Both the position numbers and the translations under genes were made by a program. Below the pieces are notes generated by a model, which worked only from the letters and a program-made list of their open reading frames with translations, did no database searches and had not been told where the DNA came from. Positions 1 through 35,863 of a DNA stretch of 35,863 nt are shown piece after piece (the stretch's first letter is position 1; each line of letters starts with the position of its first letter). This stretch comes from a virus. The stretch covers positions 1 through 35,863 of IMG/VR virus record IMGVR_UViG_3300017613_004202. One strand, written 5' to 3'.

Positions 1-276
1 ATGTGGACGATGAGCGAAGCGATTCTCCCCAGGGCCTATCAGACCGTCGGCAAGATGCATGAGCACCAGGTCAACATCAAAGCCTATTGCGAGCTATGCC
101 GGCAGACTTTCAAGGTCGATCTGGTGGCGGTTATCATGACCAAGGGGCCGGACTATTGCCTGGTCGGCAAGCATCCGCCGTGCCGGATCTATGATTGCAA
201 AGGCCGGTGCAGCTTTCTGGTATCGGCCGCACCGGGTACGCCGATGATCACGCTCGATCGATGGGCAAAGGATTGA
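1..276 (+). CDS. Small cysteine-rich, probably zinc-binding protein
   Basis: The protein has 91 residues and I cannot assign a function. It contains C30-X2-C33, C53, C61 and C66-X3-C70, a spacing that suggests a structural zinc site. The C-terminal half (GPDYCLVGKHPPC, then KGRC) has the look of a small uncharacterised family that I associate with sphingomonad genomes; that is from memory. It is not an Ogr protein, because the cysteine spacing does not fit C-X2-C-X22-C-X4-C. The ATG sits on the first base of the window, so the true start could lie further upstream; M4 and M19 are internal alternatives. It is convergent with the methylase gene and ends at a strong hairpin at 279-316. It could be the last phage gene or a host gene beside the integration site. 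Confidence 0.6.
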   Translation: MWTMSEAILPRAYQTVGKMHEHQVNIKAYCELCRQTFKVDLVAVIMTKGPDYCLVGKHPPCRIYDCKGRCSFLVSAAPGTPMITLDRWAKD

Positions 277-278
277 AT

Positions 279-316
279 AAGGCCTGGGCCGGTGAAATGC
301 CACCGGCCCTGGCCTT
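279..316. terminator. Bidirectional intrinsic terminator
   Basis: Two 16-base arms (279-294 and 301-316) pair with one mismatch around a 6-base loop. The stem is very GC-rich, with AA at its left foot and TT at its right foot. It lies 3 bases after the stop of the first gene and 30 bases after the stop of the leftward methylase gene, so it can end transcription from both sides. The T tracts are short. Confidence 0.75.
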
Positions 317-345
317 TGCACAGGCACAGCCCTTCCGGGCTTGCT

Positions 346-1170
346 CTAGTTGGAAATGATCAGCTCGCCAAATTCCCGAGAATTATGGTTGCCTGCCAGC
401 GTATAGCGAACGCCGACTTCCTCCATATCAAACCCGCTGAACAGGCGCCGGATTTCTTCATGATCGTTGATCGACAGGATGAAACGGCCTTTGATCTTCC
501 GCAGCTGATCGGCCATCTTTTCAAAGTCATCCCTGCGGAACATATCCTTGCCATAGTCGTCTTCGCATCCAAAATACGGCGGATCAAGATAGAACAGCGT
601 GGCAGAGCGGTCATATCTACGTATGAAGTCAGCCCACGGCAGCCGCTCGATCGTAACGCGGGCCAGCCTGTCGTGGACGGCCTCGAGCATCGGTTGCAGC
701 TTTGTAACATCGAACCGCGCGGCATTGGCGGGAGAGACGCCATAGTTGCCGCCCGTGACCTTGCCGCCAAAAACAGTGCGCTGAATGTAAAGGAACCGCG
801 CTGCCCTCTGCATATCAGTGAGTGTTTCCGGCCTGACCTGCGAAAGCCGTTCAAATTCGGCGCGTGAGGCAATCTGGAAGCGCATCATTTCCAGAAACGA
901 GACATAGTGGACCTGCAATATCCGGAACAGATTATGCACTTCCGCCGACCAATCGTTGATCACTTCTGCCGGCGGACGCTGATCGCGGCGGAAGAAAATA
1001 CCCCCCATACCGACAAAGGCCTCTGCATAGGTTCGATGCGGGATGTCCGCTATTCTGGCGCACAGTCGCTTCGACAGGATCCTCTTGCCGCCTACATAAG
1101 GGGCAACCGGACGCACGGGTTTGACCGCTTCCATTGAAGTGGGGTTGTTTGATTTCAGGCTGGCTTTCAT
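346..1170 (-). CDS. dam: DNA adenine N6-methyltransferase, D12/Dam class
   Basis: The protein has 274 residues from the chosen start and would transfer a methyl group from SAM to N6 of adenine in duplex DNA. Visible motifs are PYVGGKR at about 24-30, the SAM-binding motif FVGMGG at 52-57, NDW at 72-74 and the catalytic DPPY at 196-199. The C-terminal SINDHEE and EELIISN-like blocks are also typical of D12 enzymes. I chose the ATG at 1170 because a GGAA precedes it and the conserved domain begins soon after. The frame stays open upstream to 1308, but that stretch looks unlike protein. The gene follows portal Q on the same strand and could belong to the leftward late unit P-Q. No restriction partner is nearby, so protection of phage DNA or a regulatory role is likely. 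GATC specificity is plausible but not shown. Confidence 0.85.
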   Translation of the reverse strand: MKASLKSNNPTSMEAVKPVRPVAPYVGGKRILSKRLCARIADIPHRTYAEAFVGMGGIFFRRDQRPPAEVINDWSAEVHNLFRILQVHYVSFLEMMRFQIASRAEFERLSQVRPETLTDMQRAARFLYIQRTVFGGKVTGGNYGVSPANAARFDVTKLQPMLEAVHDRLARVTIERLPWADFIRRYDRSATLFYLDPPYFGCEDDYGKDMFRRDDFEKMADQLRKIKGRFILSINDHEEIRRLFSGFDMEEVGVRYTLAGNHNSREFGELIISN

Positions 1171-1355
1171 TTCATTTGTTCCATATTTGTTCTGCTGTCG
1201 CATCGGTACCGATTCGGCAGGCGGAGTGGCCCGATCACTGCCCATGGGCAGACCGGTTTGGTCATGGCGGGTCTGATCCGTCGGTGGATGGCGCTGGAAC
1301 GCCTTCACTTCCGCCTAACCGATGGGACTATCGATCGGCGAAAATCCCTTGAACG
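1171..1355. other. Intergenic stretch with two perfect palindromes
   Basis: This 185-base gap lies between the portal stop and the methylase start. It holds a 12-base palindrome at 1202-1213 (ATCGGTACCGAT) and a 14-base palindrome at 1238-1251 (CTGCCCATGGGCAG). No gene is convincing here, although the methylase frame is open through part of it. The palindromes could be operator sites or part of a promoter for the methylase. Confidence 0.35.
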
Positions 1356-2441
1356 CTACCCAGCGCCGCCGTTCGGTACATAGTCCTTGAAGCGCAGCAC
1401 CTCGGCACCGGCCCAGTCGTTGAGCTCGAGCATATCCATCATGATCGCCTCGATCTCGTTGCTGAAGAATATATCGGTCGCCTTGCCGACATCGCCAAAG
1501 CCGCCGTTATTTTGCGGGATGATCCCGATCAGCTGGGGCGGCACCCGGTGCGCGGCCAGCATGTCGTCGCGAGTGATGTTCTTAATATTGGAAAATTCAT
1601 CCTTGGCCACGACATCGGCGATCGGCATGATCTGGATGCCGTCTTTCTTGCCACCAGGGATGTTGACGAACAGATTCTTGAAATTGCCGACGCCCTTGGC
1701 CGACTGCAGGCGCTGCTGCAGCTGCTCGACGGTCTTGGTATCGGCCAGCGGCTCACTCACATAGAAGACGAACCCCGCATGGGCGCCATTCTTGTAATAG
1801 CGCCGGCGGAACAGGGTCGCGTTTTCATTGAGCAACCCGGACTGCAGCGCCGACAGCCATTCGGGAATGCCGTAAATTTCCTGTAGCGGCTCTGGCTGCA
1901 GCAAATGATGCACCTTGCCAGGCGCATAGGCATGGTAATCGCCGCCGACTTCCCGCTTGGTCCACCAGAACACATCGTCTTCGACCCCGACGCGGGTATG
2001 CACAGCCGGTGAATGGTCGAGCCTGAGCACCCTGCCCGCCAGATTGTCGCGCCGCTCAAGATAGGCATTGCCCATCTGGATGAAGTCGGTTGCCCATTTG
2101 ACGAACGTGGCGCGGCTGAACTGCGCTGTGGGCAGGAAATGCTTTTTCAGCAGATTGACCTTCAGCGCCACCGCGCTGCGGTGATGCGACGACATGTTGA
2201 ACGATTTGGCCAGATTGACCATCGGCAGCGGCGGTTCGTACCAGTCGGCAGTCCGGTACATTTCGAAATAGGACCATAGATCGCGGCCATCGATCACGCT
2301 TTCCGGATCCCCGAAGGTGAACACGGTGACGTCCTTGCCGGTCGCCGCACTTACTTCGCTTTCGGAGCCATGGTCGGGGCTATCCACTCTTGCGAGGGCG
2401 GCATCGGCGGCGGTAATCAGATCGGTCATTTCGGGTTCCAT
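1356..2441 (-). CDS. Q: Phage portal protein (P2 gpQ family)
   Basis: At 361 residues the length is close to P2 gpQ. The dodecameric portal forms the vertex through which DNA is packaged and to which the tail connector attaches. Family features include FTFGDPESVIDGRD near the N-terminus, the WYEPPLP segment, and the C-terminal block with DDMLAAHRVPPQLIGI followed by GGFGDVGKA. ATG 2441 is used here. M5 at 2429 is an alternative with a better-spaced AGGATGGA ribosome site. It lies 12 bases downstream of terminase P on the same strand, the usual P-Q order, and should share the leftward late promoter near 4404-4424. Confidence 0.95.
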   Translation of the reverse strand: MEPEMTDLITAADAALARVDSPDHGSESEVSAATGKDVTVFTFGDPESVIDGRDLWSYFEMYRTADWYEPPLPMVNLAKSFNMSSHHRSAVALKVNLLKKHFLPTAQFSRATFVKWATDFIQMGNAYLERRDNLAGRVLRLDHSPAVHTRVGVEDDVFWWTKREVGGDYHAYAPGKVHHLLQPEPLQEIYGIPEWLSALQSGLLNENATLFRRRYYKNGAHAGFVFYVSEPLADTKTVEQLQQRLQSAKGVGNFKNLFVNIPGGKKDGIQIMPIADVVAKDEFSNIKNITRDDMLAAHRVPPQLIGIIPQNNGGFGDVGKATDIFFSNEIEAIMMDMLELNDWAGAEVLRFKDYVPNGGAG

Positions 2442-2453
2442 CCTGTCAAAAGG

Positions 2454-4355
2454 TCAGTCGTGATCGTCGAGAAACATGATTGTGCCGCCATGGGCGCCGG
2501 CCAGATCGGCGTTCATCGGTTCATTGGAAACAGCGTGCATGATCGCCCAGGCAATATCGCCGTGGCCAACGCCTTCGCTGCGCTGTGTGATATAGGTGAC
2601 CTGCTTGCCGCTGGGCGTGATCGACGGCTTGATGGCCATGAAGGCTTCCAGAACATCGGTATCGGCCCGGTCGAATTCGAAGCGGCCATTGCGAATCACG
2701 TTCTGCATTTTCAAGACCAGGGCCGATTTGGTCGCCACGCTGTAATCGATGCGCCTGACCGACGGGAACCATATCTTGATCAGTTCCCAGACCGCCTTGC
2801 CCATGCCGCCGGTGGTATCGACCGAAATATCGGTGACGTTGTACCGCGCGGCGACTTCCTTGACGCGGGCGCTCTGCCCGGCGAAATCTTCCCCGGTGAA
2901 GCGTATTTTTTCCAGCAAGCGGATTTTGCCGCCTGCCTTTTCCGGTGCCGCGAGGACGCTGATCGCCGCATCGTCGCGGCCTTGGTTGTTCGGATCGACG
3001 CCGATCCACACCGATTTGTCGCCATAGGGCCGCGCGCCCGGGATTTTGGTGAGCGCGGGCTTGAAATCCCGCCATTTGTAAAAGCTGTCGACCTGACATG
3101 GGGACAGCATGGCAAAGGGAAAGCTGGACTGACTGTCGTCCAGAAATTGACACAGATATTGATTGCGGAATTTTTCGACCGAATAGCGTCTTTCGACCGA
3201 GGCGCGATCGATCAGGTCAAAGCCTTGTGCAATAGCATCATCAAGCGTGACAATCTGTCGCCAGATCCCGTCGGCACCGCGAACGCCCTCTTTCAGAGCC
3301 TTGTGGCTGATATCAAAGCGGACCTGATCCTTTTTGGTGCGATCTCGGTTGTAATCGTCGCCGTTCCATTTTTTGTGCGCCGGATGGTTGATGGTCGAAG
3401 GTTTCGAGAAATAGGTGATCCGGTACCGCTTTTGCGAAGCCATTCCGGTCGCGGCATCATCAAAATCAGCAAAGCCGCCAACCCAGAAACATTCATCGAG
3501 ATAGACGTCGCCATTATAGCCCTGGGCGGTGCGGAAATTGGTCGCCAGAAACCGGAAATTGACCGGTGGCATCGGTTCGCCATCTTCATCTAACCGGTTA
3601 ATGGAGAGCGGTTTGCTGCCGGTGAGCTCCACTCCAGTCGCTTCACGCACGAAGTCGATGATATATTCGCGGAAGATCAGCGACTGATTTTGCGAAGCCG
3701 ACAGGAAAATCTGGTCATTGCCGGTGTCCATCGCCCGGATAAAGGCTTCCCGGGCCATATACCAGGTGGCACCGATCTGCCGAGATTTCAGGATGAACCG
3801 GATTGTCTCTTGGCTGGATTCCCACCATTTTTGCTGATGCGGATAGTTCTGTTCATGGAATAGCGAGCGGCATTGCTCGATCTGTTCAAAGGTCAGCTGG
3901 TTTTTCTTGGTCGCCCGCTTGGCCACCGCCTTTTCGTCATTCCGGGCCTTGATCTTGGGATTAAGGTCGGCTTCCTTGCCAGACTCGTTATATTTGCGGA
4001 TCCGCGCTGACCGCTCCATTTGCCGCATCCAGAAATCGACCCGTTTCATCTCGCCTTCGGTGATATCGGCCTTGTCGGCATAGGCGGCGACGCGGACCTC
4101 GATCCGGTCTTCGATAATCTGCACCGGCGAGGCATGATCCCACCGGTCGCGTTTCTTCCAGCTGGCGACCGTGGGCCGCTTGATCATCAGATCGTCGGCA
4201 ATTTGTTGGATTGTCCACCCACGCCAGTATAGCGAGCGCGCTTCGCGCCGATCATCGCGCATCGTTCTGTCGAAAGCGTTCAGCGGCGGCAGTTCGGCGT
4301 CATCGCCAATATCGGCAGCGCCGGAATGCGCAGGGGGTTTCATCGGTGCGTTCAT
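2454..4355 (-). CDS. P: Terminase large (ATPase) subunit (P2 gpP family)
   Basis: This is the packaging motor ATPase, 633 residues from the chosen start. An N-terminal helix-turn-helix (SLYWRGWTIQQIADDL, then PTVASWKKRD) binds DNA. The Walker A-like loop SRQIGAT lies at about 191-197 and the Walker B motif VYLDE has its Asp near 287. The C-terminal half carries the RNase H-like part, with WIGVDPN followed by DTTGG. The frame is open from ATG 4385, but that start overlaps the inferred late promoter, whose -10 would lie near 4385-4390. I therefore prefer ATG 4355 or 4343. P-Q forms the leftward late unit, divergent from O. Confidence 0.95.
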   Translation of the reverse strand: MNAPMKPPAHSGAADIGDDAELPPLNAFDRTMRDDRREARSLYWRGWTIQQIADDLMIKRPTVASWKKRDRWDHASPVQIIEDRIEVRVAAYADKADITEGEMKRVDFWMRQMERSARIRKYNESGKEADLNPKIKARNDEKAVAKRATKKNQLTFEQIEQCRSLFHEQNYPHQQKWWESSQETIRFILKSRQIGATWYMAREAFIRAMDTGNDQIFLSASQNQSLIFREYIIDFVREATGVELTGSKPLSINRLDEDGEPMPPVNFRFLATNFRTAQGYNGDVYLDECFWVGGFADFDDAATGMASQKRYRITYFSKPSTINHPAHKKWNGDDYNRDRTKKDQVRFDISHKALKEGVRGADGIWRQIVTLDDAIAQGFDLIDRASVERRYSVEKFRNQYLCQFLDDSQSSFPFAMLSPCQVDSFYKWRDFKPALTKIPGARPYGDKSVWIGVDPNNQGRDDAAISVLAAPEKAGGKIRLLEKIRFTGEDFAGQSARVKEVAARYNVTDISVDTTGGMGKAVWELIKIWFPSVRRIDYSVATKSALVLKMQNVIRNGRFEFDRADTDVLEAFMAIKPSITPSGKQVTYITQRSEGVGHGDIAWAIMHAVSNEPMNADLAGAHGGTIMFLDDHD

Positions 4356-4403
4356 CGAGCGTTGCCATGCACCGAAGACCCGCACCTTTACCTTAGCGCG
4401 CTG

Positions 4404-4424
4404 TTGTAAGCGCGCGACTTACAA
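4404..4424. promoter_or_regulatory. Late activator (Ogr-type) site between divergent P and O
   Basis: The sequence is a perfect inverted repeat, TTGTAAG-N7-CTTACAA, extended by one G/C pair on each side (4403-4425). It recurs before J and V. P2 late promoters carry a TGT-N12-ACA activator site; here the spacing is TGT-N13-ACA. Rightward, CATGAT at 4438-4443 is a possible -10 about 26.5 bases from the centre. Leftward, TAAAGG at 4390-4385 has the same spacing but is a weaker match. One site may serve both directions. Confidence 0.8.
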
Positions 4425-4518
4425 CATGACCCCGTTGCATGATCAGTCAAATTTCGGCCCCAAGGCGTCATTGAACGGGAATATCCGTGCATCAACCGAA
4501 CTTTGGAGCTTCGAAGTC

Positions 4519-5367
4519 ATGAAAACCAAAAAATTCCTTCTCGCCACCGCAGGTTCCACCGTCGACGGCCGCACGATTGATGACAAGTTGATCACGGAAA
4601 TGGCCAGCTCCTACGATCCAAAGACGTATGGGGCGCGGCTCAATATCGAGCATATCCGCGGTCTTGGCACCGAAGGGCCGTTCCGCGCCTATGGCGATGT
4701 CCTGGAGCTTTCCACCGGTGAAGTGGAAGTGAATTTCAACGGCACCAGCGAAAAACGCCTTGGTCTGTACGGCATTTTTGATGTCGATGACTCGGCAAAG
4801 CAGCTGAATGATGCCGGTCAGAAAGTCTATCCATCGATCGAGATTGAGGACAATTTCGCGGGCAAGGGTTTCGCCTACATGATGGGCTGCGCCCTGACCG
4901 ACAGCCCCGCGGCTATCGGAACGGAACGGATGAAATTCAATCGCCATTATCCCGGCGCGATCAACCTGACCGCCGAAAATAGCGGCATCGACGCGGCCCT
5001 GCTGGAATTTGCCGAAGCCGACAAGGATGCAGAACCCGCCGCGACCGGATTTTTCGCCGCCGCCACTGATTTCTTCAAACAGTTCACGCCTGGCGAAAAG
5101 GAAAAACCACCGGTCATTGAACCTAAAAAGGATGATCAGCCCGCCGATCTGAATCAGTTCATCGGCCAGTTTTCGACCATGTTTGGTGACTTTGCCAAGA
5201 AAGTTGATGACGGCTTTGCCGCCCAGGCCAAGGCGACGACCGAAGCCCTTGGCAAGGTTGATGCCCGCTGCACCGAATTGTCGAACAGCATCGAAACCAC
5301 CGAAAATCCGGGCCAGCAAAAGCGCGGCCCATCCAATGGAGACAATCTCACCAAGACCGATTGCTAA
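4519..5367 (+). CDS. O: Capsid scaffold and maturation protease (P2 gpO family)
   Basis: The protein has 282 residues. gpO acts as internal scaffold and as the serine protease that trims the capsid proteins. The catalytic triad known for P2 (Asp19, His48, Ser107) appears as D16 (TVDGR), H45 (NIEHIRG) and S106 (VYPSIE), nearly the same spacing. The C-terminal part from about residue 190 is rich in charged residues and alanine, as expected for the scaffold helix. The ATG at 4519 starts the conserved MKTKKF block. The frame is open far upstream, but that part overlaps the divergent P gene and the late promoter. First gene of the rightward late unit, with a leader of about 70 bases. Confidence 0.93.
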   Translation: MKTKKFLLATAGSTVDGRTIDDKLITEMASSYDPKTYGARLNIEHIRGLGTEGPFRAYGDVLELSTGEVEVNFNGTSEKRLGLYGIFDVDDSAKQLNDAGQKVYPSIEIEDNFAGKGFAYMMGCALTDSPAAIGTERMKFNRHYPGAINLTAENSGIDAALLEFAEADKDAEPAATGFFAAATDFFKQFTPGEKEKPPVIEPKKDDQPADLNQFIGQFSTMFGDFAKKVDDGFAAQAKATTEALGKVDARCTELSNSIETTENPGQQKRGPSNGDNLTKTDC

Positions 5368-5433
5368 CCCGTTCCGCCCGCATCGGATCAACCCAACCAC
5401 CTGACCCAAACGCCAGTTACTAAGGAACAAAAA

Positions 5434-6555
5434 ATGCTTAGAGCCACCCGCCAACTTTTCACCGCTTATGTCTCCCAGATCGCATTGCTGAACGGGATCA
5501 GTGCGGCGGAAGTATCGACGAAATTCGCGGTCGATCCATCGGTCGAACAGAAACTCGAAGAACGGATGAAGGAATCGAGTGAATTCCTGACCGCGATCAA
5601 CATGGTTCCGGTGACCCAGCAAAGCGGCGAGAAAGTCGGCGTTGAGGCAACCCGGACGATCGCGGGCCGTACCGACACCAGCGGCGGCACCAAGCGCAAT
5701 CCGACGGATCCGACCGATACCACGGATCAGCACGGCTATTTCTGCCGCCAGACCAATTATGACTGGGCGATCCGCTATGCCAAGATGGACGCCTGGCGTC
5801 ACAAGCCCAATTTTCAGGAATTGCTGCGCAACGCCATCCTGAAACAGCAGGCCCGCGACCGGATCATGATCGGTTTCAACGGCACCAGCGCCGCCGCGAC
5901 CACGGATCGTGATGCCAATCCGATGCTTCAGGACGTCAACAAAGGCTGGCTGCAGCATATTCGGGAAGATGCGCCCGCGCATGTGCTGGACGACGGATCG
6001 CTGACCGTATTGACCGATGGCAACAATGATCCCGCAGTCAAAGCCATCTATGTAAAGGCAGGCGCGACGCTGTACGATGAGTCACTGGACAATAGCACGG
6101 ATGGCGAAGCCGACTATAGTTCGCTCGATGCTCTGGTACTCGACGCGAAGTCGCTGATCGAGGAATGGCATCGCGGCGACACCGATCTGGTCGTGATTGT
6201 TGGCCATGATCTGGTCGATGACAAATATTTCAACATCGCCCAGACCAGCGGCTCGACCGCCACCGAAGTTGAGGCAACCGACCGCATCATCCGTTCTGAC
6301 AAGCAGCTGGGCGGCTTGCCAGCGGTCCGGGTGCCGTTTTTCCCCGCCAATGCGATCCTGATCACCCGGCTCGATAACCTGTCGATCTATTGGCAGGAAG
6401 AAACCCGCCGCCGGATGATCAAGGACGAACCGGAACTGGACCGCGTGGCCAACTTCGAAAGCGTCAACGAAGATTATGTCGTCGAGGAATATGACATGAT
6501 TTCCCTTGTCGAAAATATCGTCATCGGCGCGGCACCTGCTCGCACCGCCGCCTGA
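5434..6555 (+). CDS. N: Major capsid protein precursor (P2 gpN family)
   Basis: The protein has 373 residues, close to P2 gpN. It builds the T=7-type head shell after N-terminal trimming by gpO. Family features are the N-terminal RQLFTAYVSQIALLNGI block, FLTAINMVPV, and the central FCRQTNYDWAIRYAKMDAW segment. The C-terminal half has DLVVIVGHDLVDDKYF and the strands around QLGGLPAVRVPFFPANAILIT. A good ribosome site (AAGGA) precedes the ATG. It stands between protease O and terminase M, the canonical order. A strong hairpin follows at 6604-6633. Confidence 0.95.
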   Translation: MLRATRQLFTAYVSQIALLNGISAAEVSTKFAVDPSVEQKLEERMKESSEFLTAINMVPVTQQSGEKVGVEATRTIAGRTDTSGGTKRNPTDPTDTTDQHGYFCRQTNYDWAIRYAKMDAWRHKPNFQELLRNAILKQQARDRIMIGFNGTSAAATTDRDANPMLQDVNKGWLQHIREDAPAHVLDDGSLTVLTDGNNDPAVKAIYVKAGATLYDESLDNSTDGEADYSSLDALVLDAKSLIEEWHRGDTDLVVIVGHDLVDDKYFNIAQTSGSTATEVEATDRIIRSDKQLGGLPAVRVPFFPANAILITRLDNLSIYWQEETRRRMIKDEPELDRVANFESVNEDYVVEEYDMISLVENIVIGAAPARTAA

Positions 6556-6603
6556 TCCTGAAGCCATAACCGTGAGCCGAATACCAGCTATGGCCAATAA
6601 ACC

Positions 6604-6633
6604 GGGATGATGCCGCTGGAGAGGCATCATCCC
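6604..6633 (+). terminator. Perfect 11-bp hairpin between N and M
   Basis: Arms 6604-6614 and 6623-6633 pair perfectly around an 8-base loop. No T run follows, so full termination is unlikely. It may be an attenuator or a 3' stabiliser that raises capsid mRNA relative to downstream messages. The ribosome site for M (AAAGGA) follows 5 bases later, so it could also affect initiation of M. Confidence 0.5.
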
Positions 6634-6650
6634 AACTAAAGGAAAACCGC

Positions 6651-7418
6651 ATGACCAGCCTTGCCCGCCGCACCCGCGAAAAGAAACTGGCAGCAATGCT
6701 TGGCACGTCCGCCCCCGGAAGCGCCAGCGGCGTTGCTGCCCCGATGCCGGAAACCGGAAAACAGGTTTCGGAATACAATAATTTGCGAGCATCGCTGGAC
6801 AATGATCTGCGCGAAATCAGCGATATTCAATCGATCGAGGCGCGAAACCCGGTCAAGGTCAAGAAAATGGCGAGTTATATCGACTGGGTTTCCGGTGCGA
6901 TTGATGCTGGCAAAGATCAGGATGGCAAGCCGGGGACAGCGGTACAGGACGAAATCGTTGTCACCATGATGATCTGGGCCATCGATGTCGGTGCCTATGA
7001 ACTGGGCTTGGAAATCGCCGAACATTGCCTGAAACACGGTCTGGCCTTGCCGGAACGTTACAACCGATCGCTAGGTTGTTTTGTGGCCGAGCAGATTGCC
7101 GAACAGGCGCTGGCCGCTGATAGCGAAGTGCCGCTGGCGGCGCTGGTGCTGACTGATACGCTGACCGACAAGGCCGATATGCCGGACCAGGCCCGCGCAA
7201 AGCTGATGAAGGCATTGGGCCGAGGCTATCTGGATGCTGCCGAGAATTTCGACGCGGAATCCGACAATGCGGTGGCCGGCGGAAAACCGGCCCTGGCAAC
7301 GGCGGCGCTGAACCATTTCAAGCGGGCACTGGCGCTGAACACAAAATCCGGGGTCAAAACCAACATCCGGGACACCGAAAAGATGCTCAAGGATCTGGGC
7401 GGCGGTACCGAACAGTAA
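6651..7418 (+). CDS. M: Terminase small (endonuclease) subunit (P2 gpM family)
   Basis: The protein has 255 residues. With P it cuts cos and delivers DNA to the prohead in P2-like phages. Family features are the N-terminal LARRTREKKLA block, the VMMIWAIDVGAYELGLEIAEHCLKHGLALP-like region in the middle (about 105-130), and the C-terminal DTEKMLKDLGG. ATG 6651 has AAAGGA upstream. Canonical position between N and L. Its presence implies packaging from a cos site, which I could not locate by eye. Confidence 0.92.
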   Translation: MTSLARRTREKKLAAMLGTSAPGSASGVAAPMPETGKQVSEYNNLRASLDNDLREISDIQSIEARNPVKVKKMASYIDWVSGAIDAGKDQDGKPGTAVQDEIVVTMMIWAIDVGAYELGLEIAEHCLKHGLALPERYNRSLGCFVAEQIAEQALAADSEVPLAALVLTDTLTDKADMPDQARAKLMKALGRGYLDAAENFDAESDNAVAGGKPALATAALNHFKRALALNTKSGVKTNIRDTEKMLKDLGGGTEQ

Positions 7419-7419
7419 G

Positions 7420-7533
7420 ATGAATAAGGCTCGCCCACGGCGCTCGGGGGGCGATGTTGACGGAATTCCAAGGCCTCTCCTTGCGAATGACCGTCACCAT
7501 CTCACCCCCCGTAAAAATATCGACTGGCAGTAG
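7420..7533 (+). CDS. Possible 37-aa mini-ORF in the M-L gap
   Basis: An ATG two bases after the M stop opens a 37-codon frame ending in TAG at 7531-7533, nearly filling the 132-base gap before L. The peptide is basic, rich in Arg, Pro and Asp, with no motif that I recognise. No clear ribosome site is present apart from coupling to the M stop. It may be a chance frame or a remnant. Confidence 0.2.
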   Translation: MNKARPRRSGGDVDGIPRPLLANDRHHLTPRKNIDWQ

Positions 7534-7550
7534 AGTGAAAGGCGGATATT

Positions 7551-8060
7551 GTGACCAATCTTGTTTCGACGCCGCCTGATCCCGTCACGCCGGAAGCGAC
7601 AATATTGGAAGTCGATGGCTGGTTTCCCCCGATCGATGTCGCCGCGATCCGCGATACGTTGCGGGTTGGAGAGGGCATCGTCACCGCCGAACGTATGATT
7701 GCAGCGGTGGAAGGCGCGGTATTGACCGCGCTGCAGGCGCTGTCGCTATGGCGCGCCATCCATGCGACGGCGGGCATCGCGAAACTGGACGACATAGTGG
7801 ATATCAATATCGGCGAGCGCACCCGCCCACTGGTACTTTGGGACCGGATCATCCGCTATTATACGGGGGCCGAGCTGGCCGACAATCATCGCGATATCAC
7901 CGCCACCAGCGACGGCCGCGACCGGGCCGATGCAGAGAACCTCACAGCCGATGAATATCGCCGCCAGGCACATAATGCGGTGGCCGATCTGCTGTCGATC
8001 GGGGTTGCCGGCGATAACGCGCATCTGCCGGTCGCGCGCAATGTGGTGGATCTGATCTGA
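7551..8060 (+). CDS. L: Head completion/stabilisation protein (P2 gpL family)
   Basis: The protein has 169 residues. It closes the filled head beneath the portal. The family is recognised by the N-terminal GWFPPIDVAAIRDTLRVG segment, the alternating helical middle and the C-terminal DLLSIGVAGDNAHLPVARN region. The start is GTG 7551, with AGGCGG about 6 bases upstream. The stop overlaps the start of X by one base, indicating translational coupling. Confidence 0.9.
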   Translation: MTNLVSTPPDPVTPEATILEVDGWFPPIDVAAIRDTLRVGEGIVTAERMIAAVEGAVLTALQALSLWRAIHATAGIAKLDDIVDINIGERTRPLVLWDRIIRYYTGAELADNHRDITATSDGRDRADAENLTADEYRRQAHNAVADLLSIGVAGDNAHLPVARNVVDLI

Positions 8061-8281
8061 TGCCTGCCATGTTTGAAGTGACCGCGCATAAAGGGGACAC
8101 CGTCGACGCTCTGTGCTGGCGCCACCTGGGCCGCACGGCGGGTGTCACCGAACAGGCCATAGCGCTCAACCCCGGCCTTGCCGCCAGTGGGCCGATCCTG
8201 ACCGAAGGGCAGCCAGTGACCCTGCCAGAAGCCGTCGATGCCGCACCATCGATCCGCGAAACCGTGAATTTGTGGGATTAG
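8060..8281 (+). CDS. X: Tail protein X (P2 gpX, LysM-like)
   Basis: This small protein of 73 residues matches P2 gpX, a LysM-like tail component needed for tail completion. The opening FEVTAHKGDTVDALCWRHLG, followed by ALNPGLAASGPILTEG, is typical of the LysM-type fold (GDT, then NPGL and the G-PIL-EGQ turn). The ATG overlaps the last base of the L stop. The next gene begins 2 bases after its stop. Confidence 0.9.
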   Translation: MPAMFEVTAHKGDTVDALCWRHLGRTAGVTEQAIALNPGLAASGPILTEGQPVTLPEAVDAAPSIRETVNLWD

Positions 8282-8283
8282 AA

Positions 8284-8601
8284 ATGTCTGCGTTAAGTGA
8301 CGAACTGAAAGATTATATCAATGACCGTGACAAATCGGTCGAGCAACGGGTCAAATTCTGGGTCGTGGGCGCGGCTTTGACCAATGTCATGGCGCTGCTC
8401 CCGGTGATATTTTTTCTGGGTGGCATCTACCAAAACGCCAACGCCTCTTTGGATCTGCTGAAATCACAGCAGACCGAATTGGCTCAGCGCGGGCTGTGGA
8501 TGCAGGATCGCGAGCGGTTTGAACTGGCGATCGAACTGTGGGCTGAACCGAAGGGCTTTAAGCCGCCCAAATATACTCGGCGCGGGAGTGAATCAAAATG
8601 A
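8284..8601 (+). CDS. Small membrane protein of the lysis cassette, possible holin partner
   Basis: The protein has 105 residues, with an acidic/basic N-terminal helix (1-25), a hydrophobic segment at about 26-48 (WVVGAALTNVMALLPVIFFLGG) and a charged cytoplasmic-type C-terminal helix. I do not recognise a named family. Its position directly before the holin-like gene and endolysin points to a role in timing of lysis, for example as an antiholin or second holin, but this is inference. The ATG at 8284 is 2 bases after the X stop. Its TGA overlaps the next ATG (ATGA). Confidence 0.75.
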   Translation: MSALSDELKDYINDRDKSVEQRVKFWVVGAALTNVMALLPVIFFLGGIYQNANASLDLLKSQQTELAQRGLWMQDRERFELAIELWAEPKGFKPPKYTRRGSESK

Positions 8602-8813
8602 AACTGGTCCCCTATTGGAAACAAGGATGGCGGTTCATTTCGGTCCGCTGTGCCGTGGCCCTGGGCATCTGGAACATGGTGCCGGATGTGCTGATGAACT
8701 TCGTTTCTGATCACGCGAATATCGCCGTGTCCGCAATATTGCTCGCTGGCACGATCATTGGTCCATTTTTGCAGCAAGACAAGGTGAAGGAGGCCGACCA
8801 TGGCGACGAATAA
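8598..8813 (+). CDS. Holin-like membrane protein
   Basis: The protein has 71 residues. It resembles small alphaproteobacterial phage holins: a basic N-terminus, one hydrophobic segment around residues 16-34 and a second at about 42-57 (AVSAILLAGTIIGPFL), ending in LQQDKVKE. Holins form membrane lesions that set lysis time or depolarise the membrane and release SAR endolysins. It overlaps the upstream gene by ATGA and the endolysin start by 14 bases. The call rests on topology and position. Confidence 0.7.
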   Translation: MKLVPYWKQGWRFISVRCAVALGIWNMVPDVLMNFVSDHANIAVSAILLAGTIIGPFLQQDKVKEADHGDE

Positions 8814-9423
8814 ACAAAAGGGCGCGGTTGGCGGATTGGGGCTGATCGGCCTGATCATCGCCGCCGTCGTGACGGTCGAAGGTGGCTTTGTAGATAATCC
8901 GAATGATCCGGGCGGTGCAACCAATCATGGTATCACAGAACAGGTCGCGCGTGACAACGGGTTTGTCGGGCGGATGCAGGATTTAAGCCAGGCAGAAGCG
9001 ATCAACGTCTATGCGCAGCAATATATCGAACGGCCCGGCTATGCTCCGTTGGTCGAAATCGACTTCTGGTTTGCCGAGGAAATTATCGACGCGGGCGTCA
9101 ATGCCGGTCCTTCCCGCGCAAGTCGCTGGGCGCAAGAAAGCCTGAACCATTACAATCGCGGCGGTCAGGATTATCGCGACATCGCCGAAGATGGCCGGTT
9201 TGGGACGGGCAGCATCACTGCCTATCGCGCATTGCAGCGAAAGCGAGGTAAAAAGACCGCCTGTGAATTGATGGTGAAGGCCGTCGATGCGAAGCAGGCC
9301 CAGCATTATATGCGGCTCGCAGGTTCCAACAGCAAATTTGAAACCTTCATGCCGGGCTGGATGCGGACCCGCATCGGCAATGTCGATCAATCGAAATGCG
9401 GCACGGTTCCGCCGTTGCAATAG
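8800..9423 (+). CDS. SAR-type endolysin, glycoside hydrolase family 108 muramidase
   Basis: The protein has 207 residues. The catalytic block VEGGFVDNPNDPGGATNHGIT is the GH108 signature, with E27 the expected catalytic acid. The C-terminal part carries the usual DAGVNAGPSRASRW segment and the peptidoglycan-binding region (YRALQRKRG). Residues 8-26 form a weakly hydrophobic stretch rich in Gly, Ala and Ile with no signal peptidase site, a signal-arrest-release signature. The enzyme would be tethered inactive in the inner membrane until depolarisation. A strong AAGGAGG ribosome site lies at 8787-8793. It occupies the place of P2 gene K. Confidence 0.9.
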   Translation: MATNKQKGAVGGLGLIGLIIAAVVTVEGGFVDNPNDPGGATNHGITEQVARDNGFVGRMQDLSQAEAINVYAQQYIERPGYAPLVEIDFWFAEEIIDAGVNAGPSRASRWAQESLNHYNRGGQDYRDIAEDGRFGTGSITAYRALQRKRGKKTACELMVKAVDAKQAQHYMRLAGSNSKFETFMPGWMRTRIGNVDQSKCGTVPPLQ

Positions 9424-9426
9424 AAA

Positions 9427-9443
9427 TTCCGGTGAAACCGGAA
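9427..9443 (+). other. Short hairpin after the endolysin gene
   Basis: TTCCGGT and ACCGGAA pair around GAA, directly after the endolysin stop. There is no T tract. It may protect the 3' end or be incidental. Confidence 0.3.
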
Positions 9444-9483
9444 AGGCGCCGCGCCTATCAGCGGCATTATTGGAGCACCACCT

Positions 9484-9648
9484 ATGAAACTTATTTCAGC
9501 CTTCATCTGTATCGCCGTCGCCGCTCTTGCACTGATCGGCACATTTTTAGTTTCCACTTTGCCTGGCCTATTCGCTTCGGCGACGAATTTTCAGTGGCAA
9601 GTCAATCCTCGTTCGATCATCCAAACCCGCCGGATGGGTTTGGCTTAA
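9484..9648 (+). CDS. 54-aa hydrophobic peptide in the lysis cassette
   Basis: A short frame from ATG 9484 to TAA 9646-9648 encodes 54 residues. The N-terminus is a strong signal/transmembrane helix (residues 3-28, MKLISAFICIAVAALALIG onward), followed by a short polar tail ending in TRRMGLA. It lies between endolysin and i-spanin. The ribosome site is GGAGCACC shortly before the ATG. No family is recognised. It may be a small holin, an antiholin or a regulatory membrane peptide. Confidence 0.5.
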   Translation: MKLISAFICIAVAALALIGTFLVSTLPGLFASATNFQWQVNPRSIIQTRRMGLA

Positions 9649-9665
9649 GTCCAGCATTAGAAACC

Positions 9666-9689
9666 TTGGCGGGGCTACGGTCCCGCCAA
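9666..9689 (+). other. Perfect 8-bp hairpin before the i-spanin gene
   Basis: TTGGCGGG (9666-9673) and CCCGCCAA (9682-9689) enclose an 8-base loop. The ribosome site of the spanin gene (GGAG) follows directly. It resembles the hairpins before M and E, and may tune translation or message decay. Confidence 0.4.
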
Positions 9690-9703
9690 TTGGAGATCGG
9701 ATC

Positions 9704-10123
9704 ATGATCGAAAAAATCAAAGCTCTTGGCCCGATCTCATGGATTGTTACCCATTGGCATGTTGTTTTGGGCATCGCCGGCGCTTTGGTGCTTTCGCATA
9801 CCGCCACCTATTTCATTGGCCGGGGGCATGGTGCGGACAGCGCCTTGGTCGATACCGCCAGGGCGGGTCAGAAGGCCAATGACGTGGCGGTGGCCAGTTC
9901 CGGACAGGCTGCAGCGGAAGCGGAAATCGACAGCGCCAATATCAGCCAGGACAAGGAGAAAGCAGATGCCGCAATTCGGTCCACTCAATCGGGTGCTACA
10001 AAGCCTACTGTTGCCAGCGATGCTCTTAATTGTGAGCGGCTGCGACGATCGGGTCAAAATCTCGACCGGTTTCCCGCCTGCCAATCTGGTGCGGGTGAAA
10101 CCGGAGCCGGTACCGGGTCCTGA
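9704..10123 (+). CDS. Rz: Inner-membrane spanin (Rz-like)
   Basis: The protein has 139 residues. A single N-terminal transmembrane segment lies at about 18-38 (VVLGIAGALVLSHTATYFIG), followed by an Ala/Glu/Lys/Asp-rich periplasmic region that can form a coiled coil (about 45-95). This is the architecture of i-spanins, which pair with an outer-membrane lipoprotein to fuse the two membranes in the last step of lysis. The identity is strengthened by the overlapping o-spanin frame. The ATG has GGAG 8-10 bases upstream. Confidence 0.8.
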   Translation: MIEKIKALGPISWIVTHWHVVLGIAGALVLSHTATYFIGRGHGADSALVDTARAGQKANDVAVASSGQAAAEAEIDSANISQDKEKADAAIRSTQSGATKPTVASDALNCERLRRSGQNLDRFPACQSGAGETGAGTGS

Positions 10124-10283
10124 AGTCTTTACCAGCGATGAAGCGGCGCAGCTGTTCAACAGCACGATGGATGAATGGGGCCGTGAAGGATGGTCCCGTA
10201 TCGGCATGATTTGCCGCGATGCCACGCGCAAGGGTGCGCTTTATCCCGACAAATGGTGCCCGGAAGCACCGAAGGCGGATTGA
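9966..10283 (+). CDS. Rz1: Outer-membrane spanin lipoprotein (Rz1-like), embedded start
   Basis: The protein has 105 residues. It begins inside Rz in another frame and continues 160 bases past it. Residues 1-25 form a lipoprotein signal (LLLPAMLLIVSG) with the lipid-attachment Cys at C26 in the lipobox VSGC. A proline-rich region follows (GFPPANLVRVKPEPVPGP), typical of Rz1. AAGGAG at 9952-9957 is a good ribosome site, 8 bases before ATG 9966. The extension past about residue 55 (AAQLFNSTMDEWGREGWS onward, with two Cys) is longer than in lambda Rz1. The stop overlaps the gpR start by one base. Confidence 0.82.
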   Translation: MPQFGPLNRVLQSLLLPAMLLIVSGCDDRVKISTGFPPANLVRVKPEPVPGPEVFTSDEAAQLFNSTMDEWGREGWSRIGMICRDATRKGALYPDKWCPEAPKAD

Positions 10284-10801
10284 TGATCAAACCTGATGCC
10301 CTGCGCAAGGCCATAGAGGCCAGCAATCCGGCCCTCGCCCGCGATCCGGAGCGATTGCTGATGTTCATCGATCGGGGCAATGTCCGGTCATTCATGACCG
10401 CCGATTTCAGTTTCGAATATCGCTATACGCTGAACATCATCATCAGCGATTTTGCCGGGGACACTGCGTTGCTGATGATCCCGATCCTCTCCTGGCTGCG
10501 GATAAACCAGCCCGCCCTGCTGGCCCCTCCGACCGAGGCCCTGTCGTTTGAGGCGGATATATTGGACAATGGCTGCGCGGATATGTCGATCGAGCTGCAG
10601 CTGACCGAACAGGTAGCGGTGGTGCGGCGCGAAGACGGTGGATTTGACATGAACTATCTGCCGGAACCCGACAATCTGTTCGATGATGAACTGGGCGCGG
10701 GCGGCGTCGATCCGGTACCGGACCTGTCAGCAATCTATCTGAGCACGGGCGAAAAGCTGTTGCCCGATGAACCGCCGCTTGGATCCGATGTTCAACCATA
10801 A
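10283..10801 (+). CDS. R: Tail completion protein (P2 gpR family)
   Basis: The protein has 172 residues from ATG 10283. It begins MIKPDALRKAIEASNPALA, continues with DPERLLMFIDRGNVRSF, and has the FEYRYTLNIIISDFAGD and ILSWLRINQPALL blocks, all characteristic of gpR. gpR is needed for completing the tail and joining it to the head. The frame is open upstream to 10190, but the conserved N-terminus starts at 10283, coupled to the Rz1 stop. The stop overlaps the S start by one base. Confidence 0.92.
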   Translation: MIKPDALRKAIEASNPALARDPERLLMFIDRGNVRSFMTADFSFEYRYTLNIIISDFAGDTALLMIPILSWLRINQPALLAPPTEALSFEADILDNGCADMSIELQLTEQVAVVRREDGGFDMNYLPEPDNLFDDELGAGGVDPVPDLSAIYLSTGEKLLPDEPPLGSDVQP

Positions 10802-11280
10802 TGACTGATGATCTGGAAGCTCTGGAACCATGGCTGGGCGATGTGCTGGACAGCCTTGGCTCCGGACCGAAGCGCCGCCTGTCACTGAAAATCGGTCAGG
10901 CAATCCGTCGCACCAATGCGGCTCGGATCGCCAAGAACGAAGAGCCTGATGGCCGGGCCATGAAACCGCGAAAGCCGCGCAAGCGCAGATCGGCAAAGTC
11001 TGGCAGAGTGAAGCGCAAGGCAAAGATGTTCCGCAAACTTCGCCTGGTGCGCAATATGCGCCTGCGCACCAATGCCGAAGGCGTCGAACTGTCGTTCAAT
11101 GGTGGTCCCGCCAGCGTGGCAGCCGAGCATCATTATGGTGAGGAAGCCTTTGTCGGCAAGACCCGTGACGGCCGCACGATCAAGGCGCGGATGGCGCAGC
11201 GCAAACTATTGGGCTTTAGCCGGGATGACCAGGATGCGATTATTGATGCGGTGGCGGAGCATCTTTCACCGAAGGTATGA
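10801..11280 (+). CDS. S: Tail completion/virion morphogenesis protein (P2 gpS family)
   Basis: The protein has 159 residues. It shows the family pattern LEPWLGDVLDSLGSGPKRRLSLKIGQAIRRTNAARI-like N-terminus, a basic middle (RKPRKRRSAKSGRVKRKAK), FRKLR and a C-terminal RKLLGFSRDD motif typical of gpS. It acts with R at the head-proximal end of the tail. Last gene of the O-to-S late unit. The next late operator begins 14 bases after the stop. Confidence 0.9.
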   Translation: MTDDLEALEPWLGDVLDSLGSGPKRRLSLKIGQAIRRTNAARIAKNEEPDGRAMKPRKPRKRRSAKSGRVKRKAKMFRKLRLVRNMRLRTNAEGVELSFNGGPASVAAEHHYGEEAFVGKTRDGRTIKARMAQRKLLGFSRDDQDAIIDAVAEHLSPKV

Positions 11281-11294
11281 GCAGATTTCTTGCG

Positions 11295-11315
11295 TTGTAA
11301 GCAGCCCGCTTACAA
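11295..11315. promoter_or_regulatory. Late activator (Ogr-type) site and promoter before J
   Basis: This second copy of TTGTAAG-N7-CTTACAA has two extra paired bases on each side (11293-11317, 25 bases), the most extended of the three. AATAAT at 11330-11335 is a good -10 match, centred about 27.5 bases from the operator centre. Transcription would start near 11342, giving a leader of about 20 bases before the J start. There is no recognisable -35 hexamer; the operator takes its place. Confidence 0.82.
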
Positions 11316-11361
11316 CGCAGCCGCCTTTCAATAATGTCAGGCCGTCTGCCATCGGCGGTTC

Positions 11362-12264
11362 ATGGTTTCATCAATCGCCACATCCCCTGCCGTTGACCTT
11401 TCGGGCCTTCCCGCGCCGGTCCTGATCGATCAGCCGGATTTCGAAAGCCGCAATGGGGCAAAGCTCGCGCGGCTGATCGAATTGTTGCCCGAATTCACCG
11501 CCCTGGTCGAAAGCGACCCTGCGATAAAGCTGATCGAGGCGGATGCCTATGACGAAATGGTGTTGGCGCAGGCGTTCAATGATGCGGCCCGCAATCTGTT
11601 GCTGGCCTATGCCGCTGGCGGGTCTCTCGACCATCTGGGCGCGTTGATGGATGTCGCGCGCCTGGAACTGATTCCGGCCAATGAAGTGACTGGCGATCCG
11701 GCGGTGATGGAAAGCGACGATGACTTTCGCCGCCGGATCCTGATCGCCCCGCACAGTTTTTCGGTGGCGGGACCGCAGCTCGCCTATGTCTATCACGCCA
11801 GAAGCGCCAGCGCCGATGTGCTCGATGCTTCCGCAACCTCGCCCTCACCCGGCGAAGTCGTTGTTTCAATCCTTTCCCGCACCGGGGATGGAACCGCACC
11901 GCCCCAGACATTATCGGCGGTCGAAGCGGTTCTAACGCATGACGAAGTCAGGCCACTGACCGACAATGTGACGGTGCAAAGCGCGGATATTGTCGATTTC
12001 AATGTGACGGCAGACCTGTTTTTATATGCCGGACCGGACAGCGGGCTGATCATACAGGTCGCAACATCCGCGCTTGATCTTTACCTGGCCGACAATCGCC
12101 GACTGGGCCGCGACATCACACGTGCCGGTATTATCGCCGCTCTCAAGGTCGCGGGGGTGCAAAATGTCATCCTGACCGAACCGGGCGCGGATTTGGCCCT
12201 GACCGATCTGCAGGCGGGAAATGCCGCCAATATCAATCTGACCAATGCCGGGAATGCGGAATAG
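11362..12264 (+). CDS. J: Baseplate wedge protein (P2 gpJ family)
   Basis: The protein has 300 residues. It aligns by eye with P2 gpJ: VDLSGLPAPVLIDQPDFES near the N-terminus, then LIELLPEF, ESDPAIKLIEADAYDEMVLAQAFNDAAR-like helix and the LLAYAAGGSLDHLGA turn at about 80-95. A block DDDFRRRILIAPHSFSVAG follows near 116-135. J builds the edge of the baseplate with I and W. ATG 11362 has CGGCGG upstream. Unlike P2, where V and W precede J, this gene is first in its unit, immediately after a late operator. Confidence 0.93.
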   Translation: MVSSIATSPAVDLSGLPAPVLIDQPDFESRNGAKLARLIELLPEFTALVESDPAIKLIEADAYDEMVLAQAFNDAARNLLLAYAAGGSLDHLGALMDVARLELIPANEVTGDPAVMESDDDFRRRILIAPHSFSVAGPQLAYVYHARSASADVLDASATSPSPGEVVVSILSRTGDGTAPPQTLSAVEAVLTHDEVRPLTDNVTVQSADIVDFNVTADLFLYAGPDSGLIIQVATSALDLYLADNRRLGRDITRAGIIAALKVAGVQNVILTEPGADLALTDLQAGNAANINLTNAGNAE

Positions 12265-12267
12265 ACG

Positions 12268-12921
12268 ATGGCGCTTGATCCGGAAATCACCGCCAAATCC
12301 CTGTTGCCGCCCAACACGTCGGATGCGGAACATGCGCTGGAGGACAGCTTGCGCATGGATGTCGACCTGTCGGCGGTCGGAACTTTGTGGGATCCGGCAA
12401 CCTGTCCGGCGGGGGTGTTGCCCTTTCTGGCTTGGGGACTGGCGATATCGCGATGGGATGCGGCATGGAGCGAGGCCGAAAAGCGCGCCGCCATTGCCGA
12501 TGCCATCCCTTTTCACAAGCGCAAGGGCACCCGGGCGATCGTGATCGAAGTGCTGGAACGGTTCAATCCGCTGCTCGAAGTCGTGGAATGGTGGGAAATG
12601 AACCCAAAGGCCACCCCTCACACCTTTGAGGTTCGCGCGCCGGCCAATCTGATTCCCGCAAGTTTTTTGAACGCGGAAACGGTCGATGCAATCATCCGCG
12701 ATGTCGCGGGTGTCAAGCCGGTTCGGTCCCATTTCACCTTTGTCCAATATCTGGAAGCACAGGCCGGGGCCTATCTCACCAGCTCAGCCCAAGTCGGCAG
12801 CTATTCCCGACACGATTATGCGGCGTCCCATGATCCCGATCCGATCTGGCAAAATTATCTGCAGACCGAAGATGGCGAGCCACTTGAAAACGAAGATGGT
12901 CAATTGTTGGAGCAAAGCTGA
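12268..12921 (+). CDS. I: Baseplate/tail protein I (P2 gpI family)
   Basis: The protein has 217 residues. Diagnostic blocks are LLPPNTSDAEHALE, LWDPATCPAGVLPFLAWGL, and HKRKGTRAIVIEVLERF. P2 gpI sits at the outer baseplate and connects to the tail fibres. The C-terminal end (from about 165) is specific to this phage and ends in an acidic near-repeat, EDGEPLE then EDGQLLE. The ATG is 3 bases after the J stop. The TGA overlaps the first base of H. Confidence 0.92.
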   Translation: MALDPEITAKSLLPPNTSDAEHALEDSLRMDVDLSAVGTLWDPATCPAGVLPFLAWGLAISRWDAAWSEAEKRAAIADAIPFHKRKGTRAIVIEVLERFNPLLEVVEWWEMNPKATPHTFEVRAPANLIPASFLNAETVDAIIRDVAGVKPVRSHFTFVQYLEAQAGAYLTSSAQVGSYSRHDYAASHDPDPIWQNYLQTEDGEPLENEDGQLLEQS

Positions 12922-13952
12922 TGCCCGGATTGTTGATGACGATCACCGATGCGGGCCTTGATGCCCTGGTAGATGCCGAAGGCGGTGGCAGCGATGATAT
13001 CGTCATCGCGGAACTGGGCCTGACCGACCAGATATTCGTAATGGCGCCGACACTGACCGCACTGCCCGGTGAGTATAAGCGACTGGATTCCATATCTGGT
13101 GAAGCGGTCAGCGACAATATCATCCATCTGACCGCCTATGATGTCAGCGCCGAGATTTACGACGTCACCGGTTTTGGCCTCTTTCTGGAAGATGGCACAT
13201 TGTTCGCCGCTTTTAGTTCCGATGCAGATCCAGTCCTGTCCAAGGCGGCGCTGGCACTGGGCCTGTTTTCGCTCGATATAAGTTTCGACAACAGCAACGC
13301 CGCCAATATCACCTTTGGCACATCCATATTCAGCTATCCGCCGGCCAGCAAGACGATCAAGGGTGTGGCTGAGCTCGCCGATGATGATGAAGCTGACGCT
13401 GGTGTTGATGATCTGCGGATTATGACCCCCAAAATGGTGAAGCGATTGATCGATGCTTATGCTCAAAGCGTTGTGAACAAGATCATCCCGCCGCGCTGCC
13501 CAATTGCATGGTATCCCGAAAGCGCATTGGATCCCGTGCCGACCGGTTGGCTACTGTGTGATGGAGAGAATGGAACGCCAGATTTACGAGATCGGTTCGT
13601 TGTCGGTGCGGGCGCGGAATTCGATCAGGGGACCACCGGCGGAAGCAAGATCCACCAGCACGCCGGTACAATAGCGGGCCATGCTCTCACTATTGATCAA
13701 ATGCCAAGCCACCGGCATTTAAATGTTGTTCCGGGCATTTCCAATAACGCTTTGGGCGCAGGAAATTCCCTGAGCGAACAAAGAACAGCGGGCGGTGACA
13801 CCGAATATGTATTGAATTCCGCAGCTGCGGAACCATCGATCGGCCGCACCAGCGCCGTTGGCGGTAATCAGGCTCATAGCCATGGTATCGCGATCGACAA
13901 TGTTAATCACTTGCCGCCTTATTACGCGCTTGCCTATATCATCAAAATCTGA
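12921..13952 (+). CDS. H: Tail fibre protein (P2 gpH-like N-terminus, tail-collar C-terminus)
   Basis: The protein has 343 residues, about half the length of P2 gpH. The N-terminal 150 residues match the gpH anchor that docks on gpI (LLMTITDAGLDALVDAE, LSFDNSNAANITFG-like region, STIKGVAELADDDEA-like linker). The C-terminal part is a tail-collar/fibre-tip domain: IAWYPESALDPVPTGWLLCDG, TPDLRDRFVVGAG, then QMPSHRH and NHLPPYYALAYIIKI. SHRH and AHSHG supply histidine pairs like the metal-binding HxH motifs of fibre tips. It probably adsorbs to the host surface together with the following tailspike. There is no gpG-type fibre chaperone next to it. Confidence 0.85.
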   Translation: MPGLLMTITDAGLDALVDAEGGGSDDIVIAELGLTDQIFVMAPTLTALPGEYKRLDSISGEAVSDNIIHLTAYDVSAEIYDVTGFGLFLEDGTLFAAFSSDADPVLSKAALALGLFSLDISFDNSNAANITFGTSIFSYPPASKTIKGVAELADDDEADAGVDDLRIMTPKMVKRLIDAYAQSVVNKIIPPRCPIAWYPESALDPVPTGWLLCDGENGTPDLRDRFVVGAGAEFDQGTTGGSKIHQHAGTIAGHALTIDQMPSHRHLNVVPGISNNALGAGNSLSEQRTAGGDTEYVLNSAAAEPSIGRTSAVGGNQAHSHGIAIDNVNHLPPYYALAYIIKI

Positions 13953-13979
13953 GGGTAAAATCTCGCCGAAGGATATATA

Positions 13980-16082
13980 ATGAGTAAAATTAGCGATCTC
14001 GATCCCGCAGAAAGTCTGTCAGGAAACGAAAGTATTCCGGTTGTTCAAAATGGCATCACAAAGCGCGCGCTCTTCGGCGGCGTTGCTGCCGCTATGACGC
14101 CATTACTGACGGGAATTGCCAAGGGTGATCCAGGTCCTGTGTCAAACACCTACACCAGTCTGGAGGATTTTAAGGCGCAGGATGTTACAAACATCGTTGC
14201 AACTCTGGTCCTGAATGATCGGCGCACAGATTATAGCCGCGTCACGACCGATGAAAGTCAGAACCCTGTCGCAATCGCGTCGAATACTCCTGGTTATTAC
14301 TGGATTCCCCAATCAAGTGAGTCCGTCACATTCCTCGCAGCTGTTGCGGCTGTCAGACGGGATCTGGACGCCAAACTTCGTGAGATCGAGGTAAATATCA
14401 ATGACTTTGGCGCGGTACCGGACGACATAACAAAAGCAGCCGCAAACCACACCGCGTTCATCAAGGCCAGAAATTTCGCGCTAAACCGCCAGCTCGGAAA
14501 TGGTTTGGAAGGAAATATTCGACTGGTTGCGGGAAACGGGGAATATTTCTTCGATGGCGACAAGCCTATTTTCATGCCCAATCGAACCGACATGCTCGCT
14601 CTCCCAGGGAATTATCGGTATCGCCGCGGTATTACTTTTGAAGGGCGTGGTCGGCGAAGCACAATATTTACATTGCTGCCCGGGACCAACGGTGACCGCT
14701 ATTTTTACGATACCTATGATTCCAATTACCCAGGTTTAACGGTCGAAACCGGGGACACGGGCGTTGCAGATTTCATCAATTTTCGTGGTATGACGTTGCG
14801 CGGAGCCCCTGGCATGGCCACCCGTGCAGAGGGAACCAAAACCGGTGGATTTCGGTTTAAGACCTTCGGCTGGGAAAAATTTATCACTTGGTCCGATTTT
14901 GATATGGAGTATCTGGACTCGTGTTTCGAACTCGAAGGCTATGGCAACTGCGACCGCAATCGACTGAACAATGTTCGCATCTCGCACATCCGAGACCGCG
15001 TGTTCTATTTCAACAACAACCAGGCTGTCAGCTGGCTGCTCACAGGCGTGGATGCCGATGATTTACACGGGCATTGTATAGAAATCGGGCCGGAAGGCGG
15101 CGGCGACCTCCAATGGTTGACTGGAACGGTTTCCTTCTACGCAGAGGTCGATGACGCTGGTGTCGAACTGCCTACCCAACGCCAGAAAGCTTTTATATAT
15201 TGGGACAACAGTGGCAAAGCGACTGGCGCGACCAGTGGTCCCGGAAACAATAAATACACCTTACGTCAAATTAGAGCGGAAATTTATTCCGATAGCCAGG
15301 CACTGGTTTACACAAAGCGTGACGAAGAAACATCTTATGGCAGCCTGGATATAGTATTCGAGGATTGTCCGCTGCCGATGGCCTTTACAGATGCCGGAGC
15401 TGAAACCAGAATTCCAGGCTATCGGGCGGTTCGGCTGGAAAACCGCACGTCGGTAAAATTCCTGCGATCGCAAGTAACCAGCAGCTTTGAATATGAATGT
15501 GCCAAACACGATCCATCCATCACGTTTGAAGATGTCGAATATCTCAATGAAGTGCCCATTGCCGATACAAATATGCTTGCTGGCAAATGCTTTATCACCG
15601 GCGGGCAAGGCACAATCACCGGTCGGCGAATAAAAACCCAACGCAACGTCGCAATCGGCTCGTACAATACGGTGATCGCTGCAGATTTTACCAAAGGTTT
15701 TCAGGGTCTGAGCGACATCAAATGCAGTGTCCAGGGTAAAGATATTCTGCACGGTTGGCCGCAAAATGGGGCGCTCGGTTCAATCAAAACCTACTTCCCA
15801 GAGGGTTCCGTTATTACAGACATTTTGATCAACAAGCCGGCAGAGGTAGTCGCCACTCCCATTGCCGACTATGCTTTGGAGGTTCAGAATAGCGCAGCTG
15901 CCGTATTGCTAAATACCGGCGGACAGAGTCAGAACTTGGCAATATTGAAACGCGTCGCTCTTGCTGATCCACAAATCATTCCCGCTGCGCCCAACAACTT
16001 TTTCGAACTTGTTCCAAAAGGCGCCAATGCAAACGTGCTTTTCACCAACAAATCGGGTGGTCTGTATTATGAATATTATTGA
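13980..16082 (+). CDS. Putative tailspike with right-handed beta-helix (pectate-lyase-like)
   Basis: The protein has 700 residues. The N-terminal region of about 130 residues is probably the virion anchor (ISDLDPAESLSGNESIPVVQ is a common tailspike start). At about 138-165 the motif NINDFGAVPDDITKAAANHT marks entry into a pectate-lyase/GH28-type beta-helix. Many spikes of this kind cleave or bind surface polysaccharide. Beta-rich text continues to about residue 560, followed by a smaller C-terminal domain that probably trimerises or contacts glycan. Catalytic residues cannot be assigned by eye. The gene is visibly more AT-rich than its neighbours, as expected for a host-range gene gained by transfer. 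AAGGAT lies before ATG 13980. Confidence 0.8.
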   Translation: MSKISDLDPAESLSGNESIPVVQNGITKRALFGGVAAAMTPLLTGIAKGDPGPVSNTYTSLEDFKAQDVTNIVATLVLNDRRTDYSRVTTDESQNPVAIASNTPGYYWIPQSSESVTFLAAVAAVRRDLDAKLREIEVNINDFGAVPDDITKAAANHTAFIKARNFALNRQLGNGLEGNIRLVAGNGEYFFDGDKPIFMPNRTDMLALPGNYRYRRGITFEGRGRRSTIFTLLPGTNGDRYFYDTYDSNYPGLTVETGDTGVADFINFRGMTLRGAPGMATRAEGTKTGGFRFKTFGWEKFITWSDFDMEYLDSCFELEGYGNCDRNRLNNVRISHIRDRVFYFNNNQAVSWLLTGVDADDLHGHCIEIGPEGGGDLQWLTGTVSFYAEVDDAGVELPTQRQKAFIYWDNSGKATGATSGPGNNKYTLRQIRAEIYSDSQALVYTKRDEETSYGSLDIVFEDCPLPMAFTDAGAETRIPGYRAVRLENRTSVKFLRSQVTSSFEYECAKHDPSITFEDVEYLNEVPIADTNMLAGKCFITGGQGTITGRRIKTQRNVAIGSYNTVIAADFTKGFQGLSDIKCSVQGKDILHGWPQNGALGSIKTYFPEGSVITDILINKPAEVVATPIADYALEVQNSAAAVLLNTGGQSQNLAILKRVALADPQIIPAAPNNFFELVPKGANANVLFTNKSGGLYYEYY

Positions 16083-16201
16083 CGGATTTTCTACAAGCGG
16101 ATCAGAGCTAGATTCCGCCTAACTGTCTGATCGAGCCAAATCACAGGTGAATTTTGGACCGCACTGCCCACCGCAATTTCTTGAGATACGCAACACGATA
16201 A

Positions 16202-16222
16202 TTGTAAGCGGGATACTTACAA
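16202..16222. promoter_or_regulatory. Late activator (Ogr-type) site and promoter before V
   Basis: This third copy of TTGTAAG-N7-CTTACAA lies in the 170-base gap between tailspike and V. CATATT at 16236-16241 is a possible -10 (4 of 6), centred about 26.5 bases away, the same geometry as at O and J. Transcription would begin near 16248. It should drive V, W, FI, FII, E, T, U and D. Before it, GATCAGA and TCTGATC (about 16099 and 16125) form a weak inverted repeat. Confidence 0.8.
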
Positions 16223-16252
16223 CATCAGACACTAACATATTGTCCGTCAGTG

Positions 16253-16870
16253 ATGCTTATCGACGGCATGAATGTGTCGACCCCTATTGCGGAAGATATT
16301 CCCCTCGATCCCGATTCCTTGCTACGCATGGGGACGGTGCTGTCTGTGGATCTGGAGAAGGCGCGATGTGTCGTCCAGATCGGAGATCCAGAGGCCGGCG
16401 CGATCGAAACTCCGGATATAAGGTGGGGCGCTGGCCGGGTTGGCAAGACCCGCATCTGGATGCCGCCGGTTGTGGATGAACAAGTTCTGGTTGCGTTTCC
16501 CGCCGGGGAATTGGCTGCCGGCGTGATCATCGCTTCCATCCCCCGCGATATATTCCCCGCTGCGGGTGATTCCCCGGCTGATCTGATCGCCTTTGAAGAC
16601 GGCGCAATACTGTCCTACGACGTAGAAACAACGACTCTGGTGGCGCAATTGCCCGAAGGCGGATCCATAGTTGTCACTGCGCCTGGTGGTGTATTGATCG
16701 ATGCCCAAGACGGCGTGACAATCGATGGTCCGGTGACAATCAACGGTGATGTCGGCGTCACCGGCACCATCACCGCCAGTGACGATGTCACCGCCGCCGG
16801 CATCAGCCTCAAAGAGCATCTGCACGGCAATGTCGCCGCCGGTTCGGCGAAGACTGGATTACCGGAATGA
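16253..16870 (+). CDS. V: Baseplate central spike (P2 gpV family)
   Basis: The protein has 205 residues from ATG 16253. It is the membrane-piercing spike at the tail tip. It has the OB-fold N-terminal half (MGTVLSVDLEKARCVVQIGD, RTRIWMPPVVDEQVLVAFP-like block) and a C-terminal beta-helix with GGSIVVTAPGGVLIDAQDGVTIDGPVTINGDVGVTG-type repeats. It ends at the apex motif EHLHGNV, whose HxH binds iron in known spikes. GTG 16250 and ATG 16268 are alternatives. If the inferred promoter is right, 16268 would leave a normal leader. In P2 this gene precedes W and J; here it follows the tailspike. Overlaps W by ATGA. Confidence 0.92.
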   Translation: MLIDGMNVSTPIAEDIPLDPDSLLRMGTVLSVDLEKARCVVQIGDPEAGAIETPDIRWGAGRVGKTRIWMPPVVDEQVLVAFPAGELAAGVIIASIPRDIFPAAGDSPADLIAFEDGAILSYDVETTTLVAQLPEGGSIVVTAPGGVLIDAQDGVTIDGPVTINGDVGVTGTITASDDVTAAGISLKEHLHGNVAAGSAKTGLPE

Positions 16871-17241
16871 TTGGTTTGGCAAAATCCACCGGCAGGGCAA
16901 TCGACGGCAACGCGCATCTGGCGCAGTCCATCGCGGATATATTGTCCACACCGCTCGGCACCCGCATTCAGCGCAGGGACTATGGTTCCCTGCTGTTTGA
17001 TCTGATCGATCAACCGCTCAACGCCGCCACCCGCGCATTGGTCCATGCCGCCACAGCCCTTGCCATATCGCGTTGGGAGCCGCGCCTGCGCCTGCGCAAG
17101 GTCAAAATGGGCGGCGAACCGGCCCAGGGCCATCTGATCATCACTATCGAGGGCGATCGCACCGATCTGCCAGCGGTCAACAATTATGTGTCCCTGTCCA
17201 TCCCGATCCGCCTTGGCGGTGCCGCGACCGTTTCATCCTAA
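16867..17241 (+). CDS. W: Baseplate wedge protein, gp25-like (P2 gpW family)
   Basis: The protein has 124 residues. It belongs to the gp25/gpW family of contractile-tail wedge proteins that nucleate sheath assembly. The key pattern is visible: IADILSTPLGTRIQRRDYGSLLFDLIDQPLN, then the EPRLRLRKV strand, which contains the conserved EPR motif. Translationally coupled to V by ATGA and followed after 15 bases by FI. Confidence 0.93.
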   Translation: MIGLAKSTGRAIDGNAHLAQSIADILSTPLGTRIQRRDYGSLLFDLIDQPLNAATRALVHAATALAISRWEPRLRLRKVKMGGEPAQGHLIITIEGDRTDLPAVNNYVSLSIPIRLGGAATVSS

Positions 17242-17256
17242 GCAAAAGGAAATATC

Positions 17257-18408
17257 ATGACTCATGGCCTGACAATTACCGAATCCGCCACTGGCCCCCG
17301 CCCGGTCAAGGAAGCATCCTTGGCAGTGATTGGCCTGGTCGCGACGGCTGCGGGTAGCACACAACCCATCACCGACGCACTGGATGCGCAATTCCCGCTC
17401 AACACGCCGGTGCTGGTCGACAATATTCGCACCGCCATTTCCAATGCCGGTGATGAGGGCACGCTCAAATCCGCGCTCGAGGCGATTGCCGATCAGACAA
17501 CCCCGATCATGGTTGTTGTACGGGTCGCGCCCGATGCAGATCCGGCGATCGAGGAAGCCAATGTCCTGGGCGATGTTGTCGATGACCAATATACAGGCAT
17601 GCAGGCATTGCTGTCAGCAGAGACCATTGTTGGCGTCCGGCCCCGTATTTTGGGTGCGCCGGGGCTCAATACCGCCGATGTCACTGCGGAATTGGTGGTG
17701 ATCGCCAAGAAATTGCGTGCTTTTGCCTACGCTGCACCAGTGGGAGAAACGGCCGCGGATGTTATTGTCGAACGGGACAATTATTCGGCGCGCGAGCTGA
17801 TGCTGATATGGCCCGATACGACCAATGCTTTCGATGGCGATGCGATTGCCAGGGCAATGGGCCTGCGCGCCCGCATCGATGAGGAACAGGGATGGCACAA
17901 GACCCTGTCCAATGTCGCTATGGACGGCGTCACCGGCATCGATCGGGATCTGCATTTTGACCTGCTGGACCCTTCAACCCCGGTCGGCGTGCTGAACGAT
18001 GCCGATATCACCACCATCATTCGCAAGACCGGATTCCGCTTCTGGGGTAACCGCACCTGTTCGGATCAGCCGGAGTTCGCGTTTGAAAGCGCGGTTCGCA
18101 CCAGCCACGCGCTGCAGGATGAAATTGCCGATATCATGCAACCGTTCATGGACAATCCGATGAACGTGGCGCTGATCAAGGACATCCTGGAGACCGGCAA
18201 CGCCCGCTATCGCAAGCTGGTCACCGCCGGTCAGATCATCGGCGCGGAAATGTTCTTTGATGCCGAAGACAATAGCGCATCCGAACTGGCCGCTGGCCGG
18301 CCGAAATTCCGGATTGAATATACGCCGGCGGCACCGCTGGAGAATCCGGAGATCGGCCTGGTCATCACCGATTATTATTATACCGGATTTGCCGATCTTT
18401 TGAACTGA
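17257..18408 (+). CDS. FI: Contractile tail sheath protein (P2 gpFI family)
   Basis: The protein has 383 residues, close to P2 FI. It forms the sheath whose contraction drives the tube through the envelope. Family features are the N-terminal TITESATGPRPV strand that meshes sheath subunits, SLAVIGLVATA, and PRILGAPGLNTADV. The C-terminal half shows GFRFWGNRTCSDQPEFAFESAVRT and FRIEYTPAAPLENPEIGLVITDYYY, both strong sheath signatures. AAAGGA lies before ATG 17257. In P2 this gene has its own late promoter; here it is read through from V-W. Confidence 0.96.
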   Translation: MTHGLTITESATGPRPVKEASLAVIGLVATAAGSTQPITDALDAQFPLNTPVLVDNIRTAISNAGDEGTLKSALEAIADQTTPIMVVVRVAPDADPAIEEANVLGDVVDDQYTGMQALLSAETIVGVRPRILGAPGLNTADVTAELVVIAKKLRAFAYAAPVGETAADVIVERDNYSARELMLIWPDTTNAFDGDAIARAMGLRARIDEEQGWHKTLSNVAMDGVTGIDRDLHFDLLDPSTPVGVLNDADITTIIRKTGFRFWGNRTCSDQPEFAFESAVRTSHALQDEIADIMQPFMDNPMNVALIKDILETGNARYRKLVTAGQIIGAEMFFDAEDNSASELAAGRPKFRIEYTPAAPLENPEIGLVITDYYYTGFADLLN

Positions 18409-18445
18409 TCCGGCCAAAACGGAAATTGAAAAGGGAAATATTGCC

Positions 18446-18955
18446 ATGTCACTACCGCGCAAACTGAAGAACATGAACGTCTATATCGCTGGCGCCAGCT
18501 ATCTCGGCATCATTGCCGAATATGTCGAGCCGAAACTGGCGATCAAGATGGAAGAATATCGCGGCGGCGGCATGATCGGCCCGGTGATGCTGGACAACGG
18601 TCTGGAAGCCATGGAGGCCGAATTTACCATGGCCGGCCATGTAGCCGCCTTGATCCGCAAATTCGGTAGCACGGATGTCGATGGCGTCCGCTTGCGCCTG
18701 GTCGGTGCCTATCAGGCCGATGACGGCAGCCGCGCCCAGGCGGTCGAAATCAATCTGGGTGGCCGGTTTCAGGAGATCGACGCCGGCACGGCAAAGCCTG
18801 GCGATGACACAGAGCATAAATACAAGGCTCCGGTCGCTTATTACCGGCGTGTGGTTGACGGCCGCACAGAGATTGAAATCGACATGCTGCGCGGTGTTTT
18901 CATCGTCGATGGCGTCGATCGCTATGCCGAGATCATGGATATTATTTCGAACTAG
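18446..18955 (+). CDS. FII: Tail tube protein (P2 gpFII family)
   Basis: The protein has 169 residues. It makes the inner tube, the DNA channel. The opening MSLPRKLKNMNVYIAGASYLG is characteristic of gpFII, followed by EEYRGGGMIGPVMLDNGLEAMEAEF and the C-terminal IEIDMLRGVFIVDGVDRY. AAAGGGA precedes the ATG. Between it and E lies a nested stem-loop (18976-19046). Confidence 0.95.
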   Translation: MSLPRKLKNMNVYIAGASYLGIIAEYVEPKLAIKMEEYRGGGMIGPVMLDNGLEAMEAEFTMAGHVAALIRKFGSTDVDGVRLRLVGAYQADDGSRAQAVEINLGGRFQEIDAGTAKPGDDTEHKYKAPVAYYRRVVDGRTEIEIDMLRGVFIVDGVDRYAEIMDIISN

Positions 18956-18975
18956 AGCTCTGGCTTTTGCTGCCT

Positions 18976-19046
18976 ATGCGGGGTGGCAATGGCTGGCGGT
19001 GCCGCCGGTTTTCCATGGTCGGCGGCACCAACCCTTTTCCCCGCAT
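18976..19046 (+). other. Nested stem-loop between FII and E
   Basis: An outer 8-bp stem pairs ATGCGGGG (18976-18983) with CCCCGCAT (19039-19046). It encloses a perfect 10-bp inner stem of 18998-19007 with 19020-19029 and a 12-base loop. The outer 3' arm ends 22 bases before the E start. It could lower expression of E and T relative to sheath and tube, which are needed in far larger amounts. Confidence 0.5.
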
Positions 19047-19067
19047 GAACCATGAATGGAAACCCGC

Positions 19068-19388
19068 ATGAGCGATAAAAAACTCGACACCGTCACCCTC
19101 TCGACTCCGATCATTATGGGTGAAACCGAAATCAAGAAACTGTCCTTGCGCAAACCGACTGCAGGCGAGCTGCGCGGACTGTCGCTGCAGGACATCATGA
19201 CCAGCGAAGTCAGTACGATTCTGGCGATCATTCCGCGGATCTGTGAACCGGTGCTCAACGCCGAACAGGTCAATGGCCTGGAAGTTGACGACTTCAGCGA
19301 GATTGCGGGAACCATTCGCGGTTTTTTTATGACGAAAGCGGAACGGCAGCTGATGAAGGCGATGGTGAGCGGTCAGTCGAGTCCCTGA
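19068..19388 (+). CDS. E: Tail assembly chaperone (P2 gpE family)
   Basis: The protein has 106 residues from ATG 19068; M1 at 19056 is a less likely start because GGAAA sits just before 19068. Typical text is KLDTVTLSTPIIMGETEIKKL, then RKPTAGELRGLSL and a short C-terminus. E coats the tape measure during tail assembly. The frame contains GGT TTT TTT ATG near its end, the site of a -1 shift to E' (see the E+E' entry). Unshifted translation ends at 19386-19388. Confidence 0.92.
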   Translation: MSDKKLDTVTLSTPIIMGETEIKKLSLRKPTAGELRGLSLQDIMTSEVSTILAIIPRICEPVLNAEQVNGLEVDDFSEIAGTIRGFFMTKAERQLMKAMVSGQSSP

Positions 19389-19531
19389 TCGCCGATATCG
19401 CCGCCATATTCCATTGGCCGCTTGGCGAACTGCAGGCGATGTCCCTGCCCGAACTGATGGCTTGGCGGGAACGGGCGGTGAACCGGTGGAATGATATGCG
19501 CGGACCGGGGAAAAAAGGTGCCAGCAAATGA
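19068..19531 (+). CDS. E+E': Frameshifted tail chaperone E+E' (-1 at T7 slippery site)
   Basis: A slippery heptamer T-TTT-TTT lies at 19322-19328 in the correct phase of E. A -1 shift continues from TAT at 19328 to TGA at 19529-19531. The product has 154 residues: 87 from frame 0 and 67 from the -1 frame. The new tail contains SLIADIAAIFHWPLGELQAM, then LPELMAWRERA, which closely resembles P2 gpE'. The -1 frame stop overlaps the T start (ATGA). No separate start for E' is needed. P2 and lambda use the same trick to make a small amount of extended chaperone that binds the tape measure. Confidence 0.9.
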
Positions 19532-21723
19532 GTAACAAATTACTATTGGCGGTCAATTTTGTCGGCACCGACAAGCTGTCCGGCGCGATCAAGAATATCA
19601 TCGGTGTTGGCAACAAGGGCGCCCGTGCGCTTAAGGGTATGAAGGATGAAGCCCGCAAGCTGGAACGCGAACTTGCCGGTGTCCGGCGGGAAATAAAGGA
19701 CGGCGCGGGCAATATGACCCAGCTGATCAACCGGGAACGCGAACTGGAATCGGCCACTGCCGGCGCCAACGCGAAACTGAAACAGCAATATCGCAATATT
19801 TCTAACATCGCCAAAGCCGACAGCATGCGCGCGCGTGGCAAGCAATTGATGGCCAGCGGGCGCGAAGATGTGATGCGCGGTGCAACGCTGGCCGCTCCGA
19901 TCTTCCTTGCTGCGAAGGCAGCAGGCGACTTTTCCAGCGGCATGGTCGACGTTCAGCAAAAGGCAAATCTGTCCAATGCCGCGACGCTGAAACTGAAAAA
20001 TAACATCATTGCTGGCGCACTGGCGGCAAAACAGTTGCCGGAAGACATGCGCGCCGCCGTCGATGTTCTGGCAGGCAAAGGTCTCGATCCGCGTCAGGCG
20101 GCTATCATGGCACCGGCTATCGGTAGACTGGGCACTGCCTTCAAGGTCGAACTCGCCGACGGTGCGGCAGCTGGATATGCCAACCTGAGAAACCTGAAGG
20201 TTCCGCTGTCTGAGGCCGCTGCCGGTTTCGACATCATGGCCGCTGGCGCCAACGAAGGCGCATTCGAAGTCCAGGATATGGCTCGCCACTTTCCCACCCT
20301 GACCGCCCAGATGCAGGCACTGGGTGAGAAGGGAACACCGGCGGTTGCGGATCTGACCGCCGCCCTGCAAATCGCGATGAACACGGCGGGCAACGCCGAT
20401 GAAGCGGGCAATAATATCAAGAATCTGCTCGCCAAGATAAATGCACCAGCGACGATCCGGGCGTTTGAAAAGAATTTCGGTGTCAATTTGCCAGCAGCGA
20501 TGAAGAAGCTGACCGATGAAGGCATGTCGTCGATGGAAGCGATTGCCGTCATCACCAAACAGGCGACCGGCGGCGACATGAAAAAACTGGGCTTTGGTTT
20601 TGAGGATATGCAGGCCCGCATGGGCATCATGGCATTGATGCAAAGTCTCGATGAATATCGATCGATGCGGGACAAAATATCCAATTCCAGCGGCACCATC
20701 GACGAGGCTTTTGATCAGCGCGTAATGAATGATGCAACCGTGAAATGGCGGGAATTCATGGCCACGGCATCCACCATAGCGCTGACATTGGGTAGTACAG
20801 TTTTACCCGCCTTCACGGACGTCGGGAATTCAATCATTGGCGGTCTGACCGCGATGAATAAATTTGCTCAAGCCAATCCCGAACTGGCTGGATTTTTAAT
20901 GAAGTCGGTAGCTGCGTTGGCGATGATGAGCATTGGTTTGGGCGTGGCCAAGATTGCCTTTGGCGGCTTGCTTGGCCCTGCGGCATCGGTGTTCAAATTC
21001 TTCAGCGTTACCAATGTCGCGGGCGTGTCCCGCTTTGCCCGGGTGTTGATGCTGCTAAAGGGCGGCGCGATGCTAGCCGGTCGCGCGGTATTGTTTCTTG
21101 GCCGGGCTTTCCTGATGAATCCGCTCGGCCTCGCCGCGATCGGGATCGCCGCAGCGGCCTATCTGATATATACCCACTGGGACAAGATCAAATCCACGTT
21201 CATGGCCGGCGTGAATTTTATCACCGGCCTGGCAAGCAAGATGTGGTCGATCGGCAAAAACGTCATCATGGGATTGGTCAATGGGATCATGTCCGCACCT
21301 GGCGCTGTATTCAACGCATTGAAAAACATTGTCATGCGAGGGATCAATGGCGTGAAGGGGCTGCTCAATATCAATTCTCCAAGCCGGGTTTTTATGGGAA
21401 TTGGCGGAAGCATCTCCGAAGGCATGACAATGGGCATCACCAAAGGCGGAAAAAACGCCATACGGGCCGCTGGGCGGCTTGCTGCCGGTGTCGCGGGGGC
21501 CGGTGCCCTGTCGATGGCCCCTGCCGCCGCCACCCCTATTCAGCGCGCCGCATCGTCGGCTTCTGCCATGGCTGGCGGCAATGGTGGCGGCATGGCCCCG
21601 ATCAACATCAAAATCTATGGTGCCGCCGGTCAGGACGTGAACGAGCTCGCCGATCTGGTGATCCAGAAATTGAAACGCGCCCAGGGCGTCCAGAACAGGA
21701 GCGCATTCGACGATGGTCTTTGA
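19528..21723 (+). CDS. T: Tail tape measure protein (P2 gpT family)
   Basis: The protein has 731 residues. It sets tail length and is ejected ahead of DNA. The N-terminal 90 residues are coiled-coil with heptad-like Lys/Glu/Leu (ALKGMKDEARKLERELAGV). Then comes a TP901-type core: FSSGMVDVQQKANLSN, AAVDVLAGKGLDPRQAAIMAP, FKVELADGAAAGYANLRNL. Hydrophobic segments lie at about 455-480 and 515-550, including FLMNPLGLAAIGIAAAAYLIY. The C-terminal end has GVKGLLNINSPSRVFMGIGGSISEG. Start coupled to the E' stop. Overlaps U by 11 bases. Confidence 0.95.
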   Translation: MSNKLLLAVNFVGTDKLSGAIKNIIGVGNKGARALKGMKDEARKLERELAGVRREIKDGAGNMTQLINRERELESATAGANAKLKQQYRNISNIAKADSMRARGKQLMASGREDVMRGATLAAPIFLAAKAAGDFSSGMVDVQQKANLSNAATLKLKNNIIAGALAAKQLPEDMRAAVDVLAGKGLDPRQAAIMAPAIGRLGTAFKVELADGAAAGYANLRNLKVPLSEAAAGFDIMAAGANEGAFEVQDMARHFPTLTAQMQALGEKGTPAVADLTAALQIAMNTAGNADEAGNNIKNLLAKINAPATIRAFEKNFGVNLPAAMKKLTDEGMSSMEAIAVITKQATGGDMKKLGFGFEDMQARMGIMALMQSLDEYRSMRDKISNSSGTIDEAFDQRVMNDATVKWREFMATASTIALTLGSTVLPAFTDVGNSIIGGLTAMNKFAQANPELAGFLMKSVAALAMMSIGLGVAKIAFGGLLGPAASVFKFFSVTNVAGVSRFARVLMLLKGGAMLAGRAVLFLGRAFLMNPLGLAAIGIAAAAYLIYTHWDKIKSTFMAGVNFITGLASKMWSIGKNVIMGLVNGIMSAPGAVFNALKNIVMRGINGVKGLLNINSPSRVFMGIGGSISEGMTMGITKGGKNAIRAAGRLAAGVAGAGALSMAPAAATPIQRAASSASAMAGGNGGGMAPINIKIYGAAGQDVNELADLVIQKLKRAQGVQNRSAFDDGL

Positions 21724-22228
21724 TCCCCGCCTGCCCAGCTTCAAGCTGCCTACGGTCAGATTGGCAACCGTTAATCTGCCGTCACGGATACGCCGCGGCA
21801 TATCGGTCATCAGCACCGAAACACAGCCCAGCATCACGCCTGCATCGAACCGCGAACTGCTGTCGCTCGGCATGTTCGTCTTTGGCATGGACACCATAGC
21901 CTATAGCGAATTGCAACGGCGGATCGATTGGCGCCATGCCAAGTCCGAACGATTCGGCGCGCGCGCGGCCGCCCAATATGTTGGCCCCGGCGAAGATACC
22001 GTCACGCTGACCGGTCTGCTGGTGCCGGAAATTGCCGGCAGCTATGCCTCTATCGACCGGTTGATCGAAATGGCCGGCACTGCCGATCACTGGCCGTTGA
22101 TCGATGGCAAGGGAAATATCTGGGGCGAATACCGGATTCTAGCGGTTGATCAGCGGCAACAGAATATCATGGCGGGCGGCTTTGCCAGGACAACCGATTT
22201 CGCAGTGGATCTGGAAAGGGCGGATTGA
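21713..22228 (+). CDS. U: Tail tube terminator/baseplate protein U (P2 gpU family)
   Basis: The protein has 171 residues. The core pattern MFVFGMDTIAYSELQRRIDWRHAKSERFGARAAAQYVGPG is the gpU signature, followed by DTVTLTGLLVPEIAG, PLIDGKGNIWGEYRILAVD and a C-terminal FAVDLER. The first 40 residues are an extension not expected in P2 gpU. The frame begins inside the T coding end. It belongs to the tail tip block T-U-D. Confidence 0.93.
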   Translation: MVFDPRLPSFKLPTVRLATVNLPSRIRRGISVISTETQPSITPASNRELLSLGMFVFGMDTIAYSELQRRIDWRHAKSERFGARAAAQYVGPGEDTVTLTGLLVPEIAGSYASIDRLIEMAGTADHWPLIDGKGNIWGEYRILAVDQRQQNIMAGGFARTTDFAVDLERAD

Positions 22229-22413
22229 TGGCAAATAATCTGCTCAACAAAGATGAACAGGCTGTGATTGATGCGTTAGCTTCTGCTTGGAACCTATTTT
22301 GTGAACTTCCGGTCGAACATCCATCCGATAATACCGAAATGGCAACTGCCATACACGACGCACAAAAGATGATTCTCATGCGGCCCGCGCGCCGAGCATT
22401 AAGGCAGGATTGA
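22228..22413 (+). CDS. 61-aa helical protein between U and D, unknown function
   Basis: The start is ATG 22228, overlapping the U stop by one base (TGATG), not the TTG three bases earlier. Two helices are predicted by eye: residues 6-23 (NKDEQAVIDALASAWNLF) and 34-56 (EMATAIHDAQKMILMRPARR), joined by LPVEHPSDN. I have seen similar small phage proteins but cannot name them with confidence. The short helical-hairpin design is shared by some cyclic-nucleotide sponge proteins of phages; I see no specific residues that prove this. In P2, U and D are adjacent, so this gene is an insertion in a conserved block. Confidence 0.7.
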   Translation: MANNLLNKDEQAVIDALASAWNLFCELPVEHPSDNTEMATAIHDAQKMILMRPARRALRQD

Positions 22414-22416
22414 CAA

Positions 22417-23415
22417 ATGCCCGCCAATATCCCCGGCCTGCGCCTGACACTGGAAGACGGCACCGATCTGGCGGACAAGATTGATCCGCGCCTGTTGTCG
22501 CTATCCCTCAGTGAGAAACGCGGCGGGGAATCCGATGCCCTGGAACTGACCATTCAAAATCACGATGGCGCGATGGTGATTCCGAAAAAGGGCATCTATC
22601 TGTCGCTGGCGCTGGGCTGGATCGATGGCGATGATGTGACGCCCGGTCTGATCGACAAGGGCCGGTTCAAGGTCGATGAAGTGGAACTGGACGGGCCGCC
22701 CGATATCATCATCATCCGCGCCCGCGCCGCCGATATGACCGGCGTTCATCGCAAGCGCAAGGACAAGGCGTGGAAAGATACGACGCTGGGCGCGATCATC
22801 ACCACCATCGCCGCTGAAGACGGCCAAGGCGCATCCGTGCACCCGGATCTGGCCAGCATCGAGATAAAGGTGATCGAACAGGGCACAAAATCCAACAAGC
22901 TGTTCGTCAAGCATCTGGGCCGGCGCTATGATGCGGTGGCGACTTGGAAGAACAAGACGCTGATCTTCATGCCGATCGGCAGCACGACGACGGCCAGCGG
23001 CAAGGCGATCCCGACATTCGCCTGGACAAAGCGCACGGGCTGGAAATGGAATTTCCGCGCCGCCGACCACGACGAATTTGACGGTGCCGAAGCGCAATAT
23101 CATGATCAGGATGCGGCAAAGACCAAGACCGTGAAAACCGGTGGTGACAAGCGCAAGCGCCTAAAAAAAACCTATGCCAGCAAGGCCGATGCACAGGCCG
23201 CTGCAAAGGCCGAAGCCGCTCGATCGAAACGTAGCGCCTTTGCCTTCACCTATGATCTGTCCTTTGGCAATCCATCAGTGATTCCCAATGCGCGGGTGGC
23301 GCTATCCGGATGGAATAGCGAGATCGACGCAATCAAATGGGTTGTCGAGGAAGTCAGCCACAGCTTTGGTTCAGGCGGACTGACCACCAGTGTGATGCTG
23401 GAAACGGCGGAATAG
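22417..23415 (+). CDS. D: Tail hub/late control protein D (P2 gpD family)
   Basis: The protein has 332 residues. gpD forms the tail hub above the spike. Conserved text includes PGLRLTLEDGTDLADKIDPRLLSLSLSEKRGGESDALELTIQ-like N-terminus, KGRFKVDEVELDGPPD, RAADMTG, TKSNKLFVKHLGRRYDAVATWK and the C-terminal WVVEEVSHSFGSGGLTTSVMLE. A Lys/Ala-rich linker sits at about 237-270. Last structural gene. The ogr gene that follows D in P2 is absent here and lies in the early operon instead. Confidence 0.95.
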   Translation: MPANIPGLRLTLEDGTDLADKIDPRLLSLSLSEKRGGESDALELTIQNHDGAMVIPKKGIYLSLALGWIDGDDVTPGLIDKGRFKVDEVELDGPPDIIIIRARAADMTGVHRKRKDKAWKDTTLGAIITTIAAEDGQGASVHPDLASIEIKVIEQGTKSNKLFVKHLGRRYDAVATWKNKTLIFMPIGSTTTASGKAIPTFAWTKRTGWKWNFRAADHDEFDGAEAQYHDQDAAKTKTVKTGGDKRKRLKKTYASKADAQAAAKAEAARSKRSAFAFTYDLSFGNPSVIPNARVALSGWNSEIDAIKWVVEEVSHSFGSGGLTTSVMLETAE

Positions 23416-23421
23416 TGCGGT

Positions 23422-23451
23422 TTGACAAATCGATTCCCATTTGAAGGCATC
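23422..23451 (+). promoter_or_regulatory. Possible weak sigma70-type promoter for the DUF5131 gene
   Basis: TTGACA at 23422-23427 lies in a short, more AT-rich gap after D. The expected -10 position (AGGCAT or GGCATC) is a poor match. If it works, the accessory gene could be expressed apart from the late unit. A strong ribosome site, AAAGGAG (23475-23481), stands 7 bases before the start. Confidence 0.3.
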
Positions 23452-23488
23452 TCTACTACAAGGTTGATCGGCACAAAGGAGCGGCATC

Positions 23489-24247
23489 ATGGCACAGCAA
23501 TCAACTATTGAATGGACCGATCTGACCTGGAATCCGGTGGCCGGGTGCACCGTGGCATCGGCAGGCTGCACAAACTGCTATGCCATGCGGATGGCGGCCC
23601 GGCTTGAAGCGATCGGCACTCCGAAATATAAGGGATTGACCCGGAAATCGGGCGGACGGGCTGTCTGGACTGGCAAAGTCCGCTGTGATGAAAAATCGCT
23701 TGAAGCGCCGCTGAAATGGAAGAAACCACGCAAGGTTTTCGTCAATAGCATGTCTGACCTCTTTCATCCGGAAGTGCCCGATGAATTCATCCTGCGCGTG
23801 TGGAACGTGATGCGCCAGACACCGCGCCATCAATATCAGATACTGACCAAGCGCCCTGACCGGATGGCACAGCTTTTGAGCAGCGAAGGCTTTGAAATTC
23901 TTCCGAATGTCTGGCTCGGAACAAGTGTTGAAAACAGCGAGGTTCTAGAACGTATCGACTTCTTGCGCAAGACCCCGGCTGCGGTTCGGTTCATATCATT
24001 TGAACCCTTGATCGGTCCGATCGTTGATGTCGATCTAACGGATATCCACTGGGCAATTGTCGGCGGAGAGTCGGGACCGCGCGCTAGGGCAATGGATGAA
24101 GAATGGGTGGAAGAAATTCTGGATCGTTGCCTCGATTTCGGAACGGCCTTTTTCTTCAAACAATGGGGCGGCACAAACAAAAAGGCGGCCGGCCGGGAGC
24201 TCAATGGCCGCACCTATGACGAGATGCCTAAAAATACTGTTTTCTGA
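23489..24247 (+). CDS. Three-Cys-motif phage protein, DUF5131 (Gp37/Gp68 family)
   Basis: The protein has 252 residues. The N-terminus reads IEWTDLTWNPVAGC followed by cysteines C20-X6-C27-X2-C30 and CYAMRMAARL, the hallmark of the Gp37/Gp68 (PF07505) family. That motif resembles a radical-SAM-type iron-sulfur site, but activity has not been shown here. Other family blocks are VFVNSMSDLFHPEVPDEF, YQILTKRP, WLGTSVEN, RFISFEPLIGP, WAIVGGESGPRAR and FFFKQWGG. Its own strong ribosome site precedes it. It follows D on the late strand. Its 3' end overlaps the opposing TcmP-like gene by 20 bases. This gene pair is known to co-occur, usually with unknown role. Confidence 0.9.
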   Translation: MAQQSTIEWTDLTWNPVAGCTVASAGCTNCYAMRMAARLEAIGTPKYKGLTRKSGGRAVWTGKVRCDEKSLEAPLKWKKPRKVFVNSMSDLFHPEVPDEFILRVWNVMRQTPRHQYQILTKRPDRMAQLLSSEGFEILPNVWLGTSVENSEVLERIDFLRKTPAAVRFISFEPLIGPIVDVDLTDIHWAIVGGESGPRARAMDEEWVEEILDRCLDFGTAFFFKQWGGTNKKAAGRELNGRTYDEMPKNTVF

Positions 24248-25121
24248 CCCATTCCACACCCTTTTTGATCATCCCGATCGCAGGGCCGCTTTGTGAATTG
24301 CTAAGGCAGAACAGCAGGAAATAGTCGTCTTGGCTTCCGACTGTTAATGCCATCGGCGGTGAAACATAATTGTAAAGCGTGTTCAGCCGCTCTTCCAGAA
24401 ACTCACCCACCTTTCCTTTGTCAACCGATCTGGTGCCCTTGCTGGGCTCTACATCGAAAAGAGTCCGGGTTTCCTCGGAAAATTTGTAGAATTTTTGCTC
24501 CCAATCTGCAGTTCCAAAAAATTCAGAAACTGATCGACGTTTATCCTCATCGATGCCGGAGTGATCGTGGGCGAGTTGTTGAACAACAGCCTTCAGATTG
24601 GCCAGATACCAAACATCGGCCCGCTGCGTAGCCGCCAATATCTCATGGGTGCACCATTGGACATTCATGCCATATGGATCAAGAAACACCAGTGCCCGGG
24701 CGTTTGATCCCATAACCGGCGTTGCCCAAGGCCCATTCGAAAAAATATTCTGAATTTGTGTGTTGGCGTCACCACGGTGCAATGTGATGTCGCGATCCTG
24801 ATGTTGCGATCTGACCACTTCCAATGCTTTGAAATGTGCGGCGCGCTCTTCGATCCAGATCAAATGGCTAAACCTTGGGTCTACGGCAAGGGCCTTGGTC
24901 ACGCTGCCGTCAAACGTTCTTTCCTGAGTGCCGATTGCCTCGCTTTCAAACAGCCCGCCAGTCGCCATATCTTGCGTGCGATGGCCAGTTCCGGCGAACG
25001 CATCAACATACCATGTATCGGCACTCCAACTTTTCAATACGCTGGTATAGAATTTCGAATATGCCTCGATCGCGGCGAGCTTGATCTCGGTGTGGGGCCC
25101 GCCAAATCTATGCTTCACCAA
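24228..25121 (-). CDS. tcmP: TcmP-like three-Cys-motif partner, class I methyltransferase fold
   Basis: The protein has 297 residues. It begins HRFGGPHTEIKLAAIEAY, then WYVDAFAGTG at 37-46 (SAM-binding motif I), IWIEE with acidic E91, GDAN at 117-120 and FLDPYG at 146-151 (motif IV-like DPYG). This is the layout of the TcmP family, the regular partner of DUF5131 proteins. The substrate is unknown; DPYG, rather than DPPY, does not settle DNA versus RNA. The start is TTG 25121 or GTG 25118, with AAGG about 9-12 bases upstream. It lies downstream of the repressor and membrane protein on the lysogenic strand. Base composition is clearly more AT-rich than in the structural genes. Confidence 0.85.
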   Translation of the reverse strand: MVKHRFGGPHTEIKLAAIEAYSKFYTSVLKSWSADTWYVDAFAGTGHRTQDMATGGLFESEAIGTQERTFDGSVTKALAVDPRFSHLIWIEERAAHFKALEVVRSQHQDRDITLHRGDANTQIQNIFSNGPWATPVMGSNARALVFLDPYGMNVQWCTHEILAATQRADVWYLANLKAVVQQLAHDHSGIDEDKRRSVSEFFGTADWEQKFYKFSEETRTLFDVEPSKGTRSVDKGKVGEFLEERLNTLYNYVSPPMALTVGSQDDYFLLFCLSNSQSGPAIGMIKKGVEWVRKQYF

Positions 25122-25147
25122 GATTTTCTACCTTATTTTAATTTCAT

Positions 25148-25161
25148 TCTAGAATTCTAGA
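25148..25161. promoter_or_regulatory. 14-base AT-rich perfect palindrome upstream of tcmP
   Basis: TCTAGAATTCTAGA reads the same on both strands. It lies about 27-40 bases upstream of the TcmP-like start in an AT-rich gap, so it could be an operator or part of a promoter for that gene. On the leftward strand, a T6 run (complement of A6 near 25169-25174) precedes it and could end transcription from the membrane protein gene. Confidence 0.4.
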
Positions 25162-25198
25162 TATATCCAAAAAACCTCTATGATGCTGGACGAACGGT

Positions 25199-25828
25199 CT
25201 AATCGAGCGCGAGGTCTTTTTCGTTCAGACCATTTGCTACTGCAATCGACATGACCGTTGCAATGCAGGATATTGCAGCATTTTGCGCAAATTGACTATC
25301 GCTTTTGAAGCTCTGGACAACTGACGGTCTCATGTCTCCGTCCAAAGCCTTTTGCAGAGTTTCCAACGATCCTTTGCGGGAATAATACCCTGTCTTGCAA
25401 GTATCTATCGCACCCTCGATTTGGCTATGTTCTTCTGAGCTTACAGATTTAGGAATTTTCAGTTTGCTAAATCCAAGCCAAGTATCGGAGCAACGATCTA
25501 CCGCTGTAGTCGCTATTTCATAAGCACCATAAACTCCGGTTTCTGAAACATTTCGTAGCGCATTGATCGCGGCGGTATTAGCCTGGTCGCAAGGCTGAAT
25601 ATTACCGGCCATTGATCTCCAAAATACCAGAATATCGGCTTTCGCACTCGAATTTTTGTCTGGAGTGATAGCATCTACTTTGGTTTGCGATGCCGATGGT
25701 TCTGTTTCAGCGACATCTTCAGGATCGGGAGCGAATGAAATTATCAGTATGATCAATGCCAGAAAGCCAAAAACCACTCCAAGACACCCCTTCTGCCATT
25801 TTGGTATCGGTTTCTTTGTATCGCTCAC
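25199..25828 (-). CDS. Membrane-anchored protein with four extracytoplasmic cysteines, unknown
   Basis: The protein has 209 residues and no family that I recognise. A basic N-terminus (KKPIPKWQKG) is followed by one transmembrane segment at about 15-32. A Ser/Glu/Asp-rich linker follows, then a helical domain with C80, C113, C144 and C188, which could form two disulfides in the periplasm. The start overlaps the repressor stop by ATGA, so it is translated with the repressor in the lysogen. That position suggests a lysogenic conversion or superinfection exclusion protein; this is inference. Codon use is more AT-rich than in the late genes. Confidence 0.75.
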   Translation of the reverse strand: MSDTKKPIPKWQKGCLGVVFGFLALIILIISFAPDPEDVAETEPSASQTKVDAITPDKNSSAKADILVFWRSMAGNIQPCDQANTAAINALRNVSETGVYGAYEIATTAVDRCSDTWLGFSKLKIPKSVSSEEHSQIEGAIDTCKTGYYSRKGSLETLQKALDGDMRPSVVQSFKSDSQFAQNAAISCIATVMSIAVANGLNEKDLALD

Positions 25829-26514
25829 ATCCGTCTCCCCACCCAGATCACCCGCCCGATCACATGCATTTCGCCATCATAGGCGGTGATTGCGGTTACC
25901 GCCGGATTGTCGCTGTTGATCTGATAACCGCCATCCGGCAATCTGCGAACCCGTTTGATCATGCCCAGGTCACCATAGGACAGCGCCCAGATCCGGTCCT
26001 GTTGCAGCACATCCTTTTGCGCGGTGTCGATCAGAACAATGTCCCCATCCAGCATCGTCGGGATCATGCTGTCCCCCTCGCCTTTTGCGACGAACAGGTC
26101 ATCAAAGCTGCCTTTCATCATCGGGCGCAGCCATTCGCGCTTGAACGGCGCAACCCCGGTATGTTCGAACATTTCGATCACATTGCCGCCGCCCATGGAA
26201 TATCCCAGCTGCAGCTCGGGTATTAGCGCAAGGCCCATTTCTTTGGCCTGTTGCTTGCCAAATGGTTCCAGATTGATCGCTACATTATAGTCCAATCCGG
26301 ATTCCGCTACGCTGGGATCATCGGTTTCACCGGTGAGATATTCCGGTGTGGTTTTTAGAAATCGGGCGATCTGATAAAGCTTACCAGTATCTTTCGTGTC
26401 ACCAGTGACCATTTTACTGATTGCCTGTGGCGAAACTCCAATCGCCCTCGCGAGCTGACCTTGTGAAGCGTCGATGGCCTTCAAACGTGCACTGAGTCGA
26501 TTGCCGATAATCAT
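25825..26514 (-). CDS. Lysogeny repressor: XRE helix-turn-helix plus S24 (LexA-like) domain
   Basis: The protein has 229 residues from ATG 26514. The N-terminal HTH lies at about 18-37 (QGQLARAIGVSPQAISKMV), followed by KTTPEYLTGE. The C-terminal S24 domain has the catalytic Ser in GEGDSMIPTMLDGD (S149) and Lys in MIKRV (K187). The longer frame to 26733 would cross the operator and the opposing gene, so I reject it. No clear Ala-Gly or Cys-Gly cleavage pair is visible in the linker (about 60-110), so self-cleavage is uncertain. It faces the YdaS/Cro-like gene across an 87-base control region and heads a leftward operon with the membrane protein and possibly the TcmP-like gene. Confidence 0.93.
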   Translation of the reverse strand: MIIGNRLSARLKAIDASQGQLARAIGVSPQAISKMVTGDTKDTGKLYQIARFLKTTPEYLTGETDDPSVAESGLDYNVAINLEPFGKQQAKEMGLALIPELQLGYSMGGGNVIEMFEHTGVAPFKREWLRPMMKGSFDDLFVAKGEGDSMIPTMLDGDIVLIDTAQKDVLQQDRIWALSYGDLGMIKRVRRLPDGGYQINSDNPAVTAITAYDGEMHVIGRVIWVGRRM

Positions 26515-26601
26515 GTAACGACCTTGGCAAATATGGTTGATGGTTGTGCCATTAAATATAGTTGTTGACATGTAGCAACTTTGGTTGTTACTCCCGCAAC
26601 C
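26515..26601. promoter_or_regulatory. Divergent immunity control region with repressor/Cro operators
   Basis: Two inverted repeats lie side by side: AGTTG...CAACT (26560-26580) and GGTTG...CAACC (26583-26601). Both contain GTTGTT and GCAAC half-sites with inner gaps of 8 and 6 bases. Two more GGTTG words occur at about 26535-26546 nearer the repressor. TTGACA at 26565-26570 lies inside the first repeat and could be the -35 of the rightward promoter; the matching -10 is poor. Repressor bound here would block the early operon. Confidence 0.65.
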
Positions 26602-26928
26602 ATGATAACACGATATGAAGCCCTGATGGCCTGTGAACGCGAAGCCAACCTCCAAAACAACGATAAGGGTGGACAAGCCCAAATGGCGCGAGATTTTGGT
26701 ATCTCTACAACCGCCATCTGGAAAATGATTCATTCAAGCAAACAGTTATCGGTGGAGCACGTGCTGCTCGCCGAGAAACTCTATGGCGTGTCCCGCCACG
26801 ATCTGCGCCCCGATATCTATCCGCGCGATTATCCCCCTGCCCCTGATGCACCCGAACGCTTTCTGGGCGTCGATCGCCGGGTGAATGGGCATGCCCGCGA
26901 ATATCTGACCAGCGAAAGGGCTGCATAA
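26602..26928 (+). CDS. YdaS/Cro-like transcriptional regulator
   Basis: The protein has 108 residues from ATG 26602; the frame extends 7 codons upstream into the operator, so I used the inner Met. The pattern GGQAQMARDFGISTTAIWKMIHSSKQLSVEHVLLAEKLYGVSRHDLRPDIYP is that of YdaS-type single HTH proteins, with the LRPDIYP ending diagnostic (shown in parts: GVSRHDLRPD). It occupies the cro position, divergent from the repressor, and should favour lytic growth. The C-terminal 40 residues are proline- and charge-rich. First gene of the long rightward early operon. Confidence 0.88.
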   Translation: MITRYEALMACEREANLQNNDKGGQAQMARDFGISTTAIWKMIHSSKQLSVEHVLLAEKLYGVSRHDLRPDIYPRDYPPAPDAPERFLGVDRRVNGHAREYLTSERAA

Positions 26929-27162
26929 ATGGCCCTCGCTCTTTCCCCGCTCCTGCCTGCGGTTTTGCCAAATTGGCCGCCGGCTCCTTCCCCATGCGTC
27001 CGCCGCAAAAGTGGTTTTCGCATTGCCACGGCGGCGCATGGGGCCTTTCTTCGCCTCGTTGATCTATCCGGTTCATGGATTTTGATATGCCGGAGTGCAT
27101 CGCCCAAGTCTGCGAAATTGGCGGGCAAAGACTTTCGCGGATCGGAACATGGCTATGTCTGA
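26929..27162 (+). CDS. Doubtful 77-aa ORF after the Cro-like gene
   Basis: An ATG immediately after the Cro-like stop opens a 77-residue frame that overlaps the CII-like start by 14 bases. The peptide has no recognisable motif, is rich in Pro, Ala and Arg, and runs through a strong inverted repeat (26990-27043). It may be non-coding leader sequence. GAAAGG about 10 bases upstream is a possible ribosome site. Confidence 0.25.
   Translation: MALALSPLLPAVLPNWPPAPSPCVRRKSGFRIATAAHGAFLRLVDLSGSWILICRSASPKSAKLAGKDFRGSEHGYV
26990..27043 (+). other. Long stem-loop in the cro-cII gap
   Basis: Arms 26990-27005 and 27029-27043 pair over 15 bases with one bulged T, around a 23-base spacer. The 220-base gap holds no convincing gene, so this is the main feature of the stretch. 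It could be an attenuator, antisense target or protein-binding structure at the head of the early operon. Confidence 0.45.
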
Positions 27163-27646
27163 TCGCAGCACCGCCATTTTGCCGGTCAATGAACAGGCCC
27201 AGGCGCGCGCCGCCGACCGGTTGATCCACGCGGTTGGCGGGCTGGCTCCGGCATCGGAATATTGCGGCAAGTCGGAAGCGCAATTGTCCAAATATTCGCG
27301 CGCTAACTATGCCGAATCCATGCCGATATCGGTGGTTGAGGAACTGGAAGCGGTCACCAACGGCAAGCCCGGCCATCCCCATGTCACCAACTATTTGGCG
27401 CGAAAGGCCGGGTTTACCTTGGTCGTTCTGCCGGTGGTCGAGGCGAATGGAAGCGACCTTCTCCGCCTGTTAGCGCAACAGGCCAAGGAAAGCGGCGACA
27501 TTGCCAATGTCATTTGCGAAGCCATTGCCGATGGCAAAATCACCGCTGACGAAGCTAGGTCAGTGCGCAAAGAATTGCGCGACCTGATCCGGATTTGCGT
27601 TGCCATGGACGCCGAACTCGAACTGATCGAGCGGGAAAGCGAATGA
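27149..27646 (+). CDS. cII: Phage regulatory protein CII-like (CP76 family)
   Basis: The protein has 165 residues from ATG 27149 (or 163 from 27155). The N-terminal part ARAADRLIHAVGGLAPASEYCGKSEAQLSKYS looks like the HTH region of the phage CII/CP76 group. The C-terminal part ITADEARSVRKELRDLI is a helix likely to mediate oligomers. In P2-like phages such proteins control the lysis-lysogeny choice or replication entry. It is an early gene. Its TGA overlaps the Ogr start (ATGA), linking its translation to the late activator. Confidence 0.75.
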   Translation: MAMSDRSTAILPVNEQAQARAADRLIHAVGGLAPASEYCGKSEAQLSKYSRANYAESMPISVVEELEAVTNGKPGHPHVTNYLARKAGFTLVVLPVVEANGSDLLRLLAQQAKESGDIANVICEAIADGKITADEARSVRKELRDLIRICVAMDAELELIERESE

Positions 27647-27990
27647 ACGCGCAAAGCGCACTTGTCGCAGCCGACACGCCAACCAAGGCGGAAGGCAAGC
27701 ACAGCGGCCAGATCCGGCAGCAATGCCCTATCTGCCATGACCGCGCGCGCATCCGTCACAGCATCCGCGTGACGCCGGCGGTCATCGATTATTATGTGCA
27801 GTGCATGAACGTCGATTGCGGCGCGACTTGGAAAGCCCAGATGAACATCGTTTACATGCTGTCACCCAGCGCGATCGACAATCCGGAAATCGACATTCCG
27901 ATGGCGCCCGACAACGTGCCGCGCAAAACATTTCCGCCACCGGGCACCGATCCACCAGACCCCCGGCAGATCGCCATGTTCGACCAGTAA
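27643..27990 (+). CDS. ogr: Late gene transcription activator, Ogr/Delta family
   Basis: The protein has 115 residues from ATG 27643. It carries CPIC, then 22 residues, then C-MNVD-C: the exact C-X2-C-X22-C-X4-C zinc site of P2 Ogr and P4 Delta. The following WKAQMNIVYMLSPS resembles the Ogr helix after the finger. An N-terminal extension of about 25 residues and a Pro-rich C-terminus make it longer than P2 Ogr (72 residues). It should bind the three TTGTAAG-N7-CTTACAA sites and recruit RNA polymerase. In P2 the gene follows D; here it is in the early operon, coupled to the CII-like gene. Confidence 0.92.
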   Translation: MNAQSALVAADTPTKAEGKHSGQIRQQCPICHDRARIRHSIRVTPAVIDYYVQCMNVDCGATWKAQMNIVYMLSPSAIDNPEIDIPMAPDNVPRKTFPPPGTDPPDPRQIAMFDQ

Positions 27991-28016
27991 AAATCAACAA
28001 TTGAAACCGAAAATTT

Positions 28017-28034
28017 GCGGGATGCGATTCCCGC
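28017..28034 (+). other. Short hairpin after ogr
   Basis: GCGGGA and TCCCGC pair around a 6-base loop in the 50-base gap between ogr and the next gene. No T run follows. Possibly a minor attenuator. Confidence 0.25.
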
Positions 28035-28046
28035 CACAGGATGACT

Positions 28047-28427
28047 ATGACCAATCAATTCACACGAATTTGCCCCGACATGGACCGCCGCAACGCCGGC
28101 ATCGTCGCGATGTTTGATGACCGGGTAGCGCCAGCCCAGATCGCCAAGAAATTCCGGCTGTCGCGGCAACATTGTTACACCATCCTTCGCGCCAACGGGC
28201 GTTCACCGGGCATGAACCGTGAAGACCGCGCACCATATGACATCGACAACCCTGCCAAACTGCGGGCGGTCTTCCGCAACGACAATCAGAATTTCCTCAA
28301 AGCCCTGTTCGCCATGCATGCCCGGCGCGGTACCATGCCGCCCCATTTCACGCCGACCGATTTCTACAAAAAGCTGTCTGAGTATCAGATCACAATACCG
28401 CATGATTTGCAGGGGATTGCCCTTTAA
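28047..28427 (+). CDS. Small helix-turn-helix protein, early operon
   Basis: The protein has 126 residues from ATG 28047 (CAGG about 6 bases upstream favours it over ATG 28041). An HTH is clear at about 24-50: FDDRVAPAQIAKKFRLSRQHCYTILRANG, resembling resolvase-type or sigma70-r4-like HTHs. The C-terminal half is basic and helical with HFTPTDFYKKL. It may be a DNA-binding replication accessory or a regulator. Its stop overlaps the primase-helicase start by one base, so a role beside replication is likely. Confidence 0.7.
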   Translation: MTNQFTRICPDMDRRNAGIVAMFDDRVAPAQIAKKFRLSRQHCYTILRANGRSPGMNREDRAPYDIDNPAKLRAVFRNDNQNFLKALFAMHARRGTMPPHFTPTDFYKKLSEYQITIPHDLQGIAL

Positions 28428-31096
28428 TGGATCTGCAGGGGGAAATCTTAAAAGGGCTCAAATCTCGCTTCAAGTTCCGCAAGACCGGCGGGGCCTGGTT
28501 GCAACAGGGCGAGTGCCCCGATTGCGGCAAGTGGGAACTGTTTTGCAGCGCAACCGAGCCAAAGATCGTCCGCTGCGGCCGATCGGACCATTGCGGCTAT
28601 GAAGATAGCGTCCGTGCGATCTTGCCAGACCTGTTCGACGACTGGTCAAAGCGATACGAATCCACCGAAGCCGATCCCAATGCCGCCGCCGACGCCTATC
28701 TGCAGCATGAACGCGGTCTGGACCTGTCCGGCCTTCGCGGGGCCTATACGCAGGAAACATATGCCGAGCGCGGCCAGACCGCCGCAACGATCCGCTTCAA
28801 ACTGCCGAACGAAACTTATTGGGAACGGATCATCGATCGCCCGGGCCGCTTTGGCAAAAAGGCGCATTTCCAAAAGGGCGGCAGCTGGCGCGGCCATTGC
28901 TGGATCCACCCGCAAGATGATTTTGCCGCCCTCGCCGCGATGGATGAAATCTGGGTGGAAGAAGGCATCATGGATGCCGTCGCCACCCGGCAAGCGTTCC
29001 AGAACCGCGACGTAAAGCGCGGTGTCGTGTCCGCCATGTCGGTCAACGTCTTTCCGGACCAGTTTTTCGATCAACTGCGCAAAGCTATCGCAGAAAGCGA
29101 CAAGCCCAAACATCGCCCCAAAATCATCTGGGCTTTCGACGTCGGCGCTGCCGGCGTTTCCTACACCCGCAAATTCGTTGCCCGCCTGGAAGCCGATGGC
29201 TGGCCCACCGGCGCGGCTCAGGTCCGCCCGGATGGCGAAGGCACAAAGCTGGACTGGAACGATCTGTGGCTGCGCCAGATGGACTGGAAGGGCGATGACG
29301 AATATGCCCCGTTCAGCGAACAGTCGATCGAAGGCTATCTCTACAACGGCGCGATCACCGTCGCCAAAACGCCGCGCGACAAGGCAAAGCTGATTCTCGA
29401 GCGGACCATTTGGTCAACTGCCGACTTCCATCACGGCAACAAGATGTGGTTTGCCCGCAAGACAGCCGAAACGGAATTTGAACCGGCCCAGCTGATCGTC
29501 ACCGAAGTCTGCAACTGTTCGTTCCGCCTGCTCTACCGCGAATATGAACCGGTCGATGATGAAGGCTTCTACTTCATCGAAATGCGCTTCCCCAAAAAGG
29601 GACGCGTAGAAAAAGCCCGGTTCAGCGCCAGCGCCTGTGCCACCAATGGTGAATTCAAAAAACGGATGATGACCTTCGGCGTGTCATGGTCCGGCACACA
29701 GGAACAGCTGGACAGCATCATCAAACGGCAGGTCAGCGATTTGAAGACCGTGCAGCCGATCGACTTCACTGGCTACAGCAAGCCGCACAAGACATGGGTG
29801 CTGGGCGATATCGCTGTGCATCAGGGCCGCGTGATCCCGATCAACCGGGAACATTATTTCGACATCGGCAAAACCGCGATCAAGCGCAAGGCCAATCAGA
29901 ACCTGCTCGATATCGACTATGATGCCGATAAAATCAGCTTTGACTGGCTGAACGATATCTGGGCGGCATGGGGCGAAAAGGGCCTGGTCGCCTTTGCCTT
30001 TTTCAACATGTCAGCCTTTGCCGTCCAGATCCGCGAAAAGCATAAATCGCTCGGCTTTTTGGAAGTGACCGGCGAGCCGGGTTCCGGAAAATCCACCTTG
30101 ATGGAATCGCTTTGGCAGAGTTTCGGGCGGTCCGGATATGAAGGGCAGGATCCGAACAAGGGAACCGTCGCCTGGCTGGCCCGATCGATGATGGGTGTGT
30201 CCAATCTGCCGGTTGGCCTGATCGAGGGCAACCGGGACACCGAAAAGAAAAGCCATGCCCGGCAGTTCGACTGGAACGAACTGCTGACGCTTTACAATGG
30301 CCGGTCACCGCGCGGCACCGCGCGCAAGACATCCGGCAATGAAGTGTCCGATCAACCGTTTTTCGGTTCGGTATATCTGATGCAGAACGACCCGATCGAT
30401 GCGATGCCGGCGGTGCTGGAACGGATCATGACGATGAACATCGACAAGGCCAGCTGGACCGAGGAAACCACCGCTGCCGCCCGCCGCATAGAGGCGATGC
30501 CGATGGACCGCATGTCGGGCACATTGGTCCATATCATCCGGCAGGAAGCCAAATATCTGCCTTTTTTCTTTGACCGGTTTGAAGATCACAACAGCAACAT
30601 GCGCGCCCGTATAGACGGCCTGCACAACGCCCGGTGCGTCAAGTGCCACAGTCAGCTTGCCGCCGCTGTCGAGGCGCTTCCTGCCCTGTTCCCGGTGATC
30701 AAACCCGACTGGGTGAAATCGACCCTCAAATTTGTCGATGCCATGGCGTTGAACCGGCAGGTAACTGCAGGCGGTGATCATCCGCTGATTGCCGAATTCT
30801 GGGAAAAGGTCGATTTCATCCTGCGCGGTGAAGATGCCGATCGAAACGAAAAAGGCACCAGCCTTAACAAGAGCGTCAAGCCTAACACTGAAATTGCAAT
30901 TAACTTGCCAGAATTCGAGCAAGCCGTCTCTCGAGCGCAATTGAAACCGATCGATATGGCGCAATTGAAGCGCCTGCTCAGAGGCTCCCAAAGCCGCAAA
31001 TTTCTCGCCATGAAACCGGTCAATCCTTCTGGCGGCAAAAAGACCGTGAGTTGCTGGGTTTTCCAACAACCCGGCGCAACAGAAAGGATCATCTGA
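28427..31096 (+). CDS. Replicative primase-helicase (zinc ribbon, Toprim, P-loop ATPase)
   Basis: The protein has 889 residues. A zinc ribbon near 25-60 (CPDCGKW, then RCGRSDHCGYED) binds template. A Toprim-type primase region follows, with DEIWVEEGIMDAVATRQAF (catalytic Glu region near 172-186) and WAFDVGAAGVSYTRKF near 237. The helicase part has Walker A GEPGSGKST at about 549-557 and a Walker B-like region further on. This arrangement resembles P4-alpha-type and DUF927-like phage replication proteins. It replaces P2 gpA, the rolling-circle initiator, which is absent. Replication is therefore probably bidirectional or theta-like, with its own origin not located here. Confidence 0.85.
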   Translation: MDLQGEILKGLKSRFKFRKTGGAWLQQGECPDCGKWELFCSATEPKIVRCGRSDHCGYEDSVRAILPDLFDDWSKRYESTEADPNAAADAYLQHERGLDLSGLRGAYTQETYAERGQTAATIRFKLPNETYWERIIDRPGRFGKKAHFQKGGSWRGHCWIHPQDDFAALAAMDEIWVEEGIMDAVATRQAFQNRDVKRGVVSAMSVNVFPDQFFDQLRKAIAESDKPKHRPKIIWAFDVGAAGVSYTRKFVARLEADGWPTGAAQVRPDGEGTKLDWNDLWLRQMDWKGDDEYAPFSEQSIEGYLYNGAITVAKTPRDKAKLILERTIWSTADFHHGNKMWFARKTAETEFEPAQLIVTEVCNCSFRLLYREYEPVDDEGFYFIEMRFPKKGRVEKARFSASACATNGEFKKRMMTFGVSWSGTQEQLDSIIKRQVSDLKTVQPIDFTGYSKPHKTWVLGDIAVHQGRVIPINREHYFDIGKTAIKRKANQNLLDIDYDADKISFDWLNDIWAAWGEKGLVAFAFFNMSAFAVQIREKHKSLGFLEVTGEPGSGKSTLMESLWQSFGRSGYEGQDPNKGTVAWLARSMMGVSNLPVGLIEGNRDTEKKSHARQFDWNELLTLYNGRSPRGTARKTSGNEVSDQPFFGSVYLMQNDPIDAMPAVLERIMTMNIDKASWTEETTAAARRIEAMPMDRMSGTLVHIIRQEAKYLPFFFDRFEDHNSNMRARIDGLHNARCVKCHSQLAAAVEALPALFPVIKPDWVKSTLKFVDAMALNRQVTAGGDHPLIAEFWEKVDFILRGEDADRNEKGTSLNKSVKPNTEIAINLPEFEQAVSRAQLKPIDMAQLKRLLRGSQSRKFLAMKPVNPSGGKKTVSCWVFQQPGATERII

Positions 31097-31097
31097 C

Positions 31098-31598
31098 ATG
31101 ATCGATAGAGAAACCGGCATGCGGGATTGGCAGGGTATAATGTCACCCGAACCACCGTCGCAGGCATGGCATCTGGCCGCGATATTGGATCAGGCCGAAC
31201 AGATGCTGGCAAGCCGAAAGCGCGCATTGCCGCAAATGGCCCATCGCGGAAAGATCCGCTGGAACGAAGCAAACAGCCAGATCACCATTTTTGATTTCAT
31301 CGTCGCCGACTGGCGCTGGCTTGTCCTGGGCGAAGGCGAACCCGCCCATCCGCTCAGCCGGCAGGACCGCAAGGCCGCTCTCGACAAGAGCATCGCCACA
31401 ATCGCCGAAATCGCCGCTGAAAAAGGCGGTTTTGATGAACAACTGGATGGGCAGGCGCAGCTGGTGATCGCCATGCGCTGGTGGCTCGATGATCCCGCCT
31501 TTCCCAATGCCGAAATGCCGCGCTTGGCGCAGCTGCCGTTCAACCGAAATCTACCAGAGGGAGTGTTGCATCATGCCACCGAAAAACACGCTGCTTGA
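31098..31598 (+). CDS. Hypothetical early protein
   Basis: The protein has 166 residues, mostly helical and soluble, with no motif that I recognise. A Trp-rich stretch (DFIVADWRWLVLGEGEP) and MRWWLDDPAF stand out. It begins 1 base after the primase-helicase stop and overlaps the following small gene by 26 bases, so it is part of the operon and may assist replication. Confidence 0.7.
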   Translation: MIDRETGMRDWQGIMSPEPPSQAWHLAAILDQAEQMLASRKRALPQMAHRGKIRWNEANSQITIFDFIVADWRWLVLGEGEPAHPLSRQDRKAALDKSIATIAEIAAEKGGFDEQLDGQAQLVIAMRWWLDDPAFPNAEMPRLAQLPFNRNLPEGVLHHATEKHAA

Positions 31599-31758
31599 TA
31601 TTGATCAAACCATCCACGGCCAATTTTGCCGCTGCCGCAAATGCACCCCGCCGATGCCGGGTGAACGGTTGATCTGGAACCCGTCACCCTCGGTCCTGAT
31701 CACCGGAATGATGGTCGCCGCTCTGGCGATCGCAATCAACTTTTTCTCGTTCAACTAA
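31573..31758 (+). CDS. 61-aa protein with CxC-x2-C motif and C-terminal membrane helix
   Basis: The protein starts at ATG 31573, preceded by AGAGGGAG about 6 bases upstream. It has an N-terminal Cys cluster (FCRCRKC) that could bind zinc or iron, and a hydrophobic C-terminal segment (SVLITGMMVAALAIAINFFSF) that should lie in the membrane. Function unknown. The longer frame to 31489 lacks its own ribosome site. Confidence 0.65.
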   Translation: MPPKNTLLDIDQTIHGQFCRCRKCTPPMPGERLIWNPSPSVLITGMMVAALAIAINFFSFN

Positions 31759-31768
31759 AGGAACCATC

Positions 31769-32551
31769 ATGGAAAACCGTACCACCCATGTCTGCACTGG
31801 CTGCGAAAGCAGCTGGACCACCGCGTCTCAGGACATCCCCAAAGGCTGGAAGGTCGTCGAGCATGACGATGTCGGCAAGATGCTGGTTTGCGATTCCTGC
31901 CTGAAAATTGGCAAGTTCGCGGACTCGGCGATCCTGACCGGGGGCAAGCCCACCCCGATCCGAATTGCCGACGGTACCGGCGATTATGATTTTGGATTGC
32001 GCAGCGGGGCATTCATCGACCTTTCCGATCCCGACTATAGCCGTGTGGAAATCCGCGATATCGCTGCCGGTCTGGCGCGCGAATGCCGGTTCGCGGGACA
32101 GATACATGGCTATTACACGGTGGCCGAACATTGCGTGATTGGCACCCTGATCGCGCCGCAACCGGTCAAATATGCATTTTTGATGCATGACGCCGCCGAA
32201 GCGATCCTGAAAGATATCATCAGCCCGCTCAAAAAGCTGTTGCCAGACTATCACAAGATCGAAGCTATGCATGAAACACGGCTTTTCGAACGGTTCATGG
32301 TGCCGACCGATGTCAAGAAACAGGTCAAGCAGATCGACATGATCATGCTCGCTGCTGAAAATGTCGCCATCCGCAATCAAAGCCGCGTCCACGCGTTCCG
32401 CAAGATGACCGCCGTCGACATGAAACTGGCCAATCAGGCCGTCGACCTGATCAAGGCAGCAAACGGAAAATCATGGGAACGCCCGTTTCTGGAAAGATTC
32501 CACGAACTGGCCCCGCTCGAAGCCCTCGAAACCGGAAGGATCGCAGCATGA
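31769..32551 (+). CDS. HD-domain phosphohydrolase with N-terminal zinc ribbon
   Basis: The protein has 260 residues. Residues 1-50 hold two Cys pairs (C9-X2-C12 and C41-X2-C44), a zinc ribbon. The rest is an HD hydrolase of the YfbR/5'-deoxynucleotidase type: H121 in TVAEHCVIG, H140-D141 in FLMHDAAEAIL, and a distal Asp in QIDMIMLAAEN. Such enzymes hydrolyse nucleotides and help tune the dNTP pool for phage replication. AAAGGA lies before the ATG. Translationally coupled to the J-domain gene by ATGA. Confidence 0.85.
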   Translation: MENRTTHVCTGCESSWTTASQDIPKGWKVVEHDDVGKMLVCDSCLKIGKFADSAILTGGKPTPIRIADGTGDYDFGLRSGAFIDLSDPDYSRVEIRDIAAGLARECRFAGQIHGYYTVAEHCVIGTLIAPQPVKYAFLMHDAAEAILKDIISPLKKLLPDYHKIEAMHETRLFERFMVPTDVKKQVKQIDMIMLAAENVAIRNQSRVHAFRKMTAVDMKLANQAVDLIKAANGKSWERPFLERFHELAPLEALETGRIAA

Positions 32552-33141
32552 GCGATATTCAGCAACCATTCCCGCTCAGCTGGCCTGCAGGCTGGCCGCG
32601 CACTCAGTCCTGGCAGCGCAAAGGCGCGGCCTTTCGCGACGATAAGCGCCGGGTTTCCAACAAAGTTTCGACTGGTCGATTGCAAGAACAGCTGAACATG
32701 CTCGACGTCGAAGATGCAGTCCTATCGACCAATTTGCGACGCAACCTGGACGGAAGCCTGAAAAGCAATGAAGGGGAACCTACTGACCCCGGCGTTGCCG
32801 TTTATTTCGCGCTAGACGGCCAGCCAACATCACTAGCCTGTGACAAATGGGATCGCGTCGCCGACAATATCTGCGCTTTGGCCAAACATATAGAGGCATT
32901 GCGCGGCATGGACCGCTGGGGCGTCGGCAGTGTCAAACAGGCATTCGCCGGTTATCAGGCCCTGCCGGCACCGGAACAATGGTTTGAAGTCCTGGGCGTG
33001 TCAGCAAATGCCTCAATCGACGAAATCAAAACGGCCTATCGATCCAAGGCCAAAGACGCCCACAGCGACCACGGCGGCTCCGATGCGGCAATGTCCCGCC
33101 TCAACGTCGCCCGTGATCAGGGTCTGGCGGTGCGGTCATGA
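32548..33141 (+). CDS. J-domain protein with degenerate HPD motif
   Basis: The protein has 197 residues. The C-terminal 60 residues are a J domain: WFEVLGVSANASIDEIKTAYRSKAKDAHSDHGG. The conserved HPD tripeptide that activates DnaK reads H-S-D here. The N-terminal 130 residues are not recognised (PLSWPAGWPRTQSWQRK). Phage J-domain proteins can redirect host chaperones; loss of the proline may weaken or change that. Start ATG 32548 overlaps the HD gene stop. It ends in ATGA with the next gene. Confidence 0.8.
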   Translation: MSDIQQPFPLSWPAGWPRTQSWQRKGAAFRDDKRRVSNKVSTGRLQEQLNMLDVEDAVLSTNLRRNLDGSLKSNEGEPTDPGVAVYFALDGQPTSLACDKWDRVADNICALAKHIEALRGMDRWGVGSVKQAFAGYQALPAPEQWFEVLGVSANASIDEIKTAYRSKAKDAHSDHGGSDAAMSRLNVARDQGLAVRS

Positions 33142-33395
33142 TCGTGGTCCGCTTCGAACTCCACAGCGCCGTCGATGGCGAAGTCAGCGAACTTGCCCGG
33201 CTGAATATCTGCAATATCGGCGGCACCAAACATCACGGGGATTATCAGGTCGAAACCCTGCGCGGTCGATCAACCGAACAGCTGAACCGGCAGATCATCC
33301 AGCGCCAGGCAACCGTCACCGGCCACCCGCGCCTGTCCAAACATGTCTGGCACTTGGTCGCCAAGGCGCTGATCGCGATGGGATATGGCAAATGA
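33138..33395 (+). CDS. Small hypothetical early protein
   Basis: The protein has 85 residues: an N-terminal beta-type segment (MIVVRFELHSAVDGEVSELA), then ICNIGGTKHHGDYQVETLRG and a basic helical C-terminus (HPRLSKHVWHLVAKAL). I do not recognise a named family, though similar small proteins occur in phages of Alphaproteobacteria. ATGA overlaps at both ends place it firmly in the operon. Confidence 0.75.
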   Translation: MIVVRFELHSAVDGEVSELARLNICNIGGTKHHGDYQVETLRGRSTEQLNRQIIQRQATVTGHPRLSKHVWHLVAKALIAMGYGK

Positions 33396-33901
33396 AAGCT
33401 CTAACTATCTGGCAGCCGTGGGCCAGTCTAATCATGGCAGGTGCAAAGCCCTACGAATTTCGCCGGTGGAAAGCCTATCCATCACTTGTTGGCCAGAGAA
33501 TTGTAATCCACGCTGCTGCGAGAAAAATAGACGCGGTAGAGGCTTCATATCTCTATAATGTTCTAAAGCATCGCAATGACTGCGACGAACTCAAAGCATG
33601 TGCGGCGGAAACCTGTTTATTTGCTGAAAGAGCTTTGCCCGTTTTAGGTGACGCATGGTTTCCATACCGGATTCCATTGCCACTTGCTTGTGGATTGGGA
33701 ACTGCAATTTTAGGTGATCCTCGCAATGGCTCAGAAATTGCTGAAGAATTTGGCGTCTCCCGCGCAAATGATAGTGACCGCGATAATCACGCCAATTGGG
33801 GCTGGCCGTTTACGGAAATCGAAGTGTGGGAAAATCCCGTTCCCATGAAAGGCAAGCAGGGATTCTGGAACTGGCCAACCCCATTGGACTTTGGTCTATG
33901 A
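33392..33901 (+). CDS. ASCH-domain protein
   Basis: The protein has 169 residues. It begins MKALTIWQPWASLIMAGAK and PYEFRRWKAYP, the ASCH signature (beta strand, W-P-W-A, GAKPYE), and ends with GWPFTEIEVWENPVPMKGKQGFWNW, also typical. ASCH domains resemble PUA and are thought to bind RNA or act on modified nucleosides. The substrate here is unknown. Base composition is markedly more AT-rich than the genes on both sides, although it is joined to both by ATGA overlaps, so it may be a recent insertion. Confidence 0.88.
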   Translation: MKALTIWQPWASLIMAGAKPYEFRRWKAYPSLVGQRIVIHAAARKIDAVEASYLYNVLKHRNDCDELKACAAETCLFAERALPVLGDAWFPYRIPLPLACGLGTAILGDPRNGSEIAEEFGVSRANDSDRDNHANWGWPFTEIEVWENPVPMKGKQGFWNWPTPLDFGL

Positions 33902-34713
33902 CCGGTCTGTTCCCGATCGGCGATCTACCGCTAGGAAAGGCGGCAGACCCATCAAAGCCCATCACGATCGGCATCGATGCCGCCAAAGATGGTGAGTCAT
34001 TCAGTTTGGTCCAAATCGGCCCGCACAGGATCTATTGCGGCGATGCCTATCAGATCCGACCCAGACTGGGCTGGTTCGATTGCGACTGCATGGATCCTCC
34101 ATATGAATTTGATAACAAGGGCGGTGGGCAATGGCGCGGCAAGCGGACGGCGAGCCACGAAATCATAGCACAGGATCTGGACAAGGGTTTTGATCATTCG
34201 ATCATCAACCCGAACCGGTGCGGTCAGGTCGTTGTTTTCTTCCACGCGCAACAGCGCCATGATCTGGAAGGCTATCTGAAACAGCATTTCCACCGCAATA
34301 TTCTGATGCACTGGCAAAAGGACAATGCGGCGCCGCATCACAACCGCAGCCTGATCGCCGATATCGAGGAATTCTTCATCGCCTGGACCGATGACGGCGC
34401 GAAAGACTATTTCTTCGCCTGGCATCGCGGCCACCATCCCGCCGGCAATGAACACCATGATTTTCATCGCTATGTCACCGCCCCTGTCGCACCCAGCAAG
34501 ATCCATGGCCACCCGACGGTAAAGCCGGACAAGGTAATGGACAAGATCATGCGTAATATCGCCGGACAGACGGTTTGCGACCCCTTCATGGGAACCGGCA
34601 GCACCGGCGTTGCCGCGATCCGCGCTGGCAAGACCTTCACCGGCATCGAGCACAATCCCAAACATTTCGAAACTGCAGTCAAGCGGATCAGTGAGGCTGT
34701 CGCCTCCCAATGA
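33898..34713 (+). CDS. DNA methyltransferase, beta class (N4-cytosine or N6-adenine)
   Basis: The protein has 271 residues from ATG 33898. The catalytic DPPY lies at 66-69, well before the SAM-binding motif FMGTGSTG at about 230-237, the permuted beta-class order. HPTVKPDKVMDKIM before it is typical of the family. The N-terminus (PITIGIDAAKDG) looks like a small extra strand region. The frame is open to 33796, but that part is ASCH sequence in another frame. Overlaps ASCH and excisionase by ATGA. Second orphan methylase in the window. Target unknown. Confidence 0.87.
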   Translation: MTGLFPIGDLPLGKAADPSKPITIGIDAAKDGESFSLVQIGPHRIYCGDAYQIRPRLGWFDCDCMDPPYEFDNKGGGQWRGKRTASHEIIAQDLDKGFDHSIINPNRCGQVVVFFHAQQRHDLEGYLKQHFHRNILMHWQKDNAAPHHNRSLIADIEEFFIAWTDDGAKDYFFAWHRGHHPAGNEHHDFHRYVTAPVAPSKIHGHPTVKPDKVMDKIMRNIAGQTVCDPFMGTGSTGVAAIRAGKTFTGIEHNPKHFETAVKRISEAVASQ

Positions 34714-35051
34714 TCGATCCGCCTTTCTCCCCCCAATCTCTGGCAGAACGCTGGGGTTGCTCACCGCAGAAGATCAGAAAGATGGTCGATGACGGCAAAT
34801 TGCCCTATTTCAAGATCGGTGCGAAGATGATTCGCATCCCCGCTGCGGCCGTTGTGAGATATGAATGCGACAATCTTCAAAGACAGACACCGGAAAGCCG
34901 TGGCGGCTCAGGGAACACCGGGGAAAATACGTCGTCGTCTGGGATCGTCCCGCCGGAAAATCCCCCGCTCGAATCTCAACTGGTACGAACGACCGTGGGC
35001 TTGCCGAAGCTATCGCTGGTCGCATCTGGAACGCCCACCACAACCCGGTAA
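34710..35051 (+). CDS. xis: Excisionase/HTH_17-type DNA-binding protein overlapping int
   Basis: The protein has 113 residues. The first 55 form a MerR/excisionase-like winged HTH: FSPQSLAERWGCSPQKIRKMVDDGKLPYFKIGAKMIRIP. The remaining tail (from about residue 55) is Ser/Pro/Thr/Gly-rich and unlike a folded domain, and it overlaps the integrase start by 187 bases in another frame. Its position next to int suggests control of excision direction. The start overlaps the methylase stop by ATGA. Confidence 0.82.
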   Translation: MIDPPFSPQSLAERWGCSPQKIRKMVDDGKLPYFKIGAKMIRIPAAAVVRYECDNLQRQTPESRGGSGNTGENTSSSGIVPPENPPLESQLVRTTVGLPKLSLVASGTPTTTR

Positions 35052-35863
35052 GCGGACTACTCGAGCATCTATGGGCCGTTTACGAAGCGGCGCGCAAGGC
35101 GGACGGTGTCAATGCCGACAAGCTGAAATATAGCTGGGCCGCACTATCTCCCCATTTTTCGGGCCGGTTTGGCAAGAACGTCAACCGCGATGACTGCAGG
35201 GCCTATTATGCATATCGCAAAGCCCAGGGCCGTTCGGACAGCACGATCAAGACCGAGCTGGAAATGCTGCGCGCCTGCCTGAATTTCCATTTCCGCACCG
35301 ATGCACCGTCGATCTGGATTCCGCCGGCATCAAAGCCGCGCGATCGATGGTTGACCCGGGAAGAGGTCACGCAGCTGCTCGAGCATGTCGAAGCGCCGCA
35401 TCTGCGCCTGTTCATCACATTGGCATTGACTACGGCCGCCCGCATGTCGGCAATTCTCGATCTGACATGGGATCGCGTCGACTGGAAATCCAAATCGATC
35501 GACTATCTCCCTGCCGGCAGACACAAGAACAACAAGGTCCGCGGCATCGTGCCTATCAACCAACGCGCCCAAGATGCTCTTGAGACTGCCTATGAAGCGC
35601 GGCTGACCGATCATGTGATCGAATATGCCGGCAAGCCGGTCAAATCGGTTGGCTGGGCCATGGTGCGCTTGTCGGAACGATCGGGCATCAAATGCAGCCC
35701 GCACATCTTCCGCCACACCGCGGGCGTCTGGATGGCCCAGGACGATGTCTCGATGGCGAAAATCGCCCAGTTCCTGCACACCACCGTCAAGATTGCGGAA
35801 AAGCACTATGCCCGCTATTCCCCCAGCTACATGCAGGAACAGGCCAAAGCCCTGGATTGGTGA
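34865..35863 (+). CDS. int: Tyrosine site-specific integrase
   Basis: The protein has 332 residues, usual for phage tyrosine recombinases. The N-terminal part (GKPWRLREHRGKYVVVW, then GLAEAIAGRIW) is an arm-binding region. The core-binding domain follows to about 150. Catalytic residues visible are R193 (TAARMSAILDL), H280 and R283 (SPHIFRHTAG) and Y315 (EKHYARYSP). The start inside xis is supported by the conserved N-terminal text. The gene ends exactly at the window edge, so attP is probably just beyond. Last gene of the early operon. Confidence 0.95.
   Translation: MRQSSKTDTGKPWRLREHRGKYVVVWDRPAGKSPARISTGTNDRGLAEAIAGRIWNAHHNPVSGLLEHLWAVYEAARKADGVNADKLKYSWAALSPHFSGRFGKNVNRDDCRAYYAYRKAQGRSDSTIKTELEMLRACLNFHFRTDAPSIWIPPASKPRDRWLTREEVTQLLEHVEAPHLRLFITLALTTAARMSAILDLTWDRVDWKSKSIDYLPAGRHKNNKVRGIVPINQRAQDALETAYEARLTDHVIEYAGKPVKSVGWAMVRLSERSGIKCSPHIFRHTAGVWMAQDDVSMAKIAQFLHTTVKIAEKHYARYSPSYMQEQAKALDW

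Follow-up and report, generated by a model that had tools for sequence, protein, structure and literature searches.

Genes and repeated dyads of the window

The window, i.e., the whole stretch of DNA analyzed here, is a complete IMG/VR virus record of 35,863 bases, so searching it for the operator covered phage sequence alone. It represents a P2-like phage whose genome has a single gene of the Ogr/Delta zinc-finger family. Pfam matches identify the terminase gene P on the reverse strand and the scaffold gene O on the forward strand, as well as the capsid gene N, the small terminase gene M, and L. P and O diverge around the first of three repeated dyads, with the portal gene Q and a D12 methylase gene to the left of P. 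The baseplate genes J and V follow the second and third dyads, respectively, and V is followed by the genes for sheath, tube, tape measure, and D. The early region encodes an S24 repressor, a CII-like protein, and the single Ogr_Delta zinc-finger protein, whose finger has the spacing C-x2-C-x22-C-x4-C; a search of PDB found no solved relative (best E=0.6). The late units, the candidate operators, and the activator gene are as follows.

1356..4355, reverse strand: late unit 1, P (terminase) and Q (portal)
4404..4424, unstranded: putative operator 1, TTGTAAGCGCGCGACTTACAA, common to the predicted P and O promoters, which diverge from it; P2 has its annotated shared activator site in the same place
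4519..11280, forward strand: late unit 2, O, N, M, L, and further ORFs up to 11280
11295..11315, unstranded: putative operator 2, predicted J promoter, TTGTAAGCAGCCCGCTTACAA
11362..16082, forward strand: late unit 3, J through the large ORF 13980-16082
16202..16222, unstranded: putative operator 3, predicted V promoter, TTGTAAGCGGGATACTTACAA
16268..23415, forward strand: late unit 4, V, sheath, tube, and T to D
27649..27990, forward strand: Ogr/Delta zinc-finger activator, PF04606, 45.4 bits against a cut-off of 26.3, E=8e-12

The original prediction held that a 21-bp site with identical arms occurs in triplicate, at the heads of the P/O, J, and V units, in a genome that also carries an Ogr-family gene. 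All of this was borne out: a pattern search of the window returned exactly three copies of TTGTAAG-N7-CTTACAA (4404-4424, 11295-11315, and 16202-16222), with 14 of 14 arm bases the same in all three, the gene neighbors agree with the proposed placement, and the Ogr_Delta ORF at 27649-27990 scores above the Pfam cut-off. That there is no further copy, previously judged by eye, holds at a tolerance of up to 3 mismatches, at which no fourth match appears anywhere in the window; at the same tolerance, 100 shuffled versions of the window contain 0.44 matches on average and never as many as three. A search of both strands of the entire record found the same three sites, and a reversed control pattern had no match on either strand. 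In operators 1 and 2, the arms are longer than the 14 shared bases (GTTGTAAG/CTTACAAC and TGCGTTGTAAG/CTTACAACGCA, respectively). Each predicted late promoter has a TGT...ACA dyad, the three being identical.

This regulon plan is already known from P2, Smp131, and phiRSY1. In P2, as predicted for the window, one activator site is common to the divergent P and O operons, and every other late operon has one site. The P2 dyad center lies ∼55 bp from the annotated pP and pO starts on either side, and the P2 record places the start of V transcription at the first base of V. P2 differs from the window in its V and F promoters (pP, pO, pV, and pF) and in an ogr gene adjoining int; the corresponding units of the window begin with J and V, and its ogr gene belongs to the early region. 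The half-sites differ as well, as does the TGT-ACA gap, which is 13 in the window and 12 in the published P2 consensus TGT-N12-ACA; the P2 sites themselves look poorer as dyads. The gap of 13 is no mark of the window operator, as the gap also varies among other P2-like phages. The Stenotrophomonas phage Smp131, with its predicted late promoters PP', PO', PJ', and PV', shares with the window the P/O, J, and V arrangement and an Ogr-like protein with the CX2CX22CX4C spacing, but its site, TGT-N12-ACA, lacks the extended TTGTAAG arm (PMC3931495). The Ralstonia phages phiRSA1 and phiRSY1 have an Ogr homolog and an extended dyad, TGTTGT-N13-ACAACA, before the late units, although both the half-site and the host group differ from those of the window phage (PMC5694545). 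The claim that the half-site is longer than the TGT/ACA of P2 stands with regard to the TTGTAAG arm itself, whereas extended half-sites as such had been reported for phiRSA1/phiRSY1. The operator specificity is new, in that it was not reported in the literature searched.

Dyads and predicted promoter geometry in related phages

A capsid query retrieved 67 viral and 20 genome loci, and three further queries added more. Operators were sought as repeated spaced palindromes, with no pattern given in advance, and by gene-anchored searches; the automated calls failed or returned noise at many GC-rich loci, such as a large part of the L18x-L22x group. In many relatives, O, J, and V (or FI) are each preceded by a copy of the phage's own dyad. 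Among the 52 phages compared, a set that was curated by hand from the automated calls and favors phages with clear dyads, the dyads are alike within a phage and widely different between phages. The half-sites include TGTAGAA, GGTAAC, TGTCGGG, CATTTGG, and TATGGAGAGG, as well as TCTTGTAGAA in Sphingomonas phages; further ones are GGGTAAC, GGTAGCA, GGTGGAA, GTGTCGGG, CATTGTGT, CAGTGTATCC, and CATTTCGCT. Most long P2-like records contain an Ogr_Delta ORF, usually a single one (37/46, 17/18, 26/29, 28/31, and 24/26). Two Ogr_Delta matches in one record were seen in L257 (G103), L186 (G069), and L382 (G150), lying close together in L257 and L186.

In six Sphingomonas-type loci (L033, L035, L045, L046, L048, and L068), an insertion lies between P and O, and the operator is doubled, with one copy beside each gene. 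This doubling supports the idea that the two promoters ordinarily share one dyad, which fits the earlier proposal of four transcripts from three sites.

As a reverse test, IMG/VR was searched with the 16-base form of the window operator, GTTGTAAG-N7-CTTACAAC. Of the 18 contigs matched, six (L470, L473, L477, L478, L479, and L480) are P2-like, and the site precedes P/O, J, or V in them; in the others, which are probably chance matches, no late gene among those tested is present. In the close relative L004/L480, the full set of three sites occurs, and a single arm of one site contains a mismatch. Another P2-like relative, Microcystis phage Mae-JY29 (PP438421.1), has a capsid protein 74% identical to that of the window; although recorded from a cyanobacterium, its true host may be an associated alphaproteobacterium.

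The positions of the promoter elements and start codons relative to the dyad centers of the window are listed below.

4353..4355, reverse strand: predicted P start codon, ATG, 59 bp from the operator 1 center
4435..4440, forward strand: −35-like TTGCAT of the predicted O promoter, beginning at +21 from the dyad center
4519..4521, forward strand: O start codon, 105 bp from the operator 1 center, which would leave a leader of ∼50 nt
11326..11331, forward strand: −35-like TTTCAA of the predicted J promoter, +21 from the dyad center
11362..11364, forward strand: J start codon, 57 bp from the operator 2 center
16233..16238, forward strand: −35-like TAACAT of the predicted V promoter, +21 from the dyad center, a weak match
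16268..16270, forward strand: predicted V start codon, 56 bp from the operator 3 center

The ATG at 4355 makes P shorter than the ORF that begins with GTG at 4385. V could start at 16250 or 16268, the in-frame ATG at 16268 being the more likely choice.

The same geometry recurs in the relatives. At 43 O-type sites, T, T, and G occupy +21, +22, and +23 in 100, 95, and 98%, respectively; at the J and V sites, T at +21 and G at +23 are retained in 80%, and a long-frame ATG falls at +54 to +60 in 53 of 61. On the P side, 42 long-frame ATGs were counted at +56 to +60 over the 52 phages, and the O starts lie mostly at about +86 to +128 from the dyad center. A −10 element at +24 to +30, considered initially, was dropped, as the profile over the relatives has TTG at +21 to +23, which fits a −35 element. 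No strong −10 element is visible. With a transcript start ∼56 bp from the dyad center, this TTG would be at −35, and little or no leader would precede the coding sequence in the P, J, and V mRNAs. The start codons and −35-like elements of the window are compatible in position with the rule of ∼55 bp from dyad to transcript start, and the distance from dyad to start codon would suit the annotated late promoters of P2, in agreement with the late-regulon reading of the original prediction. The recurrence of these distances suggests that predicted leaderless or nearly leaderless P, J, and V mRNAs are a property of the whole phage group.

Covariation of operators and Ogr proteins

The operators are in the late region, beside the capsid genes, and ogr is in the early region. 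Across the 52 phages, operator distance correlates with Ogr distance when capsid distance is controlled (partial Mantel r=0.39, p=2e-4), and it does not correlate with capsid distance when Ogr distance is controlled (r=−0.08, p=0.89), with the reservation that such tests may leave some shared ancestry in the operator-Ogr correlation. Dereplication to 41 Ogr clusters leaves r=0.33 (p=2e-4), and a phage's operator resembles that of its nearest neighbor by Ogr more closely than that of its nearest neighbor by capsid (Wilcoxon p=0.01). In the 20 phages that have a comparable primase gene next to ogr, operator distance still follows Ogr with primase controlled (r=0.20, p=0.013), and the reverse correlation, operator with primase given Ogr, is not significant.

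Because the Mantel tests are not fully rid of shared ancestry, natural phage pairs are of particular value. In the near-isogenic pair L005/L008, the DNA downstream of all three sites is 91 to 95% identical, and the half-sites differ by a single base, T to C at −9 (TGT to CGT). Where the two Ogr proteins are aligned, the differences are T12D, Q18E, and T57S; a few more lie N-terminal to the finger. In the pair L020/L021, the flanks downstream of the operators are 85 to 100% identical, yet all three operators differ; the ogr genes are 60% identical and the DNA upstream of them 96%, and the body of ogr has been replaced. Taken together, the comparisons indicate that the site is the phage's own putative Ogr site and that site and activator change together across ∼50 relatives. 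The original scheme of one activator, three sites, and four transcripts is supported accordingly, the repeated dyads of the relatives tracking their single Ogr and not the neighboring late genes.

Among the Ogr columns ranked by covariation, finger position 3 comes top and positions 12 to 14 are among the better ones; position 3 may mark a clade rather than a DNA contact. A simple rule, with Arg or Lys at finger position 12 reading G at −9, fits six phages whose Ogr proteins seem to form one clade, and is retained only as a lead. The distant relatives L478 and L470 have the exact half-site of the window together with different Ogr fingers (IRSS versus IRHS in the window), so more than one finger can read a given half-site, and the Ogr-operator code is not one-to-one.

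Predicted late regulon and alternative explanations

The three dyads can be regarded, with a probability of about 0.9, as the operators of the phage's late regulon, at which its Ogr protein is predicted to bind and activate transcription. Ogr, produced from the early region, would bind each 21-bp dyad, probably as a dimer, and recruit the host RNA polymerase to a promoter with a −35-like element starting 21 bp, and a transcript start ∼56 bp, from the dyad center. The symmetric operator 1 would drive P-Q leftward and the O unit rightward, operator 2 the J unit, and operator 3 the V-to-D unit. Transcription of P, J, and V is predicted to start on the start codon or within a few bases of it. The part of the half-site beyond the TGT core (TGTAAG in this phage) could serve as a phage-specific address that covaries with Ogr, and the finger residues ∼12 to 18 from the first cysteine are the best candidates for its reader.

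The genes for the S24 repressor, the CII-like CP76 protein, and YdaS are all present in the window, and the dyads could instead be operators of one of these proteins, with a role in silencing or timing the late genes. An imperfect palindrome near the repressor gene, GTAGCAAC-TTTG-GTTGTTAC (26572-26591, noticed by eye), even bears a faint resemblance to the late half-site. However, the late site has no counterpart in the repressor intergenic region at up to 3 mismatches, a CII-like relative was found beside ogr in just 8 of the 52 phages, the operator-Ogr correlation persists when the neighboring primase is controlled, and the dyads occupy the position of the Ogr-dependent promoters of P2, all of which makes such an assignment improbable. 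The palindrome itself, located between the S24 repressor gene and a YdaS-like gene and unlike the late sites, is a candidate immunity operator.

Still less probable is the binding of a host regulator whose site was adopted by the phage. The operator search covered the virus record alone, which leaves room for host copies, but operator types differ among related phages, and in L005/L008 and L020/L021 the operators differ along with the phage's own Ogr within near-identical flanks. Hardly more credit can be given to a purely structural function, such as that of terminators or of replication or packaging signals with no part in activation: the dyads are indeed intergenic palindromes between transcription units, but no T run follows them, their spacing to the downstream start codons is fixed, as is the phase of the −35-like TTG, and all sites within one phage have similar dyads, which differ from those of other phages.

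Ogr as the activator acting at the dyads remains the preferred reading. Ogr-type activators are classical, yet we found little published on their DNA code and, mainly in the open literature, no survey of Ogr operator diversity or of Ogr-operator co-diversification. The ∼50 natural activator/operator pairs, including L005/L008 with aligned Ogr stretches three residues apart, make this code directly testable and are a ready source of candidate orthogonal activators. They also pose the evolutionary question of how an activator and three distant sites shift specificity together. A worthwhile subject to follow is this co-diversification along with the predicted fixed leaderless geometry. At even odds, P2-like phages would hold many naturally diversified, matched Ogr/operator pairs read mainly by finger residues ∼12 to 18, in which one or two substitutions in that part of the finger can retarget the activator and the three operators switch together; throughout the group, three of the four late transcripts would lack a leader. 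P4 Delta and P2 Ogr, which cross-activate, belong to one protein family acting on one promoter class (PMC8628076). The question arises whether operator divergence shields the late genes from satellites or rival prophages; our guess is that it could limit cross-talk of the Delta/Ogr type.

Outside the late units, at 23489-25121, a DUF5131 gene follows D together with a convergent ORF (24228-25121) that has no Pfam match; lying between the late and early regions, the two are placed like a cargo pair. Two DNA methyltransferase genes are located near the ends of the record, D12 at 346-1308 on the reverse strand and N6_N4_Mtase at 33796-34713 on the forward strand.
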